This document shows, one piece after another, positions 1 through 64,000 of a stretch of DNA of 64,000 nt (its first letter is position 1; every line of letters begins with the position of its first letter). The DNA lies in contig OX387186.1 in the NCBI GenBank assembly GCA_947561395.2, forward strand, positions 40,877,220-40,941,219, written 5' to 3'. This DNA comes from Buxus sempervirens (Eukaryota > Streptophyta > Magnoliopsida > Buxales > Buxaceae). Both the position numbers and the translations under genes were made by a program. Below the pieces are notes generated by a model. It made no database searches. It saw only the letters and a program-made list of their open reading frames with translations, and was not told the DNA's origin.

Positions 1-1358
1 AACATTTATGAAAACTGTTTTTAGCATGTGAATGTTTGTTACGGGTTGTTATAATTCTATGTCCTTTGGATTTTGTGTTTTTTAAAATAATCAATACAAA
101 TGAAAGGAACACCAAAATCAGACAATGGTGCAATATAGAAAGAGCTTGAATTGGCACGGTGAGCATAGTCAAGAACAGTAGGACAACAGTAAGAGTGACT
201 TATAAGCTAAGTACAGTATTTGTTAGCATGATTTTTCTGAAATTAATTGATGTGGCACAAAGTAACTAAAAGAGACAGGGTGGCTGTTTTCTTTATGGCT
301 CATGTTTCATGCTATATAGCATGGCATGTTTGGAAAGAAAGAAATAAGGAAATTTGTTAGGATACTATAGCCCCTTAAGAGAGAGAATTTGATTTAGTCA
401 TGGTTGCAACAGGTGCATGAGCATTAAAATATGCAGTGAATATGGGTCCTTTTACTTTAGAGATTGTTAGGAGTTGGAGTATAGTGTGTCAATTCTACTG
501 TGGAATGGTATAACAATGAGGCGGTACTCCAACTGGAGGTTCATCAAATATAATTTTGATTGGTAGTAATTATGGATCTGAACCCTTCAACCATTGGTAT
601 GTAACTGACATGGGGTTGTTGGGGCTAGACTCTCTAGTGAATACATGTATAGGATCTATATTAAAGAAATGAAAATTTGAAGACAATCCATGGCTTGGGC
701 CTGGACAGTTCACATCACGGGCTTATGCACTATGTTCATGATTGGATTTAAGGGCTATTGGTGGGGAACTGAGATGTGGTTTTTTGTGTGGACACCCAAG
801 TGATGAATACATGCATATATAGGATATAAAAATCCTATGTTATTGAAATGGAAAATTCAGGACATTCTGTTTCTGTGGGTTGATCGAGGTATACAAAATT
901 AAAGGATCCGTTAAACGAATGCAGCAAATATTTCACATATAATCTTTTAGACATTTCAACAAATAGTAGGCAAACATAAGTTTCAAAGAAACTTTAAGCT
1001 TCTAAGCAAATTTCAAGAAAGCATTGGGAATAACAATACACGCACATGATTGTGGTTGCATCACATAAATTGATAACGGCGTGGCAATTAATTGCGTACA
1101 GTAAGATGTAAAATGACGGCTGGGAAGAAGGGGTTGGGGTACAAACACCACACGAAGGCAGGTAGAATATTAGACGAAAATAAATAGGAATCTAGATGTA
1201 AATTGCTGAGAATAAAATGAGATCAAATGAGCGGAATATGCATAATGATGAGAAGAAAGGGGGTTGTTGAGGTGTACTATTATGTGACCAAGCAATGCAG
1301 ATAACTGATCGGTGAAGTCTATTGCAGAAGAAGTATATCTGAGAAATTCCGAGAAATT
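1..1358. other. Intergenic DNA, no recognisable gene
   Basis: AT-rich sequence without a long open frame. A weakly conserved duplication is visible (about 607-690 against 800-880, both around GAATACATG..ATAGGAT). A short LINE-like piece is listed separately. I see no RNA gene or promoter. Confidence 0.5.
265..360 (+). pseudogene. Possible LINE remnant (region before RNase H)
   Basis: One forward frame around 325-355 reads AWHVWKERNKEI. This resembles the conserved W-x-x-W-K-E-R-N patch between the zinc-binding region and the RNase H domain of plant LINE ORF2 proteins. Nothing longer is preserved on either side, so this is at most a degraded fragment. It is independent of the large minus-strand LINE that starts at 2647. 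A chance match is possible. Confidence 0.3.
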
Positions 1359-1624
1359 TGTTAGGATCTCTTAAGTTTATCTTTAGTTGAATTAGGATTG
1401 TTATTCAGTTTTAGTAGGATACGTCTGGTTTATCTTTAGTTGAATTAGGATTGTTATTCCAAGATACTCTGGTTTATCTTTAGTTGAATTAGGATTGTTA
1501 TTTCAGTAGGATACATTGGGTGGGGGAGAATTCTTCTATATATGTAGCTCTTTTTAGAAGGTGAAATTTATCAAAGAAATTTATTTAAATCTATAAGGAG
1601 GACGATTCCCTCGAAGAACCAACA
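1359..1624 (+). mobile_element. Candidate short solo LTR (TG...CA)
   Basis: The segment begins TGTTAGGATCTC and ends GAAGAACCAACA. It has a TATA-like CTATATATG near 1535 and an internal triplicate repeat, which would suit a small copia-type LTR. No matching 5-bp duplication is found (AAATT on the left, ATTTA on the right), so the ends are uncertain. Confidence 0.35.
1376..1503 (+). repeat. Three tandem copies of a 30-bp core
   Basis: The core TTTATCTTTAGTTGAATTAG plus GATTGTTATT occurs at about 1376, 1429 and 1472. The copies are nearly identical and separated by short variable spacers that carry GATAC-like ends. The array lies upstream of the TATA-like box of the candidate LTR. Confidence 0.8.
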
Positions 1625-2300
1625 ATTTAGTTTGAATTCACAGGGCCAATCAGTTGGAATTTGTGGGTACCTAACATGTACCTTGAATTTTAAGAAAGAA
1701 ATGCGACTCTCTCGCTGGCGATGTGATGGGTCGGGGATGAGAACAATATTGCCACCGATAATAGGAGGATCAAACGTCTGAGTATGATGCGCCTCTTTCA
1801 TGTAAGTAGTGGCTTCTTGGAAACATATGCATTGTGACATGGTGAAAGCAAAATGGTAGATGAATCCATGGCGAGGAGAAGGTGGATGAATCTGTGGGAA
1901 AGGAGAAGTGAGCGGGAGCAGTTTCTAACCGCCGGTTTGAAAGAGGATGAGGACTTGTGACGGATGGAACCCTTTATTATTCAAACTCGGACAGCATACG
2001 GAATGGGTATTTGTGGCTTTTGTGTGGGAATCGAATGTTGAGAAGTAGGGTTCTTTCGCGAAAACGATAATACGTAATGGAGGCTTCTGTGAAGGTTGTG
2101 TTATCTAGCAAGGTTTGCATCGTGAGGTAAACGGGAGGGAGCAGAGGACGTGAGTGGGTAGTTGCAGAACTGAATTCTAGTTTTAGAGAGTGGATGAAAA
2201 GTTTTGGCAATTATATCCCCGCATTATATGACGGTGGCGTTGATTTGTGTGGGCAAAGGTGGAAAGAGGTATAATTTAGCTTGGCACATTTCCTAAAAAG
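1625..2300. other. Unassigned stretch with small minus-strand open frames
   Basis: Two short minus-strand open frames (1571-1840 and 1977-2210) are present, but I recognise no domain or motif in either. The stretch could be cargo of the Helitron-like element whose putative 5' end is at 2327, or plain intron sequence of the oxygenase gene downstream. Confidence 0.3.
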
Positions 2301-2327
2301 GCGCTTCGCTTTATATATAGTAGAGAT
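2301..2327 (-). mobile_element. Possible Helitron 5' terminus
   Basis: Read on the minus strand, the sequence starting at 2327 is TCTCTACTATATATAAAG followed by CGAAGCGCC, preceded by an A. Plant Helitrons commonly start with TC followed by CTACTATATATA-like sequence and insert between A and T. A matching 3' hairpin plus CTRR end was not found at lower coordinates, so this is a terminus-only call. Confidence 0.35.
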
Positions 2328-2399
2328 ATAAATTGGGATATTGTAATGCTTAACTTGTCTTTCAATTATGTGATTTTTTTTGTGTATTTTTTTGCCTAG

Positions 2400-2646
2400 A
2401 TACTAAGCAATGGGAGGTACAAGAGTGTGGAGCATCGAGTTCTTGCTACAAACACACAATCAAGAGTTTCAGGTCCCATATTTGTGAGCCCATGATTGAC
2501 AGACACAATTGGGCCACTGGCTCAAGTGGTTGAGAGGGATGAGGTGGCTCATTATAAAGAGGTGTTGTTTGGAGTGTACATTAACAATTTCTTTGGAAAG
2601 GGTCATGAAGGCAACAAGTCTCTTGATTTTGCAAATTTCAATGCCC
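2400..2646 (+). pseudogene. Last exon of a 2-oxoglutarate/Fe(II) oxygenase-type gene, disrupted
   Basis: The forward frame starting at 2400 follows a pyrimidine-rich intron end (TTTTTTTGCCTAG). It reads [16 protein letters not shown] and then SRVS, the signature of plant 2OG-Fe(II) dioxygenases of the ACC-oxidase-homolog/DMR6-like type. The H of EHRV is the third iron ligand, and R-x-S binds 2-oxoglutarate. The frame then continues with the usual C-terminal sequence (TIGPLAQVV, FFGKGHEGNKSLDF). A single in-frame TGA lies at 2493-2495. The exon breaks off at 2646 where the minus-strand LINE was inserted. Its last codons, CCA TGA, lie across the TSD at 45781-45785. Upstream exons with the HxD motif were not found. 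Family level is confident; the substrate cannot be assigned. Confidence 0.85.
2638..2646 (+). repeat. LINE target-site duplication, left copy
   Basis: TCAATGCCC, repeated at 45772-45780. It adjoins the A-rich tail of the LINE on one side and the oxygenase exon on the other. Confidence 0.7.
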
Positions 2647-4689
2647 AATTTTTTTTGTTTTTTGGGTGAAAAGAGTAGAATGTATTAAATTCAAGTAACA
2701 GTACATCCCATAAAGTCGTCTAATAGGGGGATAGAAATACAAGAAGGAATAGAATGCAACCAAAGACAAGAAAATTGATCAAGGGCAAAATTTGCCAGAG
2801 AATCCGCAACCAGGTTGCCCTCACGAAATGTATGTGAGAAACTAACCACCAAAAAAACCTGAATAATATCTCTTATCTGGGTAATGACTCCCAATAGCCT
2901 CCACGGAATGTGAGAAAGAGGGTGGAGAAGAAAGTGTATAATTGACTGGGCGTCGCCCTCCAAGATGATGTGAGTTGCATGGCATGCCTTCGCCATCTTC
3001 AAACTCTCTAAAGCCGCATATGCTTTAGCAAGAATTGCACTGTTTGCCGTGATCTCCCAAGCAAACCCCACTAGAAAACCACCGTTACTTTCTCTAAGAA
3101 CTCCACCAGCCCCAGCTCTCCATGCAGATTTGCGAAACGCTCCATCGAAGTTGAGTTTGAGAAAAGAGAAGAGGGGTTTGTTCCACATAATCTCTTTAGG
3201 GACAGAGTTTGCTAAATTCCGATGGGCCATCTCCATATTGGAGATGGAATCGATATTCAGCTGCCGAATATGTCTGCATGTTATGATGACATCGGGTTGG
3301 ATCCCTTGAAACTTAGCTTTATTTCGACTGTTCCAGATGGCCCAACCAAAATTGGTTACCTACACCAAGAACTCGGAAATGGCATCAGCAGGTAGGGGCG
3401 GCTTCAACTTAGATAAGAAAACAAACCAATCGAAGGAGTCCTAGGGTCTAGTAGTTTGCAAATTTCCTCCTATGGATTGCAACCACACTGCCCTAGAGAA
3501 AGGGTAGTGCATCCACAAATGCTCTGTAGTTTCCTGCAGATTATTACAAAACACACAACAGTTGTCAATATAGCCTAGTCGGGAAGCTAGAAGGTGACTG
3601 GTTGGAAGACCACCCACGAGGCATTTCCAGAGAAAGAACCTAATTCGAGCTTGGCACCTTAAGTACCAACATTTTAACCAGATGTAGTTCATGTTTATGG
3701 GGTTGATTCTGAGAATCAAACGATATGCCGATGCTACAGAGAAGCTGCCAGACACAATATGAGCCCAATGTCTCCGGTCGCTGCCAAGAGAAGGTGAGAT
3801 TGGGTAGCAAAAATTTTATCCTGAGTTGAGCGATCCCAGAATCGAGCTATGGTTCCAGAGTCCCATTGGCAGGTACTGGGGTTGATCAGTTGGTTGAATT
3901 TCTCCATTTGAAATTGATGCGGGTGATGATGAATTTGGAGAGGGGGTTCGACTCCCACTATCCACTTGTACTTTAGGATGTCAATGTGACTGCCATCAGC
4001 AATAGCCTAAGCACTTCCTAGATGGATCCACTTCCTGATACTTTGCATCTGCCGCCACCCATACGACTGCTTTTGGTGAGTGATTGATTTGAGGAAGGGA
4101 ACAAGAGGGAAGTACTTATCCTTCATGATCCGACCCCATAGAGTCAAATTCTCTTGAGTTAATTGCCAAGCAGCTTTTAGAACTAAAGCCTTATTCATTA
4201 TCTCCGCACGCTTCAAGTTCAGGCCGCCACTTCCACGTTGGTGCTATATTTTGTCCCAACAAACAAGTGAAATCTCATTTCCTTATCTCCCCTTTTCCAG
4301 AAGAAAGTTCGGACCATCTGATCCATTTTTTGCAAAGTTCCCTGTGGTAACATAAAACAATTCATAAGATGCACAGGTTGAGCAGATAAAACAGATTGAA
4401 TTAAAGTTGTTCTCCCCATTTGTGATAGAAGCAAGGATTTCCAACCGGAGCATCTGTTTGCCATTTTTTCCATAATAACATCACAATCCTTAGCCCTCGG
4501 TTTAGATCGGAGTTGAGGAACCCCCAAGTAATGTTTTGAATGGTGGTGAGTCGCCACTTCAAAAAGCTGACGAATACCAACCATTTGGCCACCATCAGTA
4601 TTGCGGCTAAATATGATAGAAGATTTACCACCATTTATGCTTTGCCCCAACTCACTACAATATTTATGCAATAAACAGTTCAAACCGTG
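2647..4689 (-). pseudogene. LINE piece 7: RT thumb, zf-RVT, RNase H and 3' end
   Basis: It continues AHGLNCLLHKYCSELGQSIN and KSSIIFSRN (RT thumb) and YLGVPQLRSKPRAKD, then reads with frameshifts through AWQLTQENLTLWGRIMKDKY. A zf-RVT domain follows at 3755-3441 (ARIRFFLWKCL, CCVFCNNLQETTEHLW). The last domain is a plant RVT_3 RNase H at 3236-2691 (LNFDGAF with the first Asp, ILEGDAQ, REGNLVADSLANFA with the last Asp). The 3' end has a short A-rich tail. Several stops and frameshifts make it nonfunctional. Confidence 0.9.
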
Positions 4690-7600
4690 TGTAACACCCG
4701 AGTTTCGGATTCAATTCCCAAAACTCGAGGTGTTATGGTAAGTAACAAAAGCAACTAAAATATGGAATAATTTAAAATTTTTTCTAACTTTATAATCAGA
4801 GTAAATGCGGAAACTTGAATTTAAATTCTCTTTATTAATCAACAATTATGATATACAAGGATTTCAATTACATGAGCAATCCTACATCTATATAGACTAC
4901 CCAGCTACAACTAGCCCACAACTTTACGTCATCACCAAGAGTACCTGAAAAATGGGAGAAACCGGAGTGAGAATAAATCTCAACAAGTAGCAAGGTGCAT
5001 GCATGAAATCAGTCCATGTTTATATAAAATAAGTTATGAGGTGTACGATTAAACCAACGACAACAACATCAACAAGAAAAACGATAATATAGAGAAATCA
5101 CGGCACACAGCATACCACGTCTGTGACATCACAGGACTAATGGAATTGTAAACAGAGCCCTACAGACATGTGCCAAAATGCTACCTCACCGACTTACGGT
5201 GGACCAACCGCCCTGCAATCTGGCTATTCAACACCAACGGAAGAACCCACCACCAACCAATAATCAATAACCAGCCACCCCGCAGACTGGCTATTCCAGA
5301 TGGGTTAGCATGTACGGCCCAACCAATCCAAGAGTGGGTAACGTAGCGACCAACCAATCCAGGAGTGGTACCATCGTCGAGATGATGGAATGCCTATGAC
5401 ACAGAATGAGAAACTTCAGAAAACAATTTCATTTACTAGCTACTCTAATGGATCCATGTAAGAGCTAAGCCTACTAGACATAACTCACAATCAAAAACTC
5501 AAAATAACTTAATAATATATCAATTAATAATGTAATTGCGAAACCCACACGATGGTAGAAAACCAAAACCAGGGAATGGACATACTTCTCAATAACACCC
5601 ACCAATAATAATAACCAAATCCGCCCTACGGAACCAATAAACCAGGCACCTACCTTGTCACAACTGTGACCCAAAATCCAACACAAGATGTACCAAGTCA
5701 TATGTCCAAACTCCAGATTTCAACGGCAAAATAATCCAAGTATATACATAAATCATTCGGAGCTCAAAGCATGCTCAATTAGTTCAAATACAAGTGTAGG
5801 AACTCCCAAAATCAAGTTTTGTTTAAAAGGAAATAAATCAAGACATTAGCAATATTCCTAACTCTTGATTAAAACTTCTCTATTTCTATTGTCTATTAAC
5901 ATCCAACTTTCCCTCGTTTAGAACCCAAGGTGGCAAAACTTATTAACTCTGTTATTTAGTATTTCTAGAAGGTAACTTAGGTCTATATGGAAGTTTAAGA
6001 ATAGGTTAGGTTACCCAAAATCAAATCTAACTAGGTTGTGACCTCCTTTTACTTAAAATATCTCCAAAAGTTTCATATTTACAATCATCGTCCCAAATTA
6101 CTATTCTTTAATTCAAATTTAATTCCGCCACTTCCTACATCTTAAATTAACCTAGTTACAGGTGTTACAACTTTAGAATTTACAGAAAAATCATTATAAA
6201 TTAAATCTGGGCACAAATCCCAAAATCTAGAATTTCTGACATGGGTCGCTCGAAGAGGCGCTCGAGCGACTGTTCTAGCGGCTATAATTTCAAGTTCTGT
6301 TTTAGATACACAAGCAGGTCGCCCGTGGCTGCGCTCGAATGATGTATCTAGTGACTTGTTTCCAATGTTCTGGTTTAAGGTATACAGATAGGGCGCTCGA
6401 GCGACTGTTCTAGCGCTCTACCCAAAACTCAGTTTTTCTGGGTTTTCAATAATTTCCAAAACTTCTCAAATTCCTATGGCTTTAAATTGTTTCTAAACAT
6501 CTAAATTTTATTCCAAATTACTTCTAAGACAATCCTAATCAAATCTTGGTGATTAAAATTTATCTAAGATTTCTTTCTAAATTAAACCACCTATGAGCAA
6601 CACTTTTCTTGATTCTTAAATAGAGATTTAAATCACCAAATCAAAATTTATAATCATCCAACTTTTTTAATGAAATCCAACTTAAAACCAATACGATCAA
6701 ACATCAAAATCACAAGAAAACATGTAGTTCCTCCAGTTTCAAGTGTTTGCTACTTGCCTTTTTGATGAACCCAAATTTTTCAGAACTTCTTCTGTGCCCA
6801 TTTTTGGAGCTCAACCACACCCCTCTAAACATCTCCAATTTAGATCTCCATCGTTCAGTTTGAAGTCCTCCATGAGTAGCACAAAACCGTAAAATTGCAG
6901 CCCATTCCAACGGTTGGATCTTCCTATCTCTTCGTTCGAAGTTGGCTAGTCGGTCATCTCTGCAACTCCTTTTTCTTTCTAAATCTTATTTTCCACCAAC
7001 TTCTGGGTTAATTCGCACCAGCTTAGACTCCTCCAAATCCAATCTCCACCGTTCATATTAAGTTATCCCATGTATAGATCATAACCTCAAAATTTCATGA
7101 CGATCCAACAACTGGATCTCCGGGGATCGTCGTTCAAAGTCTGCTGGTCAGACCTCTTAAGCACCTCCCTTTTTTTTCTTTTCTTCCCTCTCTTTTCTCT
7201 CCTCTCTTCTTCCCTTTATTTTTCTCCGAAGCCCTAGCACGAATTTCTCTCTCTTTCCTCCTTATGTTTGACTTGCTAAAAACCCTAAACCTCCCCTTTT
7301 ATAAGCTCTCTAAATTAGAAGTCCTAATAGGTTTAGGAGACCTTCTAAATAGGATTCTCACTCTTAATTGGAAACCTCCCTATCTTAACCCTCCTTCTAA
7401 TTCCTCTTTTAAGTATCTCATATAAAGGTCTTAATTTATTTTATTTTCGTGCTAATTCAATTTCTTATTTTAAAATATTACTAAAACACCCCACAATTCC
7501 TCTTATCCTCAAATTTAAAGCTCATTATCAACCATAATCACCAATATATCTTTTTTCTTACTTTTAAGCCATAATTTGCTATTTAAATCCAAACCTAGCC

Positions 7601-8034
7601 CAAATTAAGTCTAGTTAAATATTTCAAGTCTAATAATTATTTAATTACTCAATATATTAATTTGGCTAATTGAAAAATGACTAAAATACCCTTTCCTTGA
7701 AATTCCATATTTAACTTTTTGATCTTTTTCCAAAATTCTCCTCTTTATTCCTCACATCAATCTTAACCATATAATGCACTTGGATTAATACATATCTTCT
7801 TCAACATCATATTTAAGTCACTCTCCCAATTTATCTAAATCAACCATACTCTTTCCTATTTAAATGAAGCTGCTATTTAAATTCCTAATTACTCAAAATT
7901 ATTGTTTATTTATTTAGTTACTAATATCTCTTTGGATCATAATATTATTCCTCCAATACCTAAATTAAACCTTAACTTCTCAATATTTAGGCTTATTTAA
8001 TTTACTTTATTTTAGGAAAATCCTGGGTTTTACA
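4690..8034 (-). mobile_element. Solo LTR, TGTAACACCC family, reverse orientation
   Basis: It starts TGTAACACCCGAG and ends CCTGGGTTTTACA, flanked by CCGTG at 4685-4689 and 8035-8039, inside the LINE reverse transcriptase. The 3345 bp hold no coding domain. Orientation is set by comparison with solo LTR 38494-40905. In LTR orientation it has a TATA box (minus CTTATAAAAG near 7305), a GC-rich palindromic cassette (6240-6420), a repeat-rich region (5190-5400) and the conserved block with ATGCATGC-like sequence near 4990. Superfamily is probably Ty3/gypsy from size and 5-bp TSD, but no internal domain supports this. Confidence 0.85.
6240..6420 (-). repeat. CGCTCGAGCG palindrome cassette of the solo LTR
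   Basis: GCGCTCGAGCGACTGTTCTA-type units occur at about 6245-6275 and 6390-6420, with a degenerate CGCTCGAATGATGTATCTAG form between them. The core CGCTCGAGCG is a perfect palindrome. The same unit appears at the equivalent place in solo LTR 8345-29185 (9060-9148 and 26752-26840). Confidence 0.75.
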
Positions 8035-8344
8035 CCGTGAGCTTCCCGAACATTTGTGAATCCGTAGATGCTGACGTCGTCAACATACATCAGATGTGAC
8101 AGTCTAATGCCTCCACATCTAATTGCTACCCCATGAAAACGGTTTTCACTTTCCGCCCTAGCAATAGCCAATGAGAGGACCTACTGACAGAGGATAAAAA
8201 GGAACAGGGAAAGGGGGTCACCTTGACAGAGCTCCCTTTCCACGAAAATTTTTCCCACGGGGGAACCATTGAGAAGAACCCCATATGACATCGAAGTAAC
8301 ACAAACCATAAGCAATTCGAGCACTTTATTTTGAAAGCCAAAAG
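8035..8344 (-). pseudogene. LINE piece 6: reverse transcriptase palm with catalytic YVDD
   Basis: The minus strand picks up the reverse transcriptase exactly where the previous piece stopped: FGFQNKVLELLMVCVTS, LLNGSPVGKIF, then a QGDPLSLFLFIL-type motif. It ends in HLMYVDDVSIYG, the catalytic F/Y-x-D-D box of non-LTR reverse transcriptases. One stop separates the two motifs. Solo LTR 4690-8034 interrupts it 15 residues after the YVDD (TSD CCGTG). Confidence 0.88.
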
Positions 8345-9059
8345 TGTGAAACCCCGTTCCAATATCCCTAGCATACCTTAATCATTGAGCTTAACGTGTA
8401 GGTGAAGCTGGAGAAGCCCAAGCCTAAAGCCAGTCCAAGTGGCAGAGCCCCGGCTAGGCAGTGCCTATGGAAGTGAGAAACCTCTAATTGTTGAATAAAG
8501 TTTGACCCTAAGTGGGAAAAATAGCTAAATGTTGGTGTTATGTGCAAATAAGGAGGAGAGTGGCAAACTCGTAAATTGCTGTGCCTTGTGGGAAGCCACT
8601 TAAGTGGAGAAAACCAAAGGGAAAAAGCCCATTCACGACCACACCCCTATCGCAAACCCTTTTCTCCCATTTTCTTCCACTTCACTTCTCCCATTTCTTC
8701 ATCTCCTTCCCATTCTCATCACCCCATTTTCGTCCCCTGTTTATTCATAGCCATTAGAAGTGGTTGTTCGCAAGAAAAACAAAAGAAGGTTCCAAGGGAA
8801 GTGATTTTCGTTTGGAGCATTTGGTGGAGATTTGTGGAGGAAGTCGAGCCAAGGAGCTTAAGGTGCTATTCGTGGCTTGCAATAGGAGCTAGGAAACTTG
8901 CTAAAGAGTTTGCAAGAGGTAAGCAACACCACGGGAGGGTTTTCTTTGAGAGGTTTTGTTGGTAGTAGATTTCCACACATGCTAGGAGTGATTTCGAGCC
9001 CAAAAACACCCAGAACAACCGAGATTTGAGAAAATCCCCAAATTCCCTGTCAAAAAGCC

Positions 9060-9148
9060 CAACTGCCCGAGCAGTCGCTCGAGCGGGCATCGGGCGGTAG
9101 TTTTAGGAAGCTTCAGGTAGTGGTTTAAGTCATTGCCACTCGAGCGAC
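9060..9148 (+). repeat. CTCGAGCGAC palindrome cassette, left part
   Basis: GTCGCTCGAGCGGGCATCGG and CCACTCGAGCGAC are two units of the cassette also seen in solo LTR 4690-8034. The Tat element inserted directly after the second unit, and the cassette continues at 26752-26840 (GCTCGAGCGACTATTCTAGC). Confidence 0.75.
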
Positions 9149-9238
9149 TGTAGACACCCCAAATTGCACAAACAATCATCAAAAATCATTATCTCCTGGA
9201 AAGCCAGCACAGAATTTGAAGAAAATAGACTTTTACCT

Positions 9239-9380
9239 GTATCCGGATTGAGTATCCGGAGACAAGTACCCTTTTCCGTATCCGGATAGTCATACCGGAT
9301 ACGTGTGAGCCTTAGCGTATCCGGTACCATGTACCGGATACCTTAAGGCCCTTTGTTATCCGGTCTGACATACCGGATAC
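9239..9380 (+). repeat. Array of short inverted repeats upstream of the TATA box (5' LTR)
   Basis: Four units have the form GTATCCGG, 6-11 bases, CCGGATAC: GTATCCGG-ATTGAGTATCCGG, GTATCCGG-ATAGTCAT-ACCGGATAC, GTATCCGG-TACCATGT-ACCGGATAC and TTATCCGGT-CTGACAT-ACCGGATAC. Spacers are 15-25 bases. The array ends about 155 bases before the TATA box. The 3' LTR carries the same array at 24565-24706. Confidence 0.9.
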
Positions 9381-9536
9381 CTTAAGTTTGCTCAAAATTA
9401 GGGTTTTCCGAGAGCTTTTCACTTTTACCATCATGTCCCTCATTAAATGAGGGGAAATCGCGGAAATAACCTTAGGGTTTAGGTTGGAGGGGTTCTAGAC
9501 ATTAAGTTGTGTCTACCAATGACCTTAGCCCTTGCC

Positions 9537-9544
9537 TATAAATA
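9537..9544 (+). promoter_or_regulatory. TATA box of the 5' LTR
   Basis: CCTTGCCTATAAATAGGAG is a strong plant TATA box, so transcription of the element should start about 30 bases downstream. The same word occurs in the Tat-type solo LTRs at 35495 and 54498. Confidence 0.8.
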
Positions 9545-11427
9545 GGAGTCTCCTCCTTGAGCAAATGGCACACAACTCTTGTTTTGAATTCTCGCAAAGA
9601 AGAACTCCAAGAGAAGAAGAAAACCGCTGTGGAATCGCCTCCAGCACTCAGGTAAGCCTCAACTTTTCTTTTTATTTTCTGTCTTTACATTCCTAGATCT
9701 AGATCTCTTCTTCTACCTTTCTGTAGTGTAAAGCCTTGTTTGTATGTGTGGAAATCCTTCCCCGGCTCAAAGTATCTCAAGACTCCCCTAGCCGTAAAAC
9801 GTGAAGGCGGATCTAGGAGAAACGAGACTGGGGATTGACCCTAGTGCTAGAACCTATGTAGCATAAGGCCTTTTTGATTGATTGTAAACCGTTCCATATT
9901 CAAAGTACCCTTGATTATCTTAAAGAGAACAGAGGGAAACGATAATGGAACGGAACCCTAGGCTATGCTAGAACCTATTTGGTTGAATCTATATGCATGT
10001 TGTATTGATCTTGTTTGTTTTTTTACACTTGCACATACATATCACTATTTCGGCGGGATAGGTTCATATTTGGGGTTTATTGCATTTATTGTGATAAAAC
10101 TCAAATAAATGGCCTCAATCAAATTCTGGAGTGTTTTTAAATGTTTTTCAAAGGTTTTGGATTCATCTCACACGAATCACACACTTTTTGTCAATTTTCG
10201 GATTTGGTTTTCTTCAAAAGTGGCTTAGCTTGACAGCACCTGTACCCTTACTTCGGACACCCATAACTTCATCATCCGGATGAATTTTGGGGTGATTCCA
10301 GAACCATGGGAAAGGTGAGGCTGTCTAGTTTATGTCCACCAAATTTTATGAATTTCTATCTAGCCGATTTTTGACACCTCTCTGTCGAAGTTAAGTGGAC
10401 AGTTCAGGTCCAAGTACAGAACTTGTCACTTCAACGGACCGCCATGTGTTCGTTTTAAGTCCGATTCAAGTGATTTTTATTTCTGAGTACTCCTTTATGA
10501 GTCTATTTTCAAATCCAGTTGGTTTCATAATTTTTGGATTCCATTTGAATTATTGGTAGCCGATTTACTCAGAACTGCTCATTTGCACTTTTCTGGGTAA
10601 ATCTGTGATCTTCGGGGCCTGTTCGGGAGACCACCCAAGGCACACCCGAAGGGATTTTTGTATGAGGCTAGTTTCTGTTGAAAGATGGCCATACAGACTT
10701 CAATCACACCAAATTTCACGGATTTCTATGTAGTGGATTTTTCTAGACAATTTTCCAAAGTTGCCCACTTACCACTTTTAAAAATCCCCAACAGCAACTT
10801 CAAAGGAGCATAACTCCTAGATTTTTCATCGGAATGAAGTGAAATTTTGTATGAGACTCTTATTTACCCTAGTCTTTCAAATGGATTTGGTTGGGTTCAT
10901 TTTAGAATTGGATTTGAATGATTTTAAGGCAAATGGCGTACTTTTTACCAAAATTCCCGGATTTGCCTCAACTTGGTTTTGGCCACTTTTACTTTGATTT
11001 CCATCTTTTGAGATATTCCAGAAGTGATATTGACATAAGAGAGGATCTAAAATCCATTTAGATCTTCATGTGAAAATATCATACATTGTTCCTTTTTCAA
11101 GGCTTTTTCATGATTTTTAGCAAGCTTCTTATTTTCTTTTTAGCATGAACATGCACTTGGCAACCACTTCGTGTGGATGAATGGGGGTGCCTAACACCTT
11201 CCCCCGTTCATAATCTAATCCCCTTACCCATCTCTGGATTTGATTTTCAAGTAGGGTTATTTTTATCCTAGAATTTGTCTTTTGGCTATGTTTGCCTACT
11301 TTTGAATCTTTGGTGTCCATTCTCACCCCAAAATCATGAATGGTGGCGACTCTCCCAATTTTTGCGTTGAGCCCGTGTGTTGACGGAGGGATGATCACTC
11401 CGGTGATTTTTTCCCATGTCTCACAAC

Positions 11428-11445
11428 TGGCGACTCTGCTGGGGA
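11428..11445 (+). other. Primer binding site
   Basis: TGGCGACTCTGCTGGGGA starts two bases after the 5' LTR, at the place and with the TGG start expected for a tRNA primer site. The same 18 bases occur on the minus strand at 56489-56506 in another fragment. I do not assign the tRNA. Confidence 0.85.
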
Positions 11446-13257
11446 CTTGTGGATTTATGCCATTTTGTGTATATTCATGCTTTTTCATCACTTTTGAATG
11501 CTTGCTATTTTGTTTACTTTATTGGTGTATATTGGTGTATTCTAAATCTGATTGGGATACTTTTAAATTTTACATTGATGAAGGCATGTGTGTATGCTTG
11601 GATATGCTAAGGATCATGTTTAGGGCCTTACTTTGTTGTGCATGCCTACTTGTTTTTTGTTTGCCTTGTGTTAGGAGGTTCTTAGTGCTATTATTTGAGC
11701 ATGAAAATATTGAGCAAAAATCGGTAAATTCAGTAGCCATCATATGGGTTTTCAAGCATGTTTTTACCATCAAAACTCTCCTTATACCATGTCAAGTAGT
11801 TGGTAAATGTTTGGGCATTAATTTGGGGTATAAGTGATGCGCTTTTGAGCATGAGAAATCTGAAAATTTTAGTGCATATTTCTGGAGATTTTAAGCATGT
11901 TTTACCTCATTGAAACACTTTGGTATCATGTCAAGGAGTGCTAAAATTTTAGGCTCCAATTTGGGGTAGAAATGATACACTTTGAGCATGAAAAAGAGCA
12001 TGAAATCTGGGATTTTAGGGAATGCTTTTGAGTTTCAAGCATGCTTACATGATTTAATGGTTGTTTGTACAAATAACATGTTTTGTGTACCACTTTTTGG
12101 GCATGTAATATTTTTTGTGCATATTTAGTTGTTTTGGTGTTTGCTTGCTTGTATTTAGCTTCATTATTTTTGTCATATGTACCTTGGCTTGAAATTGAAT
12201 GCATGGCTACAAAAAAGAGTGGCAAGGGGCTGGGACGTTGTGAATGTTACCACAATTTAAAATTGCACTTGAGCACTTGAAACAATTTGCACAGCCTACC
12301 CTTTACCTATTAGGAAGTTGAACCATGAATGTGTGTAGCTTGGCGCACCGAGGTCGTGACTTCGGAAAGCGAAAGTGAAAACATTTACCATAGAATTTAA
12401 GTCAATGATGTGATGACAATGGGATCTGTGATTCGATTCCGGGCATCACTAGACTTGAGTTCTAAGTTGCCAATTAAGCCAAAACCCAAAAACCATACGC
12501 TTGAAGGTGGAGAAACACGTTTTCAGCTAAAAGCACACAATTGCGTTTGGGGAATTGGGTGTAAATGTGGGAAGACCGTTTGCATGTTTTACAGGCCAAG
12601 GTATAATTTGAATACCATATTGAATGAAGGTAATACAAGGTGGCAAGGTAAAGCCATGTTCTTTTCCTAAATTTGGGGAATTTTGCAAGTATGATGTCCA
12701 AGCCTAATTTGGGGCAAGTTTTGAAGGTCAAATTAAGGTGAACACCAATTGGGAATAAAAAAAACTAATCGGGTGAAAAAATGAGTCAAAAAGGGCCATT
12801 TGGCAATAACCGGCAACTCAGGCCGGTTAATAATAACTGTATTCATATCCGGTACATATTTCCGGATACAAAGGCATATGCGTGTATCCGGTTAGGGTAA
12901 CCGGATACAATAAGGCATATTCTTATCCGGTATAGTATACCGGATACATTCAAAAAATGCACAAATTGGCTTTTCAGCCCAAATTTTCAGAATAAAATGC
13001 CTAAAACACTGTGGATAATCCTTAGGCACCCCGAAAAGAACATAAGAAATGTTCCCAAAAATACAAAATCAAAAAAAAATAAAATTAAAAAAAAACAAAA
13101 AAGGAATAAAATAAAATATTCTTTCAGGGTTTAACCTAAGTCTGAAAATCAAAGAGGAAACCAAGGTGTCATATTTTTTTTGACACCAACTCAACTCAAA
13201 CATGTGTCAATCAAACTCTGGAACTTGAAAACTGAGAAAATTCAGCAAATTTGAAGA
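11446..13257 (+). other. Untranslated leader, first part
   Basis: 1.8 kb between PBS and minisatellite. The open frame 11340-11837 crosses the LTR/PBS boundary and shows no domain, so it is not called. The words GAGCATGAAAA and TTTTAGGC recur loosely at 11690-12020, suggesting old internal duplication. An inverted-repeat array at 12808-12948 is listed separately. An A-rich stretch lies at 13060-13130. Confidence 0.6.
12808..12948 (+). repeat. Second inverted-repeat array, in the leader
   Basis: Four units: AACCGG-CAACTCAGG-CCGGTT, TATCCGG-TACATATTT-CCGGATA, GTATCCGG-TTAGGGTAA-CCGGATAC and TATCCGG-TATAGTATA-CCGGATA. They are separated by AAGGCATAT-type spacers. The arms match the LTR array but the loops differ. 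Confidence 0.9.
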
Positions 13258-14765
13258 AAACCCTTTGGTTGGTTATTTTTATCAATCAAATCAAAAAAAA
13301 AATGAAAACCTTGGTTGGTTATTTTTATCAATCAAATCAAAAAAAGTGGGACACTTGTAAGCCCTAGAATATTCCATGAAAACCTTGGTTGGTTATTTTT
13401 ATCAATCAAATCAAATAAAAAAAAATGAAAACCTTGGTTGGTTATTTTTATCAATCAAATCAAATAAAAAAAATGAAAACCTTGGTTGGTTATTTTTATC
13501 AATCAAATCAAAAAAAAAAAGTGGGACACTTGGAAGCCCTAGAATATTCCATGAAAACCTTTGGTTGGTTATTTTTATCAATCAAATCAAAAAAAAAATG
13601 AAAACCTTGGTTGGTTATTTTTATCAATCAAATCAAAAAAAAATGGGACACTTGGAAGCCCTAGAATATTCCATGAAAACCTTTGGTTGGTTATTTTTAT
13701 CAATCAAATCAAAAAAAAAATGAAAACCTTGGTTGGTTATTTTTATCAATCAAATCAAAAAAAATGGGACACTTGGAAGCCCTAGAATATTCCATGAAAA
13801 CCTTTGGTTGGTTATTTTTATCAATCAAATCAAAAAAAAAATGAAAACCTTGGTTGGTTATTTTTATCAATCAAATCCAAAAAGTGGGACACTTGGAAGC
13901 CCTAGAATATTCCATGAAAACCTTTGGTTGGTTATTTTTATCAATCACATCAAAAAAAAATGAAAACCTTGGTTGGTTATTTTAATCAATCAAATAAAAA
14001 AAAGTGGGACACTTGGAAGCCCTAGAATATTCCATGAAAACCTTGGTTGGTTATTTTTATCAATCAAATCAAAAAAAAAATGAAAACCTTGGTTGGTTAT
14101 TTTTATCAATCAAATCAAAAAAAGTGGGACACTTGGAAGCCCTAGAATATTCCATGAAAACCTTGGTTGGTTATTTTTATCAATCAAATCAAAAAAAAAA
14201 ATGAAAACCTTGGTTGGTTATTTTTATCAATCAAATAAAAAAAATTGAAAACCTTTGGTTGGTTATTTTTATCAATCAAATCAAAACATTTGTGGGATAC
14301 TTGGATAGAATATTCCAAGACACCTTTGGTTGGTTATTTTTATCAATCAAATCAAAACATTTGTGGGATACTTGGATAGAATATTCCAAGACACCTTTGG
14401 TTGGTTATTTTTATCAATCAAATCAAAACATTTGTGGGATAATTGGAAGCCCTAGAATATTCCAAGACACCTTTGGTTGGTTATTTTTATCAATCAAATC
14501 AAAACATTTGTGGGATACTTGGATATAATATTCCAAGATACCTTTGGTTGGTTATTTCTATCAATCAAATCAAAACATTTGTGGGATACTTGGAAGCCCT
14601 AGAATATTCCAAGACACCTTGGTTGGTTATTTTTATCAATCAAATCAAAAAAAAAATTGGGACCCTTGGAAGCCCTAGAATATTCCATAAAAACCTTGGT
14701 TGGTTATTTTTATCAATCAAATCAAAAAAATTATGGGACCCTTGGAAGCCCTAGAATATTCCAAC
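13258..14765 (+). repeat. 1.5-kb minisatellite in the leader
   Basis: About 28 tandem copies of a unit containing CCTTGGTTGGTTATTTTTAT then CAATCAAATCAAA and an A-run of variable length. From 13345 many units add GTGGGACACTTGGAAGCCCT and AGAATATTCCATG, giving a higher-order period of about 120-130 bases. From 14280 a variant with CATTTGTGGGATACTTGG takes over. Open frames crossing it are repeat translations, not genes. It is followed by an A-rich tail (14766-14820). Confidence 0.95.
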
Positions 14766-14869
14766 ACAAAATCAAAACAAAAAAAAAACAAAAAAACAAA
14801 AAAACAAAAAAACAAAAAAATCTGGATTGGTGTTCCCCTGACCTGTTTGTCTACATTTATAGGGGTGTG

Positions 14870-14952
14870 TTTCAAGTTAAATGGAAGCTAACATGTTCTA
14901 TTCATTTTTCATCAGGTACATTTAACCCAGGTGCACTTATTTGCAGTCATTG
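14870..14952 (+). promoter_or_regulatory. Possible 3' splice sites just before gag
   Basis: Pyrimidine-rich TTCTATTCATTTTTCATCAG (about 14895-14914) and CTTATTTGCAG (14936-14946) both end in AG within 50 bases of the gag region. The Ogre relatives of this group are known to splice their RNA. Whether the long minisatellite leader is removed as an intron is an inference. Confidence 0.35.
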
Positions 14953-15227
14953 CTCCCGTGACCAGATCCAAAGCAAGAGCCATGAATACTGAAGAGAACC
15001 AAGCCCAAGCTACCGTCCCAGCTCAGGACTTTACTCAGCTGCAGGAGCAAGTGGCCGGTCTGGCCAAAATGCTGGGAGACTTACTGGCGGCTCAAGCCCA
15101 GCAGGCCCAAGCCCAAAATCAGGCGTCGACTTCTCATCCGGCACCGCCACCTCAGGCCTATATTCCGCCTCCGGCTCAGCCCATGCCTGAGCCCATTTCT
15201 GATCAGGGAAAATACAGTAGAGTCTGA
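14931..15227 (+). pseudogene. Gag N-terminal part, out of frame with the main gag ORF
   Basis: The frame 14931-15227 contains APVTRSKARAMNTEEN followed by a coiled-coil-like stretch (FTQLQEQVAGLAKMLGDLL) and a Pro/Gln/Ala-rich segment, the usual start of Tat-type Gag. It stops at 15225-15227. The continuing Gag frame (ESEKELEKEKARDEM just before 15262) is shifted by one base, and the shift falls near the GGG run at 15206-15208. The true start codon is unclear: the ATG at 14931 is available, as is one at 14982. Confidence 0.8.
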
Positions 15228-15261
15228 GAAAGAGCTGGAAAAAGAAAAGGCCCGAGATGAG

Positions 15262-17982
15262 ATGGAAAAGAAAATGCTGCTGAGGATAGAAAGAATCCAG
15301 GCAGAGCTGAAAGAGGTGAAGGGGGGAGGCAGCCATGCAGGCACCACCTTCGAGGACCTATGCATGTACCCGGATGTCTGTCTACCGGCTAAGTTCAGGT
15401 GCCCGGATTTTGACAAGTTTGATGGCACGGGCTGCCCATTAAGCCATCTGAAACTATACTGCGGGGCCCTGTGCCAATTTGGCCGGGACGATGGCATACT
15501 GATCCAGCTCTTCCAGAGGAGTCTGACCGGGTCAGCCCTTAGGTGGTTCGCTACAGTGGACCATGGAAGGATCAGGAGGTGGAAGGACTTGGCTGATGCT
15601 TTCTTGGACCAGTACAAGTTCAACTCGGAGATTGTGCCAGACCGGTACGACATGATGAGGATGACCAAGGGGAAAGATGAACCGGTACGGCAGTACGCCA
15701 AGAGATGGAAAGAGGCCGCCTCCCAGGTCAGGCCACCTATGCAAGAGCCGGAGATGATCTCCACCTTTATGGGCACACTGGGGCAGCCCTTTTACAACCA
15801 TCTGGTGGGTCAGATAACCACCAACTTTGCAGCCCTGGTGCAGGTGGCTGACCGGATTGAAGAAGGGGTCAGATCAGGACGGCTGATAGACTACTCTACT
15901 CTGACTGGGCAGTCTGATTCCTCTGCCTCCATGGCCCAGAAGAAAGGGGCCGGGTTTAAAAAGACGGGGGCCCGAAAAGAAGGGGAGGTGAACCTGGTCC
16001 AGGCTCCTCCAGCTAAGAAGCCACTCCACGTCAACATCTCGGCACCCCAACAGGCCCAGCAGGCCCAGCAGTCGTACCAGACCCCGCTGAATGTCAACTT
16101 CCCTCCTTCTGTGCCAGCTAACACAATGAGGACTTTTTCTAAGGAGGAGCGGGATGCCTGGTTCGCAGCAAGGAAGAACCGAGTCTTCACTCCTCTCCCA
16201 ATATCGCTGTCCCAACTACTGCCAACCCTGCTAAAAGGGGAATACTTGACTCTGAAGGAGCCTAACCCAAATGCCCCGAAGGGGAGAAATTTTGACACAT
16301 CGGTCACCTGTGATTTCCACATGGGTGCACTGGGGCATTCTACTGATACCTGCTGGGTATTGAAGCATGCAGTCCAGGATTTGTTGGACCAGAAGGCCTT
16401 GGTGTTCAACACTGCTGCACCGGCCCCGTCCGGGAATGATATTGGGCAGAATCCTCTGCCTTACCACAATGGGGCAGGCCCATCCAACTCCATCACTGCC
16501 ATATCCACCACCAGAAGGGCCTTTGACCCATCACAGCTTATAGCACCAGTAGGGACCACTGTCCAGGTCCGTTTCTTCCAAGAAGAGGAAAAAGAGGAGA
16601 TCAACATGGTCTCCCAAAAAAATAATCTTGCTGCTGAGGACATAAGCTCCTCCTTAAACCGGGTCTCTTCTCTGATGGCCCAGATAAATACTGCAAGGCC
16701 TCCATTGGTCTTCAATTGCAGTCCACCCACTTATTCCCCATCCAAGCCGTATAAGGCTCCACTGGTCATCAATCTTGACCCCACCACTGCTTCCATCACT
16801 TCTTCTGTCCCCACAAATTCCAAACTTCAACCCTTGGTTGTAAATGTGCAGCCAGCCCATGCTATCCCTAAACCGGCCCATACATCCCGGTCCAAACTCC
16901 AGCCATTAGTGGTTAACATCCCTCAATTAGCCTATTCAGAGGCCGCTGTACCATGGAACTACAGCGAGGGAATCACGGCTACGGTTCCAGTGGTCAAAGA
17001 CCAGAACCAGGAGGAGGTGAACCTCATGACGAGGTCAGGGAGATGTGCAGGGGGCGAAGAGAAAGAAAAAGAGACAGAAGTAGAGAAAGAAAAAAAAGAA
17101 AATGAAGAAAAAAGAAAACAGAAAGGAAAAAATAAAGTGGGAGAAGACACCCCCCAGGGTGCAGAAAATGAGGCATCGGACCTCATAAAAATCATAAAAA
17201 AGAGTGAATTTAATCTGGTGGATCAGCTAAACAAGGTCCCGGCCCAGATTTCAATACTGGGCCTTTTGCTGAATTCTGAAAAGCATAGGGATGCATTGTT
17301 AAGGGTGCTACAGAGTGCACACGTGTCCCAAACAATTGATCCGGACCAGCTTGGTAAAATGGTTGGTCAAATCTTGTCACATAATGTGATAAGTTTCTCA
17401 GAGGGTGAGATCAGCCCAGGTGGGTGTTATCATGTGGACCCTTTGCACATCACTGTGCTTTGTAAGGGGTGCATGATTGCACGGGTTTTAATCGACAACG
17501 GGTCAGCGTTAAACGTTTGCCCGTTAATCACTTTTACCAAGCTGGGCCTGGACCAGTCAAGGATCAAACGGAATGGGCGGATAGTAAGGGCTTTTGATAG
17601 CTCCAAGACCCACTCCCTAGGGGAGATTGAACTGCCGGTCACAATTGGGCCGAATATCTTTAACATCACATTTGAAGTGATGGATATACCCGCAGCATTC
17701 AATCTGCTCCTAGGAAGGCCGTGGATACACTCGGCTAGGGCAATACCATCCACGCTCCACCAAAGAGTGAAGTATGTAAGAGGGCAAAGGGTGATAACAG
17801 TCCTAGCCGAAAACTTGGTGCCGCCCATTGTGTCACCTGATGTACCATTAATCAATGTGGACTTGACTGTCGACAAGATTGCATTCCACTCATTTCAATT
17901 TGAGGCGGTAAATTACATACCTGGGGGTGTGAGAAAAAGAAGGAAAAGGGGACCACTGCAGAAAAAATGGTCAAGAAAGTGA
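15262..17982 (+). CDS. Gag-protease polyprotein, 906 codons
   Basis: Structural and processing part of the Tat element. The first ATG in this frame is used, but the frame is open upstream, where the Gag N-terminus lies in another frame. Residues about 45-205 form the retrotransposon gag core (RCPDFDKFDGTGCPLSHLK, LRWFATVDHG, WKDLADAFLDQYKFN, RQYAKRWKEAA). Around residue 350 CDFHMGALGHSTDTC is a C-x2-H-x5-H-x4-C zinc-binding knuckle of the type seen in this lineage. A long Pro-rich linker and a Lys/Glu-rich stretch (about 595-635) follow. The aspartic protease has its catalytic D745 in LIDNGSALNV and the partner ILLGRPW-like motif LLLGRPWIHSA near residue 815. The frame ends at 17980-17982 shortly after the protease, at an A-run where the next domain is in the -1 frame. 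Confidence 0.93.
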   Translation: MEKKMLLRIERIQAELKEVKGGGSHAGTTFEDLCMYPDVCLPAKFRCPDFDKFDGTGCPLSHLKLYCGALCQFGRDDGILIQLFQRSLTGSALRWFATVDHGRIRRWKDLADAFLDQYKFNSEIVPDRYDMMRMTKGKDEPVRQYAKRWKEAASQVRPPMQEPEMISTFMGTLGQPFYNHLVGQITTNFAALVQVADRIEEGVRSGRLIDYSTLTGQSDSSASMAQKKGAGFKKTGARKEGEVNLVQAPPAKKPLHVNISAPQQAQQAQQSYQTPLNVNFPPSVPANTMRTFSKEERDAWFAARKNRVFTPLPISLSQLLPTLLKGEYLTLKEPNPNAPKGRNFDTSVTCDFHMGALGHSTDTCWVLKHAVQDLLDQKALVFNTAAPAPSGNDIGQNPLPYHNGAGPSNSITAISTTRRAFDPSQLIAPVGTTVQVRFFQEEEKEEINMVSQKNNLAAEDISSSLNRVSSLMAQINTARPPLVFNCSPPTYSPSKPYKAPLVINLDPTTASITSSVPTNSKLQPLVVNVQPAHAIPKPAHTSRSKLQPLVVNIPQLAYSEAAVPWNYSEGITATVPVVKDQNQEEVNLMTRSGRCAGGEEKEKETEVEKEKKENEEKRKQKGKNKVGEDTPQGAENEASDLIKIIKKSEFNLVDQLNKVPAQISILGLLLNSEKHRDALLRVLQSAHVSQTIDPDQLGKMVGQILSHNVISFSEGEISPGGCYHVDPLHITVLCKGCMIARVLIDNGSALNVCPLITFTKLGLDQSRIKRNGRIVRAFDSSKTHSLGEIELPVTIGPNIFNITFEVMDIPAAFNLLLGRPWIHSARAIPSTLHQRVKYVRGQRVITVLAENLVPPIVSPDVPLINVDLTVDKIAFHSFQFEAVNYIPGGVRKRRKRGPLQKKWSRK

Positions 17983-18662
17983 TGGAGAAATACCACTTTC
18001 ACCCAGGGAAAGGCCTGGGGATCAATCTGCAGGGGATGGTGGAGCCAATCACGGCTAAGAAACTGATCCCCAAGGTAGGGTTGGGCTTCAAGCCCAGAGG
18101 CTGGAGAAGAATGAAGCACGAAGAAGGGGAGAGCAGAAGCAAAGGAAAACTCCCTCATTTAAGGGAAAGTTTCCCTAAACCCTCCTACATAATCCAAATT
18201 TCACCTCCCATAGACCAGTCCAAGCCCCCATACCGAAATGACAATCCATTTCAAAAGCCCATTGTTTCGGCCTTACAACCCTATAACCCATCTCCAATAC
18301 TGGGAGCAGTGGATGGGCCTGGACCACAGCCCGAGCAATAGGTGGACTTTTCTGAAAATGTTGGGGCTTTCTTCGCCATGACTGAAGGCGAAAAGACTGA
18401 CGGTGACATGGACCTGCCGTTCATTGACTGGGCCGCAGTAAAGATTCCAGACAAGGTCATTTCTGGATTGGGCCCCGTAGCAGAAAAGGGCAGTACCCAC
18501 CCAGTGATGATGGCATCGGATTCTGGGTTTGAAGAGCAGGCTTTCCCTATTTCCCCTGCTCCCCAAAATTTTGTACTGAACAATTGGGAGGAAACTCCCC
18601 TTACCTTTGAAGCAGCGTTAGTTCGGCAAACTGACGCGGCTTCCAAAAAAAAACTCCAATAG
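17967..18662 (+). pseudogene. G-patch-like linker between protease and reverse transcriptase, broken
   Basis: The frame from 17967 reads KYHFHPGKGLGINLQGM and GLGFKPRG, a glycine-rich G-patch-like module found between protease and RT in many Tat-type elements. It is -1 relative to gag-protease, the shift falling in the six A residues at 17962-17967. A TAG stands at 18339-18341, after which the same frame continues (FSENVGAFFAM, IDWAAVKIPDK) to a TAG at 18660-18662. The RT frame is entered through another shift at the nine-A run 18645-18653. Either these are three lesions, or the region is bypassed by splicing or frameshifting, as Ogre relatives do with an intron here. Confidence 0.7.
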
Positions 18663-21600
18663 TGGATTGCCATTTCCCTGAAGGTTCTAATGGGCCTTCG
18701 TCTTCAGGGGAATTATGTTTAGAAGGCCCACAAAAAACCCAAAAAGATTTTTCTATTTTTTTTAGAAAATTTAAATTTTTCAAAAAGGTCCAAACCACTT
18801 ATGAACCATATAATCAGACCGAATTGGACCAGGTTGAATATGACTTCGACCTTGAGCTCGACTTTGATCTCATGGGGGTCGAAGAAGAGACCGAGGTCGA
18901 AGAAGAAGACGTTCCAAAAGAAATTGAATACCAATTGGAACGTCATGAAAAGGGGGTCCAACCTAATATTGAGGAGACCATATCCATAAATCTTGGGACC
19001 GAAGAGGACCCAAAAATTGTGAAAATCGGGTCATGCTTGTCTGATATGCAGAAAAATGAAATGTCACAATTCTTGGCAGATTACAAGGATGTGTTCGCTT
19101 GGTCATATCGGGACATGCCGGGGTTGGACACGGACATGGTGGTGCATAAGTTGCCAATTTTACCAGGGGTTAAGCAGATTAAGCAGAAGCTGAGAAGATT
19201 GAAGCCTGAATGGACCTTAAAGGTCAAGGACGAAGTGGTCAAACAATTTCAAGCCGGATTTTTGGCAGTCTCTACGTACCCAGAGTGGCTCGCAAACATA
19301 GTGCCGGTACCCAAGAAGGACGGGAAAGTCCGAATGTGCGTGGACTACAGAGATTTGAACAAGGCAAGCCCAAAGGACGATTTTCCGCTTCCACACATCG
19401 ACATTCTGGTCGATAATACTGCGGTACATAGCCTGTTTTCCTTCATGGATGGTTTCTCAGGATATAATCAGATCAAGATGGCTAAGGAAGATCAAGAGAA
19501 AACAGCATTTATCACACCTTGGGGCACATTTCACTATACAGTCAAGCCATTTGGGCTTAAAAACGCTGGGGCAACATACCAGCGGGCCATGACTGCACTA
19601 TTTCATGACATGATCCATAAGGAGATGGAGGTCTACGTAGACGATATGATTGCCAAATCATGCAAAGAGGAGGACCACTTGATCAATCTGAAGAAAGTGT
19701 TTGATCGGCTCAGGAAGTACAGTTTACGGCTTAACCCGGCTAAGTGCGTCTTTGGGGCTACATCAGGGAAGTTACTGGGGTTTATAGTGAGCCGAAGAGG
19801 AATTGAAATTGACCCGGCTAAAGCCAAGGCCATAATTGAAATGCCGGCACCCAGAACTGAGAAGGAGGTCAGGGGTTTTCTTGGAAGGATTCAATACATA
19901 AGCCGGTTCATAGCACAGCTCACTGCTATCTGTGAACCAATTTTCAAACTTTTGAGGAAAGATAACCCGACGGTCTGGAATGAGGACTGCCAGCAGGCAT
20001 TTGACACAATAAAGAGGTATTTGCTGAACCCACCTGTGCTAGTGCCACCAACTCCAGGAAGACCACTGATCCTGTACTTGTCAGTGTTGGAAACGTCAAT
20101 GGGATGTGTCTTGGGGCAGCATGATGAGACTGGTAGAAAAGAAAGGGCAATTTACTATCTGAGTAAAAAATTCACGGAATATGAAGCCAAATACTCACCA
20201 TTGGAAAAGACTTGCTGTGCTCTAGTATGGGCCACTCAGAGGCTAAGGCATTATTTCCTTAGTCACTCCACACTATTGATATCCCGGATGGACCCGCTGA
20301 AGTATTTGTTTGAGAAACCGGCACTGACTGGCAGAACGGCTAAGTGGCAACTACTACTGTCCGAATTTGACCTCACATACATCACCCAGAAGGCAATCAA
20401 GGGTCAAGCCATAGCTGATCACCTGGCTGCACATCCTCTGCCAGAATATCAACCCTTGAAGACCAACTTTCCCGATGAGGCGATTATGTACACTGAAGAG
20501 GAGGACAGTGAGAGTTCTTGGCAGATGTTCTTTGATGGGGCCGCCAATATGAATGGGAACGGAATAGGGGCAGTCTTGGTTAAACCAGATGGTTCGCACA
20601 TCCCGATTGCAGTAAAGCTGAGATTCCAGTGCACCAATAACATAGCAGAATATGAAGCATGCATAATTGGATTGCAAGCAGCCATGGATCATGGAGTAGA
20701 GGAACTTGACGTATACGGGGATTCGAGTCTTATCATCTTCCAAACAACTGGTGAGTGGAAAACCAAGGATCACAAATTGATCCCCTATCACCAGTATTTG
20801 GAAGAAATAAGCACAAATTTCACTCGAATTTCCTTCAACTATATGCCAAGGGCCAAGAATCAGTTTGCGGATGCTCTAGCAACCTTGGCTTCAATGGTCA
20901 GCATATCAAAAGGAGTAGACATCAGACCACTGGAAATTGAGGTCCGAGATGAACCGGCTTACTGTCTCGTTCTAGAGGGAGCACCAGAAGAAGAAGCACC
21001 ATGGTTTCAAGATATCAAGAACTTCTTGAATAATCGGAGTTTGCCAGAAAATGCCACTGCTACTGAGAAGAGGACAATACAGAGATTGGCTGGTCAATTT
21101 CTGCTAAGCGGTGGACATGTGTACAAGAGATCGCATAACGACATTCTGCTAAGATGCGTTGCCAAGGCTGAATCGGAAAGGCTGATTGAGACTGTACATG
21201 GAGGAGTCTGTGGGCCCCATATGAGTGGACACATGTTGGCGAAGAAGATCCTGAGGCTGGGATACTACTGGACAACCATGGAGCATGATTGCTGTATACA
21301 TGTCAGGAGGTGCCACCAATGCCAGATATATGCAGATAATAAGCATGCACCCCTAGGTGAGCTGCATAACATGACATCACCCTGGCCCTTCTCTATGTGG
21401 GGCATAGATGTCATCGGCATGATCTCCCCTAAGGCATCGAATGGGCACAGATTCATCCTGGTGGCGATTGATTACTTCACTAAATGGGTAGAAGCAGCAT
21501 CATACGCAAATATCACAAGCAACCATGTGATCAAATTTTTGAAGCACAACATTATTTGTCGCTATGGGCTTCCAAGTGCCATAGTATCAGACAATGCTTC

Positions 21601-22084
21601 AAATATCAAGAACAAGGACATGAAGAAAATGTGTGAGCAGTTTCAGATCACCCACCATAAGTCAGCTCCATACAGGCCAAAGATGAATGGGGCAGTGGAA
21701 GCAGCAAACAAGAATATAAAGAAAATCATTCAAAAGATGGTAATAAGCTACAAGGATTGGCACGAAATGTTGCCACTTGCTCTGCATGCATACAGAACCT
21801 CAATCCGGACTTCAACTGGGGCAACCCCGTACTCCCTAGGCTCGGGCCATTCTCTTAGTGCTAAAGAACTTTCCAAGAAGGAAACTTTCCAAGAAGGAAA
21901 CTTAGTGCTAAAGAAAATCTTACCATTTTTGGAAGATCCTCGTGGTAAGTTCAAGCCCAATTGGGAAGGCCCATATGTCGTCAAGAAAGTCCTGTCAGGG
22001 GGTGCACTCATCTTAGCAGAAATGGATGGGTCAGATTTTCCTGAGCCCATTAACTCTGATGCAGTAAAAAGGTATTTTCCTTGA
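18662..22084 (+). CDS. Pol polyprotein: RT, RNase H, second RNase H, integrase (1140 codons)
   Basis: It encodes the replication enzymes of the Tat element. The listed start is GTG, not ATG, so the frame is probably reached from upstream. RT occupies about residues 170-345 (VDYRDLNKASPKDDFPLPHI, FMDGFSGYNQIKMA, catalytic Y325-V-D-D328). The connection/RNase H follows (LFEKPALTGRTAKWQ, about 545). A second, archaeal-like RNase H has FFDGAANMNGNGIGAVLV with Asp625, NIAEYEACIIGL, YGDSSLI and KNQFADALATLA, the hallmark of the Tat lineage. Integrase has an H-H-C-C zinc finger (about 840-890, ending CHQCQ) and catalytic D916, D977 and E1013; D977 and E1013 have 35 residues between them, as expected of DDE integrases. 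Beyond TPYSL (about residue 1058) the C-terminal part is rearranged and short but keeps WEGPYVVKKV. It ends with TGA at 22082-22084. Confidence 0.93.
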   Translation: MDCHFPEGSNGPSSSGELCLEGPQKTQKDFSIFFRKFKFFKKVQTTYEPYNQTELDQVEYDFDLELDFDLMGVEEETEVEEEDVPKEIEYQLERHEKGVQPNIEETISINLGTEEDPKIVKIGSCLSDMQKNEMSQFLADYKDVFAWSYRDMPGLDTDMVVHKLPILPGVKQIKQKLRRLKPEWTLKVKDEVVKQFQAGFLAVSTYPEWLANIVPVPKKDGKVRMCVDYRDLNKASPKDDFPLPHIDILVDNTAVHSLFSFMDGFSGYNQIKMAKEDQEKTAFITPWGTFHYTVKPFGLKNAGATYQRAMTALFHDMIHKEMEVYVDDMIAKSCKEEDHLINLKKVFDRLRKYSLRLNPAKCVFGATSGKLLGFIVSRRGIEIDPAKAKAIIEMPAPRTEKEVRGFLGRIQYISRFIAQLTAICEPIFKLLRKDNPTVWNEDCQQAFDTIKRYLLNPPVLVPPTPGRPLILYLSVLETSMGCVLGQHDETGRKERAIYYLSKKFTEYEAKYSPLEKTCCALVWATQRLRHYFLSHSTLLISRMDPLKYLFEKPALTGRTAKWQLLLSEFDLTYITQKAIKGQAIADHLAAHPLPEYQPLKTNFPDEAIMYTEEEDSESSWQMFFDGAANMNGNGIGAVLVKPDGSHIPIAVKLRFQCTNNIAEYEACIIGLQAAMDHGVEELDVYGDSSLIIFQTTGEWKTKDHKLIPYHQYLEEISTNFTRISFNYMPRAKNQFADALATLASMVSISKGVDIRPLEIEVRDEPAYCLVLEGAPEEEAPWFQDIKNFLNNRSLPENATATEKRTIQRLAGQFLLSGGHVYKRSHNDILLRCVAKAESERLIETVHGGVCGPHMSGHMLAKKILRLGYYWTTMEHDCCIHVRRCHQCQIYADNKHAPLGELHNMTSPWPFSMWGIDVIGMISPKASNGHRFILVAIDYFTKWVEAASYANITSNHVIKFLKHNIICRYGLPSAIVSDNASNIKNKDMKKMCEQFQITHHKSAPYRPKMNGAVEAANKNIKKIIQKMVISYKDWHEMLPLALHAYRTSIRTSTGATPYSLGSGHSLSAKELSKKETFQEGNLVLKKILPFLEDPRGKFKPNWEGPYVVKKVLSGGALILAEMDGSDFPEPINSDAVKRYFP
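21854..21915 (+). repeat. Symmetric X-U-U-X duplication inside integrase
   Basis: CTTAGTGCTAAAGAA (21854-21868) is followed by CTTTCCAAGAAGGAAA twice (21869-21884 and 21885-21900) and again by CTTAGTGCTAAAGAA (21901-21915). It sits where relatives have a longer segment between the catalytic core and the GPY region. A deletion repaired by template switching would explain it. Confidence 0.85.
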
Positions 22085-23044
22085 GTGAATATTTCTAGGA
22101 AAGGATCCGAGGCCATTTTTCTTTATTTCCTTCAAAAATTTTAATCCCTAGTCTAGCCAAGTTGAGCCGGTTCGTTTCTTTGATAAACCCAAACCGGATT
22201 TACAGTCTTAAATTGGGGCAAAACAAATTGGGGCAAAGCCAATTGGGGCAAAGTAAGGAAAGGAAAAGAAAAAGAAAAAGAGAGGAAAAGCAATGGAAAT
22301 GGCAAATGAAAGCCAAGTGTGAAGAAAGATGCAAAAAAATGCAATTTGGGGAAAAAGGGTTAAATTCATCATGACTATAAGTCCGGTTGACCTATCTCCA
22401 CGCTGGAAAAATTTTGGGCCTTTAATACCCTTTCTTTCATAAACTGAGCCTAGCCTTTATTTCGTCCTATTTTTAAACCCTCGGTGATCTTAGCTTGTTC
22501 ATTTAAATATCAGAGTAAGATGGGTGATGACGGAATTCAGAAGCCGGCCCTAGCGAAAACCGTAACTGGCGCTAGGGGCAATATTGGCAAAAAGGCAAAA
22601 AGAAAAAAAATAAGAAAAATGAAAGAAAATCAGAGGTTGAGTTGATCATGGAAATCTGAGATTGAAGCAAAATCGGCATGAGCAGAATGGGGCAGTTTTG
22701 GCAGTTGGGGATGACTCTAAAGGTCCTAAGATGGACGGTTCTGATCCCTCAGTATTTTCTGGACTACCCTTTTCATTATTTAACCTGGTTTTAATTCCTT
22801 TAATTATAGGTGATTAAGTGCATGGACCAAATTTCAAAAAATACAAAAAAAATATAAAAAGGAAAAATTATACTTTTGCCAGTGATGATAAATCAAATAC
22901 TTTTCATAAAACCTTTGTTTTTACAAGCATCTGAGCATTCTGAGGCCAATAATATAAAAACTTTATTTTGAATTAAATCCTTTGTATTTCCACTATTGGA
23001 GTTCAATTTTGTACAAAGGTATGAAAAATGTGCAGGAAATAAAG
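22085..23044 (+). other. 3' noncoding region of the Tat element
   Basis: No convincing gene. It contains three AATTGGGGCAAAG-like repeats (22210-22256), a purine-rich run (22257-22345) and an A-rich run near 22840. The short frame 22162-22374 is a translation of the purine run. Confidence 0.6.
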
Positions 23045-23929
23045 CTAGTCTCCTAGCCGCTCCTCAAGCTCCCGAATCCGAGCTGCCTGAGCTGCAATGA
23101 CTTCTAAAGCCCCCTCTGCAGCGGGATCACTCAGGAAGGAAATGACCTCATCTGAAAGGGCCTGCTTAATCCTCATACTCTTAAGGCTGGCCAAAGTAGC
23201 CTGGTACTTCTGCCGAATCATACGGACCTCGAAGCAACGGGCCTGCCTCTGCTCCTCCAGCTTCTCTTCCACGGCAATACGGCGTGAGATCTGCTCCTCA
23301 AGCTGCCTCTCCAGATAAGCGCCTTGTATCCTGAGCTCCTGGGCCTCCCGCACCCATATCTGCTGAAGCCGCTTATGAGAAGCCCGCTCAGACTCTAGAA
23401 TGTCCTCATAAGTAGGAGCCAAGACTACAGGAGGATCTTCGGGTACCGGGGCCTGAGTCTGTATCTGTTCCTTGATCCAGAAGAGATAATCCTTCACATG
23501 GGCTTCTGAGAAGACTGGACCATGCATAAAGCGGACATAAGACCACTCCTTCATCAACCAGGCATTCAGCTTCATAGAAAGGGGCCCAAGACGATCCTCA
23601 TATCCACATGGGATAATAATCCCCTGGGTCGCACGGAACTGACGAAGGACCCGCAGAGGAAGATAAAGCACTGCATGCCTCAGGCCAGCCAGAATCAGAA
23701 AGTTGCGGTCTCGGAAGCTAATCACTGTCTCCGCATTGGGCTGATAAGTGCCAGGCCATCTCACCTGGTCCTCCTGAAGTGAGCCCAAGAAAGTAAACCA
23801 GCCCTGTTTGCCCCCTGGAATATCGGGGCACCCCCTGTTGCTCATCAAGAGAGGGACTTTCAGACTCGGGAAGAAGTGTCGATTGATCTCTTCAATCTGG
23901 CTCAAATGATCAAGTAGCCAAAGCTGCAA
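23045..23929 (-). CDS. Antisense extra ORF of the Tat element, DUF7745-like, 294 codons
   Basis: The frame is antisense between pol and the 3' LTR, where Grande/Retand-type members of the Tat group carry an additional antisense ORF. The N-terminal half (GKQGWFTFLGSLQEDQVRW, DRNFLILAGLRHAVLYLPLR, VLRQFRATQG, WLMKEWSYVRFMHGP) resembles the W-, LRQ- and ATQ-bearing domain known as DUF7745, found in plant mobile-element proteins related to plant mobile domains. The C-terminal half (about residues 180-294) is a predicted coiled coil rich in Glu/Arg/Gln (YLERQLEEQISRRIAVEEKL, ARIRELEERLGD). The function is unknown. It is open along 294 codons. The first Met lies directly after a splice-acceptor-like sequence, so an upstream exon may be missing. 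Confidence 0.75.
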   Translation of the reverse strand: MQLWLLDHLSQIEEINRHFFPSLKVPLLMSNRGCPDIPGGKQGWFTFLGSLQEDQVRWPGTYQPNAETVISFRDRNFLILAGLRHAVLYLPLRVLRQFRATQGIIIPCGYEDRLGPLSMKLNAWLMKEWSYVRFMHGPVFSEAHVKDYLFWIKEQIQTQAPVPEDPPVVLAPTYEDILESERASHKRLQQIWVREAQELRIQGAYLERQLEEQISRRIAVEEKLEEQRQARCFEVRMIRQKYQATLASLKSMRIKQALSDEVISFLSDPAAEGALEVIAAQAARIRELEERLGD

Positions 23930-24070
23930 AGGAAGAGAGATGTGTCAGCACATTGTATAAAAAATAAAAAAAAGCAAAAAAAAAAAAAAAAAAGAGGCAA
24001 AAAGAAAGAAAAAAAAAAGAAAGAAGAAAAAAAGAAAGAAAAAAAAAAGAAAAGGAAAAGGAAAGAGCAA
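23930..24070 (-). promoter_or_regulatory. Polypyrimidine tract and 3' splice site upstream of the antisense ORF
   Basis: The plus strand is almost pure A/G from about 23960 to 24070, so the minus strand is a long pyrimidine run. It leads to CTCTCTTCCTTTGCAG, ending at about 23930, immediately before the antisense frame. This is what a plant acceptor looks like and suggests the antisense transcript is spliced. No donor was identified. Confidence 0.45.
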
Positions 24071-24086
24071 AATTGTGCTACAATTT

Positions 24087-24312
24087 CTATTTTCTCAAAA
24101 ATCCTATTCTTGTCTCGAAATCCACCTCACAGCCACGAGAGCTCTGTGGAATTTGGGACAACTTTGGGAAATGTGCCTGGTCAAAAGGATGATATCCACT
24201 CAATTTTCAACTTGGTTTGATAAAAAATCAGTTTTTCAAAAAATCCTATTTTTGGGCTTAAAATCCACTTCACAGCCACAAAGGGCTCAGTGGAATTTAA
24301 GAACTCTTGGAG
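24087..24312 (+). repeat. Two diverged copies of an 85-bp segment
   Basis: AAAATCCTATTCTTG...CACAGCCACGAGAGCTC...GTGGAATTT (24107-24170) recurs as AAAATCCTATTTTTG...CACAGCCACAAAGGGCTC...GTGGAATTT (24239-24300). It lies between the antisense ORF and the 3' LTR. Confidence 0.7.
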
Positions 24313-24460
24313 AGATGCCCCCTTAAAGTGAGGGCTTTTTGGCAAATCTCCACTCAAAAATGGTTTTCTACAGAAATTGAATTAAACCGAGCAAATCATG
24401 CTCAAGGGAATGCAATTTGGGCTTGTCTACTCTTTGCAGCTCACTGCTTCACAGCTCCAA

Positions 24461-24474
24461 CAAAGAGGGGCAGT
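24461..24474 (+). other. Polypurine tract
   Basis: CAAAGAGGGGCAGT lies directly before the 3' LTR, the place of second-strand priming in LTR retrotransposons. It is purine-rich apart from two bases. Confidence 0.75.
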
Positions 24475-26751
24475 TGTAGACACCCCAAATTGCACAAACA
24501 ATCATCAAAAATCATTATCTCCTGGAAAGCCAGCACAGAATTTGAAGAAAATAGACTTTTACCTGTATCCGGATTGAGTATCCGGATACAAGTACCTTTT
24601 TCCGTATCCGGATAGTCATACCGGATACGTGTGAGCCTTAGCGTATCCGGTACCATGTACCGGATACCTTAAGGCCCTTTGTTATCCGGTCTGACATACC
24701 GGATACCTTAAGTTTGCTCAAAATTAGGGTTTTCCGAGAGCTTTTCACTTTTACCATCATGTCCCTCATTAAATGAGGGGAAATCGCGGAAATAACCTTA
24801 GGGTTTAGGTTGGAGGGGTTCTAGACATTAAGTTGTGTCTACCAATGACCTTAGCCCTTGCCTATAAATAGGAGCCTCCTCCTTGAGCAAATGGCACACA
24901 ACTCTTGTTTTGAATTCTCGCAAAGAAGAACTCCAAGAGAAGAAGAAAACCGCTGTGGAATCGCCTCCAGCACTCAGGTAAGCCTCAACTTTTCTTTTTA
25001 TTTTCTGTCTTTACATTCCTAGATCTAGATCTCTTCTTCTACCTTTCTGTAGTGTAAAGCCTTGTTTGTATGTGTGGAAATCCTTCCCCGGCTCAAAGTA
25101 TCTCAAGACTCCCCTAGCCGTAAAACGTGAAGGCGGATCTAGGAGAAACGAGACTGGGGATTGACCCTAGTGCTAGAACCTATGTAGCATAAGGCCTTTT
25201 TGATTGATTGTAAACCGTTCCATATTCAAAGTACCCTTGATTATCTTAAAGAGAACAGAGGGAAACGATAATGGAACGGAACCCTAGGCTATGCTAGAAC
25301 CTATTTTGTTGAATCTATATGCATGTTATATTGATCTTGTTTGTTTTTTTACACTTGCACATACATATCACTATTTCGGCAGGATAGGTTCATATTTGGG
25401 GTTTATTGCATTTATTGTGATAAAACTCAAATAAATGGCCTCAATCAAATTCTGGAGTGTTTTTAAATGTTTTTCAAAGGTTTTGGATTCATCTCACACG
25501 AATCACACACTTTTTGTCAATTTTTGGATTTGGTTTTCCTCAAAAGTGGCTTAGCTTGACAGCACCTGTACCCTTACTTCGGACGCCCATAACTTCATCA
25601 TCCGGATGAATTTTGGGGTGATTCCAGAACCATGGGAAAGGTGAGGCTGTCTAGTTTATGTCCACCAAATTTTATGAATTTCTATCTAGCCGATTTTTGA
25701 CACCTCTCTGTCGAAGTTAAGTGGACAGTTCAGGTCCAAGTACAGAACTTGTCACTTCGACGGACCGCCATGTGTTCGTTTTAAGTCCGATTCAAGTGAG
25801 TTTTATTTCTGAGTACTCCTTTATGAGTCTATTTTCAAATCCAGTTGGTTTCATAATTTTTGGATTCCATTTGAATTATTGGTAGCCGATTTAATCAGAA
25901 CTGCTCATTTGCACTTTTCTGGGTAAATCTGTGATCTTCGGGGCCTGTTCGGGAGACCACCCAAGGCACACCCGAAGGGATTTTTGTATGAGGCTAGTTT
26001 CTGTTGTAAGATGGCCATACAGACTTCAATCACACCAAATTTCATGGATTTCTATGTAGTGAATTTTTCTAGACAATTTTCCAAAGTTGCCCACTTACCA
26101 CTTTTAAAAATCCCCAACAGCAACTTCAAAGGAGCATAACTCCTAGATTTTTCATCGGAATGAAGTGAAATTTTGTATGAGACTCTTATTTACCCTAGTC
26201 TTTCAAATGGATTTGGTTGGGTTCATTTTAGAATTGGATTTGAATGATTTTAAGGCAAATGGCGTACTTTTTACCAAAATTCCCGGATTTGCCTCAACTT
26301 GGTTTTGGCCACTTTTACTTTGATTTCCATCTTTTGAGATATTCCAGAAGTGATATTGACATAAGAGAGGATCTAAAATCCATTTAGATCTTCATGTGAA
26401 AATATCATACATTGTTCCTTTTTCAAGGCTTTTTCATGATTTTTAGCAAGCTTCTTATTTTCTTTTTAGCATGAACATGCACTTGGCAACCACTTCGTGT
26501 GGATGAATGGGGGTGCCTAACACCTTCCCCCGTTCATAATCTAATCCCCTTACCCATCTCTGGATTTGATTTTCAAGTAGGGTTATTTTTATCCTAGAAT
26601 TTGTCTTTTGGCTATGTTTGCCTACTTTTGAATCTTTGGTGTCCATTCTCACCCCAAAATCATGAATGGTGGTGACTCTCCCAATTTTTGCGTTGAGCCC
26701 GTGTGTTGACGGAGGGATGATCACTCCGGTGATTTTTTCCCATGTCTCACA
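24475..26751 (+). mobile_element. 3' LTR of the Tat element
   Basis: 2277 bp, colinear with 9149-11425. Differences by eye include G/T and C/T in the array (near 24583), C for T near 24875 and T for C near 26674. The inverted-repeat array is at 24565-24706 and the TATA box at 24863-24870. Confidence 0.97.
24565..24706 (+). repeat. Array of short inverted repeats upstream of the TATA box (3' LTR)
   Basis: Same four GTATCCGG/CCGGATAC units as 9239-9380, with two substitutions. One of them restores GTATCCGGATAC in place of GTATCCGGAGAC. Confidence 0.9.
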
Positions 26752-26840
26752 GTGACGCTCGAGCGACTATTCTAGCGAGTGTTTTAACAAAAGAACTCGA
26801 GAGCAAATATTTGGCCGCTCGAAGTAGATTCGAGCGCCTC
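26752..26840 (+). repeat. CTCGAGCGAC palindrome cassette, right part
   Basis: Continuation of the cassette interrupted at 9148. The first five bases, GTGAC, are the right TSD of the Tat element and differ from the left copy GCGAC by a C-to-T change at a CpG. Confidence 0.75.
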
Positions 26841-27984
26841 TACCAGATTTCCCAAATTTTGAGTTTTGAACCCAGATTGAACTACCACTTGTTTTCCTTC
26901 AAATCCAACCCATGTATAAGTGAGAGTTTGGTGTTTAGGAGGTGTTCCAACTGGATTTATCACGAAATTCCAAATATTAAAGATTTTGGGTACGTTTAGC
27001 TAGAATAGGTCTCATAGAGGAAGTAGTGTTCCAAATTTTTATAGAAGTGGGATAAATTGATTCCACCACTTCAAATACCTTCCAAATAACCTATGAAAGC
27101 TGAATACAAGGACCGAACCCAAATTGCATAAGTTTCAAAAGGGTCGAAGCATAGATTGCCAAGTTGGGTCATGAAATGTAAGAAAGGTTCTAAAAATGCG
27201 ATTCTTGCCCAAATTGAACCACCAAGTCTTTGTATTCAAATCCAACCTACGTATAAGCGAGAATTACTTGTCTAGGAATTATCCCAACTGGAAGTATCTC
27301 GAAATTCCAATTAACAATGACTTTGGGTATGTGTCACCAACGGAGATCTTACAAAGAGTTTTTGTCCCAAATTACTATAGAATTAGGATAACTTGTTTCC
27401 ACCACTTCGAGCACCTTTTAATTAACCTTTAGAAATAGAAATCAAGAACCAAGACCAAGTTATACAAGTATCTAAGAACTAAGGCATAGGTTGCCCAAAT
27501 GAGTCCTGGAAAGTGGAATCTCTAGTAAAGCCAACCCTTTACCATTGATCTTTATAGTGAGTACACCCCACTAAATATGATAGGCTTCAACCTGGAATTG
27601 GCACAAGACATGGAGGGCATTAGCCCGTACTTAATTACGAGATAGGAAGGGCATTGGCCCGTTACTTGTAATATGAGATGGAAAGGGCTGTGGCCCATGG
27701 ATAACAATAATTCAATAAATGAAGGGGCAGTGGCCCCATGGCATTGGTATATGTACATTGAGAAGAGGACAGGGGCCCATGGTTATTGATAGTGAATGTA
27801 GGGCAGTGGCCCAAGAATGACTCGGGTAAGGCCATAGGCTACCCTTGAGATCTGGCATGCCTGAGTGCATGACCCACCTAATATTGGAAGTAACCTTACT
27901 ATTGCCCATGTTATATAAATAGGATTGTTATACATATGCTCCATGGCCAAGTGCCATTGTTACTACCAAAGTTATACAGTATCT

Positions 27985-28335
27985 TTCCGGCACCATGTGT
28001 AATCGGTAGCCAATGCCCATTTGCTATGTGTAATCAGTAGTGGATGGATATGTTATTCCGGCACCATGTGTAATCGGTAGCCGATGCCCATTTGCTATGT
28101 GTAATCAGTAATTGATAAGTATCTTTCCGGCACCATGTGTAATCGGTAGCCGATGCCCATTTGCTATGTGTAATCAGCAATTGATAAGTATCTTTCCGGC
28201 ACCATGTGTAATCAGTAGCCGATGCCCATTCGCTATGTATAATCAGCAATGGACGGATATGTTATTCTGGCACCATGTGTAATCAGTAGTCGATGCCCAT
28301 TGGCTATGTGTAATCAGCAATGCATGTGTACTAAA
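27985..28335 (+). repeat. Minisatellite of about 69 bp in the solo LTR
   Basis: Units built from CCGGCACCATGTGTAATCGG, then TAGCCGATGCCCATTTGC and TATGTGTAATCAG, repeat about five times with small changes. Below it (27600-27850) a looser run repeats GGGCATTGGCCCGT-like words. This is the second variable cassette of this LTR family. Confidence 0.85.
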
Positions 28336-29185
28336 TGCCTAGCCACCATGTGTAATTGGTGAAGCTAGATGGATGTGTGTTGATGTTAATGTATTGGTTA
28401 TATTGTAATACCCCTTCACTTACTTTTGGGGTAATCATCTATGGATATTTATACGATATGTGTAACCGGAGTACTAGATGCCTACGTCATGAGTAATCGG
28501 CATAGATGCCTAGCTACCGCGTGTAATCGATGATGCTAGATGAGAATTTGAGTAGTATAACAACTAGACCTCTTATATAACCATTGATGAGATTGGATGA
28601 ATGATTGTGGTAAATGCATTAATTGTATGCTGACGCACAAGCATGCACCAACTTGTATGGCACTAAACTGTGTTAAATTGGTTTATGCTCTTAACTAGCC
28701 GCATGTCATGATTTAATCGATTGATATATGCATAAACTATGTTTTCTCGTGCATGCATATGTTGCTTACTGAGACACCCGTCTCACAGTTGCTTTACTTC
28801 TTATTTTTCAGATCCATCGACGTCCGGTGTGAAGGACGGGGCTGGGAATAAAGGCAAAGAGAAAGCCTTTGGGTATTGAGAGGCAGATCTCCATAGGCCT
28901 TAGGATTTTATTTTAGTTGATCATGTATCGTTTCTTTTGACTTGTACACCGTACTTTTGAGAGGAGTGATATAGACACCTATCATTTTGAAATCAACTCG
29001 TGTCTTATTACGTTTCTTATACATATAAACACACTTGATATGCACATGTATGAACTACTTTATCACTTGCACTTGTTAGGAAAAAGTTTTAAATTCCTTC
29101 GTATTTTTACAAGTAATTGGCCCACTTGCCACAGTCTGGGGCGGGTCGTGCCTTGGAGGGGCAGACTTGGTTCCGGCTCATGACA

Positions 29186-30935
29186 AAAAGCCATGAGAAC
29201 ATGTTTCAAAAAATTCCAATTAAGCTTATCATAAGCTTTTGGAAAATCCAACTTTAAAGCATATATTCCCTGCTAGCCACCATTTTTTGCTTTTGATTTT
29301 TTAAATTTTTTTGTTTTCCAAAAAAGTAAAGCAACTCATGGTTAGGCAAAATATTATCCCTAATAGAACGACCAGGAACGAAGTCAAATTGATTAGGAGA
29401 GATACAAACTGCAAGATAAGGTCTTATACGATTAACCAGGAGTTTTGAGATAATTTTATAAACAAAATTGCATAAACTTATAGGACGAAACTCCGAAATC
29501 TTACGCGGTTTCAAAACTTTAGGAAACAGGGAAATATAAGTATGATTGAGGTTTGAAGGCATGATACCAGTATCAAAAAAGGATTGCACTACAGCCATAG
29601 TGTCAGAGCCAACTATGTCCCAGAATTTCTGAAAGAAAATGCCTTGGTAGCCATCTGGTCCTGGAGCTTTAAAAGCTCCCATTTCAGTCACAGTCTTCCA
29701 AATTACTTCATGGGTAGGGATGCGACCTAACTCTTCCGATTGCTCTGTAGAAATGACCTGCGTAATAAGACCAAGGAGCTCAATGTTAGTAAACTGAGGC
29801 ACATATTTATACAAATCTTTAAAATAGTTGGTTACGACTGATTGGAGCTCATCCTTTGACTGTGTCTCCACTCCATCTTCACACAGAAGAGAATGAATAA
29901 AATTAAGCTACCGGTGGATAAGGGTGGACTTGTGAAAAAAGGAGGTGTTTTGATCTCCATCTTGGAGCCATTTTATTTTGGATTTTTGAAACCACAAGGT
30001 TTCAGCTTGCTATAGGAGGTTAGCATAGGCCCTACGAATTTGGCGTTCCTCACTTTCCAGATTTACCGAAGAGCATAAGCCAATTGATCTTGGACATTTA
30101 TGAGTTCGAAAAGAATCCGTGGCTTTTTGGAGAAAATGTTTCCCAGATCCTCTCTGTTCCATTGCCTCAATTCAGATGTGAGGTGAGACATCTTGACATT
30201 AAAAGTACGGTTTGGTCCCTCCCCACTGTAGACTCTAACATCAAACCAAGCTTTCCAGATGTTGTCATGACGAAACGGTCGAGTCCCTCTCCTATTTTCA
30301 TGTAGCAATTCCATTATCATGACTGCATGATCGGAGGCAAAAATAGGTTGAGAAAAAAGCAGAGAGTGAGGGAAAAAGTAAAAACAATTTATGGATAAAA
30401 AACATCGATCAACCCTTTCTGATATTTGCCGCAATCCTTGTTGTCCATTGCACCACGTGAAACGAGGTCCTTTTTGACAGACTTCTGAAAGGTTGCAATT
30501 GTTGATCATCGCTTGGAAGGATAGGACTTGTCTCGCTTGGAAGGATAGGACTTGTCTTTTATGGAGCGCATTCCCCTCTCTTTTTCTAATTGATCGAGCA
30601 TGGCATTAAAATCACCAAGAAGCATCCGCGGCTTGTGAAAAGTAGTAGATAACTCTTCAATATAGCGCCATTGAACAAATTGAGTCTCCACTTTGGTACT
30701 ACCATGCACAAAAATGATACACCATGTTTGACCTTTGTGGGACACTTGCAAAGCTACAAACCATTCATCATAGTCAATAACATCAATACAAAAACCAGGA
30801 CACCACATAATTAAATAACCTTCCCTACGGTTTATAGCAGGAATAGCAAAATGATTGGAACCAAAACAATTCCTAAATGCAATTTTTTCTGCAAGTTCTT
30901 TTGAGCAAATGTTTCAGAAGTAAAAAAAAAGACTA
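29186..30935 (-). pseudogene. LINE piece 5: ORF2 endonuclease and first half of reverse transcriptase
   Basis: The minus strand runs from the endonuclease (REGYLIMWCPGF, LLGDFNAML near 30620, FTWCNGQQG, and SDHAVM near 30325 holding the catalytic Asp-His) through a linker (IKWLQDGDQNTSFFHKS) into the reverse transcriptase (GPDGYQGIFFQKFW, FRPISLCNFVYKIISKLLVN, SPNQFDFVPGRSIRDNI, DFPKAYDKLNWNFLKHVL). A 24-bp tandem duplication at 30510-30557 lies inside the endonuclease, and a stop occurs in the linker. It ends at LMAF, where solo LTR 8345-29185 cut in (TSD AAAAG). Confidence 0.9.
30510..30557 (+). repeat. 24-bp tandem duplication in the LINE endonuclease
   Basis: CGCTTGGAAGGATAGGACTT plus GTCT occurs twice head to tail (30510-30533 and 30534-30557). 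It adds eight codons between two endonuclease frames. Confidence 0.85.
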
Positions 30936-31973
30936 GGGCTCCATTTGTTTTGATGTAAAATCTAATGCAGAAAATGTTTTCAGCGGAAAATGGGGTTTTC
31001 CACGTGTTTGTTTCCGTGTAAAATATAATACAGTGTAAAATTATTTTCCTAAAAAATAGCTATTTTCCTGAAAATGAGTTACCATTGAAAATCCCGTATG
31101 TCATTTTCCAGAAAATGGCATACCATTTAAATGTAAGGGTGCAACTCGAGTCAATTTGATTTAATTTGGTTTGAGGCCAACCCAATACCAAAGCAAAAAT
31201 ATTTATAGTCGAACCAAACAGAACCAAAAATAAATAAGAATACCAAAACCAAAACCTAACCGAACCGAATTCCATGAAATCAATTCCGTTCAGTTTGGTT
31301 CAGGTTAGTCCAATGCATGCTTGTGCCCGAATGGAACCGAATTGAAAACCGAACCGAAAATAAATAAGAAAACCAAAACCCAAACTGAACCGAACTGAAT
31401 TCCATAAAATCAATTCTATTTGGTTTGGTTCAGGTTAAACCAACACATGCTTGTGCTCAAACAAGGATATTGTTTGTAATATCCTCAAAGTTTAAAGGTA
31501 AACTTTCAAATTTAATATATATTCTATTATATATATAATATTGGGTATTATATATATAATATATTAGGTTGGTTCAGTTCGGTTTAGGCAAATATATGAA
31601 TTCAGTTCAGTTTCAATTTGGTTCTATTTAATCGAGCATCCAACCCAAAACCAAACCGACTTGGTTCGGTTTAGAATTTTTGGACCGAAACTAAACCGAA
31701 CAACTATCCACGCTGAACCAAAGTTGGTTTGGGTCGGTTTTTGGGTTCAGTTTGAACCAGACAGAGTTGCTCCCCTATTTAAATGTATATTTTTTGTTAA
31801 GTTTTTCTTTATTATTTTCATTTATTCCAAACATAAGAAAATGAAAAATTCTCATTTTCAACTCTATTTTCCAATGTCCATCCAAACAGTTGAAAAACTT
31901 TGATTTTCCTGAAAATATTTTCCGACATAAATATGTTCGAAAAGAAAACGTTTTACACCAAAACAAACAGAGC
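30936..31973 (+). mobile_element. MITE in the LINE endonuclease, about 386 bp without its own insertion
   Basis: The ends are inverted: CTCCATTTGTTTTGATGTAAAA at the left and TTTTACACCAAAACAAACAG at the right. CTA flanks both sides (30933-30935 and 31974-31976). AT-rich GAAAATG-type words fill the inside, and there is no transposase. The 3-bp flank hints at PIF/Harbinger, but the terminal bases are not symmetric enough to be sure. Confidence 0.7.
31134..31777 (+). mobile_element. hAT-type MITE, 644 bp, nested in the MITE
   Basis: Terminal repeats TAAGGGTGCAACTC and GAGTTGCTCCCCTA are flanked by an exact 8-bp duplication TTTAAATG (31126-31133 and 31778-31785), as in hAT elements. The inside is rich in GGTTCGGTTT and AACCGAACCG words in both orientations, giving a largely self-complementary molecule. 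No coding sequence. Confidence 0.88.
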
Positions 31974-32118
31974 CTAGGTGCATGGATCAAAATCTGGTCT
32001 TTCAAGTACTGCTAAGTCACGGTGCGACCAACACCATGACTGTTCTAGAATAGGACTTTCATGGAGGATGATCCAAAGGCGGGATCCCTGGTTCGCAAGA
32101 CACTTCTTCCACAATTAG
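31974..32118 (-). pseudogene. LINE piece 4: ORF1/ORF2 junction and endonuclease start
   Basis: An ATG at 32062-32060 opens ORF2 with MKVLF, a stop (TAG, one base from the conserved Trp), and then NSHGVGR. This is the N-terminal W-N-x-x-G patch of the APE-type endonuclease, whose Asn is a catalytic residue. The frame then enters the MITE at 31973 and resumes at 30935 with LFF..SETFA-like sequence. Confidence 0.7.
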
Positions 32119-32689
32119 TGTAACGCCCCAGATCCGGGTTACGTGAAATAACTGTAACTCGTATCTAAAGGTTAACTATAATTCACAGGATCTAATCAGA
32201 GTATAAGAAATATGAAATTTATGATTAATAAAATCCAAATACATGATATCAAAAGTTCATTAATCCCAATCACCATCCAATATTTAAGTAAAAGAATGAA
32301 TGAAGTACAACTCACAATGTCCAAAATGTAATCTAAACAACTAAAATAAAATCTCTACTCCACGTAGAAATCCTCCTCACAATACTCCGGATAGTCTACC
32401 GGAATATCAGTCCCCACTGTATCGTCCTCACCGAGATCTGAAATCAAAACAAAACAGTGAGATACGACTATCTCAGCAAGTAGCAATGCATGCACAAAAT
32501 ACAGTTATAACAGTTCCAAAACATACATAGGTTATAAACGGTAAAATTTACGGTTAACCTCGGTTAATCTGTCTAATCTCGAAAACATTGTCATTCATAA
32601 ACCTTGTCCAAATCAGATTCGGAAAACATTATATATTGGGATTCATGAAGTTTGTCTATTTTGTGTGGCTAAGTACTAGTATTCCAAAC

Positions 32690-32830
32690 AATCTAGTTGA
32701 AATACTGCAACAGCTCAAGAAATCCAATTCATCACCCTCATGGCAGAAATACTCGTGTGACATCACCCTCATGGTGGAAAGGGAGTTGTTGCAGCACTTC
32801 CCTCATGGAAGGCCTCTCCATCATGGAAGA
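32690..32830 (-). repeat. CATCACCCTCATGG cassette
   Basis: TCATCACCCTCATGGCAGAA, ACATCACCCTCATGGTGGAA and CTTCCCTCATGGAAGGCCTC form a short run of related units with partial inverted symmetry (CCATGAGGG against CCCTCATGG). Confidence 0.65.
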
Positions 32831-33789
32831 AATGCACTAAGGAACCCTAGACTTATGTCCAACCCAAATATACAAATTCCACTTACAACTAGACTGTGGA
32901 TACACACTAAGTCTCGCCCTATTACTTTGGCAAAAGTTATCATTAACTGTGAAATTTTACATAAAACCATGCTTTTAGTAATTGAAGCCATTTTACAATT
33001 ACCATTAACACATTTAGTTACCAATAGTCACTAAATTCATTCAACAGTAAAATATTATAGCAATAGACATATATAGTGGAAATGCTTGCACTTTAACCAT
33101 AAATATCAATAAGAAGTCAAATCTTGACTTTCAGGTCATAACAGTATTTCAGAAAATTCAGAAGTGGGAAAAGAATTTAAATCTCTCAATAAAAGCCTTA
33201 TGTTCCTTAGAATTAAAATGTTCTCAACATTCTTCCCTCTTGCTAATCCACTAAGTGCAAAATTTCAGGTTTTTATCTTCTTCACTCTATTCCTAATATA
33301 AAACTCTTCTTACACTTTATTGTCAAAATAAATTTTTATAGATTATCACGGCTCATTGAATCTCAAATATTCTTTGAATAAAACAGATGGAGTGGTATTA
33401 TAAACTATAACATGAAAGTCTGCTCCAAATAGTCACAATTCCATATTGCACAGAAATTTCAATTTACATCTACAATTTTAACCTACCATACTTCTCTAAC
33501 CCAAAATGATAATCAGGTATTTTCCACAATCAGCATCCAACACTTTGATATTAAAATAAGAACTAGCTCAAGAGTGCACAAATAGAATTTCCCGAACACT
33601 ATACTTGCATTCACTATCATTAAACTCAACATGACTTCCAAATCTGATTTATCCCCTAATGAAAATCCTAATTTTATTTCACCAAAATTTTCCTATGATT
33701 ACTGGAGTGCTAAACAACTTTGATCAATTCATTTAAACATGGTTTGAATGCTAGAATATGCCCATGTAAACAAAACTGGAACTGCCGCA

Positions 33790-33900
33790 CCATATACTTC
33801 AAATTGTGCTTGGCGCCAGGTTAGAACCCCTCTAAAAACAAGCTGGCGCTAACCTCTTTTGAGGTTAGCGCCCCTTAGTGCCAGGTTAGCGCCAAGGAGA
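33790..33900 (-). repeat. GGCGCTAACCT inverted-repeat cassette
   Basis: TTGGCGCCAGGTTAG, CTGGCGCTAACCTC, GAGGTTAGCGCC and CCAGGTTAGCGCCAAG occur within 100 bases. They can pair as GGCGCTAACCTC with GAGGTTAGCGCC. It sits at the same relative place as the CGCTCGAGCG cassette in solo LTR 4690-8034. Confidence 0.8.
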
Positions 33901-34907
33901 TTTTTCTCCAACAGTTTATCCAACTTGCATAATTTACACAATCTCATGGACTGAACCCATTTCCATCTTCTAATCATTTTTAATACATCACTTAGGATCT
34001 AAATAACTCAAGTAAACCCTTTCGAATTTCATCTAACCTGTTTTAATATCTATCAAAAATCTAACGCACAACTTGAACAGAACATGTGATTTTTCGTCCA
34101 ACAAAATTCTAGCAATTTATATGGTCTAAAAACCACAAGAAAACATGCATTTTGAAGGTGCTAACTTGCCTGTTTGCTAGAATCCAACTTCAACAAAGAC
34201 AGAGATGTCGATCAAATATTCTCCAGCACTCAGAAATTCTCCAATGAACTGGACTTTCTGTAGAGAGTTTCCAAACTTAAATCCTAACACTTGATCCATA
34301 CTTCTACCAACATCTAAATAAAATTGAACCACTTTAGTCTAAAGCTAATAATGAAATATCTCACTTGTACTAAATCGAGCTTGGACGACTTGGTGATCTC
34401 AAAAAATCAGTCGCACCACCTCCTGGTAACAGAGGTCTCTATAGTCTTCCAAAACCTCAAATCGAATCACTGTAGACACACCAAAATTGCACGATTTTTG
34501 ATAAATCTTGAAGGAGAGAAATATTTTATTGGAATTTTCAATTCTTTGCATTGGGTTTGAGATCCTTAACCCATTTGAATCCAAAACTGCAAAGGAAAAA
34601 GCCCGAATTCAATCTTTTGTGCAAAGTAAAACTTTTTCCGGTTGAATTTTGTTGACTTTTGACCCCAGAAAATGAAATATTTTTCTAAGCAAGATTTCAA
34701 GATAATTTTTCCCGGTAATCAAGTTTTTAGCAATGTTATTGCATAAATGAATTTTTTGAGATTTTAAATCTTGACGAATACCTTGGTATTAACATATTGA
34801 ATCTTTTTACCGGACCTGAAAAATCGGAATTTAGCCTTGAATTGGAAAGTTGACTTTTTATTCACTTGGAATTTGGGCCTGGAACTATTTTTAATGGATT
34901 CAAATTT

Positions 34908-34928
34908 GGGGGGGGGGGGGGGGGGGGG
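34908..34928 (+). repeat. Run of 21 G residues
   Basis: An uninterrupted G tract follows CAAATTT. The equivalent place in the other LTR family has AAATAGGGGG (near 49785) or AAATGGGG (near 59112), so the tract has expanded here. Its length may be affected by sequencing error. Confidence 0.8.
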
Positions 34929-34982
34929 TGTTTGCTTATTTACATGTAATATCTTAATTAAATGGAGATTATAAATATAAGT

Positions 34983-35197
34983 ACATTTACTTAAACGATA
35001 TTACATGTAAATAAGTATTGCCTGTGCAGGCAAGGGTCAATGCCATGTAGAAGCTGTGCAGAGAAGCTTTTTTTTTTTTGTATCCGACATATACATTTAC
35101 TTAAACGATATTACATGTAAATAAGTATTGCCTGTGCAGGCAAGGGTCAATGCCATGTAGAAGCTGTGCAGAGAAGCTTTTTTTTTGTATCCGACAT
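34983..35197 (+). repeat. 110-bp tandem duplication
   Basis: The segment from ACATTTACTTAAACGATATT to the T-run before GTATCCGACAT occurs at 34983-35092 and again from 35093, nearly identical. It brings two copies of GCCTGTGCAGGC, itself a palindrome. Confidence 0.9.
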
Positions 35198-35328
35198 TAT
35201 ATGTCGGATACAAGCCTTTTTCTTCGTATCCGACATTATACGTCGGATACAAGCCTTTTGCTTTGTATCCGAAATTTTTTGTCGAATACAAAGATTTTTG
35301 TTTGTATCCGACAACTCATGTCGAATAC
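35187..35328 (+). repeat. Inverted-repeat array upstream of the TATA box, GTATCCGACA type
   Basis: Four units: GTATCCGACA-TTATA-TGTCGGATAC, GTATCCGACA-TTATA-CGTCGGATAC, GTATCCGAAA-TTTTT-TGTCGAATAC and GTATCCGACA-ACTCA-TGTCGAATAC. The layout matches 9239-9380, but arms and loops differ: the arm is 10 bases and the loop 5. Confidence 0.92.
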
Positions 35329-35494
35329 AAGTGTTTTACTCAAAATTAGGGAATTCCAAAAGTTTTCACTTTTTACTGTCTTATCCCTGTCTAAGATGTG
35401 AGAATTCTCGAAAATAGCCTTAGGATTAAGTGGAGGGATTCTAGACACATCCTTGTGTCTACCATTAGGGTTCCCCTTTGCCCTAGTCTTTGCC

Positions 35495-35502
35495 TATAAA
35501 TA
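35495..35502 (+). promoter_or_regulatory. TATA box of the Tat-type solo LTR
   Basis: TTTGCCTATAAATAGGAGG lies about 170 bases after the inverted-repeat array, in the same context as in the element at 9149. Confidence 0.75.
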
Positions 35503-38268
35503 GGAGGCCCCTCCTCAAGCAAATGGCCAAAAGATTGGAGATTGAAGAGCTACAAGTGAAGAAGGGAACCGTTACTACATTGCTCCCAGGAATCCAGGTA
35601 AGCATGGAACCCTCTTTATTTTTGTCTTTAAATTCTAGGGTTAGTCTCCTCTTCTCCCTTTCTTTAGAATAAGGCCTGATTGTGATTGAAACCCCATTCC
35701 CTACTCAAAGTATCTCAAGACTATCTCTAGCCGTAAAACGTGAAGAGAAAGCTAGGGGAAACAAGAATGGGAATGGAACCTAGTGATAGAACCCCCATTT
35801 GATTGGTATATATTTGAATGCTATATGTTGTAATGTGTTGATTAATCTTATGATTTTGGTTTCGTTTTCTGGAGAGAATACCATGGTCCATGTTTTTTAT
35901 AGCATTGGATCTCCATTCTCTCCTAAAACATGATTTTTTTACTCATGTACACATAGTACTTGTTTTGTTGAAATAGGCTTGTATTTTGGATCTATCGTGT
36001 TCATTATGATAGATCTAAGACAAATGGCCTTAAATCAATCTTTCGATAATCCTTGAATGGATTTCATGCAATCCTACCATTGAGAGGAGGTTTTCATAAC
36101 CTAATCTCTCAAGTTGGGATTTTTGTTCCAATACGGGTACATCCGATTCATATTCTTTAATCCATAGGATTCGTGAATCGGATCTTTACCCAAGATGTTC
36201 CTTAAGTGTTTTCTAACTGTTCTAGATGATTTTCAAGTAATCCCCTTTGAGAGGAGGCTTTCATAACCTAATATCTCAAATAGGGATTTTTGTCTCATTA
36301 CGGGCCTATTCGAATTATTATCTTAATCAATGAGATTGATGAACTGATTCCTTGCCCGAAATTGTTCTTGGACATTTCTTAATGTTTTCCAATGAATACA
36401 AGCAAGTTCATTTTGGAATAGAGAAGACCTCATGGTCTAATCTCTTCGTTTTGGGAATTTTTGCCTTGTTTTGGGTATTTTGGCACTTTCTCTCCAAGCA
36501 ATGAGATTTTTGAGCCAAATTCGTGCCCTGCATCTTTCTGGGGGTTTTCCCATTTCTTTCAAATGATTTTGATTTGGATTGCACACATTTGCTCGCTATT
36601 TTAGGTTAATTTTTACCTAGAGTTTTCGAGACAGGACAACACCTGTACCCTGTCTTGGAACACTCATAACTTCGTCCTCCGGATGAATTTTGGAGTGATT
36701 CTAAAGACATGTGATGGGTGGGACTGTCTAGTTTAAGTCTGTAAAATTTCATCAATTTCTATGAAGTGGATTTTTTATACCACTTGATCAAAGTTGACAG
36801 GTCAGTTTAGGCTAGATTGCTGAACCTGTCACTTTGACTGAGCACCATTTGCACATTTTAAGTCCAATTTAAGTGATTTTTATTTCTGTGTTTTTCTTTG
36901 TGAGTCTACTTTCAAATCCAATTGGTTTCAAGACTTTTTAATTTCATTTGTGTCTTGTGTGCTCGATTGACTCAGAACTGCTCAATAGCAGAATTCTGGG
37001 CTAATTTGTGATCCTCTAGGCATGTTCGGGAAGTCACACAAGTCACATTTGAATGGAGTTTTGCGTGAGGCCTATTTTATGTGAAAGATGGTACCTCATA
37101 CTTTATTCATACAAGTTTTCAAAGATTTATATGAAGCCAATCTCCACAAATAGGTTTTCAAAGTTTCCCACTTGTCACTTTTGTCAAATTATAACAGTAG
37201 ATTTCCAACAAGCATATCTTTGATATTTTTAGTCGAATTTAATTGAAAATTTACTTAAGCCTCCTATTTACCGTAATCTTTCAAATGGAATTGGCCTCGT
37301 TCAATTTAAATTTGATTTGAATGGTTGTTGGTCGGATGGCTCCGTCTTTTACTAAATTTTCCGGATTGGTTCCAACTTGCTTGTATTCAAATTTTATTTT
37401 GATTTGCAATTAATGGTGATGTCCTAGAAGTGATAATTCCATAAAGAGGGTCTAAAATTCATTGGATTTCTCATGTGGAGGGATCATACATGTGTTTAAT
37501 TCTTTTCAAGCCTTTTTGATTATTTTAATTAGCAAGCTTTCTTTATTTTGAGCATGAATAATACTTGGCAACCACCTTGTGTGAATGAATGGGAGTGCCT
37601 AACACTTTCCCCTATTCCTTACCCATCTCTGGTTTATTTTAAAATAGAGTTATTTTTACTCTAATTTTTGCTTTTTCATTTGATTTGATGATTTTGGTAT
37701 CCATTCACACCTAAAAGGAATGGTGGCGACTCCTCCCTCTTTCTTGAGCCCGTGTGATGATAGGGAATCACTTTGGTTGATTTTTCCATGTCTCACAATC
37801 ACCCAATCTCACTTCTAAGAGTTAGAATCCCTCCACTCTAGATCTTATATCTAGTTTTCTGCTGTTGAAGTTTTCTCCGAAAGTGAACAGTCGAACCGTT
37901 CTGAACACTCAGAGACAATATGTTCTTACGTTAGACAAACTCTTTAACTCCTTCATGATCCACCGATATGCAACTCCATCAAAACTCCTTACACCTACAG
38001 TCCATCACCCTTAATTAGCTAAATAAGTCATTCCTACAATCTTAATAGCACCACTTAATTTTTTTTAATTAATAAAGTTTCTGAATAATATTTTAGAACT
38101 ATAGGAATTTATGTACTCTTACTTACTCTTAATTTTACATAAGTCTGATTTTTATGAAATTCCCAAATTGCCCTTGCATGGCCTTCACTTGAAAAACCAC
38201 CAAGATAAATTAATAAATTTTATTAAGTATTTCTCCAAATATAAATACCAAAAATTCGGGGTTTTCCA

Positions 38269-38493
38269 ATTAGCTTTCTTTTCTTCTTTGTAATGGAAAA
38301 CTCCCCTTGAGCTCTCCCATCCGGATCCTTTTCCACTGTAACATAGGTCTAATCTTTCTTCCCTCTCCAACCTCTACGAGGTTGAGCCTTTGTACTTGAT
38401 GGAGAGCTTATCTCAGAAATGCTTGAGTGCGGAGAAGCTGACAGTCGAACCCTCTGGATCAAATCTTGTTCCTGGTATGACTGAGAGAAGAAG
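38269..38493 (-). pseudogene. LINE piece 3: ORF1 C-terminal part
   Basis: The minus strand reads LIQRVRLSASPHSSISEISS followed by TKAQPRRGWRGKKD and a stop. This is the basic, serine-rich tail typical of LINE ORF1 proteins, continuing the frame of the piece at 40906-41456. It is bounded by two LTR insertions with TSDs AGAAG and ATTAG. No conserved domain of its own. Confidence 0.65.
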
Positions 38494-40905
38494 TGTAAGA
38501 CCCCGAATTTTCCTAAATATAAAAGTAAATTAATAATAAATATTATTGAGAGTTTTAATTGATAGAAATATTTTATTAATGTAGGTGATATCATAATTAG
38601 TGGAGATCTAGAGTTGGGAGCAGATCCGACCGTCTGATCGTGGAATATCATGGTAAGATCAATATTTTAATCCTATTGTATTTTGATTGGGCAATGTGTA
38701 TAGGAATTGATGCATATGCGTTGCATGGGATAATAGGTATATAAATATAGAATATTAGCCCTAGGAGAATACGCTGGTATTCTCTTCGTATTCTTTTTGT
38801 TTGCTGAGTATTCGACAGCCGCAGAATACAGAAGTCGCATGACCGAAGAAGAAGAAGAAGGGAGGACCTTAGTCTTGGGGTCTTCATCATCTAGAAAGTG
38901 TCCTGCATCTGTGAACACTGTTGGTTAGAGGAAGAAGAGGAGGAACAATCAAACAGAGGTAGGCAGCACTGTTTTATTAAGCGTTTTGTGTTCTCGTACA
39001 TGTTTAATCTCTATTGCATGTTTTAGTGTTGTATATACATGTATTTAGATTGATATCAAACTTATAATTATGTTAGAATCATCTTGGATATGAAAAATCG
39101 GATTTTTAAACACTATATGTTCGTTTTTGGGAGACCGCCGAGCTTACTGTGCTCAGCGAACCTCGACACTCCCAAGTGCTCATTGAAATATGTTGACCGC
39201 CCAAGACCGCTTACTGACTTATCATCGACACTCTATTTTGAACTACCGCTTACCTTAGACCGCCTAAGCGATCCTGAGCGCTCTAACCAGAAAATGCAAT
39301 TTTTTGTATTTTTAACCCCTGATTCAATTCTGAACCATTTTTAACAAATTTTAACCAATGATTAAGATGTTTTAAGACCAAAATAAATTACCAATTACTT
39401 GTTTTACAAAAGAATAAAAATAGGGAGGTATTTAGGGTAATTAGTGGCCAAGCTTTGTAAATAACAAGAAAACCTAAGTTTTGGAAGAACTAAACTTATA
39501 AACTTGGAGATAATTAACTAATAGACATGTAAATTTATATTGTTAACCAGAATATGATATACAGGATTTCCAGATCAGATTTTGAACCCAGTTAACCCAA
39601 TAATGAAAGAAATTACAGAGTTAACCATTATATGCCGCTAGGCACTAATAACATACAGAAATATTAGTCCTTAAGGATTGTTGGTGTCTAGTGGGCATAG
39701 CTGGTTATGGATCCATAGTTTTGGCTAGATAGCTAAGGGATATTTCATTTGGGTTAAGTTACTCCCTAGTGCGAACGCGGTTCCTTTGCAAGTTGGTTTG
39801 CTCTAGAGAGTCCCATGTCTAGAAGGACACCCCAGTGCTCTGCTGGTTATTCCCTGTACATGTGGATAAGCGACCATCTCCATGTATTGATTTCAGTGCT
39901 ACATGCTGGTGGTTCATGCCAACTCGGTTGAGTCATGTGCAATAAGTCGATGACTACGGCTCTTATCTAAGGTGATGTCCACGGGTTTAAGTATCATTAG
40001 TAGCGTCGCCTATAAGCCGCACGGTGGTATAGCATATGGTTGAGAGTCATATCAAACGTGTATCTTTCTTTGTGAGTCCTACAATGATATTGAGATCACA
40101 AATACTTACTTCTGATATTGTTCACATGCTGGACGCATGTATTGGATGCTATGGTTAGATGTGACTGTTTAGTACATCCCGGTTTTTATATTGGATTCTA
40201 TTATTAATTTCTGAATCATGATCTTGATATACTTTATACTGTGCATTAATACTTAAACTGTTTTACATGCTAATTTGTATTCCATGATCGATATGAATGT
40301 TTATATGAGCCTGTTTACTCGAGACTGCTTATTTGAGCATGAACATCTATTTTAATGATTATGAACTGTTTTATAGCATGCATGTGTTGTCTACTAAGAT
40401 ATTCGTATCTCACCCTACTTCTTTATCTTATTTTTCAGCTGATACGTGAGAGGGGGATCATAGTGGTGATTTCCAAGGTGATCTTGTTGACTATTCGCCG
40501 GAGGAGTATTATTATCCTGATTTGATTTGAGATTGAGGAAAGATGATTGATGAGACTTTAGACAGTTTATTTTATTTATTCGGTTTTGATGTATCTGAGA
40601 GATTGAGTGATTAGAACCTTTTAATTATTACCAGACTTAAATGGTTATATGGATTGGATGGTTTATTTGACTTCTTTTTATGAAGATGTTGGACTACACT
40701 TTGGCACATTAATGTTTCCACACTCTGATAGTTTATGAATAAATGATTTACTTAATTCTTCGGTCTGGTTAATTGTTGATGAATATTTGATATGAGCTAG
40801 TAGCATCTCGAATTCGGTTGTTGAGCTAGATTCGGGGTTGTTATAGTAGCGAACCGGATTCGGGTCAAGTTCCGGTTTTCATTGACCCGGGTTTGGGGCG
40901 TTACA
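38494..40905 (+). mobile_element. Solo LTR, TGTAAGACCCC family, forward, 2412 bp
   Basis: It runs from TGTAAGACCCCGAATTTTCC to TTTGGGGCGTTACA, flanked by AGAAG (38489-38493 and 40906-40910). It has a TATA box (GGTATATAAATATAG near 38740), a GC-rich cassette at 39130-39290 and the shared block TATTCGTATCTCACCCTAC at 40408-40427. It matches solo LTR 57266-60139 in reverse complement, for instance TTCGTTTTTGGGAGACC at 39121. No coding domain. Confidence 0.88.
39130..39290 (+). repeat. GACCGCCTAAGCGATC cassette
   Basis: It contains GACCGCCGAGC, TTGACCGCCCAAGACCGC and AGACCGCCTAAGCGATCC followed by TGAGCGCTC. The same words appear in reverse complement in solo LTR 57266-60139 (59285-59440). Confidence 0.7.
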
Positions 40906-41456
40906 AGAAGTCTGTTAGAAGGAAATTAAGCACCAGGCCTTCACCTGACTGTCGTGGGTTATGTGAGGCCGCTAAAGTAAAAGATTGGACTAGGTCTATC
41001 GTCTTCCACGGCCCATGATCGAGCTTTTGGTGAGGTACAGGCAATTGAGGAGGAGAGATGGGTCCCAAAGGCCCTTCCGTCAAATCCATATCCTTTACAT
41101 GGGCTTCAGTTTGCAAGTCTTGGCCTCATTGAAAAACCGGAGCATGTGAACTACAGGGGGAGGCCCATGGGCCTTTTCCATAGCTAGGACCCCATCCGAT
41201 AATGCCCATTCCCCATGAGTCAAGCCATTCGAGTCATTTGACTCAGGAGAAATGGTTAACTCAACTGAGTTAAACGATTTCTGACTCATCTTGTTCCTTT
41301 GCAACTCAACCGAGGCTTGGATGGACGGGAGTCTATGGCGTCAACTTTCTATCCTATTCAGTGTGGAATAGCTCGACGTAGAGGCCGAAGATGGCAGGAC
41401 CAAAACCATTCCTAAAGAAATATTTGCGCACACATTCAAAGTATGCCCAACAAACC
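40906..41456 (-). pseudogene. LINE piece 2: ORF1 middle part with second half of zinc knuckle
   Basis: Just beyond the interrupting LTR the minus strand continues GHTLNVC, completing a C-x2-C-x4-H-x4-C zinc knuckle begun at about 44600, with one frame disturbance. Low-complexity ORF1 tail sequence then follows in two frames (41304-41095, SFNSVELTISPESNDS; 41116-40901, PLGPISPPQLPVPHQKLD). The right flank AGAAG at 40906-40910 is the TSD of solo LTR 38494-40905. Confidence 0.75.
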
Positions 41457-42526
41457 TATGCGCACCCGATTTCGGTCGCACGACGAGGCGCACGCAAAAC
41501 GATGCGTGCCTCGGGATTTGTTTGGAGTCGCCACTACCTGATGGGGTGCAGGCAGACACCTGGGTGCCTAAGTTTTTCTATTAGGGCTTGGTCTGCGGCT
41601 TGAGATTCTAAGTAGGTTCTCGGTTGCGGTCTGAGGAAGTCCGTAGACACCCCAGTCCACCCCGTCAAGTGACGGGTCCCATAAGTTTCCTTGGTTTGAG
41701 TCAACTCAGTTGGTCTCTCACTCACCCGATTCCTAGTCCAGCATTCAATTTTGGTTAAGTCTGGCGGGACCGCCAAAGTGGTGTGGGTCCCTTTACTTGA
41801 TTTTATCTTTTTAATTAAGATGATCTGGGCCTGGTGGGGTGGGCCCCGTTGGAAGGCCCACGGATTCCTTGGTGGGCTCGGTTGAGCCCACATGTCCCCT
41901 TTGGTGGGCCCCAGTCTAAACCTGAGAGGCCCTTTGGGCTTTGGTTCAAATGAATTGATTTTTATTTGAAGTTTAAGTTTGATTATTTAAGTGGATTTCA
42001 TGCCAAAAGTGGGCCGGGACTACTTGTGGGCCCTTGAGTGGGCCACACAGTCAGTTGCCAAGTGATTTGGATTTATCTTTCTTATCTGTGCCAAAATGGG
42101 CCAAGCATTGGGCTTGGGGCCCTTTACCTGGGCTCGGGCTTGAAAGACCAAGACTTTCTGAGATAAGGTTTGGAAACCCTACACTTGTTTGGTTTAATGG
42201 GCTTAGTGGGCCCGACAGGCCCTACCCGTGGTCTCGGCCAAACCACATCCTACTTTAAGCATGCATGGCCCAAATAGGGCCTGGTGGGCCTCAAATGGTC
42301 TGGCCCACTCAAATCTTTTATTTATCTTAGTTAAGCACAAATAAATTGGTCGGGCTTAGTGGGCCCCGTTGGAAAACCCACTGGGAATCAACTTGGACCG
42401 GGTCGGTCCATAGCCCATTTTGGGTTTCCGGGTCATCCGGAAACCCTACTGGTTCGCCCGAATTTGATCAAACAATCCAGAATATTGCACAAAATCATGA
42501 AAATGGGAAAACAGCATTCTGGCAGT

Positions 42527-42675
42527 GTAGCCGGCCTGAGATGCCGGTTACACACATAGGCCAGTGTATCCAGCATCTATTGCTGGCTACCAATGGAACT
42601 CAGTGTGTCCGGCATCTATTGCCGGTTACACATACATCTCCGTTGATCCGGCCTGAGTTACCGGATCAACCTACA
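42527..42675 (-). repeat. Inverted-repeat array, GTAGCCGGC type
   Basis: GTAGCCGG-CCTGAGATG-CCGGTTAC, GTATCCAGC-ATCTATT-GCTGGCTAC, GTGTCCGGC-ATCTATT-GCCGGTTAC and TTGATCCGG-CCTGAGTTA-CCGGATCAA: four units with four different arm sequences in one array, each internally complementary. Confidence 0.9.
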
Positions 42676-43745
42676 GAAGTGGTTTTTTCGGATTTTGGCA
42701 GTGGGGTTGGTTTTTTGGGTCCTCCAGGGTGTTCCAGGGACTGTGTAGGCTCCGGTGTGAGCCCACAGTGGTTCGGGAGGTGAGGAGTCACCTCAATTTT
42801 GCCTTCTTTGGGGACCTTGGTGGTTCCAGCCAAGGGGAGGAGGCTTAGGGTGCTGCCTCCTCCTATTCTTGGGCTACTTTCAGTAGATGAACGGGGACCT
42901 AGGTGCCCCTGTTTAGTTCTCCCCCGTCCGCACAACAACAAGCAAGTAAAGTGGTGAGAAAATAATAATCCAACCTATCTTACATGCTTTGACTATGGTG
43001 GGTGTGTGAGTGTGCCTACAGCAGGGCAAATAAATATATATGCATGACCGACCTGGGACAAGCATACCACACTATCAACTTCATGCTTAAAAGAAACACA
43101 TAATCACCAAAGCACACCTATTTTAGAGAAGGGAAAGAGGGGGAGATCAATAAAGGGGTACAATGGATGAAAAAGCTAAGGGGGAACACCCTCCCCCATT
43201 CAGAATGGAGCCAAGTCATGGCAGAACATGGCATAAAAAAGAAATGCCTCTAAGACCTCATGCAAATGGAAACCCTCTATCTCTCGAAACCATACTCACT
43301 CTCCCTACCCCAGGATGCATTTCATGGGGAGAAAGTAAAAGGAGAACACATGGAAATCATATTAAAAGATGCATTTTAAACAACCAACACAGGACCCTTG
43401 AAATCTTCTCAAAATCACTTCATTTCCATATATGTGAAACAAATGGTGACGAGAAATAATACCTTAGGGTTAGAACCCTGGAATGAGATGTGTGGAGCCT
43501 CCTTTCGAAGCTTGAGAGACTGCTGGAGCAGCACCTCTTCCTTCCACCAACAGCAACTCCTTCTTGGTTGTGAGGAAAATGGAGAAGAAGAGGGAGGAAA
43601 GGGGTTAGATAGGTTCTAGGTGGTCTTTGGTTGGCATGGAGGCTAAGAGGGGTGAGAGAGGCTGGTTTCATACCAGGAAGGGTGGAGGAGAAGGGGTGGA
43701 AGCAACCAAAAGAAAGCCAACCCCGGAAATGAGCTGCTGATTTCC

Positions 43746-43756
43746 TTTTTATAAGC
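43746..43756 (-). promoter_or_regulatory. TATA box of solo LTR 41457-44583
   Basis: Minus-strand GCTTATAAAAA directly downstream of the inverted-repeat array. Confidence 0.6.
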
Positions 43757-43764
43757 ACATTAAT

Positions 43765-44010
43765 GTATCCGGCAACTCAGGCCGGATACACTATGCCCTA
43801 TGTGTATCCGGCCTTGAAGACCGGATACACTAAGGTCTATTTGTATCCGGCATTGAAGACCGGATACAAACATAATCATTTTCAAAAATTAATGCAGCCG
43901 CGAAATTGTCGGGCGATCGGCGCGAATCTCGCGCGAAAATCTTCTTGTATCCGGCCTTCAAGTCCAAATATACACAAGGGTACATGTATCCGGCATATGT
44001 GACCGGATAC
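43765..44010 (-). repeat. Inverted-repeat array upstream of the TATA box, GTATCCGGC type
   Basis: GTATCCGGC-AACTCAG-GCCGGATAC, GTATCCGGC-CTTGAAGA-CCGGATAC, GTATCCGGC-ATTGAAGA-CCGGATAC, a broken fourth unit and GTATCCGGC-ATATGTGA-CCGGATAC. A GC-rich patch with GGCGCGAATCTCGCGCG lies at 43919-43935. The array ends about 10 bases before the minus-strand TATA box. Confidence 0.92.
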
Positions 44011-44582
44011 AAATCAAAAAATTACGGATTTGCCCTTCGACTTGACCGATTCGACTGATTTGACACCTTTGGATATCTACAGATCGCCCCGTACGAATTC
44101 TTGCTTAGTCCCTGAGATTTTTGGATATTTAAGATTTAGTCCCTGAGATATTTTGCTGCGTCGGCTGCCACGTGGGCAGTTCCTGCGCCACGTGTGCAGT
44201 TTCTGGCTTTGCTGCTCGGAAACTTCGATAGCTTATATCTCCTTCATCCGAACTCCGATTTGAGCAAACTCAATTGCGCTAGACTCGTATCGGAGCCCTC
44301 TTTCCAATGACATAGGGCTAAACACTTGGCACGGATTTCGAGGAAAAGTCAACTTGCGGCTCTTCCTTAAGTTTGACCGCCCACAGAACCTTCATCCGGA
44401 CTCCGATTCCAGCAAACTCAGTTGCATTGGACTCGTGTCGGGATTCTCTATCCAATGGTATAGAGCAAGGTAGTCAAATTTCACTTGATCAAAAAGTCAA
44501 CTTCTTGTCCCCTCGGGGTTTGACTTTCTGCCGGGGTTTTTATTTTTAGCACTTCCAAGGGTGCAAAAATAAGGTGCTTACA

Positions 44583-45771
44583 AAAACCACATGAAAAACA
44601 GAACTCCGATATACCTTCATACGCGAAGGTAACCCATTCCTTTCTATCCTCGAGATCTTGCACAAAAATACCAGATGGGATAGCTTACTTCAACTTCAGC
44701 TCCCAATGGATAGCTGGTGGATGCAGCTCAGTAGCTTGGGGCATATCGGCTTCAAGCATGATGCCAAACTCACTCCCCAACCGGTTCATCACATCTACGT
44801 CCCTCAAAGATCTGGGAAGACTTAATAACTGTGCCCAAACCACAAAGCTTTGGAAGTCCTTGTTCATGGCTTCTTCTGGAGAAGTAACTTGCTCCATAAT
44901 GGTAAAGGCGCCATTTATGAACCATGGGTGTCTGCGAAAAATGACTAGGAGTTCATCCTCATCTACAAAAGATAGTAGATATCTATTAGTAGAGATGAGC
45001 ATGAAATCCAGAACAAAAATACCCTTCCAAACCCTTTCAGTGAAATTTTTGATGACGTTGAGGGTTGATGATGCATTGCAGAACTCCACCACCAACAGAT
45101 TTTGCCATTTGTGGACTAGACGGTCCCTTTCTTCCTTTGAGAGGGTAAATATTTTCTGAGGCCTAGCTGGGAGGAGCAAATCTTAAAAATCCTTGACAAT
45201 CTCATCCATGGCAAAGACAAGGAAAAAAAGAGACCGAATAGAGGAACCACAAAGGGAGCAAAAAGGGTTAGTTCATCATCTAAGCAAGAAATACCACCCG
45301 ATGGCGTCAGCAACCACGGAACAAAGTGAAAAGCTCGGAAAAGAGTGAGGAGAGGGGAAGAGGAAGAAATGCAAAGGGGACAGAACCCAAAAAAACAAAC
45401 AAACAAGACGAAGGAGGAGCGTGGAAACCTGGGTGAAACTGGCAAAGAAAAGCGCCTGGCACAACCAAAAACCCCGGGAAGGCACAGATGGAGGATCCAC
45501 GTGGTAGAAAGAGAAGGTAATCCGAAGGGGGGAAACAGGCAGTCTCTAAAAGGGAGCTCAACATACGCAGGGTAACAACCCAGGAAATCTCATATGGCAA
45601 GGAGATGAAAACCAGAACTGCCTTGAGGAAACATAGATGAAACCAAGAATCCGAAAGGGGGGACCATCAAATAAACACAATACCAGACTGTGAAAACTAG
45701 GGGCTAAACCAGCGAAAGGTTGCCTCGAGCCTCCCAAAAAAACCACCTTTAGTCACTTCTCAATCGCCCTC
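44583..45771 (-). pseudogene. LINE piece 1: 5' UTR and ORF1 N-terminal part (DUF4283)
   Basis: The minus-strand ORF1 start is likely the ATG at 45209-45207 (MDEIVKDF). A TAA follows immediately, and the frame then resumes as LLLPARPQKIFTLSKEER. The open stretch 45179-44685 has the DUF4283 pattern seen in ORF1 of plant LINEs (VWKGIFVLDF, FRRHPWFINGAFTIMEQ, FVVWAQLLSLP). Toward 44600 it reaches EFCFSCG, the first half of a CCHC knuckle, where solo LTR 41457-44583 interrupts it. About 560 bases of 5' UTR precede the start. ORF1 proteins bind LINE RNA; this one is broken. Confidence 0.8.
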
Positions 45772-45780
45772 TCAATGCCC
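45772..45780 (+). repeat. LINE target-site duplication, right copy
   Basis: TCAATGCCC, an exact match to 2638-2646. It is followed by the displaced end of the oxygenase exon. Confidence 0.7.
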
Positions 45781-45785
45781 CATGA
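45781..45785 (+). pseudogene. Displaced stop codon of the oxygenase exon
   Basis: The sequence directly after the right-hand TSD copy (45772-45780) is CATGA. Placed after the last base kept at 2646 it supplies the end of a proline codon and a TGA stop. The reading frame from 2400 therefore ends naturally here, 43 kb away in the present window. Confidence 0.7.
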
Positions 45786-45831
45786 CTCTACGATCCTTAC
45801 TTGCAAGTCATTATGGATTTCTATTTCCTTC

Positions 45832-46966
45832 TGTTAACACAAATTTTGTGTCTGAAATAAAATACAAGAAAAAGTGAAACAAATAACAATTTGTATTTAA
45901 ATAAAGAAATGGGTTACAATCTTTGTGATTTTCCTCTGATTCGATCTCCTTGATGGGTCTTTGATCCAAGGACTGTATGAGCTTGATCTTTAACAAACTT
46001 CAATATTCAATTCGAGGGATGAAAGGGCTTGATGTCAAAGATGATTTCGATCTTTGATTCAATGGCTGTAAATCTTGATCTTGAACCGGAAGATCTTCCT
46101 TCGTTGTGATGGTGATTTGTCTTCTCTTTTCTCAAAGTATGGGCAAGAGAAAGAGAAAACGATATGGATTTGATGTAGACTTGAATGAGTTTCTTCAAGC
46201 CTTTGAATTTCTGCAAAGTTTCTCCAAGCTTTAGGTAGAACTTCTAGAGCTTTAATCCTCTTTTTGATTTTTGTAGAGTTTTTCCAAGCTTTAGTCAAGT
46301 CTTCTAGAGCTTGGATTTCTCTTTTTAATTTCTGTAGAGTTTTCCCAAGCTTTAGGAAAATCTTCTAGAGCTTGGTTTTCTTCTCTTAATTTCTATAGAA
46401 TTTTTCCAAGCTTTACTCAAGCCTTCTAGAGCTTGAAAATTTTCCTCCCCTTTTTATTGAGGTCCTCTATTTATAGGCAAAGTTTTTGATAACTTGCCTT
46501 AAATGAGTCTCTTTTGATTGAGAGTTTACTTGTGTGGGTATGTCTCATTTGGCAGCAATTTGAATTAGATGGAGCATGCCATACTGAGAAATCCCTTTGC
46601 TTTGATTTTGGCATTTATCTGAATATTAAATTATTTCTTAATATCCTATGCCATTTGTGGGGTTGTGACTTTCCTTATTTGGATCTTCACATTTTGTTAC
46701 CAAAATACTTATTTATTTATTTTTTAGTAACAAATATGACCCTTATCTTGCTTTGTGGAATCCATATGTGGTAAATGGGTCAGATTTTGTGGGCTATTTG
46801 TTTTGACTCGTATTTCATAATTTACGGATCGAACCATCATTTTGTTTAACCCACACTAATTTGTTTGGTTAACCCCTGGCCTTGGATTTGGTCTCATTTA
46901 CCATATTCAATATTTTGACTTGGTCAACTTTTTGACTTGATGACACAAAAAATTTTAGTGTCTACA
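45832..46966 (-). mobile_element. Small solo LTR, TGTAGACACTAAAA family, reverse, 1135 bp
   Basis: On the minus strand it runs from TGTAGACACTAAAATTTTTT to CACAAAATTTGTGTTAACA. The flanks are CCTTC (45827-45831) and CCTTA (46967-46971), four of five bases equal. A minus-strand TATA box (CCTATAAATAGAGG) lies at about 46464-46477, with a tandem repeat downstream of it. No coding sequence. Confidence 0.75.
46195..46440 (-). repeat. Four tandem copies of about 62 bp
   Basis: Units contain AGAGTTTTTCCAAGCTTTAG and CTTCTAGAGCTTG with variable spacers, in the transcribed part of the small LTR. The core CTTCTAGAGCTT is nearly palindromic. Confidence 0.85.
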
Positions 46967-46971
46967 CCTTA

Positions 46972-48267
46972 TTTGTATTTTGATTTTATCTTTTACCCCT
47001 TTGCTTATGTCCTTCACTAATCATAAAAACTTGGCATTTCATTGAGAAACTTGTAGGCAAGTCAAACGGACGAGTCATGCTGTGCCCGCTCTCGAAGAGG
47101 TTGGATTGGCACAGCCCATGGCACGCCTATAAGCCTTTCCATGCTGTACCATGCTCGTGCTATGCTTGGTATGTGTTCATGTCATGCCCATGCTGGCCCA
47201 ATTAATGTACATTTAATAAAGAGCTTTCTACATCTATGCCCTTACATCAATATTATATATTTGCATCTATATCCTCTTATGTTTAGCTGCACCTATAACA
47301 TTAAATTTTGTTAACTTTTAATATTTATTTTTATTGAATTACTAAATTAACCTTTTGTATGACAAAATTATTTAATAGAAAAAATGACGATATGGCTAGG
47401 TTGGGTTCCAGTGAAAAATTATTAATTAAGAAAATTAATATCATGACTTAAGGTATAGATGCAATAAATATAATAATACAAAGATATAAATGAAAATTTA
47501 AAATAGCATGGCTGAGTAAATGGAGAATATTTTTTATTATATAGAAGGCTACTTTATTAATAAACAAAAAACAAAAATTAATGAACTTTAAAAGTGGGGT
47601 ATGGCTATAATGATATACCTAGCTAGCTTCACTAGAAATCTAGAAAACCCCAAAAGTCACACTTAAGACATAATAGATCGATTGACTCCCTATCGTACAT
47701 ACTACATAGTATTCAAAAAATTCAAGTCCGATCCGGACACTTTCCCAAATCCTAGCATGGGCTAGTCTTAGCCCCACAAACAAATCTCCTAATTTATTAG
47801 ATATTGGGTAGAATGAAATAAACACCTGCATAACACAAACAGATGTAAGATTCATTTTGAAATATATATATATATATATATATATATAACAACACCTGCA
47901 GAACACAGACAGATGTAAGATTCATTTTGAAACATATATACTAGTAAATATGGAATTTTATTTAGATGAAAGTCAAAAATAATAAGCATACAAGGAATTT
48001 TATTTGGACAAAAAATCAAAAATAATAAGCTTACAAGATGAAAGATAATGATCATGATCATGATCATGATGAAATGATGAATTACAATACCATAGTTCAA
48101 TAAATAATTAGACTGTTTCCCATTGCAATTATGACACAATTGCATAACTAAATATCAATATATTTCAGACTAAGGGATTTTCAATTGATTCTCCTATTAA
48201 AATGAAAATCAAGTATTAAAAGTCCTAATTATATTGCGAAACCTAAGTAAAAAACAAAGAAGGATAT
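46972..48267. other. Unassigned DNA, no gene seen
   Basis: AT-rich. It includes CATGCTGTACCATGCTCGTG-like runs at 47090-47200, and a 42-bp segment present twice (47821-47862 and 47891-47932) around a TA run (47863-47887). No domain or RNA gene is recognisable. Confidence 0.5.
47821..47932 (+). repeat. 42-bp duplication separated by (TA)n
   Basis: AACACCTGCATAACACAAAC and AACACCTGCAGAACACAGAC start the two copies, both followed by AGATGTAAGATTCATTTTGA. The TA run between them is about 25 bases. Confidence 0.85.
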
Positions 48268-48989
48268 TGTAGCGCCCCAGATCCGGGTCTGCCCTATCAC
48301 GGCACCAACCCGTACCCGAGACCTACTTATGGGCCCAAAAAAAACCTGATAAGCATAATTAATGTGGGCAATTACCATGTAATCATCAGAGTGCATAAGA
48401 TAAAGAAGCATGGAATTTAAAATTTTTCATATAATAAAAGGGCATCTGTATAATAACTCCAAAATACAACATTTAGGTACAAAAAGCAAACTAAGATCTC
48501 TCCATCACTGTCTCTCACATGAGCATTCATACACAAAAATAATAATCTAAAGATAACTCCCAAGTTTACAAATCCCAAAAAGAATAACTACATTCCCCTT
48601 GATAGTTTCTAGGAACTAAATACAATAACATAAAGAGAACCCCTAATACGGATAGTAAAAGTCCTCGGGCTTGCGCTCAGACTCACCCTCAATAGCTGCC
48701 CCAGTACGTGGCTCACCAAGCGGATCTGAAAACAAATCCGATAAAACAAAACACGCGTGAGACTTAAAGTCCCAGTAAGCAGCAAACATGCATGAATGGA
48801 AACAGTTTATGCAATTCATATAACATCATGCATAGAAGCAGTTTAGGCAATTCATATTCTCAAGTCAAGCATCTAAACAATGTAATACATAAAAATTTGA
48901 TCACAAACCTGGTGGGACTGACAACGTAGAACAAAACTTTCTCAGCAATTACTAGAACCAATTTCACCTTCCACAAACCAAGATATAGT

Positions 48990-49320
48990 ACTCAATGTAC
49001 AACCAAGTATCAAGTGGGACTACTCGTCCACTATTGAAATACCAAGTGTCAAGTGGGACTACTCGTCCACCATTGAATGCCAAATGTCATGTGGGACTAC
49101 TCGTCCACAATTAAACACCAAGAGTCAAGTGGGACTACACGTCCACTATTGATTGCCAAGTGGAATTCCCCATTCACTATCACATCAATCGAGACCAAGT
49201 CGAATTCCCCATCCACTGCCAATAACCCATGCCAAGGGCAAGTGGAATTCCCCATCCACTGCAAATAAACCATACCAAGGGCAAGTGGAATTCCCCATCC
49301 ACTGCCGATAAACCATAGGC
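48990..49320 (-). repeat. GTGGGACTACTCGTCCAC and GTGGAATTCCCCATCCAC cassette
   Basis: Four units of AAGTGGGACTACTCGTCCAC are followed by four of AAGTGGAATTCCCCATCCAC, spaced by about 25 bases. Each unit is a short inverted repeat (GTGGGAC with GTCCAC; GTGG with CCAC). Two unit types with one design lie side by side. Confidence 0.9.
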
Positions 49321-49929
49321 CAAAGCCTTGTCAAATCATATGAGAGTTTTCTCGACATCACTTTCATAAATCCAAGCCAATCAAAATGAAGGTCATAAAA
49401 TCCTCAAAACACATTTTCTATGGGTGGGATGATCTTAGGAATCCCATATAAGTCACCATACCAAAAATCAACAGATTCCGAGACAAAAAGTTTCAGACCC
49501 CAAAAATATTCTAAGTCTGGATAAAAACGTTGACCTTTCGGTGTATAATTTTTCTAGACAAATCTACAAGGAGTTTCGGGCTCAAATTCTGGTTGTAGTC
49601 TATTGAAGGGTATACAAATCTTCTAAAATTTTCTGGGCTCCTGAATCACTCGTTTGGATATCAAACTCAAAAAGTGGCCATTTTTTAAAATCGGGAAAAC
49701 TAGAAATTTAGGCACAAACTGAAAAGTTGACTTTTTATTTGTTGGGAATTGGGCCTTGGAAGTATTTTTATTGGTTCCAAATAGGGGGTAAAACCTTATT
49801 TACATGTAAAGACTTAAGTAAATGGAGCAATAAATACACAGACATGTAATAAGGGTGCTATACGAGAAGCCTGGGTTGTTTGAGAAAGGGTTGGAGAGAA
49901 AAAGGGTGAACAACTCAAGAAACAGGGTC

Positions 49930-50205
49930 CACGATTAGGTCGTGGATTAATCGCCCAGAGGCGATTAGCTCAATGTTCGGGCGTTCAGGTTAAAGGTTCG
50001 CGCGCCCAAGCTTAAAACAGGGTTGACGCACGCACGCTAAAGTTTAATGTTCGTGCGCTAAGGTTTAAACCCTCCTGACGTGCGCGCGCTCCCTTTGAGC
50101 GTTCGCGCGCTAAGACTTCGGATTAATCGCCCAGGTTAATCCTGAGCCGCGATTTGAATAACAGAGGCTGGGTTTTTAGGGTTTTGGCTCAGGATTAATC
50201 GCCAC
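49930..50205 (-). repeat. GATTAATCGCC / TTCGCGCGC cassette
   Basis: GGATTAATCGCCCAGAGGCG, CGATTAGCTC, TTCGCGCGCCC, GACGTGCGCGCGC and again GATTAATCGCCCAGG. The cassette is GC-rich in an AT-rich LTR and at the same place as the GC cassettes of the sister LTRs. Confidence 0.75.
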
Positions 50206-50814
50206 CTCGGGTTTTCTACTATTTTTGACTATTTTCAACTCAAAACTCATACCAACCCTATCCAACCTTCTCAATACCAAATGTGATGATTCCAAAACAT
50301 CCCAACATACTCAAAAACCTTTCCCAACATAGGAATCCATACCAAATCCTCATGAACATGAATCCAACATATAAAGTATCATTCAATATACCCATCTCAA
50401 ACCCTAACCAGAAATATAATCATTAGAGGTTGCAAATCCATGGCAAATCGATAGAAAACTAAACAAGATAGTTAGATAAACCAAACCCTACGAATTTTAG
50501 AAACAAAACCCTACATGCAAGTGATTTTCCAGTTTATCAAAACCCTAGGAAAGAGAGATACGAAAATCCATTAAATTCATTTTTGTTTAAAGGGTTTGCT
50601 ACTTACATGATGATGGAGAAGCAAACTTCTCTTTAAGCTTTCTTTTTCTTCTTCTCCAAGCCTTCAAGCAAGTTCCCACAACTTTCTCTCTTGTTCTATA
50701 CGTCCAAGACAAGAGGGAGTGTTCTCAAAATACTTAGAATTGAAATTAGGGCATCCTTTTATATGCCAAAGTTTTGGGTCTTTCAAATCTGCCCCTAAAC
50801 AAGGCTTTTATTCA

Positions 50815-51670
50815 ACTAAAACCCTTAGGGGTACCTTAGTGTTAAGTATGGGTGTACCTTAGTGATAAGTAGAGGGTACCTTAGTGTTATTTAAAGGGTT
50901 ACCCTTGTATTTTAAGGGGTTTTCCTTAGCTATTTCAAAGGCATACTCTAGGGATGCTTGGGGGTACCTTAGTTATTCCAAATGGGATACCCTGGTGTGA
51001 AGTGGGGTCACCTTAGTGTTATTGAGAGGGTACCTTAGTGTTTCAAGGGATTTACCTTAGTCATTCTAAGGGGTAAACTTTGAATAAGCTTAGGGGGTGT
51101 ACCTCAGTTATATTGAGGAGGGTACTTAATTATAGAAGGGGTGTACCTTAGTTATATGAGGGGTTACCTTAGCTATATAAGGGGCTATACCTTAGGGAAA
51201 ACAGTGGGGGGTTACCTTACTTATATAGGAGTTATTTTAGTTAGACAAAGGGGGTACTTTGGCTATATAGGGGATGTACCCTAGGTAAAACAGTGGGGGT
51301 ACCTTACTTATATGAGAGGAGTACCTCTAGGAAATACAAGGGGTGTACCCTAGGTAATGTAAGGGATGTACCATAGGTATGTTGGAGGTATTTTAGTTAT
51401 ATAAAGGGGGTACCTTAGCTGTATAAGGGAATGCACCTTAGCTAAACAAGGGGGTACTTCAAGTAAGGCAGTAGGGTACCTTAGTCAAAATAAAGGGATA
51501 CCTTAGGCAATACAAGTGAAGTACCTTAGGTATAATTAGGGGATACTTTAGGTGTTCGAATGGGGTACCTTGAGCAAAACAGTGGGGTAAATTAACCAAT
51601 ATGGGTGAGGTGCCTTAGGTAATATAAGGGGTACTTTAGGTATACATGTGGGGTACCTTAGGAGGTAAAA
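50815..51670 (-). repeat. GGGGTACCTTAG array, first part
   Basis: More than 30 units of GGGTACCTTAG with variable 12-20 base spacers. The GGTACC core is a palindrome. In LTR orientation the array lies just upstream of the TATA box at about 50760. It is continued at 56562-56841 and 63187-63440, where later insertions split it. Confidence 0.9.
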
Positions 51671-51705
51671 GGGTACTTGGCCGTCACTTCGGAGGTAAAG
51701 GAAGA

Positions 51706-52310
51706 GTCCCTGTTTTTTATTTCAGAAACTGCAAGAGTTGATTTCTGAAAATTTTGGCAACTGCAAGAATTGATTTCCAAAGACTGATACATGTCAATGG
51801 GACAGTCCCTGTGTTTGATCTCCAGGAACTGCAAGAGTTGATTTCTAAAGTTTTCGGAAACTGCAAGAGTTGATTTCCAAGAACTCGAGGAGTTGATTTC
51901 TGGGAAACTGCAAAAGTTGATTTCTGAGAAACTCCGAGGAGTTGATTTCTGAGAGACTATAGGAATCGATTTCTAAGAAACTCCGAGGAGTTGATTTCTG
52001 CGAAACCGCGAGAGTTGATTTCCAAGAAACTTAAAGAGTTGATTTCTGGGAAACTGCGAGAGTTGATTTCCAAGAAACTTGGGGAGTTAATTTCTGAAAT
52101 TTTTTGGAATTTGCAAGAATTTAATTTTCACTTTGATCTCTTTTTAGCCGCTATAAGGGGGCAAGGGGAGAGTCCCTGTTTTTGGTTCCAGAAACTACAA
52201 GAGTTGATTTCTGAAAATTTTTGGAATTTGAATTAATTTTCACTTTGATCTCTTTTTAGCCGCTATCTGGGGGCAAGGGGAGAGTCCCTGATTTGGGAGA
52301 CACGAAATTG
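51706..52310 (-). repeat. GAGTTGATTTCTGAGAAACT minisatellite
   Basis: About twelve units of AACTGCAAGAGTTGATTTCT and AACTCCGAGGAGTTGATTTC, plus two copies of a longer segment ending GGGGCAAGGGGAGAGTCCCT. It lies in the leader of the fragment and parallels the leader minisatellite of the element at 9149. AACTCnnnGAGTT words form small hairpins. Confidence 0.88.
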
Positions 52311-53740
52311 TTCCGACCTGAACTAGCAACTGGCATTTGGCCACATTTGATTTCTTTTGATTTGGAATTTCTTTTCCTTTCTTTATATTTTCAATTTTAT
52401 TGATGGCCATTAGCCAGGATTAAACTCATTCTTGATCCTTTCAATTCATTATTTTGGGCTGGGTTACAACCGACTGATTTCATGAACTTTTCCTGATTAA
52501 CTTGGATTTGATTAAGGCACGGGAAATTTGAGCTAGTCCCGGTGTAGCTTTGATTTTGGAAAATTTTGCATTCTTTCCCTTGGAAATGATTTAATCAAAA
52601 TGTTTGTGCAAATGATATTGAAGTGTGTGCATTCAATGCATGAAGATGCTTGCACAAAATTAAAGCCAAGGCTAAATGATATTACCATTCAAGAATTCAA
52701 TATCAAAAAATGAATATAAAAAGTACACCAAAAAGGGTGTATGCCCAATCCTACAAAAGGGTTGGTGCCTCGCGGGGCACGACCTCTAGACATACTTGTG
52801 TATGGAAGCACATCCGAGTCCCGGTCTGCTTTCTTTCATATGTTCTTTCATTTGCCTTTTGACTTCAGGTATCAAACCAAGAGAATTTACAACTTGCCAG
52901 CGAGGGCGAAAATTTACATGATATTCACAAAAAATCTGCAAAGAATTCATTCTTGAGGCTGTTGGGAGCCGAAAGGAAGGGTACAAATTTGCTTCCAGGC
53001 GGATTGGCCAAATTCCAAAATCTAGGGTTTTGTGCCCTTGCTCTGATCTAGCCTGCTTTCATCTGATTGTTTGATCTGGCCAACTTTCATCTGCTCGAAA
53101 AGCCGACCCGGACTCAGGGTGCTTCCAGCGGACTCAAATGGGTCAAGGCCCACAACTCGCAGGACTCCATGCATGGATCTGGGGTGGTTCCCCTGATCAA
53201 AATTTGGTTGGCTTCCTAAATTAAGGCCAAGGTAGCCCATGATCTAGGGTTTACTCCATTTGATGCAAAAAGTGGGGGTTGCTGCCCCTGATGGACTCTT
53301 GGTTTTAATTTGATTTTTTTCTTCTTATTTCATCATTCACATCACACTCCCTCACAATCACAAGCGCGTGGTTCATTCAGAAACGCTAGGTGGGGAAGGA
53401 TACCCAGCCCGAGACATACGCCTACAAGGGTCTGGACCAGTATTGGATCCTCGCGTGCCACGGCAAGAAACCAGTGGTGCTAATGGACTCCAGAAAACTG
53501 GGGGGATGGGTTTACCCTGTTTTCCCCGGCAAACCACGGGAGCGTAGGTGCTAATACCATCCCAAGAGTCAGTTCATAGGAATCAGAAGGGTAGGCTGCT
53601 AGATAGATCTAGGTTTTGGAGAAGAAGAAGCAATATCCGCATTCACTCAATCATTCAGGGTCGGATCATTCATGCATCCTCCCTCGTGCATGTCACCCCA
53701 CGCAGTTTATCACAAAATTGAAAATTAAATCCATCCACGG
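52311..53740 (-). other. Leader sequence of the element fragment, no gene
   Basis: Unique-looking sequence with short frames in both strands (for example 52741-52956) but no domain. A GGATACCCAGCCCGAGACAT-rich part near 53390-53600 resembles noncoding leader. Confidence 0.4.
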
Positions 53741-54305
53741 TGTTAGCACCTGATTTTTGCACCCCCAAAATAAAGAAAAATGAAAAGTCAAAAGTCAAAC
53801 CCTGAGGGGTTCAAAAATTGACTTTTTGATTCAAGTAAATTTGGCCATCAAACTTCATCTCATTGAAAAGAGCATTTCGACACGATTCCAACGCAACTGA
53901 ATTTGCTGGAATCGGAGTCCAGATGAGAAAAATATTAGTTGGTCAAACTTTTGGGGAGCGAAAAGTTGACTTTTTGCTTGACTCCAATTCAACTGCCAAA
54001 CTTGATCCCAGTGGATAAGTGATTCCGAGCCGGTTCCAACGACACTAAGTTTGCTGAAATCGGACACCGGATGAAGAAGTTATGAGCAGTTGAAGTTTCA
54101 GAAAAACTGCCCATGTGGCAGAAAGGTAGCAAAAAATGGAATAAACCAATACAATAAATAAAATAAATGTGTTTAATAATATTTTAATAAAGAGAATCTC
54201 ACTTTTTAATAAAATAATCGGATAAATTGAATAAGAATCTTGCAAAAAACCAAATTGAATAAAGATTTGAAATCCAAACATTTAAAAAACGTGCTGGACC
54301 ATATT

Positions 54306-54484
54306 TGAATTACGGGCAGGGCATGCCCGTATTTGAAATACGGGCAAGATTCTGGTAGAAGACACGCGTCGTTGTACGGCGGGACACGCGTCCCGTATGG
54401 CCGATTCACGAGATTTGTAAATGTGCGTTTTTCGCCTGTATTTGAATTACGGGCAAGGCACGCCCGTACTTCAAATACGGGTAC
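54306..54484 (+). repeat. Inverted-repeat array upstream of the TATA box, TACGGGCA type
   Basis: TACGGGCA-GGGCA-TGCCCGTA, TACGGGCAAG with GCACGCCCGTA, GACACGCGTCG..ACGCGTCCCGT, and GTATTTGAATTACGGGC repeated as TTTGAAATACGGG. The arms differ completely from the CCGGATAC arrays, but the position before the TATA box is the same. Confidence 0.88.
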
Positions 54485-54497
54485 GCCCCTTTTTGCC

Positions 54498-54505
54498 TAT
54501 AAATA
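54498..54505 (+). promoter_or_regulatory. TATA box of solo LTR 53741-56136
   Basis: TTTTGCCTATAAATAGAGA begins 14 bases after the inverted-repeat array. Confidence 0.75.
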
Positions 54506-56488
54506 GAGAGGCCTCCCCCCTCATTTGAACAAGCTTTCTCCTCGGCCTCTCCCCTCTTTGTCTGAGTATTAACCACGGCAAACCTCTGCCCAACTCCCAT
54601 CCCACCTCAATACCTACACTTAATGCCCAAAATACCCTCACCATCCTAAAACCATGCTTAAACCTCCACATACCCCCTTTTAAACCCAACCTTCTACCAC
54701 ACCTTTTTCAAAACCAATCTAGAAAATCCAAGGAGGACGCGGAAGCGCTGTCAAAATTCCCGGAGCACCATTACATATAATCAAGAACAAGGTAATAGTA
54801 AAGAGATGCTTATGGTAATGTATTATTCATTATACTTGGGATTTAATTCTACTTAAATATGCTTTTATCTTGCTATTTATATCTCACCTGTTTCTTTTGT
54901 TTTGCATGGTGATGGACTCTCCATAATATGGAAGAAATTCCTCTTAAGAAACGAAAAATGCTTTAAGTTAAGAAGTGGCATTTTAACTAATATTAAAGTG
55001 GCTTTATTACCTCCTTTTGCTCATTGACAAGGAGAGATGTGGCTTCCTTTCAAAGACCCCTTGTATCCCCATAAATTCTCCTTTCCCCTCTCTTGACATT
55101 GGCTGTATGGGACTACAAGAAAAATCATTTTTTTGAAGCATGGGAAGACCAAGAAAACTGGCCTTCTAAGCCAAATAAGATAAGTACAGAATCTGGAGAA
55201 GATGGAAACTTCAACAGCAATTGCAGAAAGCTCCCAAGAGGCCACGGAACAGATCCCGAGAAGAATCGGCAACAAAAGTGCAAAATAGGCTGCGCCCGTA
55301 AACTCAGAGCGGTCCAGTCTGGACCGTGTTTGCTTCACGGGCAAGGCAAACCGGATTTTGTCTACGGGCGACGATGGACCGTATAGAAAATATGGGCTAA
55401 TGTAAAAGTAATATAAAAAATGTAATTTTTCAGCCCGGTTGGATCTATTCCGACCCAAATCGGCCTGAACCGGCCTCTTTAAACAATTTGGGCTATCTTA
55501 AGCCCATTTTTGGACCATGGGCCCACCAAGACCTCCTTTTGGCCCAATTGAGTGGCCCACTTTTGACTGGCCTATACCAGGCCTGTTTTCAATAAACAGG
55601 TCCAGGCCCTTTGACCCTTGGCTAATGGGCCAAATCCAAGCCCACTAAGCCCGTTGCATGTGTAAATGGTCTAATTTAAGTAAATAACCAAATGGGTTAC
55701 CCAATAACCCAACTGGGCCCAAGGCCCAACCATGGCAACCCATGGGTCTTCCAACGGGACCCGGGTCCGACCCACTTCATTTAAATAAATAAAAAGATAA
55801 AATCAAATAAAAAGGGACCCATACCTTCAGAGGGTCCCACCAGACCAAACAGAATAGCATGCTGGTCTAGGAAGGATGAACTTGACTCAGAAACCAGGGA
55901 GACCCGAGGGACCCGTCAAACTGACGGGGCGGGCCGGGGTGTCTTAGGGCTTCCCCGGACGTAACCGAGGACTTAGCTAGATCTCTAATAAGCCGCAGAC
56001 TAGACTTAGACCCGGTTAGGACAAAACAGTGTCTGCCTGCACCTCTCAGGCAGTGGCGACTCCGAATGTCCCGAGGCACGCACTGAAGGTGCGCCCGGTG
56101 TGTGATCTAGGATCCAGGATTTTTTAGGTGCGCACACACGGTGTGGTGGTGTGCCCTTGTGTGCAACTGGACTGAGTGCTGTGTCTAATCGGGTGAGATT
56201 TGACTGGATTTTGTTGACAAAGGAGTTTTTACTGTCTCGTATAGTAAGGTACAGAATTGGCAAGCAATACGAGGTTCCGGGAGAGTCCCCAGGTAAGTGG
56301 AAGGTCACAGGGGACCGCTTAAATCCCACTTTCCTTATGCAATTATCATGTCCTTGTGACAGGACTCCCCAAAATACGCAATTGCGTGTATTCCATGTCT
56401 TACTAAGCAAGGCAGAAAAAACCCTAAAATCGACTAAATACCTCTTAGGTTGACTCATTCTAACCAAAGGTTCTATTGGGCTGAAAAG

Positions 56489-56506
56489 TCCCCAGCAGAG
56501 TCGCCA
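56489..56506 (-). other. Primer binding site of the element fragment
   Basis: The minus strand reads TGGCGACTCTGCTGGGGA, identical to 11428-11445, three bases after an LTR end. It shows that TGTAAGCACC/GTGCGCACA LTRs belong to elements using the same primer as the Tat element at 9149. Confidence 0.8.
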
Positions 56507-56561
56507 GGCTGTGCGCACCCGATTTCGGTCGCACGACGAGGCGCACACAAAATGATGCGTG

Positions 56562-56841
56562 TGGGGTACCTTAGGCAAACACAAAAGGATACCTTAGGCA
56601 AACATAGGGGTACCTTAGGCAATCACAATGGGATACCTTGGGCAATGTGAGTGAGGTACCTTGGGCAATATAAGAGGGTACCTTAGGGATAATTAGGGGA
56701 TACTTTAGGTATACTTGAGTGGTACCTTGGGTAACACTTGGATATACTTTGAGTAATACATTGGGGTACTTCGGGTAATACATGGGTGTACCCTAGGCAT
56801 ATTTGAGTGGTACTTTGGGTAATACTTTGGTGAACTCTAGG
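56562..56841 (-). repeat. GGGGTACCTTAG array, second part
   Basis: About ten units in the same form as 50815-51670, with GGATACCTTAGGC and GGGTACTTCGGG variants, between the element fragment and the solo LTR starting at 56842. Confidence 0.85.
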
Positions 56842-58009
56842 TGTGCGCACCCGATTTTGGTCGCACGACGAGGCGCACGCAAAACGATGCGTGCCTCGGA
56901 ATTTGTTTGGAGTCACCACTGCCTGATGAGGTGCAGGCAGACACCTGGGTGCCTATTTTCTTTTACTAGGGCTTGGTCTGCGGCTTGAGATTCTAAGTAG
57001 GTTCTCGGTTGCAGTCTAGGGAAGTCCGTAGACACCCCAGCCCACCCTGTCAAGTGACGGGTCCCATAGGTTTCCTTGGTTTGAGTCAATTCTGGTCTCT
57101 CACTCACCCGATTCCTAATCCAGCATTCAATTCGGTTAAGTCTGGCGTAACCACCTGAGTGGTGTGGGTCCCTTTAATATCTTTTATCTTTTTAGTTAAA
57201 GTGATGTGAGTCGGATTGGGCGGGCCCCATTGGAAGGCCTGCAGATTCCTTGGTGGGCTTGGTTGTGTAAAACCCCGAACCCGGGTCTATGCAAAACAAG
57301 CACCAAACCCAAATCCGAAGTGATACTGGGCCCAAAGCTACTAATTACCAGACATTTAAATCCAACTAATTAGATTAATTATCAGAGTGCGGAAATTTAA
57401 AACATTAATTTCATCAATATACGTGGCTAACTATAACCATTAAACTAACTCATCCATATCAATTCATAAATCTGGTAAATGGGTTTTCTAGCACACTTTC
57501 TCTCATATTCAATTAAATCATAAAATATCCATGAAGATACATCTACATCAACCTCTAAAAGAAAGATCCAAATGAAATAATAAAGATCCTCTTGTCAGTA
57601 ATCTGCGACTTCCCCTCGAGTCAACCCCAAGGACGCTCACGTGGAACAGCTGAAAGATAAGATAATGAAGTAGGGTGAGATACAACTATCTCAGTAGGTA
57701 ACACATGCATGCTAGAAACAGTTTATATATATATATAAGTAATCATTCATGCACGATAAAACAATCGGGTAGTCACGGTCGATAATAAGAACGAGTAATC
57801 ACCATACGAAACCAACATTTATTCAGTGCTTGAGATAAAGAGAGTTTATTATGTAACCTTCATTTCATTTAGAAAGGCAATGTAATATAAATCAAACTCT
57901 TCTGATTCAAATGTAGATCATGTCATTCATAATTAATAGTAAATCTCAATCTGATATCAACATTCTCCCATGTAGGATGCAATCACGCAGTAATCACATC
58001 TACCCTACA

Positions 58010-58450
58010 TGAGGTCTCTCCAGCAGGAGTCATCATATCTCACCCGCAGGTGGTCACATCTCACCCGCAGGTGGTCATATCTCACCCGCAGGTGGTAATC
58101 ACATATATTTCCCTTGTGGGATGCAATCACATCGTGGTTACATCTCCCCCACAAGAGGTCACATCTCTCCCGCAGGAGGTCACATATCTCCCCTGTGGGA
58201 TGCAATCCTATCAGGATCACATCTCCCCCAACAGGAGGTCTCATCTCACCCGCAGGTGGTCATATATCTCCCCTGTTGGATGCAATCCAATCAGAATCAC
58301 ATCTCCCCCAACAGGAGGTCTCATCTCACCCGCAGGTGGTCATATATCTCCCCTGTGGGATGCAATCCAATCAGGATCACATATCCCCCAACAGGAGGTC
58401 TCTCCCGTAGGAGTTACACATCTCACCCGTAGGTGGTCACATATCTCATC
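58010..58450 (-). repeat. CACCCGCAGGTGG / TCCCCCAACAGGAGG cassette
   Basis: About 18 units of ATCTCACCCGCAGGTGGTCA, ATCTCCCCCAACAGGAGGTC and related words in mixed order, with TGGGATGCAATC spacers. Units are short inverted repeats (CACC/GGTG, CTCC/GGAG). Open frames across it are repeat translations. Confidence 0.92.
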
Positions 58451-59284
58451 CACAGATGGTACAATCTCTTATAGCCATCATAGCATTCAGTCCACAGTCC
58501 AATTATATTTTTGGAAGGAAATTACCTATATAGAATCCTTGTAACCATTTCAAGTGAATTTGATCCTCTTTAAACCCCAAATTGTACTAAATCATAAAAC
58601 AAGGTGGTTAAATATCTAATATGAACCTTTTAGTGTAAATGGCCTTCAGGGACACATTAAGAATAATCTTAGAGAAGTGTTACAAGGGGTGGAAATCCAA
58701 ATACCCTATTTTATAATGATTTAGGGACTATGAATGTCATAAAGTTCTCAAAATACATTTTGGATGAATGGAATAGTCTTAGGATCCCTAATAAGGTCAC
58801 CATACCAATAATCAATCAATTCTAAGACAAAAAGTTTCGGACCCCAAAAATATTCTAAGTCTAGTTAAAAACATTGACTTTTGGTATATAATTTTTCTAG
58901 ACAAATCTACAAGGAGTTTCGAGCTCAAATTTTGGTTGTAGTCTATTGAAGGGTAAACACATCTCCTACAATTTTATGGGCTCCTGAATCACTTGCTGGG
59001 TATTAAACCCAAACCGGGCTTTTTGATAAAAACCGGGATTTAGGCATGAACTGGAAAGTTGACTTTTTATTGGCTGGGAATTAGGCCTTGGAAGTATTTT
59101 TATTGATTCCAAATGGGGTATAAAACCTTATTTACATGCAAAGACTTAAGTAAATGGAGCAATAAATACACAGGACATTTACTTAAATGTCTTTCATGTA
59201 ATAAGGGTGCTATGCAAGAGGCTTGGGTTGTTTGGGAAAGGGTTGGAGAAGAAAAGGGAATGAAAAACTGTCAAAATTGCATTT

Positions 59285-59440
59285 TTTTGCTAGAGCGCCT
59301 AGGATCGCTCAGGATCGCCTAGGCGGTCAAAGGTCAGCGGTAGTACAAAATAGGTCGCCCGCGGTCCATCTTCAAGCGATATTCGGCGGTCTTAAATTTT
59401 ACACTAACGCCAAGGATCGCTGAGGATCGCCGAGCGCAGA
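59285..59440 (-). repeat. GCGCCTAGGATCGCTC cassette
   Basis: GAGCGCCTAGGATCGCTCAG, GATCGCCTAGGCGGTC, GGTCGCCCGCGGTCC and GGATCGCTGAGGATCGCC. The cassette is GC-rich and partly palindromic (CCTAGG, CCGCGG), at the same position as in 38494-40905. Confidence 0.8.
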
Positions 59441-59815
59441 GAGGTAGGTGGTCTCCCAAAAACGAACATACAATGTTTAGAAATCGGATTTTTCATGTCC
59501 AGGATGATTCTAACATAATTATATGATTGATATCAAGCTAAATACATGTATATATAACACTAAAACATGCAATACAATCGATTAACCTCCAGAACACAAA
59601 ACAAAACGAAAATCGGTGCTACCTACCTCTTGAACGTGCGCTCTCCTCTTCCTTCTCTAAACAGCAACACTCAGACTCAAAAGCACTCCTTTGGGATGAA
59701 GAAAACCAGAGCAACCTCTTCCTCCTTCTTCTTTGGTCGTTCTTACCGCCGCTCTCCGTCGTGCGGCTAACGAATATGAGCAAGTCTTCCCAACGTATTC
59801 GTTTAGGTTATTTTA

Positions 59816-59818
<3 letters not shown>

Positions 59819-59897
<79 letters not shown>
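59819..59897 (+). repeat. (TA)n microsatellite, about 39 units
   Basis: An uninterrupted TA run lies exactly where the sister LTR 38494-40905 has its TATA box (GGTATATAAATATAG, aligned through GCGTTGCATGGGAT on one side and GAATACGCTGG on the other). Confidence 0.92.
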
Positions 59898-59899
<2 letters not shown>

Positions 59900-60774
59900 T
59901 CTATCCCACGCAACGCACACACAACAACTCAATGCACATCGCCCAATCAAAATACTTTAGCTTTAAAATATTAATTTTACCGCGATAACTCGCGATCAGA
60001 CGCTCCGATCTGCACCAAACTCCTGATCTTCACTAATACCGATATTCTCTACAATAATAAATTATTTCCATCCATAATAATCCTCAAGAATATTAATTAT
60101 TATTTTATTTTAATATTTGAGAAAATTCGGGGTTTTACAGGTTGAGCCCACGTGTCCCTTGGTGGGCCTCAGTCTAGCTCGAGAGGCCCTTTGGGCTTTG
60201 GTTCAAGTGAATTGATTTTACTTTAAGGTTTAAGTTGAATTTAAAGTGATTTTTATGCAAAGGTGGGCCGGCTTGCTTTGTGGGCCCTTGAGTGGGCCCC
60301 ACTATTGGTTGCCAAATGATTTAGTTTATCTTTGATTATCCGTGCCAAAATGGGCCAGGCCTTGGGCTTGGGGCCGTTTACCTGGGCTTGGGTTTGAAAG
60401 CCCAAGACTTCTTGAGTTAGGGTTTTGAAACCCTAACCTTAGTTGGTTAATGGGCTTGGTGGACCCGATAGGCCCTGCCCTTTGCCTCGGCCAAACCATG
60501 CCTAAATATGATCAACATGCTTCAAAAATGGGCTTTGGTGGGCCTCAATGGGTTCGGCCCACTCAATTAATTTGATTGTCTTCATTTAGCAAAAAATGGG
60601 TTTGTCGGGCTTGGTGGGCCCATTGGAAGGCCCACCGGGAATCAATTTGGACCGGGTCGGTCCATGGCCCGTCTTGGGTTTCCAGGTGACCCGAAAACCC
60701 TTCTGGTTCATCCAAATGGATCAAACAAACCAAAACATTAGCACAATATCACAAAATTAGCAAAAATGCAATCT

Positions 60775-60890
60775 GGCAGTGTAGCCGGCCTGAGATGCCG
60801 ATTACACACAAGGCTCAGTGTATCCGGCACCTTTAACCGGCTACGAACATGACTCTGTTGATCCGATCTGAGTTGCCGGATCAACCTACA
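60775..60890 (-). repeat. Inverted-repeat array, GTAGCCGGC type
   Basis: GTAGCCGG-CCTGAGATG-CCGATTAC, GTATCCGGC-ACCTTTAA-CCGGCTAC and TTGATCCGA-TCTGAGTTG-CCGGATCAA. It is the orthologue of 42527-42675 in the sister LTR, with three units instead of four. Confidence 0.88.
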
Positions 60891-62416
60891 GAAGCTGTTT
60901 TTCGGATTTTTGCTATGGGCTTGGATTCTTAGGCCTCTTGGGGTGTTCCAGGAATGGTGTGGGCCCCTGTGTGGGCCCACAATGGTTGAGGGAAGCAGAA
61001 GACCACACTTTTGGTCTCTTATGGGGTTTTCACAACAAAGGGAGGAGGGAGGATGTGGGAGATGGTTCTCTCCCACTTCTGCCTCATGCAAGGACTAAAC
61101 AGGGACCAAGGAGTCCCTGTTTCGGCTTCTGATTTCGCACAAGACAGCAAGCTCCATATGGACGAAGAATAAAAGCAAACAAAGATTAGTAGCATGCTTA
61201 GAGCCTAAACACTCAACATGCACATTTCCATATACCATGCATGTACATCAGCAATATACGCATCCAGCTCATGTTAAAGGACGATAGTGAAACCATTAAA
61301 GAGATCTAGCATGATCCTAGAGTAGGAAATCTAAGCATGCATTCGAAAGATACCCGAAACACACATGATATACACTAGCACTTGCGAAGTACATGCTGCA
61401 GATACACAAGGCAGCACCTAAAAAGGGGGTAAGCATGCTACCTATGGACTGGAAATAGTGGAAAGTGGGGTGGGGGAGCATGGCCGTGGGGTCACACACA
61501 CACATCTACACTATCATGAAGATGCATACTCACATGCTCAAGCTTCAAAATATGGAAGATGAGGGGCATACAAACATTCAAAGAAGCAACCAAACAAAGA
61601 TAACAAGAATGAGAAAAAGAAACAACTCCAAGAAAGGAAATGTGGGGGATAATATGGGATACAAAAAAGGTATGATAAGAGGAACATTCTCCTCTTTTAA
61701 TGGGGGAAACCAATGTAAAAAAAAAACAGAAAAATATAGCAACTTATCATAGCCTTTAGACCCTTTTTTTTTATCGACCAAGAACCTCCTCTTCCTCACT
61801 CAAGACCATACTTGGTCTCCCTTATCTTTAAGGATCCTCATGCCATGAAAACCAAAACAAAATACATACAAACCCTTTGGAACAAATTGATTTGGGGCAC
61901 AGGAGAACCGAACTCATGAAAGACCAAGAAATGCACTCATTCTTATATATACAACGTAAAACATAACGAGAAGCAATACCTTGAGGTGGGAATCCTCTTT
62001 GGGGATATGCTTGAGTCTCCTTGAGACAAATGAAGTGGCTGGAGCTCCTCCTTTGGCCACCAACCACAGCAAGTCTCCTCTTGCTTGGATGGAAAATGAA
62101 GAGGAAGAAGTGAAGAGAGAAAAAGAAGCTCAAGGTGGGGTGTTTTTTGGGTTATGGGGGGGCAAGCAAGGGCTTAGAGGAGAGGGGAGAAGAAAGGAGG
62201 AAGTGAGAGAGGTGAGAGCTCTCCCAAAGAAAAATCAGCCGACCTCTTCAAAAATGGGCTAAGGTGCCCTTTATAGTGCTTGACCAAAATGCAAATACTT
62301 TTCTCCTTCATGACCAAAAACTTTACCTTTTCATTTCATGCCCCCATTTTTAAGAAAACCAATGATGGTTTTAAGACTTAGCCTCCAAGTAAACTTAGAG
62401 GCCAAGCTTGCTTGAA

Positions 62417-62441
62417 CGAATTCTCCACATGGGAGAATTCG
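62417..62441 (-). repeat. Single inverted repeat upstream of the TATA box
   Basis: CGAATTCTCC-ACATG-GGAGAATTCG: ten-base perfect arms, about 140 bases upstream of the minus-strand TATA box. The sister LTR 41457-44583 has a GTATCCGGC array in this region instead. Confidence 0.85.
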
Positions 62442-63186
62442 TCCAATCATATTTTTTTCATTTTCTTTTTTCTTTATTTATTTAATTCATTAGATATTGT
62501 ACTTTTATTATTATTTTATTAAGATTTTTGTTTTAGGTTTTGGATGCACATGCATCTTTTAATTTTCTTTTATTTTAAATACTTTAATTAGATTTTTAGC
62601 AAAAATATTATTTTTTAATTCAAAACTTTTTACTTTGCTGCTCTTTCTTCACTGTTTGCCACGTGTGCAGATTTTCAGAAACTTTAACTGCCCACAACTC
62701 ACTCGTCTGATATCCGATTTTAGCAAACTTAGTGGCGTTGGAATCAGTGCGACATTCCCTATCCACTGAACTTCAGTTTAGCAGCAAATTCGAGTTTTTT
62801 AGCAGAAGTGCCGGATCGCGTCCTGGAGCCAATTTTGCTCATATTTCCTCATCCGGGACTCCGATTCCAACAAACCCAGTTGCGTTGGAATCGTGTCGAG
62901 ATGCTCTTTCTGCTGGTATCAAATGGGGTAGCTGATCTGGGGTTTAGCAGAAAGTCAATTTCTGCTTTTCTCATATTTGACCAGTCCATAACTTCTTCAT
63001 TTGGACTCCGATTTGAGCAAACTCTGTTCCATTAGAATCGTATCGGAATCCTCTTTCCAATGGTGGGAAACATGGTGACTGATTTGCACCAGATAAAAAG
63101 TCAGCTTTTTGACTTTCTCAAGTTTGACTTTTCAATTAAAATATCATTTTCTGCATTTTGGAAGGTGCAAAAATGAGGTGCTTACA

Positions 63187-63440
63187 CTAGGTATACTTAG
63201 ATTGTACCTTGAGTAGTACATGGATGTACTTTGGGTATACAATGGGAGTACCTTGGGTAATACAAGAGGTACTTTAGTGGTATTTGGGAGGGTACCTTGG
63301 ATACCCTTAGGAGGTTCTTTAGGTACTCTTAGGAGTTACTTGAGGTACATGTGAGAAGTACCTTAGGTACACTTAGATGAAGATTTGGGTACACTCAGAA
63401 GGTACTTTAAGTATACTCGGGAGATGATTTGTGGTACACT
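63187..63440 (-). repeat. GGTACCTTAG array, third part
   Basis: Degenerate units (TAGGTATACTTAG, GAGTACCTTGGG, GGGTACCTTGG, GAAGTACCTTAGG) after the solo LTR, closing the array begun at 50815. Confidence 0.8.
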
Positions 63441-63688
63441 TAACTCCAATTTTTCCGAATTTGATTTCCAATTCACTAGATCTAATTGAAAGATATCTTA
63501 GCCAATTGTAACTAAGACATAACACTAACTAAGCTTTTCTTTAACAACTTCAATTCGATTCCCCTAACTCTTTAGGTATAATCCATACTTACCCCATCTT
63601 CATAACACAATTTCTTAATTAGTCTAATAATCACACTTTAGATAATTAAGCTTAATAATTAAGGTATAATCCGGAACGGGGTTTTACA

Positions 63689-63910
63689 GATATCATATTT
63701 CATAAATTTAATCTACCAATTTTGATAAATGATATCCCGGAACTAAATATATATAGCAATCCAACAAGGACTCCTAAATATGGAATGTAGAGAAACTAAA
63801 CTTAATCTATGAATCATGTCCCACACTGATACCTTATTCAGTTTTTGTCATAGTTTTTTGTAATCATATACAAACTAGTTGTTTTACCTGTGCTAAGCAC
63901 AGGAACATAT
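63689..63910. other. Flank between the second nest and the right edge
   Basis: The first five bases are the GATAT duplication. The remainder is AT-rich with no gene. The last 40 bases hold a Helitron-like 3' end. Confidence 0.5.
63875..63903 (-). mobile_element. Helitron-like 3' terminus
   Basis: On the minus strand CCTGTGCTTAGCACAGG, a hairpin with 7-base arms, is followed after eight bases by CTAG and then T. This is the hairpin plus CTRR end of plant Helitrons, with insertion before T. The body would extend right, beyond the window, and an LTR begins at 63911 inside it. Confidence 0.55.
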
Positions 63911-64000
63911 TGTAACACCCCGAACCCGGGTCAGTGCAAACCGGCACCCAACCCGAACCCGGTTCACTACTGTAACAACCCAAGTCCGGTTCAACAACCA
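63911..64000 (-). mobile_element. Start of further TGTAACACCCC-family LTR(s), cut by the window end
   Basis: TGTAACACCCCGAACCCGGG at 63911 matches the end sequence of the solo LTRs at 57266 and 48268. A second start, TGTAACAACCCAAGTCCGG, occurs 60 bases later at 63971, suggesting another nested copy. No right end is available. Confidence 0.7.

Follow-up and report, generated by a model that had tools for sequence, protein, structure and literature searches.

Palindromic motifs designated RM have been described for the Sireviruses, which belong to the Ty1/copia elements, and are located upstream of the TATA box and of the env-like gene (Bousios et al. 2010, PMC2829016). In this study, the motifs are 10-20 bp long, occur at least eight times per element and start 200-400 bp into the LTR (PMC2829016). 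For maize, Ty3 elements as a class have been described as having no obvious hairpin peak (PMC10760457). Within the Ty3 elements, a dual RNase H is a trait of the Tat lineage (PMC9289625), and Tat, Retand and Grande elements carry antisense accessory ORFs in a long region between pol and the 3' LTR (Vicient 2025, PMC11963269; Vicient and Casacuberta 2020, PMC7264820). The antisense gene of Grande has its own promoter, and the accessory proteins are thought to be nuclear or DNA-binding, their role being described as an open question (PMC11963269, PMC7264820). The presence of the plant mobile domain (PMD) in plant Gypsy elements is already known (PMC9289625). For the host PMD proteins MAIN and MAIL1, targets are tied to the promoter motif DOWN, whose binder is given as unknown in these reports (PMC7156037, PMC9899485).

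The DNA compared with these systems here is a stretch of 64,000 nucleotides from Buxus sempervirens (hereafter the window; C8:40877220-40941219 of the 676.5-Mb assembly), which, judged from its sequence and domain matches, probably consists mostly of LTR retrotransposons. The arrays of inverted repeats in these elements are, by analogy, best read as the Ty3/Tat equivalent of the palindromic motifs of Sireviruses, with RM as the closest precedent.

Host element and array geometry

The best-kept element of the window has two LTRs of 2277 bp each (9149-11425 and 24475-26751; 99.3% identity) and a PBS-like site at 11428, after the 5' LTR. Its gag (14986-17979) and pol (18635-22081) are located on the plus strand, and pol encodes RT, RNase H, a second RNase H (RVT_3) and integrase. 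As the second RNase H lies between RT/RNase H and integrase, the element has the Ty3/Tat order. A large minisatellite with units of ~46, ~120 and ~147 bp occupies 13256-14768 in the leader, between the leader array described below and gag. Further tandem repeats were observed at 27978-28322 (69-bp unit, ~5 copies) and at 51094-51662, 56562-56827 and 63203-63348 (units of ~22 bp with a GGTACCTTAG-like core). At C1:8464577-8571859, eight same-strand LTR matches follow each other in seven steps of ~15.32 kb, nearly the distance from one LTR to the other in the window element (15,326 bp); this suggests a tandem in which a short form of the element is repeated head to tail.

The majority of the inverted repeats are dyads of 25 bp with the form GTATCCGG-N9-CCGGATAC, typically four of them at steps of exactly 39 bp, which gives an array of 142 bp. 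The motif GTATCCG occurs 36 times in the window compared with 2.3 expected, a count reached in 0 of 100 shuffles, and a step of exactly 39 bp separates two 25-bp dyads in 16 cases, compared with 0 in each of 20 dinucleotide shuffles. When periods from 35 to 43 were tried, four-dyad arrays were found at 39, plus a single match at 43. Genome-wide (676.5 Mb), a search for GTATCCGG-N{3,15}-CCGGATAC yielded 20,502 dyads, 20,444 of them (99.7%) with N9, and 0 in the reversed controls. The distance between dyads is likewise fixed: CCGGATAC-N{10,20}-TATCCGG yielded 14,760 matches on one strand and 14,909 on the other (controls 16 and 12), and the single gap that produces the 39-bp step accounts for 14,481 and 14,642 of these matches, respectively (~98%; controls 0). 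Where dyads follow each other within less than 60 bp in the loci that were read, the step is 39 bp in 100 of 104 cases and 38 bp in 4, with one 38-bp step each in L007 and L008. Modules of four dyads in 142 bp are usual; three plus two dyads occur in the type found at 43 kb, and pairs of dyads before the 3' LTR.

In the best-kept element, one four-dyad array is located in U3 of the 5' LTR (9239-9380, plus strand), 156 bp before a TATA box at 9537, and the same array recurs in the 3' LTR (24565-24706, plus strand) with the same gap of 156 bp. These twins differ at 2 of 142 positions, and one of the differences breaks a pair of dyad 1. The leader carries another four-dyad array (12806-12947, plus strand) ~1.4 kb past the PBS-like site, with a compensated change in dyad 1 (TAACCGG/CCGGTTA) and no facing TATA box within 175 bp. 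A divergent LTR has a four-dyad array at 35187-35328 (plus strand; TATA box 166 bp beyond), in which left-arm position 8 is A, with T opposite, in all four dyads, so that both sides have changed. Immediately beside this array lies a 110-bp tandem duplication (34982-35197) with one half-site copy. In a minus-strand LTR with a PBS-like site at 41525-41533, three plus two dyads (43765-44010) end 11 bp upstream of the TATA box, a layout that is shared by L024 and L025. The R/U5 part of the same LTR contains a four-dyad array without facing TATA box (42527-42668, minus strand) and, beside it, a single 25-bp dyad that is paired throughout and has other arms (GGGTTTCC; 42422-42446, minus strand). A related minus-strand LTR piece has a three-dyad R/U5 array (60781-60883) and a lone 25-bp dyad in the place corresponding to 42422 (60676-60700, minus strand). 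A single 25-bp dyad with the arms GAATTCTCC is found at 62417-62441 (minus strand), 141 bp from a minus-strand TATA-like site (TTTATA, 62270-62275). With about 0.18 such repeats of 11-base arms expected per 64 kb at uniform base composition, this hairpin is not significant alone.

The LTR at 54 kb uses a different half-site, TACGGGC, which is arranged on a 14-bp grid (54306-54484, plus strand; TATA box 13 bp past this stretch). Genome-wide, TACGGGCA-N{3,12}-TGCCCGTA was found 3,007 times (control 64), with a spacing of N5 and one exception among the matches listed. In the window and L026-L028, all 21 of 21 neighbouring TACGGGC half-sites within 60 bp are separated by multiples of 14 bp. TATA-like sites flank the array on both sides in L026-L028, and the direction of the promoter is therefore ambiguous there.

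All inverted repeats that an initial annotation of the window had listed, including the single hairpin at 62417, were found at their positions, and the gaps to the TATA box given above agree with its range of 10-170 bp. Its description of arrays upstream of the TATA box holds for U3 but missed the arrays in the leader (12806-12947) and in R/U5 (42527-42668 and 60781-60883) as well as the lone dyads at 42422 and 60676, which are further repeats of the array kind outside the pre-TATA sites. The arm letters, which it took to differ from LTR to LTR, do so only for 54306-54484 and 62417, whereas TATCCG is common to 9239, 24565, 35187 and 43765. Similarly, what appeared as loops of 5-11 bases is a varying extent of pairing on top of a fixed dyad length and step.

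Arms and loops differ strongly in constancy. In an in-register comparison of seven U3 arrays (21 pairs), mean identity is 0.92 for arms, 0.54 for loops, 0.57 for spacers and 0.87 for the next 175 bp; these arrays were picked for perfect register, and the absence of indels among them is no evidence by itself. For the pair of window array 24565 and L006, the values are 0.97 downstream, 0.98 in the arms and 0.36 in the loops. The six pairs involving the 35-kb LTR, which is the most divergent, show a modest difference, with 0.81-0.84 in the arms compared with 0.71-0.73 downstream. At L006:4883-5340, the upstream part and the array resemble L016, and identity to the window LTR is 0.97 past the array. 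This LTR is thus apparently a mosaic, broken at the 3' edge of the array, which suggests that part of the turnover of loops and spacers is due to the exchange of array pieces.

The array as a single large palindrome was not supported, as loop 1 agrees with the reverse complement of loop 4 at 2-4 of 9 positions in 12 of 17 arrays and at 5-7 of 9 in the other 5. A coding repeat (39 bp correspond to 13 codons) was rejected as a common function because three of the five window arrays checked (9239, 12806 and 24565) have stops in all six frames; open frames are present in 35187 and 42527. With respect to microbial relatives, the two-dyad pattern had one exact match in a genome collection, in the chromosome of Mycolicibacterium sediminis (L001:3473-3518), which was taken as chance, and 0 matches in the viral contigs searched. 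The listed literature matches to the motif letters were apparently incidental sequence text.

Placement before LTR and antisense-gene promoters

Array placement was determined in the window and in 18 ten-kb stretches, of which 15 had been picked for motif hits on contig C1 and three were arbitrary; no array was found in the three arbitrary stretches. TATA boxes and PBS were identified by pattern and the places of the arrays were assigned by hand in this targeted sample from one genome. Among the 39 arrays placed, 19 are located in U3, 7 in the leader, 5 before an antisense ORF, 6 immediately upstream of the 3' LTR and 2 in R/U5. A facing TATAAAW within 175 bp was found for 18 of 19 U3 arrays, the 19th running off the end of its locus, and for all 5 antisense-gene arrays, compared with 541 of 5000 random 142-bp windows. 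At the other places, a facing TATA box occurs with 1 of 7 leader arrays, 0 of 2 R/U5 arrays and 0 of 6 arrays before the 3' LTR, which leaves 14 of these 15 arrays without one. Accordingly, the link to promoters that had been proposed initially applies to the U3 arrays and to the antisense gene, but the array is not a promoter-only feature. For the leader and R/U5 arrays, promoter control alone is not a sufficient explanation; enhancers acting from downstream or an RNA role could account for them.

Between U3 array and TATA box lie 155-156 bp in the main family and 166-167 bp in two other families; the window's 43-kb type has a gap of 11 bp, and L024 and L025, which are related to it, have one of 13 bp. 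In the 43-kb family, U3 outside the array did not align with the others, yet the dyads and the gap of 11-13 bp are kept.

In full-length relatives, the region from pol to the 3' LTR, which is the place of Retand-type accessory genes, contains antisense ORFs. The ORF adjoining the array has matches to DUF7745 and the Plant mobile domain that exceed the cut-off in L010 (E 7.1e-19 and 5.3e-13), L013, L020 and L015; in L018, both stay below it (E 7.6e-05 and 1.4e-04). In all five loci, the array is followed by the TATA box after exactly 12 bp, and an in-frame ATG lies 116-118 bp past the TATA start. The first PMD frame apparently enters an intron, given that the following block of the domain is encoded in another frame. 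A second antisense PMD ORF is located nearer the 3' LTR on the minus strand (L013:5872-6888, L018:5986-7038, L010:5799-6773 and L015:4906-5856; below cut-off in L020), and no four-dyad array was found directly before this ORF in L010, L013, L015 and L018. The window copy lacks the stretch that carries the array, the TATA box and the first block of the antisense gene in relatives; a later block is represented by an antisense ORF of 299 aa (23048-23944, minus strand) with a weak DUF7745 match below cut-off (E 0.035). Among the 17 antisense ORFs scanned (1 + 10 + 6), 8 match PMD above cut-off and 0 match TRP28 (PF04195). Genome-wide, CCGGATAC is followed by TATAAATGC after 8-17 bases in 186 and 191 cases on the two strands (controls 0), and the gap in these putative antisense promoters is 12 bp, with one exception among the matches listed.

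Constant half-sites, fixed spacing, free loops and the placement before two kinds of TATA box together point to a DNA-binding dimer and a common cis-module. The arrays are therefore best read as operators for a dimeric DNA-binding factor that are common to the LTR and antisense-gene promoters, a reading to which we give a probability of roughly 60%. The dimeric-factor site suggested in the initial annotation likewise fits the fixed arms and spacing. The array would represent a DNA operator (enhancer) module of eight TATCCGG half-sites, presented as four 25-bp dyads at 39-bp steps, and a dimeric or higher-order sequence-specific factor would bind these half-sites. The bound factor would act on the downstream TATA box. 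Its target in the LTR would be the LTR's own box; full-length relatives would have a second target in the TATA box of the antisense PMD gene located between pol and the 3' LTR, and the two transcription units of the element may thereby form one regulon. The sign of this regulation may be activation or escape from silencing. Tat families would differ in half-site and grid, with TATCCGG or TATCCGA at 39 bp and TACGGGC on 14 bp. The operator reading is weighed down by the 15 of 39 arrays located away from U3 and antisense promoters, by the modest difference between arms and downstream sequence in the 35-kb LTR pairs, by the sample, which was picked for motif hits on one contig, and by the symmetric arm changes and the loop inversion (see below), which indicate that pairing matters at some stage.

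It is rather doubtful, though conceivable, that the factor is the antisense PMD protein of the element itself, which would make the arrays part of a self-recognising module that activates or shields the LTR and antisense promoters. A nuclear protein would then be produced from an antisense promoter bearing an LTR-type four-dyad array, and half-sites and protein would co-diverge among families, for which position 8 of the 35-kb LTR and the TACGGGC grid are possible instances. LBD, GARP and MYB-related plant factors were also considered as candidate binders.

Arm pairing and hairpin copying

The two arms of the dyads co-vary, though the majority of single deviations is uncompensated. In 95 distinct dyads, 65 deviating pair cells are changed on one side, 15 are changed on both sides and paired, and 7 are changed on both sides and unpaired. 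With L024 and L025 added (104 distinct dyads), there are 19 double-paired cells compared with a shuffle mean of 4.4, and 0 of 1000 shuffles reach 19, in a test that ignores kinship although the changes trace to few events. At position 8, A/T on the two sides was counted 8,452 times genome-wide (controls 2) and mixed states 2,184 and 2,203 times (controls 5 and 2); G/C occurs at least 20,444 times, a count made with longer arms, and the resulting odds ratio for paired states is ~36. The compensatory arm changes expected from the initial annotation are thus present, but one-sided changes predominate.

A further indication of pairing comes from slot 1 of the array. The form GTATCCGGAT-TGAGT-ATCCGGATAC is found in window array 24565, L017 and L018, and with one change in window array 9239, whereas L012 and L013, as well as L009 and L010 with one change, have the form GTATCCGGAT-ACTCA-ATCCGGATAC between near-identical flanks. 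In the same right-hand context, the TGAGT form occurs 107 and 94 times and the ACTCA form 270 and 284 times on the two strands of the genome (controls 0). Inversion of the loop through a hairpin accounts for the two forms, five substitutions in five bases being far less likely. Hairpin inversions of this kind are known in chloroplast DNA. Judged from these loop sequences, the palindrome behaves as a structure at least during copying, and occasional hairpin copying of this type may be a route by which the arms are kept matched.

Pairing could also serve the element as RNA or as single-stranded DNA. Hairpins might function in packaging, dimerisation or reverse transcription, when located in the leader or at the 3' end of the genomic RNA, or might be a source of small RNA as proposed for Sireviruses, where a small-RNA excess has been reported at the palindromic regions (PMC10760457). 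Predicted folds are indeed strong, with a z of -11.3 for one array as DNA and of -2.8 to -12.0 for 11 stretches as RNA, and the arrays within the transcribed leader and R/U5, the symmetric arm changes and the loop inversion are all consistent with such a role. However, hairpins need neither exact spacing nor fixed letters, the outermost bases pair in no more than 57 of 92 distinct dyads, and the U3 and antisense arrays lie upstream of the TATA box and thereby outside the 5' end of the transcript. In addition, mismatches at sense-strand positions 2-8 comprise 12 A.C and 12 G.T, and this lack of a wobble bias leaves selection on RNA pairing unsupported. We therefore regard a hairpin function as unlikely.

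The loop inversion would equally be expected if the arrays were a functionless palindromic minisatellite that is tidied by template switching and exchange between LTRs. The faster turnover of loops and spacers than of flanks, the mosaic-like L006, the occurrence of arrays in several non-coding places and the richness of the window in other tandem repeats agree with such a by-product of copying. It is nevertheless improbable, as it explains neither the constant half-site letters across families despite the change of loops, nor the single dyad length in 99.7% of 20,502 dyads, nor the exact 12-bp placement before the antisense TATA box in 5 of 5 loci. A signal for integration or recombination, where other elements would preferentially insert at the palindromes or LTR exchange would be favoured there without a transcriptional role, is highly improbable, because the placement before two kinds of TATA box and the fixed spacing stay unexplained, even if plant LTR elements reportedly often target palindromes (PMC6911290) and the L006 LTR switches affinity at the 3' edge of its array.

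Comparison with known systems

The operator reading can be set against four groups of described elements and proteins. As in Retand and Grande elements, the elements described here have a long region between pol and the 3' LTR with antisense ORFs, but these encode PMD/DUF7745 here and mainly TRP28 there. An array common to LTR and antisense promoters is not reported in the available portions of PMC11963269 and PMC7264820. Furthermore, in the open-licence literature, represented mostly by titles and abstract openings, no previous description of palindromic arrays was recognised for the LTRs of Tat, Retand or Ogre elements. A conserved array before both the LTR and the accessory-gene promoters would offer a direct handle on the role of the accessory genes, namely to find the binder of TATCCGG-N9-CCGGATA, and the LTR promoter could be under the control of one and the same factor as that of the second gene, which is carried backwards.

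MAIN and MAIL1 resemble the present system in that a PMD family is linked to a promoter DNA motif, but they are host genes. A PMD gene that is borne by an element together with a ready operator would inform both the field of accessory genes and that of host PMD proteins. VANDAL elements are DNA transposons whose anti-silencing protein VANC binds family-specific arrays of short motifs. The arrays described here likewise consist of short motifs particular to a family, lie in non-coding parts of an element and accompany a gene for a presumably nuclear protein, but the element is a retrotransposon, and a binder is hypothesised here whereas VANC binds its motifs.

The strongest likeness is to Sirevirus RM. 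Both systems have a CGG-CCG core, which appears as CGG-N9-CCG in the TATCCGG dyads, and the TACGGGC dyads also hold CGG and CCG; the 62-kb dyad is without this core. In both, the motifs cluster in the LTR shortly upstream of the TATA box, as in 18 of 19 U3 arrays here, and vary in sequence among families. By analogy, both have copies beside an extra gene, which is env-like in Sireviruses and the antisense PMD ORF in 5 of 5 loci here, and the RM of a Citrus element (AATCCGGCTWRCCGGATT) includes the half-site ATCCGG (PMC2829016). Unlike in Sireviruses, the carrier is a Ty3/Tat and not a Ty1/copia element, and copies are also found before the antisense gene, in the leader and in R/U5. The array begins 90 bp into the window LTR and has four dyads, so that eight are reached only by summing the arrays of an element. 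Dyads of 25 bp with a fixed N9, modules of four and exact 39-bp steps set the present arrays apart from RM. Palindromic LTR control regions, as known from the copia Sireviruses, would thus be extended to Ty3/gypsy elements, with a much stricter geometry.
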